Shown in pieces: positions 1 to 64,000 of a stretch of DNA of 64,000 nucleotides. The stretch covers positions 2,542,001 through 2,606,000 of the forward strand of contig JABBOT010000037.1 of the NCBI GenBank assembly GCA_016165875.1, given 5' to 3'. The DNA comes from Acanthopleura granulata (taxonomy: Eukaryota > Mollusca > Polyplacophora > Chitonida > Chitonidae). The first letter of the stretch is position 1. Each line of letters begins with the position of its first letter. The notes under the pieces were generated by a model. That model was not told the origin of the DNA. It saw only the letters and a program-made list of their open reading frames with translations, and made no database searches. The position numbers and the translations under genes are program-made.

Positions 1-645
1 ATGAGTAATTCCTGAACGAGATTATTGAATGTTCCTTGTTCCTTTCGTCCTTCCAAAGTAGGGTGCACCCACCATCGGTGTTTCCTTTTGTTTTTCCTTT
101 TCTTTATCAGTATGTATGCTGCAGCCAATATTATCAATGTTTTTTCTTCTTCTACGAACCTTGACAATGCCGGTGCCATGTTGAAAAGAGAGCCCTTCCG
201 CTTGAATAACCGCATATAAGGATACACAACCTGCCGTGTGCCATGTCTGCTCCCGGACCGGATCCGTACTAAAGGAAATGTAGCTTAAAACACTCTTTAG
301 ATACATAATAATATATCCCGTGGGATGAAACAATACATCAAAGTATACATCATGTAACAAATTAATTATCTGAACCACAGCAACTATTCTTCAAACATCA
401 GCGAAATCTTTCGTTGGTGTGATATGAATGTACATGGGTGCTGCACGTCACTACAGAAGGAAAGGAAAATTGAGATATGATCATATATTTAAAACTACTG
501 TATATAGTCAAATACAAGTGTCAATACTTAGATTTCGAGTTCCCGTATTTCGTGGAACTCTCTAACTTTGGGACAAGAAATAGTCTTGTCACATGATCGG
601 CGATAGGGCCATGCAGTCCGTCTGCTGAAAGGTTGACAGGTGGAT
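1..645. other. No gene recognised
   Basis: AT-rich sequence with overlapping short open frames on both strands, none with a recognisable domain or splice context. I see nothing supportable here. Confidence 0.5.
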
Positions 646-649
646 AAGT

Positions 650-1131
650 ATGGAGTCGAAAACAGTAGCCCTACTGAAAGAAAGAGGTATGTCTGTATCG
701 GATTACAAGAAGGAACATTTACCAGTCACTGAGAAAGTAGAAGCGAAGAAGTCTGTTAAATCCGGTGTGACAACTTCTGCAGGGTCGGAAATAAGTTCAC
801 CAGATATGACGACCATAAAGGAATGGGATGACAATCCTTCCTGTGTACCAGATATTGAATTTGCTGATGTATTTGCATATGCTTTATAAAAGGGGTGAAC
901 CAGTGAACTGCTACGACAAAAGAAAGACAGTCACGGATATCGCCCATGTACAAATGGTCACATTCATGGTGTACAGTTACATGAAACAACAACTACTGAC
1001 AAGGCAACGACGGGCGTAATCATTCGGGGTCTTTGTGTTCGGGAGACAAGTACATCGGAGAAGGTCTGTCCAGTTCGGTTTGCTGTTGAGAAGTCTGGTG
1101 TCATTCTTGAAGGTGGCTGTGAATGCCCAGC
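650..1131 (+). pseudogene. SWIM zinc-finger exon of a SWIM/YqaJ-type gene, decayed
   Basis: The first 80 codons are open from ATG 650. The frame then slips near 885 (DVFAYAL to KRGEPVNCYD) and again further on, reaching a segment ending VEKSGVILEGGCECPA. The CxC pair of a SWIM zinc finger lies at that end (about 1118-1128). The exon closes at 1131 on a canonical GTAAGT donor (1132-1137), which would put the distal CxH half of the finger in the next exon. SWIM fingers of this kind precede a YqaJ exonuclease domain in a dispersed family of animal genes; a matching C-terminal relic lies at 54925-55864. The two frame breaks argue for a pseudogene. Family assignment is from motif recall only. Confidence 0.5.
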
Positions 1132-1617
1132 GTAAGTAGTTCAGTGACTTGGCATGTACAGAAATTTAGTTCAGGCTATATAACTCCTACGAGCGGACAC
1201 TAGCCTATGAGTGAAATAACCACGTGGCAAAATTCTAGCCTATAATAAGCTGTGGTTTCTTGTACAGTGAATCTGTAATACATATGAAGAGTTCAGGCGC
1301 AAAACCCCGTAAACGCCACTTTCATGAAAAGGGAGATAACCATATCATGTAAAACCTTACTCAGGCTTGTATCCGATAACAAAATTATTTTTGCCGCAAA
1401 ACCTCGTTAAGTCCTGTGATATATGCTAGGTAAGACCTAGTTTGTATGCAGAACCTCGTAAGCGCCATCCATGTTTGTGGGCAAAACCACGCAGTGGGCA
1501 GTGCACCAATCGCAGGCGTGCGTTTCGGTCACATGATAGTAAAATGGCGGTGGGGCCCCACTTGAGATTTTTTCGGTGGTCATTGTCGGATGTCAGTTTT
1601 CGTAAAACATTCTGAAC
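1132..1617. repeat. Non-coding stretch with four copies of a GCAAAACCnCGTAA-like motif
   Basis: Related 14-19 bp words occur at about 1299 (gcaaaaccccgtaaacgcc), 1395 (gcaaaacctcgttaag), 1447 (gcagaacctcgtaagcgcc) and 1482 (gcaaaaccacgc), all in the same orientation. They sit directly upstream of a transposase-like exon and could be subterminal repeats of that element; this is inference. Confidence 0.4.
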
Positions 1618-2026
1618 ATGGAAACGTTCGATGACATCGATGAGCCTGTTTTGGAATCCCCAACAGGGAAGCGTAAGCGACGTAAACCAGGCCAATCTGC
1701 CCGCGGCAAAGCGAAAGCTGCCCGACACAGCGGTGAAGGACTGGTACCTCGAGTTGCATGTAAGCATGACAATGGGCAGTGCAAAGCCGCAACGCTAACA
1801 GAAGATGATTTGACGTACATTAAAGGACAGGTTTATCAAACCGCAGATAAAGTTAAGCAAGATGCAATCCTTGTTTCTCATATGGATATCAGGCAAGTCA
1901 AGCGACGGAGACAAAAAAAGGATGATGGTCAGCAGAGGAATAGAGGCATATCAATCAAGTACAGTATTTTGAAAGAAGACAGAAGCAGAATACCAGTCTG
2001 TCAAGCTTCATTCCGTAGTATTTTCT
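1618..2026 (+). CDS. First exon of an unidentified transposase-like protein
   Basis: Open from ATG 1618 with an acidic start (METFDDIDEPVLESP), a basic KRKRRK patch, then a Cys-containing segment (ACKHDNGQCKAATLTEDDLT) and a QVKRRRQKKDD stretch ending near RIPVCQASFRSIF. The exon stops at 2026 on a GTGAGT donor (2027-2032); the open frame continues into the intron but loses composition. The order of spaced Cys, basic linker and a VCQxSF motif resembles N-terminal regions of several orphan DDE transposase families, but I do not recognise which. No downstream exon was identified; the hAT C-terminus at 2.3-2.9 kb may or may not belong to it. Confidence 0.35.
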
Positions 2027-2334
2027 GTGAGTATAACTATTGTCAAGTTGTGGGGTGCATTTTATCAATATGATACAAATATAAAATGAATGCTTGTTTT
2101 TAAATGCCTCACCCAGGATTATTTAACTTATATGAAGGCGGTGTCTACTTGTTGCATGTCAGATTTCTACCGCATCTTTTCTCTGGTGCTGCCTCACTGA
2201 GACGACTTGCGGAATACACCCAATATCCCCCTCTTCACTCATATATAATATACCTTTATGGAACTTTATATTGATAAAGTCCATACTGCACTCAAGCACA
2301 TTTCACTTATACGATGGTTGCCATTTTGTAGCGC

Positions 2335-2853
2335 ATGTGTGCTTCGTTTAGATCTGTGCACGCTGAAAACAGACTCAATTGTCAGCCTAGCTTATCCAGA
2401 GATTGTTTTCAAGAATGTTCTTATTTCTTTGAATGGGCACATTACCAAAAGTCTAAGGCTGTAAAAAAGTATGATCAGTATGTAAGTAGGTTGCCAGATC
2501 ACACAGACAGTTTGAAAGAAGCAAAGCTAAAAGCTGGCAAGCAACGTCACATGCTTGCATACACAGGTGCTGACCTTTATAAGGATTATCAAACTGACTC
2601 TGCTGCTTCTGACCAGTTCCCTGCAATGGGTCACATATTACACCTGTATGTTATTTTGCCATTTTCTAGCAGCGCTGTAGAAAGAGTATTCAGTCAACTA
2701 AGGCTTACTAAAACCTACCTTAGAAGTCGATTGTCCGAGTGTTCCTTAGACCACCTGCTCAGAATATCTCTTAAAAGCCATCAACTGTCAGACGAAGATT
2801 ACTGCTCCATTGTAGATGATATTTTAAGGGGAAACCCAAACATTCGTTTGTGA
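2335..2853 (+). pseudogene. hAT transposase C-terminal dimerisation region
   Basis: The C-terminal 70 residues (ILPFSSSAVERVFSQLRLTK, followed by RSRLSECSLDHLLRI) are the hAT-family dimerisation domain, which closes Activator/Hobo-type transposases. Upstream residues from about 2420 (FFEWAHYQKSKAVKKYDQY) are open and may be its preceding part; the first 30 residues are probably not real coding sequence. The RNase H-like catalytic core and the BED finger are absent. No 8-bp target duplication or terminal repeat was found, so this is called a relic. Confidence 0.7.
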
Positions 2854-3578
2854 GTATTACATGTATGTACCATGGTCTTTTGATTTACAGCTGAGCACTT
2901 GTGATATAAATGTTTTGTGCCCTGATGATCATTCGGGAAATACTGCTGTTAAAGTTAAACCTACATATTGATATAATGATAAAGAATTCATGAAATTTGA
3001 AAACAGATTTGGATGTTCTTTTCATTATTATACCCAAGTATGAAAAGTATCAGAGATGGTGAGACCCCTAGCTAGGAATGAGATTGGGTAGGGTGAAATG
3101 GACAAACTTCACAAAGGTGTGCAGGTGGCAAATTCCAGTTGCCTATCTTTTGCAAGGTATAAAAGGTGCAGGGAGGAGATATTTGGGGCAGGGGGGAGGG
3201 GGGTGTCACTCAAAAATGTCTTAGCTAGGGGTCTGTAATCGTAAAACTACTTTCATTCTGTTTCAGTGTTAGTGCACTTGAATTAACAATTTGTCTTGCA
3301 CTGATGAGAATGAGTATGTTTATGACAGATTGGAGTTCCACACTGCAGTAAATGACATATTTTGCATATATATTTATAATCTGCTACTAACTTCAAAGGT
3401 TATTTGAAGGACAGAATTACTAAAATCAGTATTATTTGAGGGTCATACTGAACTATACTTAATGGATCTGAGGTTCATAAAACAGTATTAAACACTGGAC
3501 TACTCAGTACTCGGCCCACAGAAAAAAATAACTTCTACAAAATTTACAAGAAATTAATATTTTTTTCTGTAGACAGGG
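2854..3578. other. Intergenic; G-rich run near 3183-3207
   Basis: No coding signal. A run with two blocks of six G (ggggggaggggggtg, about 3191-3205) is the only compositional feature. Confidence 0.4.
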
Positions 3579-3582
3579 TTAA

Positions 3583-5832
3583 CCCATTTATGCATAGCGT
3601 CCCACTTATGGGACGCTCAATTATATAGCACCGCTGAAACACAGTTTTCTTAGTTACATAATTCTATTGCCATATTCCTGACTATGAAGGATAACCCAGT
3701 TGGTGAATTTGGTTAGAAAGTGTCCAAGAGTCAGTTTCCCTCCTTTTAATCCAAGATGGCCGACGCAAACATGTGCTCTGTGCTTCAAGCCACGTCATCG
3801 AAAAAAAGGTAAGGGTGTTTATAGTAAAAGCTATTCATTAGTTATTCCATTCAAGTTTTTGTTTTGTTCAGGCGATGTTTTCATAATGTACAAAGAAAAT
3901 CAGGCAAAATTTTCCTTACCAATTTAGTCAACAAAGTACTGTCCCACTTGTGGGACGCTATGCGTGAAATACCCCGTGTATTTTGTGATGCTTGTATGAT
4001 GTGTCTTTTCGAAAATAAACGCAAAGGCTACAGAATTTTAACCAATTGTCGCTTCATAATGTTAATTTCAAGCCATTTCCGTAACATTTACCCTATTGCT
4101 GTCACTTATAGTGAAGGGGTGGCGATTCTACATCTAAATATAAGTTTGCCCTATTTGGATTTACTCTTACGGCATATATAAAATGTTGTGATTTTCCTCT
4201 TTTTGTAGACTGACTCTAAATGAAGCAGTCGACATGATTCTAGAAGACGATAACACAGATTTCAGTTCTGCCCAAGTATGGATTGACCCTCCCGACGCCG
4301 CGGTTGATACTGATGAAGACAGTGATGATGAGGATGGGTGTAGTTTTGATCACTTATCAGGGAGACAGCTCCAGGCTGGATGCTCTGTAGTTCTCATTTC
4401 GCAAACAGGGGAGCGACACTTTGGAGACCACGATGGATCCAGTGATGATGAGATCAGTAATGCTGATGGTGGTGATGATGACAGTGAGGATGGTCGTCAA
4501 TGGGGGAAGCAATTTATTCGTGGGAAGCCAATACGCTTTGGATATAAAGTGTGGTGCCTTAACACATCTAATGGTTATCTGATCCAAGCAGAGCCTTACC
4601 GCGGCAAAGGTACCACTCCAGAAATTCCAGGCTTGGGAATGGGGGGATCAGTGGTCATGGACCTTTTATCAGAGCTGCCTCAGAGACCTTACAACGTATA
4701 CTTTGACAACTTGTTCACTTCATTACCATTATTCGAGTCCCTGGGTGCAAATGGTATGTACGGGACAGGTACCGTTCGCTCTAACAGAGTAGAGAAGTGT
4801 CCGCTCAAGACCATTGATGCTATGAAAAAGCAGACACGCGGCTCTGAGGACCACAAGACTGACACAAAGTCAAACACAACCCTTGTAAGGTGGAATGACA
4901 ACAGTGTAGTTACAGTCGCATCAACGAGATTTGGAGTTGACCCTGTTAAAAATGTCTCAAGGTGGAGTGCGAAAGATAAGCGCCAGATTCAAGTGTCTAT
5001 GCCAAATGTCATTGCACAGTACAATGCTAACATGGGTGGTACAGATAGAATGGACCAAAGCATTGCCAAGTACAGACCCCAGATACGCGCAAAGAAATGG
5101 TGGTGGCCACTCTTCGTGTTTTCTATAAGCACTTCGACGCAAAATGCTTGGTTGCTTTACAGGCAAAGTGCGTCTGGCAAGCGGCAGCCTATGGATTATC
5201 TGGAGTTCTTGAGGAACATTGCGTTGACATATATCAGCAAGTTCGGCAAAACCCCAAAGGGAATGGGACGTCCAAAAAAGTCACTGACCGCGTCCATTCC
5301 TCTTGAAGCCCGCTACAGTGGTGATCATTTCCTTCACAGCAACCCTAATGGAACACAGAGACGGTGTGAAGTGCGCGGTAAAAAAACCAAAAAGATGTGC
5401 ACTAAATGTCCAGAATGCCCACTCCACGAGGAATGTTTCAGAGTTTTCCACACGAAATAAAATGCCAGTATAGAATTACTTTACCTGTCTTAAACCCTGC
5501 AAGTAACTTTGCTCGCTCAGCGTTTGACGCTATGCTGACACAAAATATACATGTAAATGGACAAGATTACTGTTGGTGTTATTTACAAAAGTATCTGTCT
5601 AAATGACATCATTGATCTGCACTATACGTGGTGCAATAAAGTCGTTTACTTCGATTTAAAAACATGTAACCTTTCGTGCATAGCGTCCCACATGTGGGAC
5701 GTGCAGTTAACACCCCCCTCAGTTAAGAGTATTAATTTTTTTCCAAAACTACGGTTGTTTTGTATCATCCTGACGCTGTTCCCTTCTGTATAGAAAGTAT
5801 GGTGAAAAAATAAAAAGTCATGCATTAATGGG
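3583..5832 (+). mobile_element. piggyBac element 1, TTAA-flanked, internally deleted
   Basis: Both ends are visible. TTAA target copies are at 3579-3582 and 5833-5836, and the element starts CCCATTTATGCAT (3583-3595) and ends in its inverse ATGCATTAATGGG (5820-5832): 13 bp with one mismatch. Just inside each end is a palindrome: 3596-3617 (AGCGTCCCA-ctta-TGGGACGCT) and 5682-5702 (AGCGTCCCACATGTGGGACGT). A third partial copy lies at 3941-3957. These are probably transposase-binding subterminal elements. Total length is 2250 bp. The transposase inside lacks part of its catalytic core, so the copy is likely non-autonomous. Confidence 0.9.
4234..5460 (+). CDS. piggyBac transposase, deletion derivative lacking the first catalytic Asp
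   Basis: This 408-residue frame is uninterrupted. Residues 1-90 are acidic (DEDSDDEDG, DGGDDDSEDG), as in piggyBac N-termini. At about residue 92 it jumps to KQFIRGKPIRFGYKVW, which in complete family members lies just after the IDES block carrying the first catalytic Asp, so roughly 150-200 residues appear deleted in frame. The second Asp (YNVYFDNLFTS) and third (NMGGTDRMDQS) are present. The C-terminus carries a Cys-rich finger (RRCEVRGKKTKKMCTKCPEC). With only two of the three Asp residues it should not catalyse excision alone but could still bind DNA. A short exon upstream of 4210 is possible, since a polypyrimidine-tag lies at 4190-4208. Confidence 0.85.
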   Translation: MILEDDNTDFSSAQVWIDPPDAAVDTDEDSDDEDGCSFDHLSGRQLQAGCSVVLISQTGERHFGDHDGSSDDEISNADGGDDDSEDGRQWGKQFIRGKPIRFGYKVWCLNTSNGYLIQAEPYRGKGTTPEIPGLGMGGSVVMDLLSELPQRPYNVYFDNLFTSLPLFESLGANGMYGTGTVRSNRVEKCPLKTIDAMKKQTRGSEDHKTDTKSNTTLVRWNDNSVVTVASTRFGVDPVKNVSRWSAKDKRQIQVSMPNVIAQYNANMGGTDRMDQSIAKYRPQIRAKKWWWPLFVFSISTSTQNAWLLYRQSASGKRQPMDYLEFLRNIALTYISKFGKTPKGMGRPKKSLTASIPLEARYSGDHFLHSNPNGTQRRCEVRGKKTKKMCTKCPECPLHEECFRVFHTK

Positions 5833-5836
5833 TTAA

Positions 5837-6380
5837 TGTTTTATGTAATAATTAACACTTTCAGTAGCACAAGAATCATTGACTTATGCAAAACTTAGCT
5901 CATTTATTGTATGTGTGACCAAAATTTTTGCATTTTTTTCAGTAAAAACACTGCTTGTTTGTAAGGCATCAGTAGGTAGTTTCCTACCCCAAAATATCAG
6001 GATATTGCCTCTGAGACTGTTACGGTTTCTTCAGCTTCCGGGGCCTAGGCGGCCCCTGGACCCCGGCCTACAATTTTTTGGCTTGCTGCGCTCGCCAAAA
6101 ATTTTAATTTTCAAATGATACAGGACACAACTTTTGAATCCTGGATATAGCCCTGAGGAGATACGGCAGCTGTTTTGTGAATCCTTGTGGTAGAACGATT
6201 TGGATTGAAGCTGAACTTAGGACACTGTTTGAGTCAGTAAGACCGTTTCCAGATTTTTGTTACAGTTTGCCACTCTCGCTATGGCGTTTTACCGTTACTG
6301 GGTAAAATAAATGTATGTATTGTTCTATGTACATATTTATAATCGCTGAGTTTGTCAGTTTCTGCTATAATTAAACCGAA
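5837..6380. other. Intergenic, GC-rich patch
   Basis: No coding signal. A short GC-rich palindromic patch (ggggcctaggcggcccc, about 6041-6057) stands out against AT-rich surroundings. Confidence 0.4.
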
Positions 6381-6382
6381 CC

Positions 6383-9115
6383 ATATCATAAGTAGCCGAA
6401 GTAACTTTCTTCGTGATCATTGCCGCCTATGTCATGCTAGTTGACGGTATAATTGTATTACATCATTACCGGGTACTCCCGCTGCGTGTGAACAGTCGGA
6501 AACGCATTGCGTAATTCTTGTTCTAACGGATTTCTGCTATGGACATGATTCGTGACTTTCCCTTGTTCAGACACCTGAGATGGCTAACCAATTCATTTAT
6601 GTAACTCTTAAGAACTATAAAAAGGCAATAGAAACCATGTTTAGTGTTTAATGGGTTTGATATAATTAGCTTCACTAAAATGGTATTCTATATGCAAATG
6701 AGGTGGCTCAGGTCCAAGTTACGGATAGTCCAAGTAGATATTAAAACATGCGGCCAGGAGTCGTCCAATTCGCATGTATAAGGAGTAAACACTGACAGAG
6801 TGTATGTGGATTTGAATCTCCGCTGTAGACCACTCATCCACCGTGAAGTCACGTTAACTGTCAGCGGAACTTGTGTAATTCTCTCATCCACAGTTGTCGT
6901 CAATAATGCATCAAATGTACCTCAGATACCAAGTCCTTGCAGTACTTATACTCTACCCGCAGTCTTACACCAGGACACGACCTAAAACCCGGCTGGACAG
7001 ACTGGAAGCACTAGAGCTGACAAATATCGGTGCTGATGTAAAAAGCACTGGCAAGAGGAGTTGTCCCCAAATCCGTTGCGTTATCACATGTATGGCTGTG
7101 GATTCCCTGCAATTGCGAATTTTCGATATCTGAGTAGCCTCACGGCCGGGTTTTAGGCCGTGCCAGTAATTAAAAAAAAAAATCGTAGATGTGCCACACG
7201 CAGCGCCATCTGTACTGTCACTTTTCGACACATTATCCTCGTTTTAATTAAAATCATGCTTTTAACTGATAGATTGTGCGGTGCACATAACTAAAGAAAC
7301 TAATAGAAAGACAAGGCGCCATCACTCTTCTGTGTAGGCTAACACATTTTATCACTACGACCTACAATATACGTGTGTGCGTGTGGTGACAAGGTAACGA
7401 AGACTGGACCCTGTATAACGGGTTATACTGGCCATTGTGTATTGTGACCCTCAGACGACAAATAAAATTCATTCTATGGAGTGTATGTATGGTTGTTACT
7501 AGTATTGTACCTTCGTCCACAAAGACAGCAAGGTTGGGAAGTATTTGATTACATCCTACTGTCGGCCAGTCAACCTTCCATCATAGGCTTTGTCATTCGG
7601 TTAAGTGTCAGCGAATATGAGCGTGCCGCAAGTAAACTCTGAACGTAGGCCCATCTCTAGCATGGTCGGTGTAGAGGCTAGGCACTCGTTAAGGTGCATG
7701 CAACATTTCTTGATCCAGCAGCAAGCTCTGATTATGTTAATTAGATGACGGTGTAGCCTGAAGGGTGGGCATGTAAGCATATTGTAAAGCAGGAACCAGA
7801 GCACCAGCTCGTGATGATATGTGATAGATGTTTATTTCAGCATGCCTGACAGTCACCGAAGCCAAACCTGAATGGAACAAACAGAATGACCAGATTACAG
7901 TTAGTTATATGTATAACACAAGACAATTATATTGATGTGAGCGGTTTACACAAAATACAACTCCATTCACATCTACATCCACAGTTCCATACATATACTA
8001 TGATAGCTAGGGCGGAATTCCACATTCGAGTGTCCTCATTGCGACAATGTGCCGCCGCTCCTAACAACCTACCCAAACCTTTTTACATATAACACCTACA
8101 TGCAGAGAACAGCAGAAACTGTAGAACTAACAACGTCAAAAGAAACTAATACCTGAAACGTTGGAACCCAAACGGTACTTGAAAAATGCAGAAATTATTA
8201 CTTCTGGCTATTTCAACGCAGCAACGCTATCTGACGTCCCCACGCGTCTTAGAACACGACACTTGAATAAACTTTCAACACTTACATAAAAAAATCGAAT
8301 AAGCAATAGAATTAACACACTTTCACCCTAACACACTTGTTACACTACTTCATAACGCACCTACGTTAATTTATAACTGTGTAACAGATCCTATAAACTA
8401 GAACGTCTAAACTAGCGGTATCATTACTCTATACATATGTCACTTGCCGCTAACATAACACAGCAGCAGCCATTGTTGCCACACGACAGCATCGGACAGA
8501 GCGTTGACACATCAGTATTCTAGGGCCTACGACTGCAGAGTAAAAAAATAAAAATCCCTCCCTATACAGCAGCATTAATTTCACACAATATGTACAAAAC
8601 TCCAACAGAAAATGATATCAACACACCTCAACCTTCTGCTTGGTCGCCAGCCCTTATATTGCTTAAGTTGTTCAAAGGCTCACTCCTCTCAATTTCATAA
8701 CTAACAGGTAAGATCACGCGGTCCGTCATAGAACTCCACATTGTCAAAAATCACAGCAGTTTCGCAGCATACTTGTAAACAACTGGACACTATAAGCATC
8801 TTACAATTATATTATACAGATCTTATGCCATGATGTTGTATAAAAATTGAATCTTTTCCTAGTTTTTTTTTCCGTAGTGTTTTATTTCGTGTTTCCCTCG
8901 CTCACAAACATGGATGCCGTCTGGTCATGTGACCAGATGCAGGTTGTATATAAAATCATATAAATTTACGACACGTAAAGAAACGAACGGTAGGGCCGTA
9001 ACTAAATGTTTTAAAGCGTCGTATGCAAGGAACACTAAAACCAGCATGTTACAATATCTATATGTGACGATATGTATAGGAAAACGTGTGTACTAATTGT
9101 GGCTGAACGGATTGC
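6383..9115 (+). repeat. Dispersed repeat, copy 1 (interrupted)
   Basis: Clear stepwise similarity to 62297-64000: the starts (cataagtagccgaag / cgtaagtagccaaag), the core around 6976-7250, the segment gtaacgaagactggaccctg (7394-), and the end gattatgttaattagatgac. Between 7782 and 9054 this copy carries an insertion absent from copy 2. It holds an inverted pair related to ctaaaacccgg/ccgggttttag (about 6981 and 7146) and, on the minus strand, the motif acagatggcgctgcg near 7199-7213. No conserved reading frame is seen in both copies, so it appears non-coding. Confidence 0.75.
7782..9054. mobile_element. 1.27 kb insertion at a TA dinucleotide
   Basis: Comparison with repeat copy 2 gives the empty site: there the flanks read gca-TA-tctatatg (63941-63952), here gca-TA (7780-7781), the insertion, then TA-tctatatg (9055-). 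The insertion begins TTGTAA and ends TTACAA, a 6-bp terminal inverted repeat with a duplicated TA, as in Tc1/mariner-superfamily insertions. It has no transposase frame, so it would be a non-autonomous element. The superfamily is inferred from the target site only. Confidence 0.7.
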
Positions 9116-10720
9116 AGCAGAGATCCGAAACGCACAGTTTGCGATCTTTCATCCGCAACACTCATTGTTTGGTGAATGAGTCCGTGTAAACCAGACATTT
9201 GTATACCAACTGTAAATGTCGAACAAAGAGCTAGCCTGTCAACCACTTTCTTTATGGGCAAGAAAATCCTATGCTTGGAAACTTAAATGTGGGACACAGT
9301 AAGTTTATGTATTTCAAAACTGAACTGTTGAATATGTTACAAGTGACCGACAGTTACGTGTCCCTTAATTTTAAAGTTAGCGCTACTATCAACGTAGGTA
9401 GGGCTAACCCTTTATTTGGTACATGCTTTGTCTTCAGCACCTTTGAAATTGTGAGAGAAATGCCAGAGCGGTTGTGATATCTTGAGAATGTTCAAACGTA
9501 GCCAGTGAAACCTTGCCTCATGTCAATTTGCCTCGCAGTTTAATTTTAACTGCTCGGTTTAACAAGCAGACCTAACATCTCGCACGCCCCCTCTCCCTAC
9601 GCAGGCATCGTGACTTGAGTGGAATTAGGTAAAGAGTGATATTTATTGTACTTTGTTAAACGTTACTGTGCTAGAATTGCGTATTAAATATTACTTACAA
9701 CATTCCGTAATCACGCAATAAACACAAAGATGTTATTCTATCTAAAACTTGTTCTCGCCACGATATGGGTGAGATATTGCCGATGTGGTGTGAAGTCTAA
9801 GTCATTCATTCATTCATTCTGAAACTTCTTAGCAGTACCATTAGCGAGTTCATGTCAGATTGCGCAAGGCATTTTGTGATGCCTCCACGAAAATTCTACA
9901 TGATCATGACCGTTTTTGCAATGTAGCATACGTTTTACTTAGCTTTTGTAAAGGAATTGATAACTACTTTTACGTACCATGCAGTAAATAAGGACCAACC
10001 GAACAGAATTGTAATTTAAGCGTGGCGTTAAACATTTAGAAGACGTTGTATTATACATGTATGTTGAATTACAGGCGTATGAAACATATAGGCATACGAA
10101 TGATTCATCTTATAATTATAGCATAAATATTTTCATCTTTTATTTAGTCTTCATGATCCACTTTGAATCAACTTGTATAGATATGCCACTGATTTTATTA
10201 TTTGTTTTATTCCAACTTTTAATTCGGTAAAGTCGTAAATTTTTGTCAAAATCTTGATCAGGGGTGAAAATAAGACCTGAGAATCAAAAGGCCAGCTGGC
10301 AGTCAACTGGCCCTTCCAACATGCTACAGGCCCTTCAAATGGAAATAAACAGCATCCGAATGATATATATGCTTCATGATTTTTCTCATTTCGGGAACAA
10401 AAATTAGTACTTCCCAATTCCAAAAATTAGCGTTTTGTTTTCATGTTTTTAAATTTTCTTTCCTTCCTTTTTTTTTTTGCAAAAGTGAAGGTATTGATAT
10501 ATGGTCATTAAGATTGACTAACCATTAACGAAAAAATCTGTGTATTCCTGTTACAAATTCGCCTGCTATCGGCCCCCATCCCAAAAAATAGCAGAATTAG
10601 GGTATCTTATTTTACGTGGTAGACCAACCAATGAGTTGCAGATCTAACTTCAGCTGATCAAAATGCCGATATTTATAATGATTTTATTTAAACGATATGC
10701 AGACATTTGATTTTTTTTCC
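9116..10720. other. Intergenic with one truncated LINE tail
   Basis: No gene recognised. At 9752-9818 the plus strand reads ttctcgccacgatatgggtg and ends in (attc)n, the 3' tail of the LINE family present intact at 48901-54835, so this is a 5'-truncated copy. Confidence 0.55.
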
Positions 10721-10727
10721 GTTTAGG

Positions 10728-11497
10728 CTTGGAATCTCATCCCTGACTTCTTCCCAGCCGAAAGTGATATTTGATCTTCGTGGACACAGGAAATACAATA
10801 CAAACCCTCGTATAATTCAACAATTTTATTCAGAAATTAAGGCGAATTATACAGATTATAAATGTATTCATACTGACTGGTCGAAGAATACGGACAGAGT
10901 TGTACCTGCGGCTGTCTTAGAACAGCAAGTCACTTTCTCTGCGTCTTCCATCCTCAACCTTTTCTGCTAAGGCCAGAGCTATCTTTCTGGCTTTATTATG
11001 TTTCTTCTGGGTATGTTCAGAAAGCAGTTACATGCAGTGACTCGTTACCTAGCCTTTTGTCAATTCAGAACAAGGAATTTAAAAATCTGTTCATACTGGA
11101 ATCATTAGCCTTACTTAGAAAGTTAATTAAAAGAGATGTTATGGTAGACAAAAGATGTTACGTTCTGTTGAACTAAGTCACATTGGTATCCACGGAAACG
11201 CAGTTGTAGACAGGGAGGTTAAAGCTGTCCTAAACCTGTTTCGAAGATTGAAAACCTTATACGGATTTTAAGTGTGATATACATACATATATTCGTCGCC
11301 TCAGGCAGGGTGAATGGGATCTACAAGTCCATAATTAACTGTATGCTATTCACCTTGTCCTAAGATATAATTCCTGTGTAATTATACATGAACTGTTATA
11401 ATTTTTATATACATGTATGGATTTTATTCTACACAGTAAACTCCATATATGATTTGTTTGACAGCATCGCTGTCATGAAATGTTTGAAGGCCATTGG
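10728..11497 (+). pseudogene. LINE RNase H region, left half of a LINE split by the Polinton
   Basis: The plus strand encodes decayed RNase H sequence matching the intact LINE: PKVIFDLRGHRKYNTNP, YKCIHTDWSKNTDRV (the DGS of the active site reads DWS), later HIGIHGNAVVDREVKA near 11168-11225, and finally a segment corresponding to the ORF2 end just before the break at 11497. Several stops and shifts interrupt it. The same LINE resumes at 23236 with its 3' untranslated region, the Polinton lying between. Confidence 0.8.
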
Positions 11498-11626
11498 AGT
11501 AGTATATAATGTAACTCACGACCATTATTCTTATTTCTTAATCTCGGTGGTACCGCTATGACGGTATAGGGTTTGGCAGCTTGCCAAGTTGGAGCGAGGA
11601 GGGGGAGGTACCGCGATGGCGTCATC
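11498..11626 (+). repeat. Polinton left terminal inverted repeat
   Basis: Begins AGTAGTATATAATGTAAC and includes GGTACC at two places (about 11550, 11608) and a TTGGCAGCTTGCCAAG word. It matches the inverse of 23235 inward, but carries only one unit of the repeat that is tandem at the right end. Confidence 0.8.
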
Positions 11627-11639
11627 GGAAGATTTGGGT

Positions 11640-11655
11640 GGTCCTGAAAAGGACC
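11640..11655 (-). terminator. Histone-type 3' stem-loop, end of small gene B
   Basis: On the minus strand this reads GGTCCT-TTTC-AGGACC, a 6-bp stem with a 4-nt loop, followed by ACCCAAAT. It lies 38 nt after the stop codon at 11693-11695. This is the layout of replication-dependent histone mRNAs (stem-loop then ACCCA). No clear purine-rich downstream element follows here. Confidence 0.75.
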
Positions 11656-11692
11656 GTTGGAGATGTTGGTGGAGGGGGAGGGCAGTTGGTAT

Positions 11693-11800
11693 TTAATTCC
11701 CCACTCCCCCCTGCTGACCTCCCCCCGCGCCGGTAAGGTGTTGGCCGGTGCTAGTGTTGCCCTCTTCCGGGCTGAAGTTGTATGTTGCTAGGAAGGAACT
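11693..11800 (-). pseudogene. Small gene B, C-terminal part
   Basis: The minus strand encodes a Gly-rich end, GAGGGQQGGVGN, closing on TAA at 11693-11695. The same last seven residues, QQGGVGN, close small gene A at 42032. The upstream boundary is where similarity ends, near 11800. The N-terminal part lies at 12984-13142, so the gene is split by about 1.2 kb of other sequence. Confidence 0.65.
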
Positions 11801-11817
11801 AGAAGTCCGTGATGGTT

Positions 11818-11910
11818 TGTAAACAGACAAACAGGGCGCTTTATTAACCCACCGCATCAGCAAATACAGCAACGGCTACGGACATAGTTTGCTGGAGCGA
11901 TCACGTCATC
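11818..11910 (+). repeat. 93-bp direct repeat, copy 1
   Basis: From tgtaaacagacaaacagggc to cacgtcatc; nearly identical to 12502-12595. The pair brackets 590 bp of unrelated AT-rich DNA inside the split small gene B, which could mean a duplicated target, an LTR-like pair or a local duplication. Confidence 0.7.
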
Positions 11911-12501
11911 AAATGACAGTTTTCATTTTTAATTTAATTGAAAATGTACGAATAAAGATAATGAAATATGCTCAAAAACAATGCCAATGCCTTTTGGTGT
12001 TATTCTCTTATGCGCTTCCATAGATTCACAAGGATATGAGTTTTCTCTTGTCCTGTACTGCTGTAAGTCCTTGTATAATATTCTAAGATCGTTGCCAGTA
12101 TTCCAAAAGCATACACAGCATTCATGTAATATCAGTATGGCATATACGGGCTTCCGTAGATTTTTACTACAAAGAGGTTTTGCCATATATGGAGATATGA
12201 GTTCCATTTACTCTATGATAAATGCTATGCATAAGAAATATTACTACTCTGCTAATAGAGTTCGCTTCTTATAACTTACACGAAAATATTCTCTATCAAG
12301 ATAACAGTTTTTGGTCGGTCCGTTCTACATTTAGGCTTTGCGCAATTAACCCGCGCGACATGTTAACACGCTAGTAGATAGCTCGACCTCTGAACTGACA
12401 TCATCTGAAAATCTCCACTACTCATGACTCGAACTCGACACAAGAATCATCAAAATACGTTCTACAATATTGTTACATAATAATTCAAGGTGTACATTAC
12501 C

Positions 12502-12595
12502 TGTAAACAGACAAACAGGGCCCTTTTATTAACCCACCGCATCAGCAAATACAGCAACGGCTACGGACGTAGTTTGCTGGAGCGATGACGTCATC
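12502..12595 (+). repeat. 93-bp direct repeat, copy 2
   Basis: Partner of 11818-11910 with a few substitutions (for example gggcgc/gggccc, catcacg/catgacg). Confidence 0.7.
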
Positions 12596-12983
12596 CCTGG
12601 TGTCTACTAAAATTATTATTTATACAATATTTATGAACACTGACTAAGGCGAAAACACATATGCTGTTATTTACCTCATTATTATGCACCGCACATGACC
12701 TAACACTAAAAGTGAACCTTCCCTTCTATCAACTTCAGTACTTACACAAATGTAACTCTTCAAAAACGTCCAAAATAAAACAGAACAATTGTCGGAAATG
12801 ACATGTCTATTTCTATGACGGGTTGGCAAGGGAAATAAATCTAGGGGTGTAAGCGATGCAGTTAGAGTCTCTTCCCCTGATCGGCCCATTTACTGTATGT
12901 ACATCTAATATATGTCACACTAGTCCTGTGGCTGCGGCTGGTGTGGTCTTTCATTTGCCACTCAAGCTCCCTCCATTAACTGG

Positions 12984-13142
12984 TCAAACCATAGGGGAAA
13001 CGCCTGCCCCCTCCGTCCGGTAGCTCTCTACCTGTGCGCTACTGATCTCCACTAATTTGTTGTGGATATGGACATTCGCCACGTAGCGATCATACGCATT
13101 TAGGTGTTCTCCGGCTAGCTCTATGATGATGTGGTCTTCCAT
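12984..13142 (-). pseudogene. Small gene B, N-terminal part (Polinton small-gene family A/B)
   Basis: ATG at 13142-13140 opens a 52-codon frame, MEDHIIIELAGEHLNAYDRY then VHIHNKLVEISSAQVESYRTE. It aligns with small gene A at 41748: both share AYDRYxAxVxIHxKL and a spaced SxxxVxxxRxE. After about residue 44 the similarity stops and the frame closes with unrelated residues, because inserted sequence separates it from its conserved C-terminus at 11693-11800. The upstream region matches gene A's promoter, including a TATA box and a GATGGCGCTGCGA motif. Function unknown; no known fold was recognised. Confidence 0.65.
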
Positions 13143-13189
13143 ATTGTCCCGAGTGAGTGAATGGGTCGGTCCTGCTTTAAGGCTGGTGC

Positions 13190-13293
13190 TTTTATATGAT
13201 TCGTGCGGATTCAGTTATTTTTAGAAACTGCGCCAGATAATTAGCGCGGACTGAAGGGAAAACCGTTCCATGCGTCGCAGCGCCATCTGTCGG
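13190..13293 (-). promoter_or_regulatory. Promoter of small gene B: TATA box and CTCF-like motif
   Basis: Minus-strand TATAAAA at 13196-13190 lies 48 bp before the ATG. Further upstream, 13293-13275 reads CCGACAGATGGCGCTGCGA, matching the AGRKGGCGC core known for CTCF. The arrangement equals that of gene A (41608-41706). Binding is inference. Confidence 0.6.
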
Positions 13294-13531
13294 GGATTCA
13301 CCATCTGTAGGGAGTCCCCCATTGGTGACAGCTGTTTTACCATTATGTCAAATTCGCCCCCAGCTGGCATGATGGAAAATCTGCACAAGTTTTGGCAATA
13401 TTTTGGCAATTCCGCACCTCAACCAGCAGTATACTTCAGGACTTCACACCGTCAACTACCATTGACTGACAGACTTACTTTTTTTCCATTATGCCGAGAA
13501 GTAAACAGCCGCAGCAGCAGCAACTGGGGCG

Positions 13532-13582
13532 ATGAATACTGTTTTCGCAGACGGAGAGAGTGGATGCAGAGCCCACGCCTAA
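13532..13582 (+). pseudogene. PC4-like gene of the Polinton, first codons
   Basis: ATG 13532 starts MNTVFADGESG, matching the start of the intact homologue MNTFLSDKEEE (41264). Sixteen codons on, at the CTAA of 13579-13582, piggyBac element 2 begins. The gene resumes at 15829. Confidence 0.6.
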
Positions 13583-15828
13583 CCCTTTCGCAGGCAAATT
13601 TCGGCCCAGAGACATACCCCCACAGGCGGATTAATTCAGTGTTTTTACCGAAAAAGGGTTATTATTCAAAATAATGACACAATGACAATAAATCTGTTAA
13701 TCATTGCCACATATATATTGTTTTCATGTAGGATTAGCATAACAGAACAGTAAAACTGACTGGTCTTACCTGATTTGTGATAATTTGGGAAACATGTCTT
13801 ACACAATCCAACATCACAGTCTTTGCACCAAGTCGTGATACGTGTTCCTTTGAACCCATCACCACGTTTCTCTGCACAAACCAAATATTTCTTCCTTTTT
13901 TTTTTCTGGAATTGTCTCTAAGAAGTGTCTTTCCCTCTTCGTAGCCTGTGGTTGACCAATACTTGGCCTACCAGCTTTCACACGAGGCTCAGCGTAGCCA
14001 CCAATCAGACCCTCAACAACAGAGATAATGAAATCACAATGTGTCTTCGGATTGTTCTTATAGCATATGTATGCGTTTGTCAGAGTTCTGTCAATAAGAT
14101 GGAACACTACTTTACGCCAACACTTCACAGTGCCCAGTTCTGGAGCATAGTGGTCTGTCATCTGATCAGATATATCTACTCCACCCATCCCGCAGTTGTA
14201 CTCAATCACAATGTCCGGAATTGTTTTTACGACATTCCTTCTGGTAGTTTTATCTACAGATGTTGCCGAAGCACTAGTGGAGACAAGCCTAACTTGCTTT
14301 CTGTCTCCCCAACTAACAGCCAAGATCTGTCCTTTTCTCATAGCAGTTAGATCCCCCTTTTTGTTGTTTTTTTCTTCACTTGATCAGGGAGATTACGGCG
14401 ATCACAAAGAAGAGTGCCTGTCACATACATCCCTCTTTTCAGCATCTGTTCAGCCAGTTGAATGCTGGTGTAATAGTTGTCTACCACCAAAAGATGATTC
14501 TTGTTCTCATGTGGAAACATAAGTTTGGCACAAACATCAAAGGGTTGTCCATACTGGCTTTTTTTTGCCCCTGCTTGGTGATACATGGTGTGATGAAGAT
14601 AACCTGTCAACGAGTCACACAGATTGTACTCTTTAGGCCCCCACTGGTGGTGCTTCTTTATTCTGATATAATTGACCAAATTGTGCCTCCCTTTGAATCC
14701 AACAATGGATTCGTCAATTGAAACCATGCGGTTTAGTCTAAATTCACGTGCCCAAGCTGCGTTGAGGTGATCAAGCACGGCTCGAAATTTGTACTGTGGA
14801 TCATAGTTCTGCGTCCCATGAGCAGGTTCCAAGGCACTGTCTGATGCATGGAAGAAGCGCAATATCAATTTGAATGTATTCAGTTTCATTACCTTCCGAA
14901 AGACAGGAGTGTCTTGGGAGTAGTCCGTTGTGTTCCAGTATTGTTCAATGGAATGTTTACGCACCAGGCCCATGTTGAGTACCAGGCCTACGAATGCACG
15001 CAATTGCTCAACAGTCACATCTTTCCAGAGGTGCATTTTGGAATGTTGCTGAAGCACGCCAAGCTTTGCCTTATACCAATGAAAATATTTGTTAGTTTCT
15101 TGAACAAGGAAGTCCCAAAGTGAAGGACCGTTGCCATCAGAATTGAAGAAACGATCAAAGTACTCGATGGGCGTGGCCTCAACTGGCACCCACACAGGGC
15201 CACTGGGGGCAGTAAATTCATTTACTACAGGAGGCCTAACACTCTGCAGGTCTCTAATACGTTGCCACTGCTCTCCACACTCATTATTAGGCGTGTCGGA
15301 TCCACTATCAGATTGACTTTCATTATCAGATAGTGTATGCACGCTTGTATCACTATTGTCAACAACAACATCGTCGATGTTTGACGCAATCTCACCGTCG
15401 GATTCCTCGCCAGAATCGCCAAAATCATTAGGATCCAAGTCACTGCCGCTCTCTGGATAATCTAAATCATCGTCCGAATCATTCAATAAAGTACTAACTT
15501 CATGTAGATTGTATTTACGCTTAGAAACACGACTGGAATGTCTTGTCGCTGCACTCGTGGAAGCCATGTTGTTTACACTTCCTGTCATTTGACCCGGAAC
15601 TAAACTTTTAACTAGGGCTCTAAGGTAGTCCCATGCTTGGCTGACGGCTAAAAATACATTGACGATAACCTGAGAGACAGCCAATGAAAATGTGTGTTAC
15701 TACCTAGGGGATTCCCCCAGTCAGCCAATGAGAGTAGACTTTATAAAACAGGTTTGCCAATCCGACAAAAATGTCGCTTTGCCTGCCGGCCAGTTGACGA
15801 CATTAATGTCGCTCCGTCTGCGAATGGG
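13583..15828 (-). mobile_element. piggyBac element 2, inserted in the PC4-like gene
   Basis: Ends are CCCTTTCGCAGGC (13583-13595) and, inverted, CCCATTCGCAGAC (15828-15816): 11 of 13 matching. The flanks are CTAA (13579-13582) and CTGA (15829-15832). The intact PC4-like copy has a single CTAA at the equivalent point (minus strand, 41212-41209), so the target was CTAA rather than TTAA, with one copy since mutated. Length 2246 bp; transposase on the minus strand. Confidence 0.8.
13740..15569 (-). pseudogene. piggyBac transposase 2, full length with two frameshifts
   Basis: Probable start is the Met of MASTSAATRHSSRVSKRKYN (15569), since residues before it look like leader. The N-terminus is acidic; the core has all three catalytic Asp contexts: VSIDESIVGFKGR, LVVDNYYTSIQL and GMGGVDISDQM. 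A Cys/His finger follows (TTWCKDCDVGLCKTCFPNYH, about 13790-13850). Two breaks, near 14345 and near 13895, both fall in A-runs (KKKTTK and KKKRKK codons), suggesting simple slippage indels. Otherwise it is close to intact, so the insertion is relatively young. Confidence 0.85.
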
Positions 15829-16232
15829 CTGAGAAGCAGATTAAACTCTCTCGGTCGGACAAGAAGATTTCATTAAAAACTCATGATATCGATATCCCCA
15901 ATGGATATCGAATTCAAGTTGGTGAAGATAAAATTACCTTTGCCGAACGTATCAACCAACCTTACGAGCGCAGTAATAGCCATTTCAGCGGATGCCTGGG
16001 AGGAGTTTGAAAGCCTCCTTCAATCAGAAGCCCACCGAAGAGTAATGGGTCCTATACCAGCTAGTGAAGGCGATGATGAGATTAGCGTACCGTCAGAACA
16101 GCTGTTTCGCCTGAGTAATGACGTTTTCTTCAGTTTGTCAACAGATAAGAATCCGCAAACTGGGGAGCGCTGGTGGTATTTGAATATTAAAGAATGGATG
16201 CAATACAGCAAGCAGGGAAAGTATTATCCTAA
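15829..16232 (+). pseudogene. PC4-like gene of the Polinton, middle part
   Basis: Resumes right after piggyBac 2 with IKLSRSDKKISLKTHDIDIP, collinear with the intact protein at 40338-41264. A frame slip occurs near 15975 (YERS to IAISADAWEEFESLL). It then reads NPQTGERWWYLNIKEWMQYS, the PC4-like core, and stops matching at KYYP (16232), where the AGCT-rich sequence of the next element starts. Confidence 0.7.
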
Positions 16233-16239
16233 GGCTTTG

Positions 16240-16440
16240 GCCAGATGATAAGCTGCGCTGTAGCCGCGCTTTGAGCTAGCGGTAAGAGAGCTGTTGAGCT
16301 GCGAGCAGTGGGTGACCACACCAAAAGCGGCGATCGCTGGCAGTTAGCTAGCGAATTGCTAGCTGAGAAGCTGGTTAAAGCTTGTGTGGCCACAAGAATA
16401 GCTGTGGCAGCTAGATGTAAGCTAGTCTGCGGCCAGCTGT
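16240..16440. repeat. AGCT-rich segment at the edge of the Harbinger-like insertion
   Basis: Twelve AGCT tetranucleotides lie between 16251 and 16438, several as GCTAGC or AAGCT; under one would be expected. It starts where PC4-like homology ends and precedes the Harbinger N-terminal exon, so it may be a transposon subterminal array. Confidence 0.5.
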
Positions 16441-16788
16441 GCATTTTGTTGTATCGGTATCCAGCCACAAGACAACGAAAATCGCAGCGAGAAGGTATCT
16501 CCTACTTTCTGAGTTCTCTGAACCATCGCCATATATACGGCGAGGAATTCTTTTTGGTAAGAGGGAATACTGGGTCCATCCCATTAATACTCAACAGAGT
16601 GTATATGGAGAATATCACCATTTAATTCCCGAACTGAAACAAGATGAAGAGAGATTTCACTCCTACTTCAGAATGCTACCAACCACTTTCGCAACGCTGC
16701 TAGACCTGGTTAAACCTCAACTTTGTAAACAAGACATTGGCTTCAGGCGACCAATATCAGCAGAAGAACGCTTTACATTGACACTGCG
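16439..16788 (+). CDS. PIF/Harbinger transposase, N-terminal exon
   Basis: The exon encodes RREYWVHPIN-like sequence (GKREYWVHPINTQQSVYGEY, then ELKQDEERFHSYFRMLPTTF and RRPISAEERFTLTLR), the conserved start of Harbinger/HARBI1-type nucleases. It ends on a GTAAGT donor (16789). The DDE core that should follow was not found on this strand; a C-terminal Harbinger segment lies on the opposite strand at 20872-21084. The true start is uncertain. Confidence 0.7.
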
Positions 16789-16799
16789 GTAAGTGTTGT

Positions 16800-17530
16800 G
16801 TAACTTACATTTGTTATAAAGATCATACAAACACATTGTGATTTTGTGTCCTCCACCACATTAATTTGTTTTCATCAATTTAACTATCAGAGCAACAATA
16901 AATATGTATACAAACTTCATATATATAAACTACACCAAAACAAACACACCCACCACACAATCATAGCGGGGATAGTTCGGACAATTTTTTTCAAGTGGCG
17001 CCAGTGCACACTGTTTTCTTGTAATAACACAATGTATCTTAATACTCAAATCTAATTAATAGGCACATTTTAGTAAATAACATTTAATATATTGCTGTAA
17101 TATCATTACGAAGGAACTATGAACTATCAAAAGAAAACCAGGAGTTTTTAACAAATTAATTTTTGGTTGACACGCAAAATAGTAATCGTTTTGCGGTAGT
17201 GTGTGTTTTGTCATCTATACTGTTACTCAAATTGGCACATTCAGAACTAATCAAACCAGTGTACAGTGGGTTTTAAAGGGGTTCTCCGAACCATCCCGGC
17301 TGTCCCCTAAATCAAACAAAGAAAAACATGGTATTTCTTTTTTATTTGTCATTGTAACTTTCAATGAAACCTTTATTAATCGTAATGAAATGTTAGAACT
17401 TTGATCACATGTCAATTATATTTCTACACTTATATCAACAACTTCACTATATGAAAAGAAAGCACCACTGTACATTTTTCTCTGTAGGTTTGGGAACTAG
17501 TATGCACAGCCTAATCTGTCCAATTTTGCC
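16800..17530. other. Non-coding stretch after the Harbinger exon
   Basis: AT-rich with no recognised exon; presumably intron or decayed transposon interior. Confidence 0.35.
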
Positions 17531-17532
17531 AT

Positions 17533-17880
17533 TTAGCGAGTAGGACAGCGACAGTTAGGGCAACAGTTGGAAAGTCGGTTGTTCTTCTTGTTGAATTTTC
17601 TCTTGGATAGATGCGTGGTAAGTTCCCTGAACTGTTCTCGTCTAAATAGCATCGGCTGGGAACTGCAGTTGGTAGAAGGTGGTGGCCCATTTCGCTGAAG
17701 TTGTTTCAGCACAGCATCGTGCACAATTCTGTTGATGTCATTTTTGACTTGCATTATCAGATATGGGTCTGTCACTTTCCGCAAATCACATTTCAAACCG
17801 TTGCAGAATGTTCCCCACTCATCCATCGGTTCCTTGCACTCTTCGGCAGCCAGGACTTTCTTTAACTCTTTGACTACGGA
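17533..17880 (-). CDS. BESS/MADF-like accessory protein fragment
   Basis: Reads DEWGTFCNGLKCDLRKVTDP followed by IMQVKNDINRIVHDAVLKQL, the pattern of a C-terminal BESS-like protein-interaction motif in MADF/Myb-like proteins. Such a protein is the second gene of many Harbinger elements, which fits its neighbour at 16.4-16.8 kb. It ends in a Cys/Arg-rich tail. Confidence 0.45.
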   Translation of the reverse strand, partial: SVVKELKKVLAAEECKEPMDEWGTFCNGLKCDLRKVTDPYLIMQVKNDINRIVHDAVLKQLQRNGPPPSTNCSSQPMLFRREQFRELTTHLSKRKFNKKNNRLSNCCPNCRCPTR

Positions 17881-18414
17881 ATATTTTTATGGTCTGGACG
17901 GAATAAATGTAGTCTGATTTTATATTTCGCAACATCTTATCGATGTAAACTAAATTTACCCCGCCAATGAATAGCTGGATATATAAAAGTATACATTTTT
18001 GAAATCCTTGTTAAATTCTCTTTTCAAATAAACCACAATGAAGATTCAAATGAATTCTGACTTTCTTATATTTTGACCTCAATATCACAAAATAAAAAAA
18101 TGGTCAACATTTATGAAACGACTTCCATCAAACATTTGGTGAATGACTGAATAATGCAAGAACAACCTTTTGTCTCATCTTATTCAACATGGGGCTCAAT
18201 TGCAGGGATACTTGGAGTGAACTAACAGTATGAGGATAGCCCTCTATTTACCAAGTTTTACAAAAAAACTCATGTATACTTGAGGTTACATATACATGTA
18301 CACTTGTAAGTTTGAAAGTATTGTCACAACCTGTCATACTGTGGGGTATTTATGATATATATCATAAGTACAAACTGCACAACAATGGCAGAAAGATAAT
18401 AATGGCTCATAAAA

Positions 18415-20205
18415 TTATTCTGCTGTGTGAAATTTCTGAAAACAGTCTTTGGGATGGAGATGAGGGGTCCCGGTACAACCAGAGCTCACAAAGTTTGTGC
18501 GCTTTCGTTTGACTGGTGTGCTGCACACAACACAGTTTCTGTCCACTGGAAGATAACTAACAAGATGCTTTACGTCCTTGTATCTTTCAAGTGGATTGGA
18601 TACTCTGGGGCGACCGACATGTGGCAGAACATCACTGGGTGGCATGATTGTTGCAGCTTTTTCAACAAGTTTTGTAAGAAGCTGTCGTTTGAACTGTTGC
18701 AAGCTTGTTTTTCGAGATCCCTCGGCTCGTGTCAGACAGTAGAGAATGTAGGCATTGCACTGGCGTACTTCCAGCAGCCACATAAATACACGTTTCCACC
18801 ATTTATGGGTCTTTCTGTTGAACTGGCTATAATAAGTAATGCATTGATCTACTCGATCACAGCCATTCATACAAGAATTGTATTCGTGTACTACAGTTGG
18901 TTTCTCCACGTTTTCACCACGTCTTAGTGTCACTGAAGTTGTTCCCACTGTGGCCTTAGTTGAGACAAGTATACATGGCTTTTTAGCCTTTTTGTCCCCC
19001 CATGCAACACACAGAATTCCACCATCTCTACTGCGATAGGATTTTGATTGTCGGTGATCAAGCCTCAGAGTTTTGAGCTCAGGGGGGAAGTACTTCCTGT
19101 TCAACATCAGGGTTCCTGTGTAATAAGTGTCGCGCTCGGATAAATACTTTATCAGATTGTAAGTGGTATAATACCTGTCAGCAAACACATGGTGGCCATT
19201 GCCAATAGGCCTCAACAGGTATTCAAATACTTTCTCTGCTTGTCCACTTGAAGGATCTAATTCTGGGTTGTACGCGGTTTCTTTCCCAAAGTATACGAGT
19301 AAATTGTAAACTTAACCAGTTGAGCTGTCGCACAATCCATACGTCTTGATATGGCACTTTCTTGGTTTTGCAGCATTATACTGCTTATATTTCCACCGAC
19401 CTTTCCATCCGATGACCATTTCATCAATGGAGAGATTTTCATATGGATAGAATGCTGCCTGAAATTTTGCGACAAGGCTGTTGAGAAATGGCTCTATTTT
19501 TTCTTTGGAAACAGAGTTCACATTGGATGCATGAAGCATAGTGTGGTATATAGCTTCAAATCTGCTACATGGGAACATATCAGCATACCAAGCAGTGTAA
19601 TAAGAGGGAAATGTCGACCAGTAATCTTTCACAGAAGGCCGTTTATCCAAACCCATCGCAATCAGAACCGCCAAAAATTTTAGCAGCTCATGTTTATCAA
19701 CAGGTTTCCAATAATTGTACACGGATCTGCGCCTTGGGGAATTGTTCAGATTTTGTCTATGTTCAGCATATTCATTTGTCATGGAAAGTATGTCTGGGTT
19801 AGCGTTGTCTAAGTGAAAGGCTAAGCAACGAAAGAAGCACAAATGATCATCGTAAGCGCCACTGCTTCCACTCACCGTGTTGTGCAAGCCTTTGTTCTTC
19901 CGCACGTAATCAAGTGCGTGCACTGGGGTATCGATAGGGATGGCACATGGTTTATGCACATAAAACGTAACATTCGTCACACTGTCCACCAACCATTCGG
20001 TATTTGGGCGCTGTGTCCGGGCTGATTCCATTGGGTCGATAGCTGACAAATCAGCGGTAAGTGTTTGTATATCCCCGTAGGTGTGAATATACCGACATTC
20101 TGAAAGTGTTCTTGTATTAGTACTTGGATAGAAATAACGCAATTGGTCTGTATCTCGGTGACATAAAATGAAACCATCAGCTAGGTTGATACGAAAAGCC
20201 GAAGG
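18415..20205 (-). pseudogene. Chimeric frame: polymerase-B N-terminal fragment joined to piggyBac transposase 3
   Basis: On the minus strand, 20205 to about 19805 encodes a fragment (LADGFILCHRDTDQLRYFYP, EWLVDSVTNVTFYV, DDHLCFFRCLAFHL) resembling the region upstream of type-B DNA polymerases of Polinton-like elements. Without a frame change it continues into piggyBac sequence (ILSMTNEYAEHRQ, VDKHELLKFLAVLIAMGL) with the three Asp contexts NLSIDEMVIGWKG, VFADRYYTTYN and MNGCDRVDQC and a Cys-rich end. The only interruption is one TAA at 19312-19314. The junction near 19800 has TTAG, not a clear piggyBac end. Polymerase assignment is from motif recall and is less sure than the piggyBac part. 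Confidence 0.65.
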
Positions 20206-20239
20206 CTAGTCAAGAAACACCAGGTCTAGGTGTGTAGTT

Positions 20240-20650
20240 AAAGGATAGAGTCCCATGATCCGGAAATTATACACATCCTGCAAAGGACGATGATGAAATT
20301 GCTGTTTTCGGATAGTGCCCCAGTGACGTTGGTATATGTCCCGTAATGCCGGGTCTGCAGGTAACTCATCATATGAAGGTGTGATGGAAATCGAAACGAA
20401 TTAGCGCTATTATTGAAGTTATCCCCCGCCGTTCCATTACCGACAGAGGCGGTATGAAATTCACCCTGATCAACCACGCTGCTATCCGACCCCAGCGGGC
20501 TAAACACAGCCTCAGGTAAGGCAGATTGAGTGATATGTAAGGGTAATGAGGAACCCCTGCAGCCCTCAGATCCAGCAGCAGAGTGAACCCCAGACTTTGA
20601 TACTGAAGCAGTTACACGACCTCCAGTCTGTGAAATGGGCTTCACCTGCA
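20240..20650 (-). pseudogene. Polinton polymerase-B region, extreme N-terminal part
   Basis: A Ser/Gly-rich frame (SKSGVHSAAGSEGCRGSSLP) runs to about 20330. In a shifted frame it then reads DIYQRHWGTIRKQQFHHRPL and DVYNFRI, which looks like the conserved entry to the polymerase-B fragment that follows. At least one shift and a TAG (about 20206) separate it from that fragment. Confidence 0.45.
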
Positions 20651-20871
20651 TAACAAAAAAAAAAAAAAAATCATAAAATATCGCAAATTCAGCGTTTCAA
20701 GGGAGTCATATACTCGTACCGCCATATTCCCACTGTATAATAGCTTGCCGTATGCGCATAAAATAAGACACAAAGTGTATACCGCAACAGTTTAACCTAG
20801 AACACAGGTGAGAACTTCGAAATAGCTATGAATCGCCTGGGAATTTCTACCAAGGTGTAACCCAGACCTAG

Positions 20872-21084
20872 TTATTTGACAATGTCACGAAACAACGGAC
20901 CAATGTTGTTGAGCTCCTGGGGTTCTGGCTCAACCCTGTCTCCTCTCTCCATTGCAATATTGTGCAGAATCGCACAACACACTGTAAGTTTCCATACTTT
21001 GTTCGGCGCCATGGGTGATTTGTTATGGAGGTAAGCAAACCTTCGCTTTTCGACGTGCCTCATAACATAACTAAAATAACACAT
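20872..21084 (-). pseudogene. PIF/Harbinger nuclease C-terminal segment
   Basis: Reads EKRRFAYLHNKSPMAPNKVW then LTVCCAILHNIAMERGD; the AC-x-LHN-type motif is the conserved end of the Harbinger DDE nuclease. It lies on the opposite strand from the N-terminal exon at 16.4 kb, so it is another copy or an inverted part. Confidence 0.65.
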
Positions 21085-21621
21085 GTTTTTTTATAGTCAC
21101 GTATTTACATGTATTAGCAACCAATGTCTTTGTGCTCTGTACATGTAACTACACTACTCTATATGTGTATCAGGACTAAAGAAAACAAAACAGACAACAC
21201 TTGTATTTACGTATATATGTTTTATTGTATAAAAAAGGTATATAAATGTTTGTGTGTGTATGTATTATGTGCATGTAGTATATTTTCAGGTTGAAATTTA
21301 TGCATGAATTGGAGAGAATACCATATCGTAGTAAAAAAAATAGACCCAAAACAAAAAAAAATTAGGGATTCCCCTGCTGGGCTTGTCATGCTACGTCATG
21401 GTGTGTGACGTCATGCCTGGTGGGGACTTTATCGTCTGCCACACGTAGCCGTTTGACTGACAGACAGGCTATATATGCATTATGTGCGAGAGCATTCGTG
21501 GAGGTTATGTTTTTACATGTAGGTCAAAGAATTTTCATACAGAAAGGGAGCTCCACCATTCTGAATAACCTTATCTTATCCAAAATGCTGGAACATATCG
21601 CTCCCACTTATTAGAGTAGTC

Positions 21622-22080
21622 ATGGAAAAGCAGCGCAAAGGTTGCCTTGTTAACCATTCCAACCAAACTCGCCATACATGCCTCGAGGAGTGGTGGAGGT
21701 TAGAAAGGAGCCGGGGCCGATGAAGTACTGGAGACGGCGAGGGCCAAACAAGCAGCTTGGCACAAGTTGGGGGAGATTTACGGCCAGATGAAGTTATGGA
21801 GCAGGATATAGGTCTGGACAGCAGGACAGTGCCGTAGCAGAAGTAACAGTGAACCCGGGCGATGGAGAATGGCTAATGGCGACCAAACCATCATCGTTGC
21901 CGATACATCACTGATTTTTTTTTCTTTGGGGAATATGGGGAAGTCGTGATTACCCGGGGAAGGATGAAGACGGCGTGGCTGAGATTGAGTTTCGCCTGCA
22001 CGAAGTTAGAGGAGGCCCAGCGTTAGCCCGTCGCCCGTTCTACCTAACGTATGGTAGGCTGCCAAGCTAGGGTGTACAAA
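21622..22080 (+). pseudogene. Small gene C', near the Polinton right end
   Basis: An ATG at 21622 opens a basic frame (MEKQRKGCLVNHSNQ). In a shifted frame (about 21720-21790) it reads EVLETARAKQAAWHKLGEIY, similar to TARGQKRAAWGRF of small gene C at 42542. It lies at the same position relative to the Polinton terminus as gene C and ends with a stem-loop at 22092-22107. Frame breaks indicate decay. Confidence 0.5.
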
Positions 22081-22091
22081 CCGTTTCCAAA

Positions 22092-22107
22092 CGCTCTTAT
22101 AAGGGCG
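22092..22107 (+). terminator. Histone-type stem-loop after small gene C'
   Basis: CGCTCT-TATA-AGGGCG gives a 6-bp stem with one G-T pair and a 4-nt loop, followed by CCCATT and then gaataaactttc, in the same context as the stem-loop after gene C at 42856. Confidence 0.55.
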
Positions 22108-22962
22108 CCCATTCCCTCGAATAAACTTTCAAATCTTAGCACAATATATGGTTCATGTTTGTCTCGTTCAATGTAAAACAAAATAAAATCAGCCCTCCTG
22201 ACAATCATCCTCGTTAATCGGTTTGCTAGCAATTTACATACATACATGTACATACGTACTGCAAATTATACCAAGTTTTCATCTGCATATAACACTGGCA
22301 TTTACATCCATACTGGAAAAAATTATACATATTACGAGTGTCTATATTTTTTTTTATTTTTTAAATGTATATGCCAACTAAAGTCTGATATTTCACGCTG
22401 TATTCTTTATATTTCTGTACACACAAGTAACCCATTGGTAAGCCCTGTCTCTATATGCACGCATAATCTTGTGTACTGTATGGCCCCACCTTAACTTATA
22501 TATAAAATAACACTACACACTATGCTGTAAATGTATGCTAACAATAGTATAAAAAAATATACATATATATATATATTCACTGTTATTTCTCCATCCATAT
22601 AACTTTCCTTCCCATGCCCAATCCGACGATGATGTCGTTTCAGGCTTGCCATACGGGTAAACTGCTTAGCACAGTTCTTACAACTCTACGTACAGCTGCC
22701 TGATCCATGAACTTCCCGCTTCTGACGATTTAGGGTTCTACGTGTCTTAGTCACACGCGAACACAAATCACAGGTAAATGCCATCACTTAACTTCCTTTC
22801 TCAGTCATCCACTGCAACGTCTTTGCACCAAACATACCAAAAATGACAAACACCGCCAACCTTTTAATGTCATTATCACGTGCACACCGCATGATACAAA
22901 AAACACCTTCACCCAGCTATTAAAATACCGGTACTCGTAACTTTGCACCGTGCCGAGCCCTA

Positions 22963-23174
22963 TGACGTCATAACGGTACCTCCCCCTCCCCAACCTGGCA
23001 AGCTGTCAAACCCTATAGCGGTACCTCCCCCTCCCGCCCCTACTTGGCACCCTGCCAAATCCCATGACGTCATAACGGTACCTCCCCCTCCCCAACCTGG
23101 CAAGCTGTCAAACCCTATAGCGTTACCTCCCCCTCCCGCCCCTACTTGGCACCCTGCCAAATCCCATGACGTCA
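22963..23174 (+). repeat. 102-bp tandem repeat in the Polinton right TIR
   Basis: TGACGTCA occurs at 22963, 23065 and 23167, exactly 102 bp apart; two full units and a partial third. Each unit is a near-dimer of about 51 bp built on CGGTACCTCCCCCTCCC and GGCA-n-TGCCAA words. TGACGTCA is the full CRE palindrome. The open frame across it (repeated VPPPPQPG) is a by-product of the repeat. Confidence 0.9.
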
Positions 23175-23235
23175 TAACGGTACCACCTTGGTTAAAAGAT
23201 AGGAATAATGGTCGTAAGTTACATTATATACTACT
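23106..23235 (-). repeat. Polinton right terminal inverted repeat
   Basis: Inverse of 11498-11626; ends CATTATATACTACT, followed by the CATTGG duplication. Confidence 0.8.
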
Positions 23236-23502
23236 CATTGGCCTATATCATAAACTTTATTGTCATAAATATTTATAGATGAAAAGCCATAAAATTTCCT
23301 AGATATGCTGGTTTTTCGAGTTTTAACCGTTTTCTTTTTTTTACCTGATTTTAATCATGTCCAAACATTTTTGTCTCGTTTGTGATATTCTCACGTCCAT
23401 ATCGAAAACCTGAACCGTCTCGTGTTTCCACCTTGTTCTCGCCACGATATGGCTGAAATATTGCCGATGTGGCGTTAAGCCATAATCATTCATTCATTCA
23501 TC
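23236..23502 (+). mobile_element. LINE 3' untranslated end, right half of the split LINE
   Basis: From CATTGGCCTATATCATAA the sequence follows the intact LINE 3' end (inverse of 48901-49164), through gatatgctgg, ttttaatcatgtcc and ccaccttgttctcgccacg to the (attc)n tail at 23490-23502. It is the continuation of 10728-11497. Confidence 0.85.
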
Positions 23503-24060
23503 TATGAATTCTGAAATGACTGCAGTTTTCCGGTTTTAACCGAAGTTTAGGTCTTTGACCTGGTTATAAAGACGTCTTTCTGTTTTATTTGTTTTTGTGT
23601 ATTCCCATTATCGTCTTTAAAACCGCTTACCGATTCATGGCTTAAACATCTTCTCGGCCGACATGCCTGAAAAGTGGCCATGTGGCATAAAGCCATAATC
23701 ATTCATTCATTCTCCACAATTTCTGCGAGCTGAAAGTTGACAGGCAAACCGACCAGACCGTCTCTTCCCAAAGTGGTTGTTGCCCGACACGCAGGGAATG
23801 AACGCCCTTACTCCCTGTGCTGCATGAGGCCTCATCTGTCTCAAGATTTAGACTTGTCAGCATACAAAGCCATAGACTGTGCACAGAGGCTGTGTTCCCA
23901 AGGCAACATCACAGGCTTCTGAAATATTTCCACCCATTGAACATGTCAGAACGTCCTCCTTATTTGCTTCCTTTCAGCCATTATCACAAGATCGGTTTTT
24001 CTCTGAAGTGAAGACAGCAATTTATTATCTTTTATTTTTTTTGGATACCTAGTCACATTT
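23503..24060. other. Second, divergent LINE tail and spacer
   Basis: 23640-23709 holds a divergent version of the LINE tail (tggcataaagccataatcattcattcattc). The rest shows no gene. Confidence 0.5.
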
Positions 24061-24061
24061 A

Positions 24062-24850
24062 TATCCCTCGGTTTCCCGGGAGTAAAAAGAACTGGACCCA
24101 AGTTCTCTGGGCAAGTTTGTCGTGCGAGGCGACTAACCTAGGGATCTCCCGTGTGGTTCCGATGAATAGAATAATTAAACAGCCTCCCCGGGCTTGCCGT
24201 ACCGGGCGAAAGGGGCAGCCTCGAGAAATATATTGTTGTAATGCTTCAGAAAACAACAGTATATTAACAGTATAGATCCGTGACAGATCAGGATCTTGGT
24301 CATATGACAGAAGAGAAAATAACAGAAGAACTTAAAGATCAGGTAATAACAAATGTAAAACTGTTCGTAATTAAAAGCGATGGAAATCTGATTAGAACAT
24401 CTATCTTTATCGGACCGTATAGTGAACAGTGGAATTATTTATACCTTATCCGACAGAGTGCTCCACTCTCAGAGGTTTGGCCGTGAAAAGGGACAATGCT
24501 GTTATAAACTGGTCTGCTTTAGATGTGCGGAGGCAGGCCACGAGGGCTTCGACTGCACAAACCCTCCAAAATATTTCAATGGCAGCGGAGTGCATATGGC
24601 CTCTTTCAAGAACTGCCCTCTATTAAAAAATGAAAAGAAATTATAACCCTGAAATGTAAAAATATGTCTTATCAAGAGGTCTCTGCCACGGATGGCTTCA
24701 CTCAACCCACATGTACAAATGTTATCAAGAAATCCTCTGTTTCAGTGGGGGTTCAAACATCATTTACTTGGCACAAAACGGCCACAGAAATTGGTAACAA
24801 AACCCCTAAACAGCACAGGTCTCCTCATCATCACAAACCGACATAAACAT
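24062..24850 (+). pseudogene. LINE 5' leader and ORF1 fragment
   Basis: 24062-24225 matches the LINE 5' leader (inverse of 54640-54825: cccgggagtaaaaagaac, gcgaggcgactaacctaggg). 24279-24650 encodes decayed ORF1 with a zinc knuckle (LVCFRCAEAGHEGFDC) and HMASFKNCPLLKNEKK; a shift near 24430 precedes the knuckle. Confidence 0.7.
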
Positions 24851-24879
24851 TATTGAAAACCCTGTAACTTTACCTGAAT

Positions 24880-25203
24880 CCCCCGTGGGGTTCTCGGGAG
24901 TGAAAGGAAAAGGACCCCAGTTCTCTAGGCAAGTCTATCGTACTAACCTTGGACTCACTCCTGTGGTTCCGGTGATAGAATAGTTCCAGAGCCTCCCCGG
25001 GCTTGTCGTACAAGACGACGGAAAGGGGCAGCCTGTTTCCAGTGGGTTGCGACCCGTGATGTGGGAGGACGGGATCCTGGTAGCTGGGGGCGGGTTGGTC
25101 TTACGAGATCCTCTCCCCCAACCCTCCACTTCGGCCCTTACTTCTTAAAAGACGGGCGGTCGGAGGGCCCGCGTCGAACAACCGGCTGGTCACGCCAGTC
25201 CTG
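24880..25203 (+). mobile_element. Second LINE 5' leader fragment
   Basis: Starts cccccgtggggttctcgggagtg and runs through gggttgcgacccgtgatg to gggcggtcggagggcc, matching the LINE leader (inverse of 54520-54830). No ORF1 follows it. Confidence 0.7.
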
Positions 25204-25490
25204 ATGACCGGATATCAACCCACATATATCTAGCTATGGTATAAGTTGACGGCTTTCCGTGTTGGACATGTTTAGTGAGCTGTTCGCATGTCTGGGTGGG
25301 CCGTTTCTAATTTATTAGATTCGACCTACTCTGGTAGGAGCGAAAAATCTATCGTAAAGAGGATTTGGCTGGATACCCGCAGGAGAGGTTTCGTCACACA
25401 TGTAGTGGCAGTCGAGGTCGGGTGAGAGACAGGGCGCTATGAATAAAGAAATCGGTTTGCTATGTCTTTTTCTATTTGCCTTTCTTGGGG

Positions 25491-25695
25491 CCTTCATGGC
25501 TCAGTCGGTTAGCGCGCTAGCGCAGCACAATTTTCCCGAAGCCTCCCACCATTGCGGTTGTTGTGAGCTCAAGTCCAGCTCATGCTGAATTCCTCTCCGG
25601 CCGTACGTGGGAAGGTCTGGCAGCAACATGCAGATGGTCGTGGGTTTCCCCCCGACTCTGCCCGGTTTCCTCCGACCATAATGCTGGCCGTCGTC
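25491..25695 (+). mobile_element. tRNA-derived SINE, 3' end interrupted
   Basis: The head has pol III A-box-like TGGCTCAGTCGGTTAGCG (25497-) and a weak B-box (tgagctcaagtcc, 25565-). It is followed by a conserved central domain (gggaaggtctggcagcaaca, cccggtttcctccgaccata) found in widespread mollusc and metazoan SINEs. At 25695 it gives way to gaatgaatc, the 3' end of the minus-strand LINE. Confidence 0.75.
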
Positions 25696-28600
25696 GTGTG
25701 AATGAATCAAAGAATGATTATGGCTTAATGCCACATCGGCAATATCTCAGCCATATCGTAGCGAGAACAAGGTGGAAACACGAGACGGTTAAGGCTTTCG
25801 ATAGGGAGGTGAGAGCATTAAAAACAAACCAAAAAACGTTCGGACATCAGGTAAAATCATGGTAAAATCATGGTAAGACAACCAAAACACTTAAAACTCG
25901 AAAACCATATTCAGGAAGTGTTATGACAAATATTTATGACAATAAAATTTATATTTTATGATACAGGCCAATGGCCTTCAAATATTTTATGACAGCGTCG
26001 CCAGCGATGCTGTCAAACAAATCATAGATGGACTTTACTCTGTAGAATCTTTGCCGAACGTGGGCAAAGTCTACGCCGTCAACCAGGATATGTTGGATGC
26101 CGTATTCAGCACCACATCCAACACACTCGGGTGCACTGGTCCCCTCCAGGATAAAATTGTGTGTTAGATGAGGAGAAAGCCCAACACGGCATCTTGTTCA
26201 AACTACTTGGTCTCTACGAGACATACCCAGTGTATAAGAATTATGGCCAATGACAGGGTGAATAGCGTGCAGTTTATTACGCACCTGCAAGTCCCATTCA
26301 GTATATTTGTCTACATATGATGGATTGAAAACACAGTCGTAGGCAGGATTTGTTGGGTGAGCTATAAGATGTGTTGCATATTGACGGCTGAGTTAATACG
26401 TCGGTTATGTAAAGAAGGCTTATTGGCCTCCACGTATAAAGTCTCCACTGGTGAGGTTCTAATACATGCCTCAGACCTAGGTGATGGACCGAATCCAACA
26501 TTTTAAGATATTTCCTAGCGGAATCATAAATGATGGACCCATAGTCCAATTTAGACCTCACCAGAGAACGATATAAATTAAGTAAAACAGATCGGTCAGC
26601 ACCCCAATCGGTGCTAGACAACGACCTTAATTATTAATTAATTCGAGAGCCTTTGAACATTTAGCTTAAAGGGTTTTTATGTGAGGTATAAAAGATAATT
26701 TACTATAGAATATAACCCCTAAAAATTTATTTTCCCCAACAATCTTCACTGATTCATCACAAAATTTAAGCTCAGGGCCTAGATGGAGTTTGCGTTTATT
26801 ACAGAAATGCATACCGACGGTTTTAGACGTGGAAAATCTAAAACCTTTGGCAACTGCCCATTTCTCGATTTTATTCAGGCAAAGCTGCAGTACGTTATTC
26901 ATATTTTTAGCACGGTAGCATATCAGGAAATCATCTACATATAAAGAACCCTCAGTACCAGATGTTAATGTTTGAGCCAAGCTGTTAATTTTTATGTTGA
27001 ACAGTGTTGCTGAAAGGATACTGCCCTGGGGTACACCCATCTCTTGCTCATAAGAGTCCAAAAGAGTGGACCCCACCCATAGTGATCCATAGTGACGAAA
27101 ACCACATTGGATATTAGATAGTAACTTGTTGGTTTCAAGAAACCTGTCATTTATCATCCGTTCCATAGTCTTACAGAGGCAACTGGTAAGAGCTATGGGA
27201 CGGTAATTATTTGGATCAGTATGATCCTTACCCGGTTTGGGAACCGGGATAATACACGCGTTCCTAAATGAGGGTGGAAAATTACCAGTTATCTAAATAT
27301 CATTTCATAAATCCAACAGAGTCTCAAGTGGTTCAGGTGATAAATGGTTTAGACACTTATAGTATACATTATCACGACCACATGCAGTATCATGTGCCTT
27401 TCTCAATGCAGTTTTTAGTTCATCGATATTAAAAGGACGATTATAATCTAAGTTTTTAGAAGGGAAGGGCAATTTAATTTTCTCCTGGTTTTTGATATGC
27501 TGAAAATCTGATTTTTTAGAAATTGTATCAGCTAATTTATTAGCCATATCGGATGGAGAAGTTAGTATATTATATCCATCTTTCAAGTGCTGGACTTTTG
27601 CTTTATTATTTTTGCCCTTAAGTTTCTGAACCATATTCCAGACCTTACACATAGGTGTTTTTGACGTAATGCCTGAAACGTAGTTCCGCCAACAAGATCG
27701 TCTCTTGGACTTAAGTAATCGACGAGTTCTAGCGCTAAGAATACGAACCTGGTTTAAATTATTATCAGTAGGACAATGATTGAATGTACGTTCAGCTTTT
27801 TTACGGTCCTTTGTGGCTTTACGATAGTCATTGTCGTACCAGGGTTTACTTTTGGATTTTGGACTGGTCGAAGTCTTAGGGATAGTTCTATCTGCAGCTC
27901 GTAAAATAGACTCACTAAATTTTAATATGGGATCACCTGCTGCATTGAGAGTCTCTGGAGTGATATCAGCCTCACAGAATATCTCAAATGCCATCCAATC
28001 TGCTTTATCGAACTTCCACCTAGCTACACGTTCTAAAGAATTTGAAGTGAGATGCTCCAGGATAATAGAAAAATGGTCACTACCACTAAGGGCAATAGGA
28101 TTTAATGATTGGACCCGCTGTGCTATTTCAATAAAATTAGCCTTAAGACTTCGTCAATTCCACTGTATAATTTTGTCGTATGTAGACATTACGGAGGGAG
28201 GCGTGTAGGAGATTTGTCTTTATGTTTGGACCGAGGACGACCCTTCCTTGGAGATCGGCTGGAAGATCTCCGTGGTGCGGGTGATGTATCCATCACTTTC
28301 TCATCTCATCTTGAAGGGACAACGTCCTCCAACGATCCAAATCTGTTAAATGTTTGGACAGGATCTCGAGTGGCCTTAGACAGACGTTCTGTAGGGCCAC
28401 TCGGTTTACTGGTTTTAATATTACTTTGAAGTTTGTTTTTGGACTTGTTTTTGTCATTATTTTTAGAGGGCTGAGGTTCAGGTATAGCCTTTTTTTCTGC
28501 TTTGTTTATTGGTTTTATGTCTTGTACTGAAGTGGTTTGGGTTGAACAAGGATTCCGGACAGGTTGAGCTGAAGACTCAAAAGAGATCGAACTAGGTTTG

Positions 28601-30085
28601 TCGTTTCCAATGGGCCAAGTCAAGGAAGTTTGAGTTGCAATAGATGTTGCAGCTCGCTTGACTACATTGGCAAACGAAGTCTGCGGTGACGTACTAGAAA
28701 GCGAGGCCAATTTGTGGGCCTCCTGGTAGGAAATGTTTTCAGTTTTTAAATTGATTATTTGCTTTTCTTTAATGAAAAGAGGACAGTCGTTAGAGGAGGC
28801 CATGTGATAACCGTGCTGCTGCAAAACCACCATGACCTTCACTGACGCATCGGAAACAAACCAGTTCATTTTCACATTGGCCTTTGCCGTGACCAAATTT
28901 TTGGGAAGTAAAACATCGTGTTGGGTTAGGTATGTATAAATGGACATTAATCCTATACGGGCCAATGTAGATATATGATGGTAGAGAGGTGCTAGTAAAG
29001 GCTAACAGATATGGGTTTAATTTGAGGATGTTGCCAGCTTTTTTTGTTGTGAAACGTTTCACTCTGACAACACCCTGTGGTTTTAATTCTGTACAGATTT
29101 CTTCTTCAGATAGGTCGAAGATATCCCCATCCCTGTCACGTATTAATCCTTGACAGCTGTTCAGGGTGTTGTGAAGGGATGTAAAAACAGATATGTGTGA
29201 AATGTTATTCAATGATAATAAATTCTCGGAAACATTCGATGAGAATGAGGCACCCTGCAAAGCCCTTTTTAAAAGAAAAAGATGTATTTTAGAGGCCGGC
29301 TTTTGTTCACTCTTTCTTGGGAGGACAATAAAAGCCGGCCAACTTTCCTGGCCATTGTCATGTGGGTCTGATAAAACCTCCAGCTTCCTCTTTATATCAG
29401 CACATGAAGTTGGCTGAGAGGACGAACGAAAATTAGAGACATTTTGTTAAAGGTTTAGGGAAGTCATAATAAATAAGTAGGAATTCACTCCAGGTGTTCC
29501 CCACTTACCACGGAGTGTCAACAAGGGCGATGCCTGAACCTGGGAATACCCAGCAGGAAAGACACCAAGGATTCCACATGGGGTATACTCAAATAGATGG
29601 CCTTAATATGCACCCCCCATTCCCAACCCGAGCTCCTCCCTCACCCACCCACCCAATGAAGGAGGTAGCACATCAGACACGAACTACTTGATTGACCGTA
29701 TAGCCACCGCCTCAAATGTAACCATACGAATGAAGTTTAAGAAAAATCATTTGTTCTCTAAAGAGTGTTGATATTGAAAAATTTTGGAACCACGCAGAGG
29801 CAGGGGTGACCAGCCGATTGATCGGAGCGGGCCATCCAACCGCCGGTCTTGGAATGTTGGGCGTGAGGATCTCGTAAGATCAACCCGCCCTCAACCACCA
29901 GGATCCCGTCCTCCCCCATCGTGGGTCGCAACCCACGGCAAACAGGTTGTCCCTTTTAGTCGCCTTGTACGACAAGGCCGGGGAGGCTGTGGAACTATTC
30001 TATTCACCGGAACCACACGGGAGAGCCCTAGGTTAGTCGCCTTGTAGGGCAAGCTTGTCTAGAGAACTGGGGCCCTACGGGGGTC
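25695..30085 (-). mobile_element. LINE copy 2, rearranged
   Basis: Minus-strand relative of the LINE at 48901-54835, retaining the tail (25700-25960), end of RNase H (25965-26290), part of RT (26300-27300), the C-terminal part of the endonuclease region (27305-28130), ORF1 (28200-29260) and leader (29470-30085). Compared with the full copy it lacks most of RNase H (junction near 26290), part of RT (junction near 27085), and much of the endonuclease (junction near 28110-28150). Not active. Confidence 0.85.
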
Positions 30086-31090
30086 GTAGAAGTGAAAAAT
30101 GTTCTTAGTCACTGTTAATTGGCATCGGAGAAAAGTGTATACATATATCTTTGAATACCCTTCCCGTCAAGATGTTCCGCTGAATACCCTTACCGTCAAG
30201 ATGTTCCGTTTGTGTCAACTGCATCGAGAGTCTTTCCCACGGATCAGTTGTAAAGCACTTGAATAGCTGGTGTCAAATAATGTGCAAATTACGGCACAGT
30301 GACGACATTGAATGGCGAAAAATATCTCAAGACCTGATCTTCGGCTTGTGACAGTTCCCATAATACATTGTTGCAAAAATTGTACAAAATGTTTCAGAGT
30401 TGGTTACAGTTAAAAATGATGTCAAGTTTCTGGAGGCTGGATCATATAAAAAATACAATGATAAAAAATATAAAACCAGATAAATTGCGAAATAATAATA
30501 AGAAAAACACCCTAAAACATAAAAATTCCACTTCTATCAAAGCATAATCCCACGTGCATCAACTATCCTGTAGTATTACTAAATTAAGATGTTGAATGCA
30601 GATAAAAGGGAGTAAGGAACCAAACAAGCCCTGTGAGAAGTTTGAGAGGAGTAATGGTTCAACAGGTACGTCATACTCATGGACCATGTCCCTGAACATG
30701 GTGGTTTTGTAAAACCAGTTAGACGCAGCAATTATTCAATGCTTTTCACAAAACAGCAATCGTATGAAAGTTCTGCATTTTGATAACAAAAACAGAGCAG
30801 CTTTTACGAATTACAACAATGATGTTTACCATTTGCTGACTTCTCCTTTAAAGCTTGCCTCTAAGTATCATATTTGTGTTATTTCCAGCAATATCACGTA
30901 AGGGGTGTCTCCAATGCGCAATATGTCCAAATAAAGATATGACATCATGAACATGTCCTTCATGTCATGTATGTCAGGTATAGGTATCATTGCATGGTCA
31001 CTCAACCTCAGAAATCTGTATGCATAAATTCTCCTAAAAACTGTATTATAATGAACAAACCATTTGAAAATCTACTGTACCAAAACATAC
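30086..31090. other. No gene recognised
   Basis: Includes a short near-tandem pair at 30162-30211 (gaatacccttcccgtcaagatgttccg repeated). Nothing else supportable. Confidence 0.4.
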
Positions 31091-31286
31091 CATCAAGATT
31101 GTGGTCACTCAATGTGCTGCCCTGGGCTTTACCCAGCATGCCATTCTCCAGTAAGATGAGCAGCTTGGCTAGTTTGGTTCTTTCAATTGTCGAAGTCGAC
31201 AACCTATAATTGTTCATGTGAGACAGTTTCGTGTGGGCCAAGTGTCGTGCAACCCAATCAAGTTCAGTCTCACTTAGATTCATTAA
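31091..31286 (-). CDS. Exon of a tyrosine-recombinase-like zinc-finger family (C-terminal part)
   Basis: Acceptor ...gaattcag at 31287-31289 and donor GTATGT at 31090-31085 bound 196 bp encoding NLSETELDWVARHLAHTKLS, HMNNYRLSTSTIERTKLAKL and LLILLEN. A family of animal proteins has a similar segment, with an LGH...H..YYRL pattern like the end of a tyrosine recombinase domain; here the first Tyr is Asn. Three more minus-strand segments of the same family lie at 33.4, 36.3-36.8 and 36.8-37.1 kb. Identification is from memory of the family pattern. Confidence 0.55.
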
Positions 31287-31299
31287 CTGAATTCATTAA

Positions 31300-33100
31300 C
31301 ACAGCCAGCAGTCTTGTCAAAGTCGATTCAAACTTTCCACACAAACTGGACATATTAATTCACTGAAAACTGTCTCTCAGTATTTCCTCTTCATAAACAG
31401 TGTTATAATGAGTCAGTTTCATAAAGGGCTACACTAAATGCCAACTGAACACACACGTCAGCTCAATATAATGTTTTGTTAAATCATTAGCAGAAGTTCT
31501 GGAGCAAAACTTTATGGCAAGAAAGAGGGCAATTTAACACGAAATTTATGGTATTTACAAGTATCCACTGTACACGCATGTAAGGTGTTTTTGTAACAGT
31601 CAGAAATCAAGAATATGATTCTTTTAACTGTTTACTATTTCAGTTTTGGGTGCAATATGGCAATCCGTTAAATGAGAGGACGTAATAAATGTTTCTCGAA
31701 GAAAATCAGTGACCTCCAGCAAGTAACTGAGACAATTTATCATTTGTGATATCAGAAAGCTCATGTACAGCAGGTCATGTTACTTAGTAGGAAGCAAATC
31801 CTAGATACAGCGACTACTATCTTTGAGATCGGTTGCATGTTCCCAGCTTAGCCTCTACATTCACCGCTTTGAATAATTACATTTACTAAGCGGGAACTTG
31901 GTTCTGTTGCCAAGTGTAATTTTAAATCCCCATCATCTCATTTTGCAAGAATAATAAGCATCACAGCGTAGCAATTAACACAAATACACCTGATGCATCC
32001 CAAGGTACAGGGTACAAATTTTGCAAACCACTATTTTCAAATCATCCGATGCGGTTCTTAGGGTGCACTCGGCTACTCATTTCAAAGGTAAGACCATCGC
32101 CTTTGTCACAATTGTTGCCTATAGCTCCTTTCATTGCCTTAATAGTCCTAGTTTCACCTTGAACGTTCGTGTGGCGTTCCTTTTTCCTGACAATGCCCAA
32201 TACAGACCATTCAAATGAAAAATGGCGGTTATCGAAGTTTATCTGGTTACATTTGTGTTAATTGTGACGTTATCGTCATTATTATTCATGAATAACTATC
32301 GGGTGATATGATGTCAAAATTACTGTAGGATCCAAAGATGCTTTTGTCTGCAGCATATACAGATTTAACATGTTAAGGACGGCACGCCCAAAATGACAGA
32401 GCTCCAGGTTAGCATAGTTAGTGATTGGCATACTACAGATGTGTATTTCTTAAAACTGAGGTAAGATGAATGGAATATATCTCAGATCTAAGCCCAATGC
32501 AAAATTTTAGAATAAATAATTCACTTTCCCTCTTCTCAACTGGCAATCTGTTGCCAGGTATTTTCTTAAGCTGGATGCTTTTATCTGGCTGGCAATTTTC
32601 TCGCTGCATCCTGCGCGTTTCAGAACATTTTTCAGGGATGACAGGGCTCTGAGGACTTCGTCACCTAAAACAAATCAATGGGCTAATGACATTCATACAG
32701 TCAAGCAGCCCAGCACATTCTATACACAAAGAACCTAATTATCCCCCTCCCCCCCCCCCAGGTTTTTACTGTGGCGATTTTGTACTCCTTATCAAAAGAG
32801 TGTAAAATGTGACTGGTCGTGAAATGTGTGACCCTTTGGCTAATGAAAAACGATAAAATGATTGGAATCCACGTGTTTTAATGATAACACACATGCATTT
32901 CTAACGTCCCTGGTTTTGAGGTGAAACAATGGTTTTACAAGTATGGTTCTGGAGTGAGCCATGTTAGGCTAAACAGGAGAATTTCTAAACAATGTACGAA
33001 TGTATGCTTGGGTTTTATGTGGTGCTTATCAATTTTTCAGTCATATGACGATGGTGAGTCATTAAATATATATATACACATATATGTATATATAATATGT
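31300..33100. other. No gene recognised
   Basis: Presumed intron of the minus-strand gene. Contains a C-run at 32748-32758. I see no exon with confidence. Confidence 0.35.
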
Positions 33101-33115
33101 CTTCTTGTTGCAGGG

Positions 33116-33240
33116 TCAGCCCATGTCACCAAACTGCTACCACCACTGGAACATTACTCTGAAGACACCAGACATGACACCGCGTTCAGTCACCACGCCG
33201 ACCAGTCCTGTTTCCTTGCTCTAACCACGCAACGCTGAGC
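33116..33240 (+). other. Possible plus-strand exon
   Basis: A good acceptor (cttcttgttgcag, ending about 33112) is followed by open sequence in two frames, one Thr/Pro-rich (TLKTPDMTPRSVTTPTSPVS). No family is recognised and no upstream exon is secure. Confidence 0.2.
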
Positions 33241-33412
33241 GCCAAGCGGGGCAGCAACAAGCACCATTCTTGAAGTCTTCCTTATGACCCGACGCGTCAT
33301 AATCACAATCCAAGTGCGTGCAGACCTCCAAAACTTGACTAAAAACTAGAAAATACAAATACATGTATACACGCAAGTGCAAAAGGTACCTGTGTTGGCA
33401 AACAAGTAAGGG

Positions 33413-33697
33413 TTACAGTCTGACCCCAGCTGCCTTTCTGAAAGACTCATCCTGGAGTAAGCTCATCGTTGTGGCTGTGTCAGGTGGAATGATAATGGGT
33501 ATTGCATTTCCCCTCTTCCCCCGAACAGTCACAACTTCATGTGTGGATAACAGTTTTTGCTCCAGTTTGCTGAGAGTGTTTCTCACAACATCTGACAGAA
33601 CTGTGTCGTTGTTTCCTCTTCTGGAGAAGTCTTCCAGCCTGAAACTACTATACAGACTACGGACATCAGTCATGTCAGCGCGCAAAAAGCAGAACAA
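33413..33697 (-). CDS. Exon of the same tyrosine-recombinase-like family
   Basis: Encodes SLYSSFRLEDFSRRGNNDTV, LSKLEQKLLSTHEVVTVRGK and RGNAIPIIIPPDTATTMSLL. The RGKRG..IP.I..P pattern is what I recall from this family, just ahead of the recombinase-like C-terminus. After GVRL (33413) a stop appears, while the next frame reads NPYLFANT and then a GTACCT donor, so a 1-bp shift may mark decay. Confidence 0.5.
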   Translation of the reverse strand: MFCFLRADMTDVRSLYSSFRLEDFSRRGNNDTVLSDVVRNTLSKLEQKLLSTHEVVTVRGKRGNAIPIIIPPDTATTMSLLQDESFRKAAGVRL

Positions 33698-34789
33698 AAA
33701 TTAACTAGTAGTGAATCTTATGCATTCTCAACGCATGTTCATCGTTACGTTGACACTGTTAACGCTTCCATACATGTCATATTTTTACACATGACCACAC
33801 GCGCTAACACATGTACGTGTTCGCTGCCTCTTGAGAAGTCACACAGCCTACACAGTACACTCTGGTCAAAATGACATTCCTCAAAAATCTCTTACGTGTG
33901 TGCTAGTAAAAATAAAATGTTGGCTAAATGGAAACTATATTACATTAAATTTTAGTACACTTAAATGAATAACGGCAGACGGTGTCAAAGCGATCCGCTT
34001 GCCGTTGCTACTCAGGCCGTCCAGTCTCAAGTTAGAATGTCACTTATATCTCTGTTCCACATAATTTTTTGTTTTGGCAATGTCAGATTTCCTATGTACA
34101 TATTCATTTATAAAATTGTATTTGTTAATTTAACTAATTTTCAATGCAGTGCTTATTGCTTTGGGTCTCCCCTGCTAATTTTGTATCTTGGAAAATTTCT
34201 TCTTCACTTTATTTTGTATGTACACTTATTCACCACGGAACAAAGTAATCCTCTGGGGCCACCTGCGTTTTTCGGGGTTGAGAACTATCGCATTGTGATG
34301 AAGTTCCTAATGCTTTAGTAATTTTTTGAAAATTTATATAAAGATAAATGAAAAAATAGGTTATAACAGTACTTTGGTGATCTGTACAGGTGTATTGACT
34401 GAAGCCTGCTTTGCAATGAAATCTGGAAGACAATCTATATATTTTTATCCTGCTTTTATGACCTAAATCATTTGCATGGGCATACACTGATAAATATATA
34501 AATGTAACTGTTTTGCGCTTTAAGCTCTATTGAAGAAGACAAATGCATGTTTTTCTTGTATCAGGTCATAACATGTCAACAGTGCATTAGCTGGTTAAAA
34601 TAAATGTAAATGCTTTCTTGATTTGTGTCCTTGGGATCTGAGCGGAGCTATTTCTGGCCTGTACTGACTGTAGATGAGTGGTTCGAATTAAGCTTGCCAA
34701 GTGAAAGATTTCTCAGTGTTTGAATACATGTACAGTTTTAATACTTCTCTAAAAATTTTTGCACCAAATTAACCTAATGATGTGCACAC

Positions 34790-34930
34790 CAAGATACTGA
34801 CTGATTGATTGTTCTTTTCCACTGTGCTCAAGAATATTTCATTTACATTATTTATGTGCTCTAAAAGGAAGGAACCGGGAACACCGCAGACCACTGGCAA
34901 CTCAGTGACTATGTCCTTATACATTCAGAC
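34790..34930 (-). mobile_element. Old SINE remnant
   Basis: The inverse of a mollusc SINE 3' half (gattgattgttcttttccac, gtgctcaagaatatttcat, accgggaacaccgc) is visible but eroded. Confidence 0.45.
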
Positions 34931-35542
34931 TGTTTTCTCGATCCTAATGTAGTCTTTTTAAGGAAATCAGTTATTTTTAAGCAAAATCATATTAATAGAG
35001 TTAATAATTTGGCAAGTCATTCAACGCATCAATGCATGTCAGGGTTTCATATGTCCTCAGGTCTTCAAGTGACTTAGGAGCAGATTCAACTACATGTAGC
35101 TGAATGCCTCAGACTTCACTTTAATACATGGTCCCTACATGTATGTCAACACAAAAGGTGTAATACCACACTGCATAAAAACTTACAGCGACAATGCGAT
35201 TCACAGAAGTAGCACACTGGCAAACGGTCACAAGATCAGTAATAATAAAAGAATAAACTGCCAGAAATGTACAGAAAGGAAACAAAACCGTTTTGCTCAT
35301 TTGTTTGGCAAAACAGCAAACACTGTGGCAACTTAAGCATGTATTTTTTAAACTGTTTTAGACACTGCACAGTGATTAACACCTTGGTGACCAGTGTAGA
35401 AAAAACTCTGTAGATGTCAGATTTACATTTATTTTTGTTTTTACATAATTGCAATTAAATTTAACGAAACACTTTCTTCTTGTCGCATTAAAAATTATAA
35501 TTAAACTTTTTATCAAAATATCTACTTGTAGTTTATTTACAG

Positions 35543-35639
35543 ATGTTGAAGTGGTTAACTTTTACCATGCTGCTAAATTTGATGGCAAGCAATCTCATTG
35601 TCAACAGAATTTTAAAGACAGTGTTGCCATGGTTGCATG
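35543..35639 (+). other. Possible plus-strand exon
   Basis: Bounded by acceptor gtttatttacag and donor GTAAAT, it encodes VEVVNFYHAAKFDGKQSHCQ then QNFKDSVAMVA. The composition looks like protein, but I do not recognise it. Confidence 0.35.
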
Positions 35640-36299
35640 GTAAATGCCCTTTTGAAATAATTTTGGAGACACAAATTTCTTCAAATTTTAAGCTTACATC
35701 TATTTCAGACAAAACAGGGAAAAAGGCTGTGGTGCAGTGCCCTGATATATTATTTGTGCTAAACACATGGTGAAGATAAAAAGCATATCTAAAGGAGAAG
35801 GGGATAATGCTATGGCCTACAGTGTGGAGGGCACTCGTCACATGATAATTTAACGTGATGCAGGCTCTGAGGGGCTCAAATGATACCTGAGTATGATGTT
35901 GACAATAGGTAACCTTTCTAAAAAAAAAAAACCAAAAAAAAAACATAACAACATAAAATACTTGTAACTGTTTTTGGGAAACTGAAAAGCAACAAGCAAT
36001 TTTATAAATGGTTCAGAAAATTTCTGAATATTGACTACCAGATCTAACTGAACTTTTGCTGATTCAAGTACATTTTAGATTTTCATAAAAATTTTCATCA
36101 GTTGGTTTCTGTGAATTCTAGTACCAGGCACAGGTGGGAATCCAGCTGGATTCTCGTGCAGTCTACATATCGTTCCTGTGCTTAGTTTTGGGCAGCTCCT
36201 GAAAGAATTTTCCATTTTCTGTGGTACAGCTTCATGAAATATTTAGCTTCTTTAATTTTTTCCTCAGCATTATTTGTGATGGCCAGTTCTTCCTTAATC

Positions 36300-36830
36300 T
36301 CATTGAGATGCTTTATATCGTACCATATATTTTTCATTGTACTCGGGTGACGTACCTGCAGATCGCCATTTTCCTGCCCCCCACACCCCCGCTAATGAAA
36401 TAGCTGCTTGGTGGATGACTGTGAACATTTGAGGTTTCAAGAATGAGTCCAAGTCCCCGAGTGTTCTCGAAATTTCTCTCGCCTTGATCAAAAGGTCAGA
36501 AGCAGGTTGTTACTGAAATTTTTACGCCGTAGTCTGTTGTGGCTGTGTTTATTTAGGTAGAACTCACCGGCCTTTCTTATGAGAGTATCTCCTTTAGCTA
36601 CTTCTGTAGTTCGATCTTTTCGCATGCTAGAAAAGACTTCAGCATCCAGAATATCCATGGGCTCTGCTGACCGATGCTGCAATGATTTTACTAGCAGACT
36701 TGAGGTGCGTATACAATCTTGATCCTCTTTCAGCAGACACCGATAGTTGACATGAACAGCCAAGGCAGACTTCAGATACCAGCCTTTACATCTGGGGCAG
36801 GGGGTGTAGTCACTACTATAGGCACTTTTG
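36300..36830 (-). pseudogene. Exon of the zinc-finger/recombinase-like family (central part)
   Basis: From about 36815 the minus strand reads DYTPCPRCKGWYLKSALAVH then VNYRCLLKED, a C2H2-like finger, followed by DAEVFSSMRKDRTTEVAKGD and LIRKAGEFYLNKHSH. The frame breaks near 36500 and resumes as LIKAREISRTLGDLDSFLKP. The break suggests a pseudogene or a small unrecognised intron. Confidence 0.5.
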
Positions 36831-36879
36831 TCTCATGCTTATGTACAGTTTTATATGTTTACTTATATCGGAAAATAGA

Positions 36880-37060
36880 TCACCACAGTAATAGCAAGCT
36901 GAGGACTTGTTAAAAACACGCTGGTTTTTCTTCACAATTTTCACTCCTTTGCGGATGACATAGGACTGCTGTTGAATGGCAGGCATATGAATCTTACTAT
37001 GGACAATATCATCACTATGCTTCCATTGAAGGTTTTGAGACACCTCGTGAGAATCTATGT
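36880..37060 (-). CDS. Exon of the zinc-finger/recombinase-like family (N-terminal finger)
   Basis: Reads RKGVKIVKKNQRVFNKSSAC then YYCGDLFSDISKHIKLYISM: a C-x2-C...H finger preceded by a basic stretch. It is upstream, on the same strand, of the other three family segments, in the expected order. Confidence 0.45.
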
Positions 37061-37295
37061 TTAAAAATACAAAAAGAATGTTTCTAAGGCATGTTAACTT
37101 ATACATTATAATTTCCACATGGATTTTCCAGCGCATAAATACCACCAGAAAAAAGGATAACATATGTCAAAAACAGTTTTACATTGGGAGAAACTGAAAT
37201 GCACCTGAATACCACTGAGCTATTTCGACTGTAAATGTTTCATGCATTAGCCTCCAACTGAAACACTTCATCGAAGGCCACTCACTTTGTTGCAG

Positions 37296-37403
37296 TCAAG
37301 CTCTGCCTTACACACAGTTCTGGCTTTCAGCCCAACGCCGTTGTAAACCTCGGACACAGAATGCATCTATTCTGCAGCCCTGAATACAGCGTTATTCTGA
37401 ACG
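37296..37403 (+). other. Possible plus-strand exon
   Basis: 108 bp between acceptor cactttgttgcag and donor GTAAGT (37404), open as VKLCLTHSSGFQPNAVVNLG, HRMHLFCSPEYSVILN. Not recognised. Confidence 0.35.
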
Positions 37404-38172
37404 GTAAGTATTGGCAGAAGAATATAAATAAAGCTTTGATTCCATATTTATTGTCTTGTGTTCTTTCTTATGGACACGCTACATTACTTTGAAAATTAAA
37501 TTGACGTACTTGAATTTTTGAAAAAGTCATTTTTTTTGTTATTCCTAGTGACAATAGATAACAAAATCTGAAAATTTGGGATTTCAGCATTGTATGTTTA
37601 ACTTACCTTTAGTGACAGAATACAATGATGGGGGACGAAAGTTTTGATAGTCTGTCCACTATCTCCTTAGCAACATCCTGGCAAGAAAAAAACGCAAAGT
37701 GATGATGACTTACAAAATATATAAATCATGCTCCATAATCCCGACCATATGAAAACCTAAATCTCACTCTAGGATTGAATGTACATGTACACAAGCATTT
37801 CAATGTGGACATTGTAAAGTCCAAACGCCGGAAATTTTGAAGAAAAGAAGTCAAAAATTGCTTCCAAATTATAACCTTTTACACCATCAAAACTCCTAAA
37901 GCTTCTAGAAAACACATATACATGGATGATTACATCCAGAAATATACATGTATTGACATGATTAACAGAAAAATCTAATCTTACATAAACAGTACGACAA
38001 ATAATTCTTTGAAGGTAAGTTATATATAGTCTATTTTCGCATAATATTATAAATAATCTACTCAATTTACACTTACATGTACCTACATGTAGGCTACATG
38101 ATATATAACGTAACCTCAGCCAGCATAAACAGCAAATCCTTCATGAATCAGAGTTTTCACAATTACACTCAC

Positions 38173-38406
38173 CACAGGCCTCTCCCAGAAAAGCAGAAGA
38201 AAAATAGAAAGTTCCCGGTCCTCATCTCTTCATACAGTTTTTCACGCCTTTCTCCCTCTTTTCTCATGATTAATTCCCCTTTATACTCTAACAAAAAGGA
38301 ATTTTTCTTAGAGGCCTTGGTGGTAAAGACGCCCCTTCCTGAAAGCAGATAAAATTTGTTTGAAATTATACGCGCTTTTCCTTCATATTCATGTACTTTC
38401 TTGTTT
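38173..38406 (-). CDS. KMT5A-like SET domain exon (N-terminal half of SET)
   Basis: Encodes KARIISNKFYLLSGRGVFTT, KASKKNSFLLEYKGELIMRK and GNFLFFFCFSGRGL. The GRGVF.T......LLEY.GELI pattern is the start of a SET lysine-methyltransferase domain, closest in my recall to KMT5A/SETD8. Donor GTGAGT (38172-38167) splits a TG-codon, so Cys would follow Leu. The acceptor ttacacag ends at 38407. The rest of SET (NHS and Tyr motifs) was not found downstream. It lies directly beside and in the same frame as the Polinton integrase, with only one stop between. Confidence 0.65.
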
Positions 38407-38417
38407 CTGTGTAACAC

Positions 38418-39308
38418 TCAAAAATTCTTCTCAAAAGTTCTCTTGACTTTACTAATGCGAACGAGATCTCCTATTTTATACCGATATATTCGACGACTGC
38501 ACCAGGACTTCATAGAGCTATATAATATAGTCCGAACTTCATGTTCATTGTCGGTTGTAACGGTAATCGGGGCTCGCTGAATGCTGCGGTGATACGCACG
38601 ATTGTAAACCTTCGTTAAGCCAGGTAAAACATCCAGGTAACGTCGAGTGTTATTAGTGGTGAAATATTTATACATCCGACCTTTAAAGGTGCGATTAAAC
38701 CGCTCAATTACGGAAGCTTTCGTTTCATTAAATGTATGAAAATAAAAAATCCCATGCTTCTTTAAAAATGTCTGAAATGGCTTGTTGAGAAACTCTGTTC
38801 CCTCGTCAGTTTGTAAAAATAATGGTTTTCGTCCAGACTTGAATACCCTTTTATATGCCTCAATGAGATTAGCACCTGTCTTAGTAGGTACGGGGACTAC
38901 CCAAGCGTATTTAGAAAAAATATCGATGCATATGAGCAAGTACCGGTTACCTGAATTATACCTGGCTAGTTTACTCATGTCAACCAAATCAGCTTGCCAC
39001 GGACTGTCTATTCCACCCACAATAACTCTATTACGAGCATAGTGTCGCCGAGCCGGCCGATGAAGTGTATACGCCTCCTGTTTGGCCAACCAAGTCTTTA
39101 TATCGTCACGTGACACAGGTAAATCATGCTGACGTGGTGCCCGTAATAAAGCACCTACTCCACTATAAGCAGTTGGACTTTGGGGGTCATGATATAGCTG
39201 TTGTAAGACTTTAGCAAGGGTATCCTGAGATTTGGTTATGCCCACTTTCTTCTCCTTTGTCCTCGTATGGAATCGAACTCTCTTCTTCCCTCCTCGGCGG
39301 TAAGTCAT
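38418..39308 (-). CDS. Polinton-type integrase (RVE family)
   Basis: A 296-residue open frame. Residues 50-95 form an N-terminal region (YSGVGALLRAPRQHDLPVSR, TLHRPARRHYARNRV); the RNase H-like core starts at IDSPWQADLVDMSKLARYNS (first Asp), then PLFLQTDEGTEFLNKPFQTF (second Asp) and NETKASVIERFNRTFKGRMY (Glu), with 33-34 residues between the last two. The C-terminal part (YRYKIGDLVRISKVKRTFEK) resembles the SH3-like start of longer relatives but ends at TGA before any chromodomain, so it is probably truncated. It would join element ends to target DNA in the nucleus, giving 5-6 bp duplications as seen at 11492 and 23236. Confidence 0.85.
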   Translation of the reverse strand: MTYRRGGKKRVRFHTRTKEKKVGITKSQDTLAKVLQQLYHDPQSPTAYSGVGALLRAPRQHDLPVSRDDIKTWLAKQEAYTLHRPARRHYARNRVIVGGIDSPWQADLVDMSKLARYNSGNRYLLICIDIFSKYAWVVPVPTKTGANLIEAYKRVFKSGRKPLFLQTDEGTEFLNKPFQTFLKKHGIFYFHTFNETKASVIERFNRTFKGRMYKYFTTNNTRRYLDVLPGLTKVYNRAYHRSIQRAPITVTTDNEHEVRTILYSSMKSWCSRRIYRYKIGDLVRISKVKRTFEKNF

Positions 39309-39324
39309 ATTGGCCAGGTTCGTG

Positions 39325-39747
39325 TTATGTTATACCCATTTTCACTAAAAACCAACAAGTAGCGGCGCAAGTGATACAGACAGCTAGAGATGTGTAAAGC
39401 ATCCTGGGTGTGAGAGATATTGATTCAGGTTTTATAGGGGTTATAGTCGGTGACTTGCGCTGTAAGTCCATGAGTTTCGGTATAACTTCCTGGTGATAGT
39501 ATTTACGAATCGGATTAGAATTCTCTAGCCGGTCACAAACGTCTTTAGTGAATAGTCGGAGAATAGTGCAGCGTCCTTCATTCACCAGTTGATCTTCAAA
39601 CATAGATTCCACTACCCCCTTACATGCTTGGAGGTCGGTTACTGAATCAACAAGTTCTCTCCATCCTAAAACCCGCGATTTCATCTTAGACGTCTTGTCA
39701 CCTGTGTAGCTAGTGAAATAATAATGAAATATTGTAGAGCACCACAC
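39325..39747 (-). CDS. Small tail-anchored protein between integrase and PC4-like gene
   Basis: The open frame is 140 residues; an internal Met (MKSRVLGWRELVDS, near residue 22) may be the real start. The body is charged and probably helical (LENSNPIRKYYHQEVIPKLM). The C-terminus is a single hydrophobic stretch, MLYTSLAVCITCAATCWFLV, then KMGIT, the shape of a tail-anchored or minor virion membrane protein. It sits 16 bp upstream of the integrase on the same strand. No family recognised. Confidence 0.55.
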   Translation of the reverse strand: MWCSTIFHYYFTSYTGDKTSKMKSRVLGWRELVDSVTDLQACKGVVESMFEDQLVNEGRCTILRLFTKDVCDRLENSNPIRKYYHQEVIPKLMDLQRKSPTITPIKPESISLTPRMLYTSLAVCITCAATCWFLVKMGIT

Positions 39748-39759
39748 GTCTTATACTAC

Positions 39760-40337
39760 CCTTGACCGACGTATACATATATACGGAGCCTCAATATTTA
39801 GTGATATTTATACGTACATGTACGAAAACTGCTAAAGTGAGGTTTGGTATGAGTTACCTCCCATTGACCGTCAGCCAAACCTTTTCCCGTTTCAAGGGGA
39901 GATACTCTTCGCACCATAAATCACGCAGTAAGCCTGGGAGTCGTAGACTAGGAATAAATAGAAATCAACACCAATCTTTTTTTTTTTAGCGCACGATAAA
40001 AGACACTAAACATCAATCAGATCAAGACCGGTTATCAAGATAAACTGCTACATCATAAAACAAACAAACACATATTTTTCCACAATTTTTTTTCTCTTTT
40101 ATTTTTTACTCGAACATTACAAACGCACTGAACAAGATAACGATGTTTTACAGTATTCAACCTTCAAGATATGTACAGAAAGAATAAATCGAGAACTCGT
40201 AAACTGGAACTAAGAGTTAACAACGACATTTTTTTCTCTCACCAAGTCGCAAAATTCAAATAGTAGAGTATGTTGATAATATCAAGAACTCGCAAAAACT
40301 AGCACTATTAGTTAACAGCAACAACAACAACAACATG
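39760..40337. other. Non-coding, downstream of PC4-like gene
   Basis: AT-rich with A/T runs and (aac)n at 40318-40335. Probably the PC4-like 3' untranslated region and spacing. Confidence 0.4.
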
Positions 40338-41264
40338 TCACCAAATTTCAAAATTCAATAAATTGTCCATGTAATGGCTTAGTTTTGTTGTACTCTTCGT
40401 CTCCACACGCCCAGTCCCCTGATACGTATTCACTGTTGATATCGATGTATTCCCCAAATGAAAACCCTTACAATTGTCGAAATTAAGCACTCTAATATTT
40501 CCTCCATAGTCCGAGTTAAATTGAAATCGTTTGCGGGAAGATGTAGGTGGCACGCGGCAACCCTTACACTGTTCCTCTTTGACTTGATTTAGTAGCGGGG
40601 TCATATGCTGGATCATCATACGCCACATTAAATTATCAAGTAAGCTGTTCTCCTCATCAGTGAGAGGCATCGGTGGCTGTGGAGAGATAGGCGACGCATT
40701 AGCTGTATGGGACACTCCCTCATCTGTTTTTCCAAGTTTCCCTCGAATACGCTGGCAGGCCTCGCTCAAGTGTTTCCACCTATCAGCTCGGAAAGCGATA
40801 CCACCTTTCCTAGGATAATATTTCCCCTCCTTGCTGTATTGCATCCATTGTTTGATATTCAAATACCACCACCGCTCCCCAGTTTGTGGGTTCTTATATG
40901 TTGACAAACTGAAGAAAACGTCATCATTCAAGCGAAACAGCTGTTCTGACGGTACGCTAATTTCAGTCCCATCTTCATTCGCTGGTATAGGCCTGATTAC
41001 TCTTCTAGCGGTTTGTGATTGTAGGAGGCTTTCAAACTCGTCCCAGGCACTCACCGGAATGGCTATATTTCGTTCGTAAGGTTGGTTAACATGTTGAGTG
41101 AAGGTGATTTTATCTTCACCAACCCGAATACGATACCCATTAGGAATATCGATATCACGGGTTTTCACCGAAATTTTCTTCCCAGAACGAGCAAGTTTAA
41201 TTCGCTTCTTAGGCAGGAGCTGTACATCCACTTCTTCTTCTTTGTCAGATAAAAAAGTATTCAT
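40338..41264 (-). CDS. PC4-like (transcriptional coactivator p15 fold) protein of the Polinton
   Basis: An intact 308-residue frame from ATG 41264. Residues about 20-35 are basic (KKRIKLARSGKKISVKTRD). The middle segment FFSLSTYKNPQTGERWWYLN / IKQWMQYSKEGKYYPRKGGI / AFRADRWKHL resembles the PC4 C-terminal single-stranded-DNA-binding domain (W..I..W......PRKGGI.....W..L). The C-terminus contains EQCKGCRVPPTSSRKRF and ends NLLNFEIW. A homologue in the other Polinton (13532-16232) is broken by a piggyBac. Divergent from small gene A over about 480 bp, so the two may share regulation. A role in late transcription or genome binding is inference. Confidence 0.6.
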   Translation of the reverse strand: MNTFLSDKEEEVDVQLLPKKRIKLARSGKKISVKTRDIDIPNGYRIRVGEDKITFTQHVNQPYERNIAIPVSAWDEFESLLQSQTARRVIRPIPANEDGTEISVPSEQLFRLNDDVFFSLSTYKNPQTGERWWYLNIKQWMQYSKEGKYYPRKGGIAFRADRWKHLSEACQRIRGKLGKTDEGVSHTANASPISPQPPMPLTDEENSLLDNLMWRMMIQHMTPLLNQVKEEQCKGCRVPPTSSRKRFQFNSDYGGNIRVLNFDNCKGFHLGNTSISTVNTYQGTGRVETKSTTKLSHYMDNLLNFEIW

Positions 41265-41419
41265 TGCCCCAGTCGGTGTTGTTGATGGCTGCTGTTTACT
41301 TCTCGGTATAATGAGGGGAAAAAAAGTAAGGCAAGCAGGGAGGCAGGCAGGCAGGCTATGCTAGTTGACGAGTGTGACGTCCCGAGATAGACTGCTGGGT
41401 GAAGTGTGGGAATGAGCAG

Positions 41420-41430
41420 CTTTATATAGG
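41420..41430 (-). promoter_or_regulatory. TATA box of PC4-like gene
   Basis: Minus strand reads CCTATATAAAGC (about 41431-41420), roughly 157 bp before the ATG at 41264, so a leader or small 5' intron is implied. Confidence 0.5.
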
Positions 41431-41607
41431 ACAATTTTTTGGTATGACGCAAAAAACTTGTGGAAATTTTTTTTGCGTCTTGCTAAAACTCGTGGAAATT
41501 TCCCGTTGTACCAGCTAAGTGCCATAGTACCGAGTAGGTGCAAATTTGACATAATGACAAAAACAACTGTCACAAAATGGGGATTCCCCACAGACGGTGA
41601 ATCCTGA

Positions 41608-41706
41608 TAGATGGCGCTGCGATGCTTGTAACGGTTTTCCCTTCGGTCGGCGCTCCCTAACTGGCGCACGTTCTAAGAATCGCAGAATCCACCCGATTCA
41701 TATAAA
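41608..41706 (+). promoter_or_regulatory. Promoter of small gene A: CTCF-like motif and TATA box
   Basis: TAGATGGCGCTGCGA (41608-41622) matches the CTCF core AGRKGGCGC. TATAAA is at 41701-41706, 42 bp before the ATG at 41748, with a cattcactcac initiator-like stretch between. The same order occurs before gene B and before the remnant at 42205. Confidence 0.65.
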
Positions 41707-41747
41707 TGCAACATCATTTAAGCGGGACTGAACCATTCACTCACAAC

Positions 41748-42032
41748 ATGGATGAGTTAATGTTGGCAGTGGCGATGTGTGAATACAACAAGGCGTATGA
41801 CCGGTATGAGGCAAGTGTTAATATTCATACCAAATTACTGGCGATGAGTGTATCGGAAGTGGGAAGGACACGGGCTGAATTACAAAGCTGGTGGGAAATG
41901 CTGCAGCTAGGCTGTACGGCGCTGGGAAAACCATTCCCACCATGGGCTCCACCACCTGCACCGCCAACGAAAACCACGCCGGGGAAGGAGGACGAGCAGA
42001 AGGGGGAACAGCAGGGTGGCGTGGGAAATTAA
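41748..42032 (+). CDS. Small gene A (Polinton small-gene family A/B)
   Basis: I chose ATG 41748 because an upstream in-frame ATG (41706) overlaps the TATA box. The 94-residue product opens MDELMLAVAMCEYNKAYDRY and SVNIHTKLLAMSVSEVGRTR, probably a helical hairpin, then a Pro-rich linker (PFPPWAPPPAPP) and a Gly/Gln end, EQQGGVGN. Gene B in the other Polinton shares both the N-terminal pattern and the QQGGVGN end, so both termini are under constraint. It has no resemblance to histones, yet a histone-type stem-loop follows 36 nt after its stop. Function unknown. Confidence 0.7.
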   Translation: MDELMLAVAMCEYNKAYDRYEASVNIHTKLLAMSVSEVGRTRAELQSWWEMLQLGCTALGKPFPPWAPPPAPPTKTTPGKEDEQKGEQQGGVGN

Positions 42033-42068
42033 AAACCAACCACCCTCCCCACTTCCCACATTTCCAAC

Positions 42069-42084
42069 GGTCCTTTTCAGGACC
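42069..42084 (+). terminator. Histone-type 3' stem-loop of small gene A
   Basis: GGTCCT-TTTC-AGGACC, preceded by AAC and followed by AACCATG, then the purine-rich CCCAAAAGAAACTTTC (42096-42111) where a histone downstream element would sit. Distance from stop is 36 nt, as in replication-dependent histone mRNAs. Confidence 0.85.
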
Positions 42085-42125
42085 AACCATGTCTTCCCAA
42101 AAGAAACTTTCAAAAAATCTAAGCA

Positions 42126-42127
<2 letters not shown>

Positions 42128-42160
<33 letters not shown>
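42128..42160 (+). repeat. (TA)n microsatellite
   Basis: About 16 TA units directly after the gene A processing region. Confidence 0.9.
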
Positions 42161-42162
<2 letters not shown>

Positions 42163-42204
42163 TGAGTTATGTATGTATGGTTTTAATGTCTGTGTTTTGT
42201 CCGA

Positions 42205-42349
42205 TAGATGGCGCTGCGACGATTGTAACGGTTCTCTCTTCGGTCCGCGCTGGTTGGCTGACTAGCACAGCTTCTAAAAATAACAGAATCCACACAAATC
42301 AAATAAAACGAGAGGTTAACTGGGTGAAACAACGGTCCTTTTCAGGACC
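42205..42349 (+). pseudogene. Remnant of a third A-type gene: promoter joined to stem-loop
   Basis: Starts TAGATGGCGCTGCGA (42205-42219) and continues like the gene A promoter (taacggttctctcttcggtc), with an eroded TATA (aaataaaacg). It passes straight to GGTCCT-TTTC-AGGACC (42334-42349) and ccgaaggaaactttc. The whole coding part is missing. Confidence 0.7.
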
Positions 42350-42496
42350 AACCAACCCTTCCCGAAGGAAACTTTCAATATCTAAGCATGATATGTGAGT
42401 TATGCATGTATCGTTTCTGAAAATTTGCTCTTTGTGACCGCTACGCTTTTTGGCGCAATACCGAAGTTTACCGGACTTTACAAGCCTCCTGATTTG

Positions 42497-42503
42497 TATA
42501 AAA
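42497..42503 (+). promoter_or_regulatory. TATA box of small gene C
   Basis: TATAAAA 45 bp before the ATG at 42542. Confidence 0.65.
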
Positions 42504-42541
42504 GCCAGCCCGCGCTAACCATTTCATATCCAGCCCTCACA

Positions 42542-42808
42542 ATGGAGATAAGTACGGTTCTAAGGACGTCAGCGGAGTGCGGGATGGCGTGTGTTAGGCA
42601 CGAGCGTATACGGCGTGCCTATCTGCGGGGAGAGGCCATTTACCCCCAACTTGTCACTGCCCGAGGCCAGAAGAGGGCTGCTTGGGGGCGATTCGTCCGG
42701 GCGGTTTTAAGATTAGATGCGCGGAGGACCCCGAGAATTATCTTTTACTTTCTGGCAGGAGGTGGCAGGCAAGAGGGAGAGAGCAGGCAAGACTCAGAGA
42801 GCGGGTAA
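42542..42808 (+). CDS. Small gene C
   Basis: 88 residues: MEISTVLRTSAECGMACVRH, ERIRRAYLRGEAIYPQLVTA, RGQKRAAWGRFVRAVLRLDA and an end GGGRQEGESRQDSESG. It is Arg-rich and probably helical. I preferred this frame because its stop leaves 47 nt to the stem-loop at 42856, as in gene A. A related relic (C') lies at 21622-22080 in the other Polinton. Function unknown; the Arg-rich character would suit nucleic-acid binding. Confidence 0.6.
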   Translation: MEISTVLRTSAECGMACVRHERIRRAYLRGEAIYPQLVTARGQKRAAWGRFVRAVLRLDARRTPRIIFYFLAGGGRQEGESRQDSESG

Positions 42809-42855
42809 GAGGAAGAGAGGGAGTGAGCCACCCATGGCACAAAAGCCAATTCCAA

Positions 42856-42873
42856 ACGCCTTTTTCAAGGCGT
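42856..42873 (+). terminator. Histone-type 3' stem-loop of small gene C
   Basis: ACGCCTT-TTTC-AAGGCGT: a 7-bp stem with the same TTTC loop but different stem bases from gene A, followed by ACCATT and GAAAGAACTTTC. Stem covariation with the loop kept is what an RNA-level function predicts. Confidence 0.8.
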
Positions 42874-43299
42874 ACCATTCCACCGAAAGAACTTTCACAT
42901 CTTCGCACAATATATATGGTTCATGTTTGCCTCGTTTATTGTTTTTGATTTGTCCGTTTTTTTTTTATGTAAAACCAAAAAATTAGCCCTCCCACCAGTC
43001 AACTGCCCCTTAACCAATTTGCTAGGGATTTACATACCTGTACATACAGCAAATTATATCTACGTCCATCCACATATAACACTACCATTTACATCCTTAC
43101 GGCAAAACAATTAAATACATTACGAATGTCTATACATTTTTTTCTAATTATTTAAAGTTATATCTCAACTAAAAGATGATATTTCACAATGTATTGTATA
43201 CTATATTTTCCATACACACAACCCATTGATAAAACCCTATCCCTCTATATGCAGGCATAATCCGCCTCACGGAATGACCCCAATCACGTGCACACCACA

Positions 43300-43436
43300 T
43301 GATAGGAAAAAAACCACACTCTACCTTACCAAAACATATGACGTCACCACGGTACCACCAAGTACCACTGGGTACCACCACCAAAACCCAGGTTAAAAGA
43401 TAGGAATGAGGGTTGTGGGCCACATTGTATACTACT
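43300..43436 (-). repeat. Polinton terminus of the second segment
   Basis: Contains TGACGTCA-like (tgacgtcac), GGTACC words and ggttaaaagataggaatgag, ending ATACTACT at 43436. Aligns with 23106-23235. Confidence 0.75.
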
Positions 43437-43909
43437 CACATTCTATCTGCTCGGTAGATTTCTGAGAACCTTTTGGGAGTTACTTCATAGAACGCTGTAC
43501 GTGATCCCCACCGGAGACCGCGCGTTTGCAGCTGCTTATATAGGACCCAGACGGCTCCGCATAACGTGCGGCAAACTTTCACCGAAAGCTCTATTAATAT
43601 GCACTCCCGTTCTCAAAGCCACTGTTCGGATCCCTTAAACAGAAACGAACTGCTTGGCCTACAAGACACGGATACACCGGGCAATGTCGGTGGTTCACAA
43701 AACAAGTTAGCTCGGCTAACTCAGTGTCACAGCTTGCATCATTGCATGGCATGGTGACGGCTCTCGTCTCGGAGCGAAAAGCGGAGAAAGAGAACCTTAC
43801 TCTTAGCGCCCAGTCGGTTGCGAAAATGGGCGAAGCATGACAAAGACTTGCCCAGCAAAATGAAACAAGGCCTAACGCCTTTATACCGGGTATTAATTCC
43901 GAGGAGCCA

Positions 43910-44730
43910 GTGAGTAAACAAGAGCGTTTAAATCCACTGGACGAGTCTCAACACTTTGACCCAGAACTAGAATCGGATAGTGATGGAGACACGACTCTAA
44001 GTCTGCTTGGAGCACCAATATCAGAACCAGCTGTTGACTCAAATAAGGTCTGTGATGACACGGATTTATTGACTGAAATTGAGCAAGATCTCGAATCAGA
44101 TGAAGCTATTGGACCAAAAATTGGTGTAAAAGTGGCTAGGACTGTTGGCAATAGAGGGTCAAACAATAGATGACAAACTTCAGGCAAGTACAATCGGACA
44201 GAAAACTGTCACAAGATTTTTGTACCGAAAATCATCAATGCGTTTGCAAAACGTGTGGATCTGCGACAGTCTAATGTACAAAAAAATGTACTGAAGGCCT
44301 CTATAGCTGTAACACAGCTAACTGATACTTAGGATCCCACACCCTGGACTTAAAAGTCGGTCATGCCCATGGCAACGGACGCATTAGCCTTGTTAGTCCA
44401 CGCGTCATATGACATGTCGCTGAAGCGTGGACAAACTCTTCGCCCCTCTCTCGGTAAAGATATGCACGCAAGATGTGCCGGTCACCGAGATGTTGCTCGG
44501 GGATAACCTACAGCGATCGCTCAAAGAAGCGAAAGAGGCTGATAAAATCGCCTCGTCTGCATTCGACAAAGGCAGGAGTGACCAGATATGGAAAGGAAAA
44601 GGCTACAAATCTCAGAACAGAGGCGGACAGTCTCAAAGCCTTTGTGGGAAGTCTTTTTCAGGACGGAAGTACAACAACAACAATTATAAAACCCAAACAG
44701 GTGGACAAAAAACTAAGGCCTGTGGATAAC
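43910..44730 (+). pseudogene. DIRS gag-like region
   Basis: Acidic start (DPELESDSDGDTTLSLLGAP), a conserved gag-like stretch in shifted frames (KYNRTENCHKIFVPKI near 44185), then VTEMLLGDNLQRSLKEAKEA and a Gly/Asn/Lys tail (SGRKYNNNNYKTQTGG). At least three frame breaks. Confidence 0.6.
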
Positions 44731-44739
44731 TTACCTATT

Positions 44740-45810
44740 ATAGAGGTGATTGAATCTGAGTCATATTGTCCCACATTAATCTCTAACCTAGAGAGCCAAG
44801 TCCTCAATTCTAAAACAGGCAGAATTAGTCATTATTCTGATAGCTGGAATGAGGTATCATCTGACCCAGATATTCAGGGTGTGGTCAGTGGAGTTAAAAT
44901 AGATTTTGACAAATGGCCAAATCAATCAATTACTCCTCGTCCCACAAGATGCAATGAAGGAGAGGAAACAATCATAGGTGGAGAGGTTTTAAATCTTTTG
45001 AATAAGGCGGTGATTGAAAAATGTTATCATGAATGGAATGAGTTCATATCACCAGTCTTTGTTACTTTCAAAAAGGATGGCTCCCTCAGACTGATTTTAA
45101 ACTTGGAAGAACTGAATACATACGTTACCTACCACCATTTAAGATGGATTCTCTTGAGTCAGCTATCAAATTAATGGCCCCCAACTACTGTATGGCGAGT
45201 GTAGACTTCAAAGATGCTTTTTCAGCATTAAAATTCCTGAACCGTATAGAAAATTTTTAAAATTCATGTGGAAAAAAGAGCTGTATCAGTTCATCAGTAT
45301 CAGTAATGGGCTCGCATCTTGTCCTCGTATTTTTACAAAAATGTTAAAGCCTGTTTTCCCCAGTCTGAGAAACAGAGGTTACATATGTACTGGATACATT
45401 GATGACTCCTATTTACAAGGAGGAAGTTACAGTGAATGTGTGCAAAATGTCAAAGAAACTCACTTAATTTGACAGATTGGGATTTGTTGTTAATCCTAGT
45501 AAATCAAGCCTGATACCATCTCAGTGTATGACATATTTAGGATTTATTTTGGACTCCTAAAATATGACAGTGAGGCTTACACCAGAGAAAGCTGACAAAA
45601 TTCAGTTTGAATGCAATAAGTTACTTACCTGTACATCTCCAACTGTTCGATATGTGGCCAAAGTAATAGGTCTTATAATATGCAGGTTTCCTGGAGTCAG
45701 ATATGGACTCCTTCATTATCGAAATCTTGAAAATGACAAAATAATAAACCTGAAAGCCAGTAACTGGAGCTTTGATGGAAAGATGTCCTTGTTCTCTCAA
45801 TCGAGGTAAG
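44740..45810 (+). pseudogene. DIRS reverse transcriptase
   Basis: LLNKAVIEKCYHEWNEFISP and VFVTFKKDGSLRLILNLEEL are RT motifs; after a shift near 45150 follow APNYCMASVDFKDAF, then SNGLASCPRIFTKMLKPVF and the catalytic GYIDDSYLQGGSYSE. Later parts (RLTPEKADKIQFECN) lead to RNase H. Frame breaks near 45150, 45230, 45470 and a stop at 45560. Confidence 0.75.
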
Positions 45811-46639
45811 AACTATTGTGGTGGTGTAATAATATTCAGACAAGTTTTAATTTAGTATCAGAGACTCCACCTGATGTTGTTGTTAATACAGATGCATCTG
45901 AAAAAGTGTGGGGGACAGCCACTGCGGAGCCTGCCACTGGGGGGTCAGTGAACTCCAGAAGAGGCCAAAAACCACATAAGAGCTTTTGGCGGGCTTTTGG
46001 GGCCTCAAAAGTTTTGAATCTCGTTTAACGAACAAACATGTCCGTCTAAAGATGGACAACATAACAGCAGTAGCTACCATACACCACATAGGTACTAGTC
46101 ATTGTGATCAGCTTAATGATCTATGTTTTCAAATTTGGGAATGGTGAATTGCTAGAAACATTTGCTTAAGCAGCGCTCATGTTCCAGGGATTAAAAACTG
46201 CACAGCAGGTAAACAATCGCGAACACACAACACTGACATTGAGTGGAAGTTAGACAGTTCTTTGCTAAGGACAGGTTTCTCAAAACTACAAGTGCACTCA
46301 GATACAGATCTGTTTGCATCTAGACTGAACCGTCAGCCAGACAAATATGTTTCAGATAGGACTGACCCATACGCTTTTGCTGTGGATGCCTTTTCTTATC
46401 TTGGACGGACTATTTCTTCTGTGCTTTTTCTCCTTTCAGTATAATAAACAGAGTGCTGAAGAAAACCACAGAGGAGTAGATTGCAGGTGTAATTGTGGTT
46501 CCCAGGTGGTCTACACAGATATGGTACTCTCGACTGTTAAAGATGTTGACCGACCATCCAGTGCTTTTCCCGCAAGAGGAGAAAACTCTGCTTCTACCAG
46601 GAATACCCAACAAAACTCACCCACTCAGCCAAAAACTAG

Positions 46640-47560
46640 TGTTGATAATATGCCCCTTGTTAGCGGAGTCATCGCGAGTTCTGGAGTTCCATCACAGGCT
46701 GCTGACCTCATCCTTCGGTCATGGAGGACTGGAACTAAAAACCAATACAAAACTTACCTGGAGAGATGGAAATTCTTTTGCGCTGACAGAGATTTCGCCA
46801 TGTTAGAGCGAAGCCATAAATTTCTTAGCAAGTCTGGCTTCTTCTGCACTACAGCCAGATCAGCACTGTCTACCATCATAACTTTACGAAGTAGTGACAC
46901 TTTTGGGAACCACCCATTGGTACAAAGATTAATGAAAGGTGTTTTCGAAAAAATTCCCAGTTTTCCACAATACGTCCAGGCTTGGGATGTAAGTCATGTG
47001 TTCAGTTATCTGCGAACGGTATCGCCTCCATCAGAGTTGAATCTTAAGGACCTTACCCTAAAGGTAACAGTTATGTTCGCCTTATTAATAGCACAGAGGT
47101 GCCAAACTCTTTATTTAATTGATATTGATTCCATGTGTCTTACTGATTCTAAATGTATTATTACCACTGATTCAGTGTTATAAACGACCAAACCAGGGAA
47201 ACATTTAAAACCCATTGAGTTACTGGCCTACAAACCTGATGAAAAACTGTGCATTGTTGCTTTTATTTCAGAATATATTCAGCGAACCTCAGCTATTAGG
47301 GGGAGTAATACCTTATTGTTATTGAGCTATCAAAAACCTCACCAGCCTGTAACTACATAGACAATCTCACGTTGGATAAGGACAGTACTTTTAAAGTCTG
47401 GGATTAACACCAATATTTTTAATACTCACAGTACGCGATCAGCACCTGTGTCACAAGAGTAGTGTCCCCTTAGATATCATTCTATATAACGCTGGCTGGA
47501 GGGGTGAAGAAACCTTCGCTGGGTTTTGTAAGAAGCCAGTTATAACGGTTAACAACTATG
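46640..47560 (+). pseudogene. DIRS tyrosine recombinase, nucleophile lost
   Basis: Starts PSQAADLILRSWRTGTKNQY, then TLKVTVMFALLIAQRCQTLY holds the first catalytic Arg; after a stop at 47181 come THSTRSAPVS (H-x-x-R, about 47421-47450) and FAGFCKKPV, where the nucleophilic Tyr would be Cys (TGT, about 47526). Several further stops. Inactive. Confidence 0.7.
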
Positions 47561-47934
47561 GAGAGTTACTACTAAATCCCGCAATAGGTACATAAATTCT
47601 TTAGGCGTAAGTCAGTGCTGCTGAATTAGTAACAGTCGACAATGATATGTATACCCTGACTCATATATCATGATGAGGCCAAGTTATGTGCTTTATTACA
47701 TATAGTTTTATTTTATAACTGTTGGTCAATTCTCATGTCTCGCAAGCAGGGAGCTGCAGCACATGTTCCTTCTTTGCATGTGTTATTTTGTCATAGTAAC
47801 ACAATAAAAGTTGAGAGTAAGTTTCCTATTTAAAGCTTTGTGTTTTTCACATTCAAATTTGTGCATGCTGAATCACAAATATTACAGTGTTATTCTTATG
47901 GTCACAGACTCTAAAGTATCACGTGATTACGTGC

Positions 47935-48210
47935 GTAGACCTATGACTCGGTAGAATTAGAAAATTAAACGAGGCTTACCTGGAAGTTGAAGTTTTGTTC
48001 TGATTCTACCGAGTCATAGGTTAGGAACGAGGAATTACGTGCCCGCCCAAATATTTAGCCTTCCACGAAGTTGTAATTCCTCTTCTGTTACCACTCGGCT
48101 CTAAAGACTGATGTGTAGCATGCTCGCGCAATCTCACGTAATTCCTCGTTCCTGACCTATAACCAAACTTTAACTTACAGGTAAGTCTCGTTTAATTTTC
48201 TAATTATCTG
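47935..48210. repeat. Nested inverted repeats
   Basis: CCTATGACTCGGTAGAAT (47940) is inverted at 48003-48020; aattagaaaattaaacgag (47957) is inverted near 48188-48207; gaacgaggaattacgtg (48023) is inverted near 48139-48155. Together they could fold into a clover-like structure. Probably DIRS internal/terminal repeats. Confidence 0.65.
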
Positions 48211-48720
48211 AATTAAAGGCCTTTCTATTAAAGAGACATTATCCTAAAGAAGTAATAGACATCGGTATTGACAAAGCAAACATAATTGATATTTCAGTTT
48301 TAAGTACCATCAGACCGACTTCTAATATCGATACGCTTTCATTTATATGCACTCATAACCCTAACGATTTCAACTTTTTCCCAATTATCCACAACAACCG
48401 ACCACTGTTCTTGAATCAAATGATCGTCTCACTAAAATTTTCATCAAACCACAATTATAAACGGTAAAAGAAAATTTTAATAAACTTCTAACAAAGGCTC
48501 GGTTTACTACTAACTTAACACAAACCAGCTATACAACTTCTAAATGTGGAGCCTGCTCTAATTGTAACAAATTCTACATAGGCGACACCGGTGATTCATT
48601 AAGGAATCGATGTAGGGTATATAGGCAATAAATTAACACGCTAAGTTTACAGATTTAGCCAGCAATCGAAACATGACGCATCGTGTACACGTAACCTACA
48701 CAGTGGGCCCAAGTTCCACA
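48195..48720 (+). pseudogene. Penelope-like element, C-terminal fragment with GIY-YIG-type motif
   Basis: Reads RHYPKEVIDIGIDKAN, then LSFICTHNPNDFNFFPII and, near 48540, SKCGACSNCNKFYIGDTGDS LRNRCR (written in two parts), a Cys cluster followed by YIGDTG.SLRNR as in the GIY-YIG endonuclease of Penelope elements. Stops and shifts separate the pieces and RT is missing. Confidence 0.6.
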
Positions 48721-48744
48721 TAATGCCCTTTTCTATATTATCCG

Positions 48745-48900
48745 TGGATAAAGCACAATATCTCAGCCATATCGTGGCGAGAACAAGGTGGAACCACGAG
48801 ACAGTTCAGGTTTTCGATAGTGACATAAAAACATTGAAAACAAACCCAAAACGTACGGACATGATTAAAATCAAGTAAGAAAACCAAAACAGTTAAAACT
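48745..48900 (-). mobile_element. Truncated LINE tail
   Basis: aatatctcagccatatcgtg and the following sequence repeat the LINE 3' untranslated region; it abuts the tail of the full LINE. Confidence 0.6.
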
Positions 48901-49139
48901 GGAATGAATGAATGAATGATTATGGCTTAACGCCACATCGGCAATATCTCAGCCATATCGTAGCGAGAACAAGGTGGAAACACGAGAAAGTTCAGGTTTT
49001 CGATGGTGACATGAGAACATTAAAACCAAACCAAAAACGTACGGACATGATTAAAATAAGGTAAGAAAACCGAAACAGTTAAAACTCGAACACCAGCATA
49101 TTAAGGAAGTCTTATGACGAGTATGTATGAATTTAAAAT

Positions 49140-52100
49140 TTATATTTTATGATACAGGCCAATGGCCTTCAAATATTTTATGACAGCGTCGCCAGCGATG
49201 CTGTGAAACAAATCATATATCGAGTTTACTGTGTAGAATCTTTGCCGCACATGGGCAAAGTCCACATAGTCAACCAGGATATGTTTGATGCCGTATTCAG
49301 CAACACATCCAACACACTCGGAAGCACTGCTCCCATCCAGGATAAAATTGTGTGTTAGACGAGAATGCCCAACACGGCATCTTGTTAAAACCACTTGGTC
49401 TCTACGAGACATACCCAGTGTATAAGAGTTATGGCTAATGACGGGGTGAATAGCGTGCAGTTTATTACACACCTGCGCGCCCCATTCATCCTGCCAAAGG
49501 CGACGAATATACTTAAGAATGTTAGATTTAAAATCAGCGTATGGGATTATAACTTTTGATAAGGATTTATTTAGGGCAGCCTTTGCCTCCCTGTCCACGA
49601 CTGTGTTTCCATGGATACCAACATGGCTTGGTATCCAACAGAATATAATATCTTTGCCTCTTTTAATCAATTTTCTATGTAAGGCTAAAATATCCAGCAT
49701 AAGCGGGTTTTTGAATTTATTATTCTGCATTGCCAAAAGGCAGGAGAGCGAGTCACTGCATATCATTGCCCTCTGGGAACGCCCAGAGGAAACATGATAC
49801 GGCCAGGAGTATAGCCCTGGCTTCTGCAGAAAAGATAGACGATGAAGACGGAAGACGAAGAGAAGAGACCCGCTGTTCTAAGACAGCCGCAGCCGCAACC
49901 CTGTCCCCATCCTTCGACCCATCAGTGTATATAAATTTATAATTTGGATAATTAGCCTTAATTTCAGCAAAAGCTTGCTGAATTATAAGAGGATTTGTAT
50001 TCGTTTTATTATGTTGACGTAGATCAAATATTAGTTTAGGTTGTGGAAGAAGCCAGGGAGGAGACTCCGGTAAAGATACCGGAGCTATCTCCTCTAGCTT
50101 GATGTTAGCTTCCACAACATGGTCCAGCATACGAAGACCGAACCGAGGGATCTTGTTAGGACATTTAGTATATTTGTCTACATATGATGGATTGAAAATA
50201 CAGTCGTAGGCAGGGTTTGTTGGGTGAGCTTTAAGCTTTGTTGCATATTGAAGGCTGAGTTTAATACGTCGGTTATGTAAAGAAGGCTCATTGGCCTCCA
50301 CGTATAAACTCTCTACTGGTGAGGTTCTAAAGGCACCAAGGCTGAGCCTCAGACCTTGGTGATGGACCGGATCCAACATTTTAAGATATGATTTCCTAGC
50401 GGAACCATAAATGATGGACCCATAGTCCAATTTAGACCTCACCAGAGAACGATATAAATTAAGTAAAACAGATCGGTCAGCACCCCAATCGGTGCTAGAC
50501 ACGACCTTAATTATATCGAGAGCCTTTATACATTTAGCTTTAAGCGTTTTTATGTGAGGTATAAAAGATAGTTTACTATCGAATATAACTCCTAAAAATT
50601 TATTTTCCCCAACAATCTTCACTGGTTCACCACAAAATTTAAGCTCAGGGTCTAGATGAAGTTTGCGTTTATTGCAGAAATGCATACCGACGGTTTTAGA
50701 CGTAGAAAATCTAAAACCATTGGCAACTGCCCATTTCTCGATCTTATTGAGACAAAGCTGCAGTTGCCGCTCGATGTTATTCATATTTTTCGCCCGGTAG
50801 CATATCAGAAAATCATCTACATATAAACAACCCTCGGTTCCAGATGTTAATGTTTGGGCCAAGCTATTAATTTTGATGCTGAACAGCGTAGGTGAAAGGA
50901 TATTGCCCTGGGGTACACCCATCTCTTGCTCATAAGAGTCCGAAAGAGTGGACCCCACCCGTACTTTAAACTGACGATTTGATAAAAATTTGGATATAAA
51001 TATAGGTAATCGACCTTTAAGGCCCATATCCGCGAGGTCTTTTAAAATGCCATATTTCCATGTGGTGTCGTAGGCCTTTTCAAGGTCAAAAAATACTGAC
51101 ACCACATGTTCATTATTAATAAAACCATGGCGAATGAAACTTTCAAGTCGAACAAGGTGATCCACTGTGGATCTACCTTGACGAAAACCACATTGGATAT
51201 TAGATAGTAACTTGTTTATCATCCGTTCCATAGTCTTACAGACGCAACTGGTAAGAGCTATGGGACGGTAATTATTTGGATCAGTATGATCCTTACCCGG
51301 TTTGGGAACCGGGATAATACATGCCTCCCTCCATGAGGGTGGAAAATTACCAGTTATCCAAATATCGTTCAATAAGTCCAAGAGAGTCTCAAGTGGTTCA
51401 GCTGGTAAATGGTTCAGAAATTTATAATATACGTTATCAGGACCACATGCTGTATCATGTGCCTTTCTGAGTGCAGTTCTCAGTTCATCGATATTAAAAG
51501 GACGATTATAATCTTCTAAGTTTTTAGAAGAAAAGGGCAATTTCATTTTCTCCTTCTGGTTTTTGATATGTTGAAATTCTGAAGTATAATTCTCAGAAGA
51601 AGATTTTTTTGAAATGGATTCCGCTAATTTATTAGCTATATCGGATGGAGAAGTTAGTGTGTTATCTCCATCTTTCAAGTGCTGGACTTTTGCTTTTATT
51701 ATTTTTACCCTTTAGTTTCTGAACCATATTCCAGACCTTACGCATAGGTGTTTTGGACGTAATGCCTGAAACAAAGTTCCGCCAGCAAGATCGTCTCTTG
51801 GACTTAAGTAATCGACGAGCCTTAGCTGCCAGAATACGAACCTGGTTTAAATTTTTATCAGTAGGACAATGATTGAATATACGTTCGGCCCTTTTACGGT
51901 CCTTTATGGCTTTACGACAGTCATTGTCGTACCAGGGTTTACTTTTGGATTTTGGACTGGTCGAGGTCTTAGGGATAGTTCTATCTGCAGCTCGTAATAT
52001 AAGCTGATTAAATTTAAATATTGGGTCATCTGCTGCATTGAGAGTCTGTGGAGTGATATCAGCCTCACAGAACATCTCAAATGCCATCCAATCTGCTTTA

Positions 52101-52804
52101 TCGAACTTCCACCTAGCTACACGTTCTAAAGAATTAGAAGTGACATGCTCTAGGATAATAGGAAAATGGTCACTACCACAAAGATCCTCGTGCACTCTCC
52201 AAGAAAAATCCAGGAGAAGTGATGGATCAGTGATAGTGAGATCGATAGCAGAATAGATGCCATTACCCGCATGCAAATGAGTATTAGAACCATCATTGAA
52301 ATAACACAGTTCTTCCTTGGTTAAAAAATCTTCTACTACCTTGCCCTTATTATTTATATTGTTACTTCCCCATAAGGGGTTATGGGAATTAAAATCGCCC
52401 ATTATTACGAAGGGTGTAGGTAATTGTTCTTTCAAATTATGTAACTGTAAAGCTGACAAAGAAGTGTTCGGAGGAATATAAACCGAACACAAAGTGACTG
52501 TCTTAGACAATGAGACACGAACGGCCACAGCCTGAAGCTCTGTATCCAGAGCAACAGGACTGTGGATAATATTGTTATTTATGAAGATAGAGGAGCCGCC
52601 TGCAGCTCGCTCTTCTTCGTGACAAAATGTACTATAAAGTGAATAATTTTTGAGGGTTATTTTATCTTTGTCAGATTTCTTCAGGTGAGTTTTCTGAAGA
52701 CAAAGGGCAATGGGATTTAATGATTGGACCAGCTGTGTTATTTCAATCATATTAACCTTAAGACCTCGACAATTCCACTGTATAATTTTGTCGTATGTAG
52801 ACAT
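49140..52804 (-). pseudogene. LINE ORF2: endonuclease, RT and RNase H, two frameshifts
   Basis: Endonuclease 52804-51662: starts MSTYDKIIQWNCRGL, has GDFNSHNPLWGS and SDHFPI; the Glu of the usual QE-THL motif is Lys (LCLQKTHLKK). RT 51678-50000: FFDLEKAYDTTWKYGIL, GVPQGNILSPTLF, catalytic YVDDFLICYR. RNase H to 49140: FIYTDGSKDGDRV, SSIFSAEARAILLA, CSDSLSCLLAM, HVGIHGNTVVDREAK. Shifts: an extra T near 51692 (the rearranged copy has one fewer in this run) and one near 49760. Makes cDNA at nicked DNA in the nucleus when intact. Confidence 0.9.
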
Positions 52805-54171
52805 TACGGAGGGAGGCGTATAGGAGATTTCTCTTTATGTTTGGATCTAGGACGACCCTTCCTTGGAGATCGGCTGGAAGATCTCCCTGGTGCGGGTGAT
52901 GTATCCATCACATCCGCATCTGATGTTGAAGGGACAACGTCCTCCAACGATCCAAACCTGTTAAATGTTTGGACAGGATCTCGAGTGGCCTTAGAAAGAT
53001 GTTCTCTGGGGCCACTCGGTTTACTGGCTTTAATCTTACTACTTGGAGTTGTACTTTTGGATTTGTTTTCTTCATTATGATTTTTAGAGGGCTGAGGTTC
53101 AGGTTTATCAGTTTGTTTTACATTGTTTACTGGTTTTGTTTCTTGTACTGTGATGGTCTGAGTTGAACAAGAGTTCCGGGCAGGTTGAGCTGAAGGTTCC
53201 ACAGTGATCGAACTAGGTTTGTCGTTTCCAATGGGCCAAGTCAAAGAAGTTTGAGTTGCAACAGATGTTGCAGCTCGCTTGACCACATTGGCAAACGAAG
53301 TCTGCGGTGGCGTACTCGAAAGTGAGGCCAATTTGCGGGCCTCCTGATAGGAAATGTTGTTTTTAGTTTTTAAGTTTATTATTTGTTTTTCTTTAATGAA
53401 AAGAGGACAGTCCTTAGAGGAGGCCATGTGATCTCGGCCGCAATTGCAGCACTTGATTGTGCTGCTGCAGTCAAAACCATCATGACCTTCAGTGCCGCAT
53501 CTGAAACAAACCAGTTTATTTTTACATTGGCCTTTACCATGACCAAACTTTTGGCAATTAAAACATCGTGTCGGGTTAGGTATGTATAAATCCACATTAA
53601 CCCTATACGGGCCAATGTAGATATATGATGGTAGAGAGGTGCTATTAAATGTCAGCAGGTATGTGTTGAATTTGAGGATGTTGCCAGCTCTTTTTGTTGT
53701 GAAACGTTTCACTCTGACAACACCCTGTGGCTTTAATTCTGTACATATTTCCTCTTCAGTTAGGTCGAAAATATCCCCATCCCTGTCACGTATTATTCCC
53801 TGACAGCTGTTCAGGGTGTTGTGAGGGGATGTAAAAACGGATATATCAGAAATTTTATTTAGCGATAGTAAATTTTTAGATTGCTGTTTCCGGAAACATT
53901 CTATCAGAATGTCTCCGGATCGCAGCTTTTTCACATTTTTTAAAGTGCCTGCTGCACCCTCCAAGGCCCTCTTCAAAAGAAAGGGATGTATTTTCGAGGC
54001 CGGCTTTTGTTCACTCTTTGTTGAGAGAACAATAAAAGCCGGCCAACTTTCCTGTCCAATGTCTAGAGGGTCTGATAGAACCTCCAGCTTCCTCTTTTTA
54101 TCAGCCCCTGAATTCGGCTGAGACGACGATCGAATGTTAGAAAGATTTTTAGAAAGGTTTAGGGTATTCAT
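52804..54171 (-). CDS. LINE ORF1, nucleic-acid-binding gag-like protein
   Basis: An intact 455-residue frame. A central region (KPQGVVRVKRFTTKRAGNIL) resembles the RNA-recognition part of I-type ORF1. Three zinc knuckles follow: CFNCQKFGHGKGQC and CFRCGTEGHDGFDC (C-x2-C-x4-H-x4-C) and CCNCGRDHMASSKDC (variant spacing). The C-terminus is Lys/Ser/Pro-rich (RSSSRSPRKGRPRSKHKEKS). Its stop overlaps the ORF2 start as TAATG. Confidence 0.9.
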   Translation of the reverse strand: MNTLNLSKNLSNIRSSSQPNSGADKKRKLEVLSDPLDIGQESWPAFIVLSTKSEQKPASKIHPFLLKRALEGAAGTLKNVKKLRSGDILIECFRKQQSKNLLSLNKISDISVFTSPHNTLNSCQGIIRDRDGDIFDLTEEEICTELKPQGVVRVKRFTTKRAGNILKFNTYLLTFNSTSLPSYIYIGPYRVNVDLYIPNPTRCFNCQKFGHGKGQCKNKLVCFRCGTEGHDGFDCSSTIKCCNCGRDHMASSKDCPLFIKEKQIINLKTKNNISYQEARKLASLSSTPPQTSFANVVKRAATSVATQTSLTWPIGNDKPSSITVEPSAQPARNSCSTQTITVQETKPVNNVKQTDKPEPQPSKNHNEENKSKSTTPSSKIKASKPSGPREHLSKATRDPVQTFNRFGSLEDVVPSTSDADVMDTSPAPGRSSSRSPRKGRPRSKHKEKSPIRLPP

Positions 54172-54835
54172 AATAAATAATTAGGAATTCACCCCACGTG
54201 TTCCCCACCCACCACGGAGTGCCAACAAGGGCGATGCCTCAACCTGGGGATACCCGGCAGGAAAGACACCAAGGATTCCACATGGGGTATACTCAAATAG
54301 ATGGCCTTAATATGCGCACCCCATTCCCCACCCGAGCTCCTCCATCACCCAACCTATGAAGGAGGTTGCACATTAGACACGGACTACTTGAGTGACCCTA
54401 CAGCCACCGCCTCAAACGCAATCCCACGAACGAAATTTGAGAAAAAATCATTTGTTCTCTAAGGAGTGTATATAGAGAGAAGTTTTGGGACCACGCAGAG
54501 CCAGGCGTGACCAGCCGATTGATCGGATCGGGCCATCCGACCGCCCGTCTTTGGAGAAGTAAGGGCCGAAGTGGAGTGTTGGGCGTGAGGATCTCGCAAG
54601 ATAAACCCGCCCTCAGCCACCAGGATCCCGTCCTCCCCCATCACGGGTCGCAACCCACGGCAAACAGGTTGCCCCTTTTAGTCGCCTTGTACGACCAGCC
54701 CGGAGAGGCTGTGGAACTATTCTATTCACCGGAACCACACGGGAGAGCCCTAGGTTAGTCGCCTCGTACGACAAGCTTGCCTAGAGAACTGGGGCCCTAT
54801 TCTTTTCACTCCCGGGAACCCCACGGGGGGGCAGA
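54172..54835 (-). promoter_or_regulatory. LINE 5' leader, presumed internal promoter
   Basis: GC-rich leader also found in 5'-complete fragments at 24062, 24880 and 29470-30085; it starts near ccccgtggggttcccgggag. The repeated survival of leader pieces suggests a promoter-bearing 5' end. Confidence 0.55.
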
Positions 54836-54924
54836 GCTAGAGATTTTTGACCAAACAAGTGCAAAGTTCCTATCTGATAAATTTGCTCCATTGCTGTCAC
54901 CTTAACATGTCCATTTTATGTTTC

Positions 54925-55864
54925 GGATTAGGGGAAGCACGCATCCATGCTGCTGTCTTGATGTTTGCCTTAGAAGATTTTGATGCAAAAGACTACCGAA
55001 CTTTACCTGACGAGAAATCCTGTACTGATATAGTCTTCTACTGGGCCGCTGCCGAAATACACAAGTTGAACCACGACCAATAAAGGAAATGAATTTTTCT
55101 CATCCAATTTTTGGAAAACAAAAGCGATCACCGTTCATCCAGCCGCAAAAAGTTCTGTCAAAAAGGCCGAAACGAAATGATGCTCTGTAGAGAGAAAGGG
55201 TGAATGATCTAAAAAGAGAAGTGGAAGAGAGTGTTCCAGGATGTGACTTTTTGGGTCATTTCCCGTTGTCGTCACCCAAAGTACCTGAGGCTGAGTATGA
55301 AGAGGTAACAACAGCTTCACCATGGATCGAGATAGAACCTGCAGATCTCAGCCAGTCACCTCCAGTTGAGTCCCCTGATGAAAGGTAGGTTGTATCAAGT
55401 CAGATTGAAAGCGACAAGACATATGCAGAAGCAGATAGAACTTGACTCGCGGCCAGGCGAGTAACCCATTGTGGTTTGAAAGTAAAAGGGGAAGAATTAC
55501 TGCCTGTATTTGTAAGGATGTTGTTACTTTTGGTACTAGGCTACAAAGTTCAGAGCGGTTAGCAAATACAATCATGCAGAAGGCAAAACAGGTCACAACA
55601 GCTGCTATGAGGTACAACATTTATAACGAGGAGGCTGCTGTGAAAAAGTATGAGGCAATCAATGGTGTGAAGACAGAGGAGAGCGGACTGGTGGTAGATT
55701 TAGATCACAGTGAAATAGCATGCAGTCCTGATCCTTTAACCTGTGACAGTTCAACAAAAGCGCCAGGGTTAGTTGAAGTGAAATGCCTTTTCAGCTGTGG
55801 AGACAAAGTAGTATTTGATACTGTTAAACAAGAAAGCAGGCTTCCCTTTTCTTACAGTAAATGA
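54925..55864 (+). pseudogene. SWIM tail and YqaJ-type exonuclease domain, decayed
   Basis: Opens GLGEARIHAAVLMFALEDFD, the distal half of a SWIM finger (Cys of the C-x-H replaced by Arg), then LPDEKSCTDIVFYW. A 1-bp loss near 55061 shifts to EPRPIKEMNFSHPIFGKQKR; further breaks near 55180 and 55390. From 55442 the frame TRGQASNPLWFESKRGRITA, then AMRYNIYNEEAAVKKYEAIN and STKAPGLVEVKCLFSC match the YqaJ nuclease fold, with the E-x-K of its active site (VEVKC). The frame ends at 55864. Confidence 0.7.
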
Positions 55865-55869
55865 TAGTT

Positions 55870-57490
55870 ATTTCAATAAAAAGAACACACAAGTATTATT
55901 ATCAGATGCAAATAGGAATCACAAAGAGGTGTTCGTGTGATGTTGTGATACTCACACATGAGAAATGTGATGTTGAAATTGTGCGAATTTCATTTGATCC
56001 TGGACTTTAGAGCAAAGTACTAAGCAAGTTACTCACCTTTCACAAACTGCACATCCCTCCATTATTGTAACAAAAGCAGCAGGCAATTATTTACCGAAAG
56101 TTTGCTGATTGCCCTTGGTATTACATTGTATGTACACTGTTCCGAGCGGGCATATATGAAGGGTGGTCCACTCCATCCTCGCCGGCGTTTGACAGGAGGC
56201 TGCAACTGTTATGGGTTTCATTCCTGCCAGGGACAGTGAATTTCCACTATTCTCTCTTTTCATATCAGGGAGTTATCTGTTCCTGTGTTTTGTGTTTCTG
56301 GTTTAGATAAACCTGTTGTAGTACTTCTGAACTTCAACTGAAGTCTGTGAATCATTTTGACATACATTACAATCCAGAGTCGAATTATCTGTGTGTTTTC
56401 GGTCAGTTGAAATGTTTCCTAAAATGGCCTTCTAACCTACATTTCTTTTAACTGCAGCCTCGCACATATTTCTCTGATGGTTATTTATATGTGGACATTC
56501 CAGATGACCCAGCAAAGTCAGTGTGTAAAATAACCATTGGAGACATATGTATGGGTCTGTTTTGACTGATATTGAATAAAAGGATGTTCTCTATCCCTTT
56601 TCATATTATACTCTGTTCAGGTCTTCATTCTGGGCCCACTTGCAAAGGTTAATTCATATAATTAACAATATTGCTGCAGTGCTTTCGTTGAACAACTCTC
56701 AGCATGCCACTAATGGTGATCCCAGAATAAACTTTGTCCAACTGTATTTTTCTAAAATTTCAACATATTTCGTCATTAACCAGTTACCACTTCTGTATTA
56801 CATTTATTGTCATATTATTGTGAATAATGTAAATGAAAATCTGAAAGTTGGTGACTGGATGCCTGATGTTTCAATCTCAATTTTTGTCATGAAATTTAAA
56901 AATATATATCTCGACCAAGTTAATTCTCGGGTGACAGGTAACATATTTTAAGCCACAACTGAGACAGTTTCAGTAGTAATGAATATATTTCAGTTTATTT
57001 TTATTAGCTTTAACAAGCAGGATTGAAATAATTCATTATGGCTCATAACGGTAACACTCTAAATGACCTACATGTAATGCCCCAGATTTAAATTCTGCAC
57101 ACTTAAAAGCACCAAAGAATATAATTTTACATTTTGAGAAATAGTGTTAAATGAAGAATTTATTAGCATTTAAATACAATTTCAATTTGTGACATCAGGT
57201 CATTCAAGGTACCTTGCACTCAAGTATGGGAGACAACTCTAATTTTTTTAGGAGCACTCCAAGTGCCCAAATTAAATTTATGCAAATACTTAGGCATGTA
57301 AAATTATCATGATCTTATGTATTTTCTATAAAGGGAATATTCTTTACTTCAACTAAAGTCATTTCTCACAAGTGTTGATTGACTGTCACTTTCTCGGGTG
57401 TTCATTAATTGAGTATAAAATCTTTAGGCTAAGGGTGATGCATACTTAGTCACGCTGAAGCAAAGAACAGGGATATGACTTAACCCAAGG
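55870..57490. other. No gene recognised
   Basis: AT-rich; no domain or convincing splice pair. Confidence 0.4.
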
Positions 57491-57499
57491 TATGACTGG

Positions 57500-57870
57500 A
57501 AATAGGCTATGACTCATATACGTTTGGTATGTGTCGTAGAGACCAAGTGGTTTTAAGCATTGGGCATTCTCGTCTAACACGCAGTTTTATCCTGGATGGG
57601 GGCAGTGCTCCCAAGAGTGTTGGATGCGATGCGCAATACAGCATCGAACATATCCTTGTTGACTAGACTTTGCCTGGGCAAAGATTCTGCACAGTTAACT
57701 ATTTGACTTATTTAAAAGCGTCGCTGACGATGCTGTTATTAATTTTTGAAGCTGCTGGCCTGTATAATAGAATATAGTTTATAAATATATATATTTATTT
57801 CTATGTACAAAATAAAACACAATTGTGGTTTTCGACTTATAACTGACATTTAGTTTCTTTACCTGCTATT
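57500..57870 (+). mobile_element. LINE 3' fragment, plus strand
   Basis: Decayed RNase H end (sequence near 57585 corresponds to RLT.NFILDGSSA of the full LINE) followed by 3' untranslated sequence; its tail reappears at 58265-58435 after an inserted fragment. Confidence 0.65.
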
Positions 57871-57872
57871 AA

Positions 57873-58258
57873 AATGAATGAATTATTATGGCTTAATGCC
57901 ATATCGTGGCGAGAACATGTTCAAATCAGGAAGCCTTGAATAGTTTTATACATGATGTGACGAACATTTTTTAAAACCAGTTAAAAAAACTAAATGTCAG
58001 TTAAAAGTCGTAAACCACAATTGTTTTTTATTTTACACACTGAAATTACATATATATAAAAACTGTATTCTATCATACTGCCCAACAGCCTTCAAAAAAT
58101 TAATCACAGCATCGCCAGAGACGCTGTCAAAAAAGTCAAATATAGAGTTAACTGTAGAATCTTTGCCAAATATGAGCTAAGTCAACAAGGATATGTTTGA
58201 TGCTGTATTGCGCATCACATCCAACACACTCGGGAAAACTGTTCCCATTTAACTGCTT
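57873..58258 (-). mobile_element. LINE 3' fragment, minus strand, inserted in the plus-strand one
   Basis: Starts at its (attc)n-derived end (aatgaatgaattattatggc) and carries the 3' untranslated region and end of ORF2 in inverted orientation. With its neighbour it forms an imperfect inverted repeat of about 330 bp. Confidence 0.65.
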
Positions 58259-58439
58259 CTAAAAAATGTCCGTCTGTTTTCCTTTTAATTTTGAATGTTC
58301 ATCAGATCATGTCGAAAACTATTCAAGGCTTCCTGGTTTGAACGTGTTCTCGCCACAATATGTCTGAGATATTGCCCATGAAATATCGTGAATGTCGTGA
58401 AGCCATAATCAATCATTCATTCATGTCCCAAATAGTTAG

Positions 58440-59700
58440 TAGTTTAGTAGTTTTCCTATAACCTTACTAGCAGGTAAAGTTAAACTGATGAGAACATGGC
58501 GAAGTTCCACAAAGCGATTTCAGCGTTGAGTTAATCGTAAATACTCCTATCACCTTTCCTTAAACTTTGTGATTTTTTAAGAGCCAAATGTAATTTCAAG
58601 ACCTCAGTAACCTTGGTCCTAAAATCGCTTTGTTGAACAAGGCCCTCTGGGTAAACTGTCTGATGTTCCCTGGGCTGTCTTCCTCAATCACTAATTTGAC
58701 AGTAACCCCTCATAAATGTAACTGCCTATCCTGTAACTGTGATTGTTTGAGATAGGGCTGAAACAGCTTTTTTGAAGGAGGCTCTGCAGCCAGCAGAATA
58801 CATGTAAGTTAACTGACAAATTGTCACATTAATATTTAGATAATCATGGCAGGATATATCCTGTTATGTGGCAGACTGACTGATAATGGTTTTGCTTTAA
58901 GTATGTTCTGCTGAAGAGCATTTCACCTTTATGACTGTGTCAGTGTGAAGAAACTCCCCTGAAAAAACCTTAGTAAACCTCTGACCACCGGTGTGTTGTC
59001 AACAACCCCACCACCCTCCTACACAATTTAAAGAAGCACTCAAGAAAATTTTGGCGAAAAATGTCCCAGGTCAATAAAGTCATATTGTCTGTGTATTTTA
59101 CTTCCAAAATAACTTCTTTCCATCCACATTTTGATGGTATTACCAACCTGTGCATACTATGTACATGTAGATGACATTTTGTGAAAGGTAAAACTGCTGT
59201 GCTGCTTCTCTGAAAGAATACAAACCAATTTGATTTTTTTTACTTATTTTCTGCCAAAAATCTCTGGTACAATCTTTTGAGTAAAGAATTCAGAACACTA
59301 ATTTTATTTCTTGGTACAGAAAATATCCAATGGAAGTGGTATTTCTTTCTTCATTAATATGGACCCACAACTGGTCCTTGTTTTAGTTGTATGCCAGATG
59401 TAATGTCACCGAGATTGGGTGGTCTGCAGAAGGCAGTATCTTGCAATCGCACTAAAAAATACATACATGCACACTGATTTGCATATTTGGACAAATACAA
59501 AATGTATCAAACACGATATATCAAAAAGAGGAAAAATAACACTGATGATGACTGATCCAGTGGGAAACTTTTAGCACTGGCTGCTGGAAATTAGTCAGGA
59601 ATGCACACGTCTTAAAAATTGCACTGGCATTGTTAGCCGTTGACAACGATAGTTTTTTGTCAAAGATATGAAACGATTTCATTTTTCCGATAGCTCATAC
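58440..59700. other. No gene recognised
   Basis: No recognisable coding or repeat sequence. Confidence 0.4.
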
Positions 59701-59771
59701 CAGAACATTTGAGGTGCTTTCTGAATCTGTACGTTGCCCGTCACCAGACTCAGCATCATCCCAATGAATGT
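59701..59771 (-). other. Possible minus-strand exon
   Basis: 71 bp between acceptor cttctgtttcag and donor GTATGAG. One frame is acidic (DIHWDDAESGDGQRTDSEST). It may follow the exon ending at 60443 on the same strand. Confidence 0.3.
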
Positions 59772-59817
59772 CTGAAACAGAAGTTTAACAATGCGTATTT
59801 CCAAATGATTTCACAGC

Positions 59818-60209
59818 TGATGATTGGTTGATTCATTGACTGGGTTTTTACGCCGTACTCAAGAGTATTTCACTTGAAAGATGGCTTGTCAGTGTTTCTG
59901 TGACCAGGTAGAGGAAACATCTGGGAGAAACCAGGATAAACCACCAACCATTGGCAGATTACTGACAACTTCCCCACAGGAATATTCAGAGGTGGAGCGA
60001 CGGAGGACTTTAACTATACCGCTCTGTTTTACCCTTATTTTATGGTCTGTACACTACAGTAATACAAGCATAACTGTCCCTTTCCCCACCAAAGCCCCAG
60101 GAAATAACTGGGGTGGAATATAAAAATCTACAGGCCGGACAGGGATAGAACCCAGGCCGCTCGAACAGCAATCCAACGCATTAACCGATGTGGCTATGGC
60201 TCGCAGGCC
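59818..60209 (-). mobile_element. tRNA-derived SINE
   Basis: Minus strand from 60209: ggcctgcgagccatagccac, an A-box-like tagccacatcggttaatgcg, then a good B-box (gggttctatccctg). The centre is eroded; the 3' part (actcttgagtacggcgtaaa) and a caatgaatc tail end near 59818. Confidence 0.7.
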
Positions 60210-60442
60210 TACAGTTGATGACATCATGGAGATTCCGGCACAGGACTTCGACACCCTGGGGATGCCAATATACAAAATAGATCATCAGAGAAATATGTAT
60301 ATATGTCTATGTATTAGTGTACTAGACATGCCTAAACTGAAATAGAACTAGTAGCACTGACAAACTCCAGGCACCGGTGAATAGGACTGAGCCTAATTCA
60401 TTATTGTTCATTTGTGAAAATATTAATTCCGTCATACATACC

Positions 60443-60838
60443 TGTTCCCTACGTGGTGACTGTTTTGTTATTCCAGTATCCGCCTCTGGGCCCGCTGCGG
60501 CATTTTGGTCGCAAAGGAGACGTTGTTGTTGTTGCAAATCAACAGTCTGACACAAAACGTACAGCGGGTTCTCGTTCTCCTTTTCAAAATTTGGTTACCT
60601 CTGGCTCTCTATGACGCCCTTTTGGCCCGAGTGCTATCACTAGGCTTTAAACTTCAGTCCGCCAACAAAATGCGCAGCGCATATTCGGGTGCTGTCTACT
60701 GGTTTCCAGCGACAGTCTCGCCCAATCAACCATATATACTCCCTTCGTCTCTTCAATGAAGCCTTCGAGATCCTGTAGTACGCAGTCGGGATCTTTCCTC
60801 GTACACTCCGGTACATAACAGTTCATTCGTTTACGCAT
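60443..60838 (-). other. Possible 5' exon(s) of a minus-strand host gene
   Basis: An ATG at 60838 opens MRKRMNCYVPECTRKDPDCV and LQDLEGFIEETKGVYMVDWA before a stop at 60647. Further along, a frame ending TGITKQSPRREQ meets a GTATGT donor at 60442. The two are not in one frame, so the model is unresolved. It is divergent from the plus-strand gene at 60895. Confidence 0.3.
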
Positions 60839-60859
60839 AGCAACAGGTTGTTGTTAATC

Positions 60860-60910
60860 TCCCGCCATCTTTATCACCCCAGACGAACGGAGTTATGACC
60901 TCGCGAGAGT
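60860..60910. promoter_or_regulatory. Candidate bidirectional promoter: YY1-like and TCGCGAGA motifs
   Basis: cccgccatcttt (about 60861-60872) is the inverse of AAAGATGGCGGG, the YY1 motif typical of housekeeping starts; TCGCGAGA is at 60901-60908. Both lie between divergent open exons. Confidence 0.55.
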
Positions 60911-61170
60911 CAGATTTCGACGGTGTCGGAATTCGGCCCATAAAAAATTCAAGTGTAAGTTAAAATGTTTACCTGGTTTGCTTTTTATGTCATCCAAGTT
61001 TTCTGACATGCAGACCAATGCATTCCCTGCTGACCTGCAGCTGGAACACATCCAGCGTCCTCTGCTGAAGCTCTGCCGCCGTTATCTCTGTGTTACACCG
61101 AATCCAGTGGTCGACAGCTTCGCCGTGACCAAGCTTAAACTTGTGCCGTTCAGAGAGGCTATGGGATGCT
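60895..61170 (+). CDS. Start of a host gene, two exons
   Basis: Exon 1 starts at ATG 60895 (MTSRESDFDGVGIRPIKNSS) and ends on GTAAGT at about 60955. A short intron ends at tctgacatgcag (61010). Exon 2 continues in phase 0 with TNAFPADLQLEHIQRPLLKL, CRRYLCVTPNPVVDSFAVTK. The end of exon 2 is uncertain (a weak GTAAAA near 61173). Matching phases and the promoter motifs favour a real gene. I do not recognise the protein. Confidence 0.5.
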
Positions 61171-61209
61171 CTGTAAAAAATGTAAATTCAGTATGCACAT
61201 TATAGTAGA

Positions 61210-62200
61210 ATCAACAAGTGCATCTGCAACAACTCACCAAACTTCATACAATGATATCTAAAGATGTACACTTACGTGTTGCAAGTACCACTAATATGGT
61301 AGTTGTCCACCTTTGAGAATTACCTGACAGAAACTTAGCCGAGATTGCGGCTAGCTCAAAGCTACAACCACCAACAAGAAGTATATAAATATGTATGTGG
61401 TAAAAAACAATGATACAGTGTAATTTACATTTTACATCATAATTTTCATTTTATACCATCGTACTGCAATATTGGGTTGTTGTGCTTACTGGGATTTACT
61501 AGACTGAGAAGTAGCAATAAATAAGGAACTTCAGGTAACAATTGATGAGTAAAACACATACCATTTTTTTTTAAATTAACTTTAAAGCTTTACTACATCT
61601 ACATGTAGGGCCTACGCCATAGCACCTACACGCAAAGATATGTTAACTATTCCATAAAATAACATTTTCATATGCCCTTACACACTGGCACAGTCAGACT
61701 CGATGAGATTGGGTTCAGGGCAGACGATGACTGTTCCAGAAAAATCCCCAAAACCGTTTATAACCGCAAGCTATAGCGATTTTTATTAAATTATTTTAAC
61801 ACCCACTTAAGGAATTCTCCACGTAGCGGCTGGTGGCAGATCTGCTTACGCAAAACCTTACAAAGGCCGAAAAAATTCTAATGCGAGGAAAATGTTTCAC
61901 CCACGCTAACCTCTGCCGAAAGCGATGGCTTGATGGGCATTTATTATTGACTTCTACAATATTTATCATTGCGCTGATTACTTTTACATATATATACATG
62001 TATAATAGGCAGTTCCTGCGTGTGGTTCGCCATTTTGTTTTCCTCCTCCTGCCTGATTACGGCAACACTCTCGGTAGTCTTGCCGAAAAATGGCAGTGCC
62101 GGTGTTACACGCGTGTAGTTAACATTACGTACGTGTAGAATGAACTCCACATGTCTATTGGGTGAATAGCTGAAATTTTGATATCCTGTGTTTCAGAGTA
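61210..62200. other. No gene secured
   Basis: An open stretch at 61833-61920 (LLTQNLTKAEKILMRGKCFT) looks protein-like but lacks splice or domain support. Confidence 0.35.
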
Positions 62201-62201
62201 A

Positions 62202-62261
62202 ACCACACGCGTGTCACACCCATGTAGAATGCATTCTACACAGGTGTGACACGTGTGTGGT
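62202..62261. repeat. 60-bp near-perfect palindrome
   Basis: Two 30-bp arms meet at GAATGCATTC; 27 of 30 positions pair. The arms hold CACACGCGTGTCACACC and its inverse. A partial relative (acacgcgtgtag) lies at about 62107. Confidence 0.85.
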
Positions 62262-62296
62262 ATAGTGCTGACGTTTTTCTCGTACTGTACATATCA

Positions 62297-64000
62297 GTCA
62301 TGTCGTAAGTAGCCAAAGTAGCTTTCTGCATGATCATTACCGCAATTGTCACGCTAGTTGACGGTATAATTGTATTACATCATTTCCGGGTACTCCCGCT
62401 ACGTGTAAGCAGTCAGAAACGCACTGCAGAATTCTTGCTCTAACTTTTCTACTAAGGATATGATTCGTGACTTTCTCTTGGTCAGATACCTGAGAGAGCT
62501 AACCATTTCATTTCTGTAACTCAAAGAACAACACGAGAGCAATAGAAATCATGTTTACTGTTTAATCGGTTTGTTATAATTAGTTCCACGAAAATGGTAT
62601 TCTGTATGCAAATGAGTCTTGGAAAGTCACTAATAGTCCAAGTAGATATTTAAACACGAATTTGCACAATTCTCGTATATAAGGAGTGAAAACTGAGAGT
62701 ACATGTAGCTTTGCATGTCCGCTGTAGATCACCCATCCATGATGCCACCCTGAAGTCACTTTGACTGTCCAGCTTAACTTCTGTATTTTTCTCACCCACA
62801 CGTCTATAAAACATCAGATTTACCTCAGATGCAGAATTCTTGCAGTCCTTATGATCTACCCGCGGTCTTACACCAGGACATGGCATAAAACCCGGATGGA
62901 CACAGTAGAAGTATGAGAGCTGACAAATATATGTGCTGATGTAACCAGCTCAGCCAACTTAGAATCAGTTGTGGCCAAATCCGTTGTTTTATCACATGTG
63001 CGGCAGTGGGTTTCTTGTAATTGCCTTATTTGGATACCAGGGTAGCCGAGTTTTAGGCCGTGCAAGTAATAAAAAAAAACCGCAGCCGTGCAACAAGCAG
63101 CGCCATCTGTGCTGTCACTTTTCGACACATTATCCTCGTTTTAATTAAAATCATGTTTTTAACTGATAGGTTATGCCGTGCACGTTACTAAAGAAACCAA
63201 TAGAAAGACAAGGCGCCATTACTGTTCTGTGTAGACTACCACATTTTATCACTACGACGTACAATATACGTGTGTGCGTGTCGTGGCCAAGTAACGAAGA
63301 CTGGACCCTGTATAACGGGTTATACTGGTCATTGCGTACTTACCTCTCAGATGAAACATATCATTCATTTGGTGTGGAGGATATGTGTGGTTCATACTGG
63401 TATTTTACTGTTTGGCCCGAAGTCCAGAAGGTTGGGGAGTACTTGATTACACCGTAGTGACGGCCGTTCAATGTCTAATCAGAAACCTTGCCATTCGCCT
63501 TGCACATTTCATCATTACGGTCTATAAGTTGCGTATATACCTGGCGTGGCCAAGTAACGAAGACTGGGCCCTGTATAACGGGTTATAGTGCCCATTGTGT
63601 ACTGTACCGTTCAGACGACCAATAACACTGAATCTACGGAGCATATGCATGGTTTTTACAAGTAATGTACTATGTGGCCACAAAGATAGAAAGGTCGGGG
63701 AGTATTTGATTACACCATACTGTCGGCGGTTCAACCTCTCATCACAGGCTTTGTCATTCGCTTAAATGTCGGTGAAATGAGCGTGCCGCTAGTAAACCCG
63801 GAACGTTGCCCTATCTCCAGCATGGTCGGTGTAGAGGCTGGGCAGCCACGACAGAGGCACATGAAACATTTCTTGACCCAGCACCCGGCTCTGATTATGT
63901 TAATTAGATGACAGTGTAGCCTGAAGGGTGGGAATGTAAGCATATCTATATGTGACGATAGGTATATGAAAATGTGTGTACTAAATGTAGCTGAACAGAT
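62297..64000 (+). repeat. Dispersed repeat, copy 2 (runs off the window)
   Basis: Counterpart of 6383-7781 plus 9055-9115, without the TA insertion. The segment with gtaacgaagactggaccctg occurs twice (63291 and 63554), so this copy has an internal duplication of about 260 bp. A TATA-like gtatataaggag is at 62675. No conserved coding frame. Confidence 0.75.

Follow-up and report, generated by a model that had tools for sequence, protein, structure and literature searches.

To our knowledge, few genes other than the replication-dependent histone genes are considered to have histone-type 3′ ends. Published work describes how mammalian U7 base-pairs with an AAAGAG core, with cleavage by CPSF73 between the stem-loop and that element (PMC7026596), and how the histone mRNAs of C. 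elegans end 3–6 nt past the hairpin (PMC1924863). Among mobile elements, the closest described systems are the Polinton/Maverick elements and the adintoviruses, which are Polinton-like animal viruses with a PolB and an integrase. Histone-like proteins occur in adintovirus-related viruses, according to a paper in which the term "stem-loop" is absent (PMC11071296). No earlier report of a histone stem-loop in Polintons was found in searches of the open-licence PMC literature, which is weak evidence of absence.

The locus analyzed here is a 64-kb stretch of the Acanthopleura granulata genome, referred to in the following as the window. It contains two short genes, A and C, and a set of hairpins at the following positions:

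41748..42032, plus strand: gene A, 94 aa, TATAAA 47 nt before the ATG; 80 genome matches
42069..42084, plus strand: gene A 3′ stem-loop GGTCCT-TTTC-AGGACC; RF00032 31.3 bits
42099..42111, plus strand: purine-rich block AAAAGAAACTTTC, possible histone downstream element of gene A
42334..42349, plus strand: further stem-loop with no ORF, preceded by a copy of the gene A promoter region; RF00032 30.2 bits; recurs in other copies
42542..42808, plus strand: gene C, 88 aa, TATAAA 45 nt before the ATG; 66 genome matches
42856..42873, plus strand: gene C 3′ stem-loop ACGCCTT-TTTC-AAGGCGT; RF00032 14.4 bits only
42885..42896, plus strand: GAAAGAACTTTC, possible histone downstream element of gene C
11640..11655, minus strand: gene B stem-loop; RF00032 31.2 bits
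22092..22107, plus strand: degenerate C′ hairpin CGCTCT-TATA-AGGGCG, paired with one G-T

The arrangement behind gene A reads as the sequence-only reading had described it (36 nt gap, stem, loop, ACCA and purine-rich tract): the stop codon at 42030–42032 is followed after 36 nt by the hairpin, then by AACCA and AAAAGAAACTTTC. Behind gene C, the stop codon at 42806–42808 is followed after 47 nt by the hairpin, ACCA and GAAAGAACTTTC, again as described. The gene B hairpin lies 37 nt past a TAA on the minus strand (11655–11640) and is accompanied by ACCCA. Perfect Watson–Crick hairpins with a 6-bp stem, a TTTC loop and ACC at most 5 nt away numbered four per 64 kb, and 300 first-order Markov simulations gave a mean of 0.01 and a maximum of 1. 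These four hairpins are real, and chance is excluded.

A covariance search with the Rfam histone model (RF00032, Histone3), which the sequence-only reading had proposed, returned the gene A, gene B and ORF-less hairpins with E values of 4.9e-5, 5.1e-5 and 1.2e-4, respectively. All hairpins in the window score below the gathering score of 34 bits, so a default Rfam search of the window lists nothing; the sites over the cut-off belong to a further gene, D, described below. The gene C hairpin, with an E value of 2, falls far below the cut-off. The C′ hairpin, also proposed as one of the set, does pair, but its loop is TATA, making it a degenerate and weak case.

We searched the Acanthopleura granulata assembly (606,523,666 bases in 87 contigs) for copies of the two genes, and surveyed the 30 best gene A loci of the 80 matches and the 30 best gene C loci of the 66. 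The sequence-only reading had named stem-loops missing or unpaired in other copies as a finding that would refute it; the survey put this to the test, and the claim withstood it. At gene A, a hairpin was present at 29 of the 30 loci: at least five pairs were formed at 28 and four at one, the last locus having no hairpin. One locus (L067) was scored in the survey by its second hairpin, its own having five pairs. At gene C, a hairpin with a T[TC]T[CA] loop and at least 5/6 pairs was found downstream at 25 of the 30 loci. The first in-frame stop lay 28–40 nt before the hairpin at 17/30 gene A loci and 19–60 nt before it at 20/30 gene C loci; the remaining loci had an earlier stop, a frame running through the hairpin, or no hairpin. 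Of 27 gene A copies, 22 have TATAWA within 100 nt upstream of the ATG, as do 24 of 25 gene C copies.

The ORF-less hairpin in the window had been taken for a remnant. The hairpin is there, but it is not a local accident, because it turns up again at roughly one in three of the surveyed gene A loci: a promoter-like stretch with an ORF-less hairpin directly behind it was seen 240–530 nt past the gene's own hairpin in 11/30 (for example at window positions 42200–42400 and in L062, L064 and L082). One of the 11 cases is doubtful, since the hairpin at 530 nt may belong to gene C. The so-called gene B region (window 11693–13214, minus strand) is a gene A homolog interrupted by a stretch with 94-bp direct repeats at its borders (11818–11910 and 12502–12595, 96% identical); over 43 aa, its N-terminal piece shares 42% identity with gene A.

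The median dN/dS between copies was 0.25 for gene A (63 of 78 pairs used) and 0.22 for gene C (39 of 55), the unused pairs lying outside the range of the formula. By these values, the A and C proteins look selected between copies. AlphaFold predicted a single long helix for gene A and two helices for gene C, the latter with a mean pLDDT above 60 in only one of five models; these predicted folds are too simple for a useful fold search. A Pfam search with proteins A, C and D gave no histone match.

As the sequence-only reading had noted, the bases of the stem change between genes A and C while the fold is kept. Three of the six pairs differ, each by a paired double change: pair 1 is G-C in A-type and C-G in C-type stems, pair 3 U-A and C-G, and pair 5 C-G and U-A. 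This switch may be one ancestral event. The surveyed loci gave 54 gene A and C hairpin sites, of which 42 were aligned, the 12 omitted being identical over 32 nt to rows that were kept; covariation statistics were calculated on 34 distinct rows. The six stem pairs were formed in 92.6% of cells, which count sequences and not events, compared to 78.6% in shuffles (0/500 as high), a pairing count biased somewhat by the choice of sites with a score that includes pairing. With the partner slid, pairing was found in 18–51% of cells. The covariation score was 0.453, against 0.213 in shuffles (0/500 as high). Two of the five covariation measures were not above shuffles, namely the number of double-change pairs (3; 368/500 as high) and of further pair types (6; 500/500). 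Pairing and the UUUC loop are kept in A-, C- and D-type stems, as well as in the GGCCCT stems of L096 and of host H1 genes.

Downstream of the stem, a second signal recurs at a fixed spacing. GAAAG was found to start 12–14 nt past the stem at 23 of 29 gene A sites (13–14 nt), 21 of 25 gene C sites and all 13 D-type sites. Elsewhere, it was present at the same distance at 7/7 other RF00032 sites, 2/3 host H1 sites and 1/4 sites of a tandem gene family described below.

A search of the whole genome with RF00032 gave at least 71 matches, at least 67 of them over the gathering score; these counts are lower bounds, with 75 of 90,826 candidates scored. Thirty of the sites were inspected together with their flanks. 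Ten of these belong to a third small gene, gene D (about 112 aa), one of them partial. The gene D hairpin, GGCTCT-TTTC-AGAGCC followed by ACCCA, scores over the cut-off, for example at C26:112773 and C27:2674391 (38.7 bits). It lies 190–191 nt past the stop in five of the ten cases and 85–243 nt past it in the other five, farther out than in histone genes, for which the sequence-only reading gave 25–75 nt. A protein search with gene D found no relative at E 0.001. Five D-type hairpin sites spaced about 10–13 kb apart were seen at G000:C27:3241708-3284920, which suggests a tandem array of element pieces.

Three of the 30 inspected sites are host linker-histone genes, with the hairpin 25–43 nt past the stop; one (L057) was called by the Pfam Linker_histone model and the other two by eye. 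We also observed a non-histone protein family of about 105–125 aa with an acidic tail and with a histone-type hairpin 22–37 nt past the stop; on C31 and C10 its genes form tandem arrays. A Pfam search with this family gave nothing over the cut-off. These are possibly host genes that use the histone 3′ pathway. The members are:

G000:C31, units of about 1455 bp: L004–L007
G000:C10, units of about 1860 bp: L091
G000:C2:31865046: L097

Genes A and C in the window are accompanied by the following element features:

38418..39308, minus strand: rve integrase, PF00665 47.9 bits, shorter than its relatives and without their C-terminal chromodomain
39325..39684, minus strand: ORF of 119 aa, no assigned function
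40338..41264, minus strand: 308-aa ORF, weak PC4-like match, PF02229 20.8 bits, below the cut-off of 25
43391..43437: right terminus of element 1, which matches that of element 2
11498..23235: element 2, inverted ends AGTAGTATATAATG...CATTATATACTACT, 6-bp duplication CATTGG

The integrase has 1342 relatives. Those listed, 120 in number, include 110 with a chromodomain (PF00385); the best named relative is 63% identical and comes from the chiton Liolophura sinensis. Element 2 is inserted within a non-LTR retrotransposon and holds piggyBac-type transposases. The PC4-like ORF has a broken relative in element 2 at 15883–16248, and a protein search with it found no relative at E 0.001. Beside element 1, at 44473–47183, are ORFs that resemble by eye a DIRS-type element's reverse transcriptase and tyrosine recombinase; these gave no Pfam match up to E 0.01. 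The window ORFs searched with Pfam included no protease, packaging ATPase or capsid, and no PolB was found in the window's own broken element copies.

More complete copies are found elsewhere in the genome. A terminal motif ending in TATACTACT lies 0.25–1.4 kb past gene C at 21/30 loci, and a left end, AGTAGTATACAATG, was read in three elements (C83, C27 and C26, with one mismatch in C26). The target duplications of these three are ATGGAC (C83) and AACATC (C27), both exact, and TATTGA/TATTTA (C26), with one mismatch; the two-ended elements span 18,007, 20,922 and 19,712 bp, respectively. In all three, a D-type hairpin about 1.5–1.8 kb from the left end and genes A and C at the right end read outward. 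One of four PolB matches in the genome search (PF03175, 33.1 bits, cut-off 25.8) falls at C83:3199050-3199883, inside the C83 element bounded by its target-site duplication (TSD). The combination of integrase and PolB with genes D, A and C at the ends of TSD-bounded elements shows that the hairpin genes belong to a Polinton family.

The sequence-only reading had assigned the histone pathway to the element's transcripts in general, which exceeds the evidence, as does its view that the RNAs are poly(A)-free and regulated by S phase. Among the hairpins listed, no histone-type hairpin stands behind the window integrase, its neighbor ORF or the PC4-like ORF, and the claim is therefore limited to the small genes A, C and D. 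A poly(A) hexamer is found at 234 nt for the PC4-like ORF and within 300 nt for neither the integrase nor its neighbor.

A search of IMG/VR found no confirmed relative for the integrase, the PC4-like protein or the integrase alignment. The pattern GGTCCTTTTCAGGACCA hit one phage-like contig there, within a coding frame and with no Rfam match up to E 1, and AAMGGYYCTTTTCAGRRCCA hit one contig with a terminator-like hairpin that lacks ACCA; both were rejected as chance.

The central claim of the sequence-only reading, that Polinton small genes carry histone-type 3′ ends, is well supported. Many copies show the anatomy, the stem changes are paired, and in A and C the hairpin follows shortly past the stop. 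The genes have a downstream element in common and reside in elements bounded by TSDs, one of which has a PolB match. We consider it likely, with a probability of about 0.8, that the mRNAs of the terminal small genes A, C and D in this chiton Polinton family end by the host's replication-dependent histone route. In the proposed mechanism, which we infer from the anatomy, SLBP would bind the UUUC hairpin and the U7 snRNP would pair with the purine-rich element 12–14 nt downstream, for which the candidate block is (C)GAAAGRAACTTTC. CPSF73 would then cut past ACC(C)A, so that the mRNA would carry no poly(A) tail, and its synthesis and stability would be largely confined to S phase. Several observations weigh against this reading: the window A and C hairpins are below the Rfam cut-off, the D hairpin lies far from its stop, 5/30 gene C loci and 1/30 gene A loci have no hairpin, two covariation measures stay within the range of shuffles and the stem switch could be a single event, AATAAA or ATTAAA occurs between the end of the match and the hairpin at 7/29 gene A loci (0/25 for gene C), and the gene A flank is conserved well past the signal.

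One alternative is that the hairpins are passengers from a captured host histone 3′ flank and that the transcripts are polyadenylated further downstream, an account that we regard as unlikely. A poly(A) hexamer (AATAAA or ATTAAA) does occur within 300 nt past the hairpin at 14/29 gene A and 9/25 gene C loci; within 100 nt, there is none at any of these loci. The 3′ flank of gene A, moreover, moves or is kept as one block. Conservation over 21 gene A loci was 0.94 in the UTR, 0.98 in the hairpin and 0.97 in the downstream block, with 0.79 in the coding end and 0.76 in the far flank. Gene A lineages reach a dS of about 1.8, and we dropped the argument that the hairpin survives near-saturated synonymous divergence, because the aligned part of the flank 60–260 nt beyond it likewise shows about 95% identity between two lineages (gaps, of which there are many, being uncounted). 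Block exchange or block conservation would explain the gene A hairpin equally well, and the case is not based on gene A conservation. An A-type 3′ flank is also present at 9/25 gene C sites, where it was probably exchanged as a block. What speaks against passenger sequence is that the stems change their letters while the pairing stays, and that most copies of the three genes retain the loop, the pairing and the downstream element. Among 24 gene C loci, furthermore, conservation is higher in the hairpin (0.77) and the downstream block (0.81) than in the coding end (0.50), UTR (0.58) and far flank (0.52).

Paired changes suit DNA and RNA equally, and the genes sit close to the element ends, where a hairpin might act as DNA, for example in replication or packaging. 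Such a role is highly improbable, given that the hairpins listed are sense-oriented downstream of a gene, with CCAA and ACC(C)A flanks and GAAAG at a fixed spacing, which is the arrangement of histone genes. We see a similarly slight chance that the hairpin serves some other RNA role, such as stability or translation, in ordinary polyadenylated mRNAs; the downstream hexamers in part of the copies would fit, but the element 12–14 nt past the stem, which this family retains, serves histone genes as a processing signal. Finally, the existence of the tandem non-histone family on C31 and C10 could be taken to mean that A, C and D are host S-phase genes lying beside the element or recently swept up by it. 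This is extremely improbable in view of the terminal motif downstream of most gene C loci and of the three two-ended elements, in which D occupies the end opposite to A and C.

If the histone-route reading is true, a transposon or virus family uses histone-type ends for non-histone genes, which would be a new form of host dependence, and a link between Polinton activity and S phase becomes testable. The natural stem variants (A-, C-, D- and H1-type) would serve for tests of SLBP specificity. A wider proposal, which we offer tentatively and hold to be slightly more doubtful than probable, is that a virus-like element has wired the small genes that lie at its two ends to the host histone mRNA pathway. 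Their expression would then be poly(A)-free and occur mainly during host DNA copying, so that element activity would be coupled to S phase. The tandem non-histone genes of the host, which also end in hairpins, may represent a parallel instance or a domesticated one.

The 3′ ends described here resemble the histone 3′ UTR stem-loop (RF00032) read by SLBP and U7 in their 6-bp stem, UUUC loop, and CCAA and ACC(C)A flanks. Like histone genes, A and C are short and consist of a single frame, and they have a TATA box, a short leader and a short distance from stop to hairpin. The purine-rich element 12–14 nt downstream is placed as in two of three host H1 genes. Unlike histone genes, A, C and D encode non-histone proteins, the gene C stem deviates in having C-G as its first pair, and the D hairpin lies up to 243 nt past the stop. 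The rve integrase, the PolB match in one element, the inverted ends, the 6-bp duplication and the length of 18–21 kb are those of a Polinton/Maverick. What sets the chiton family apart is its small terminal genes with histone-type 3′ ends, a feature not found for Polinton/Maverick elements in searches of the open-licence PMC literature; it suggests that the element makes use of host machinery that processes messages in the replication phase.
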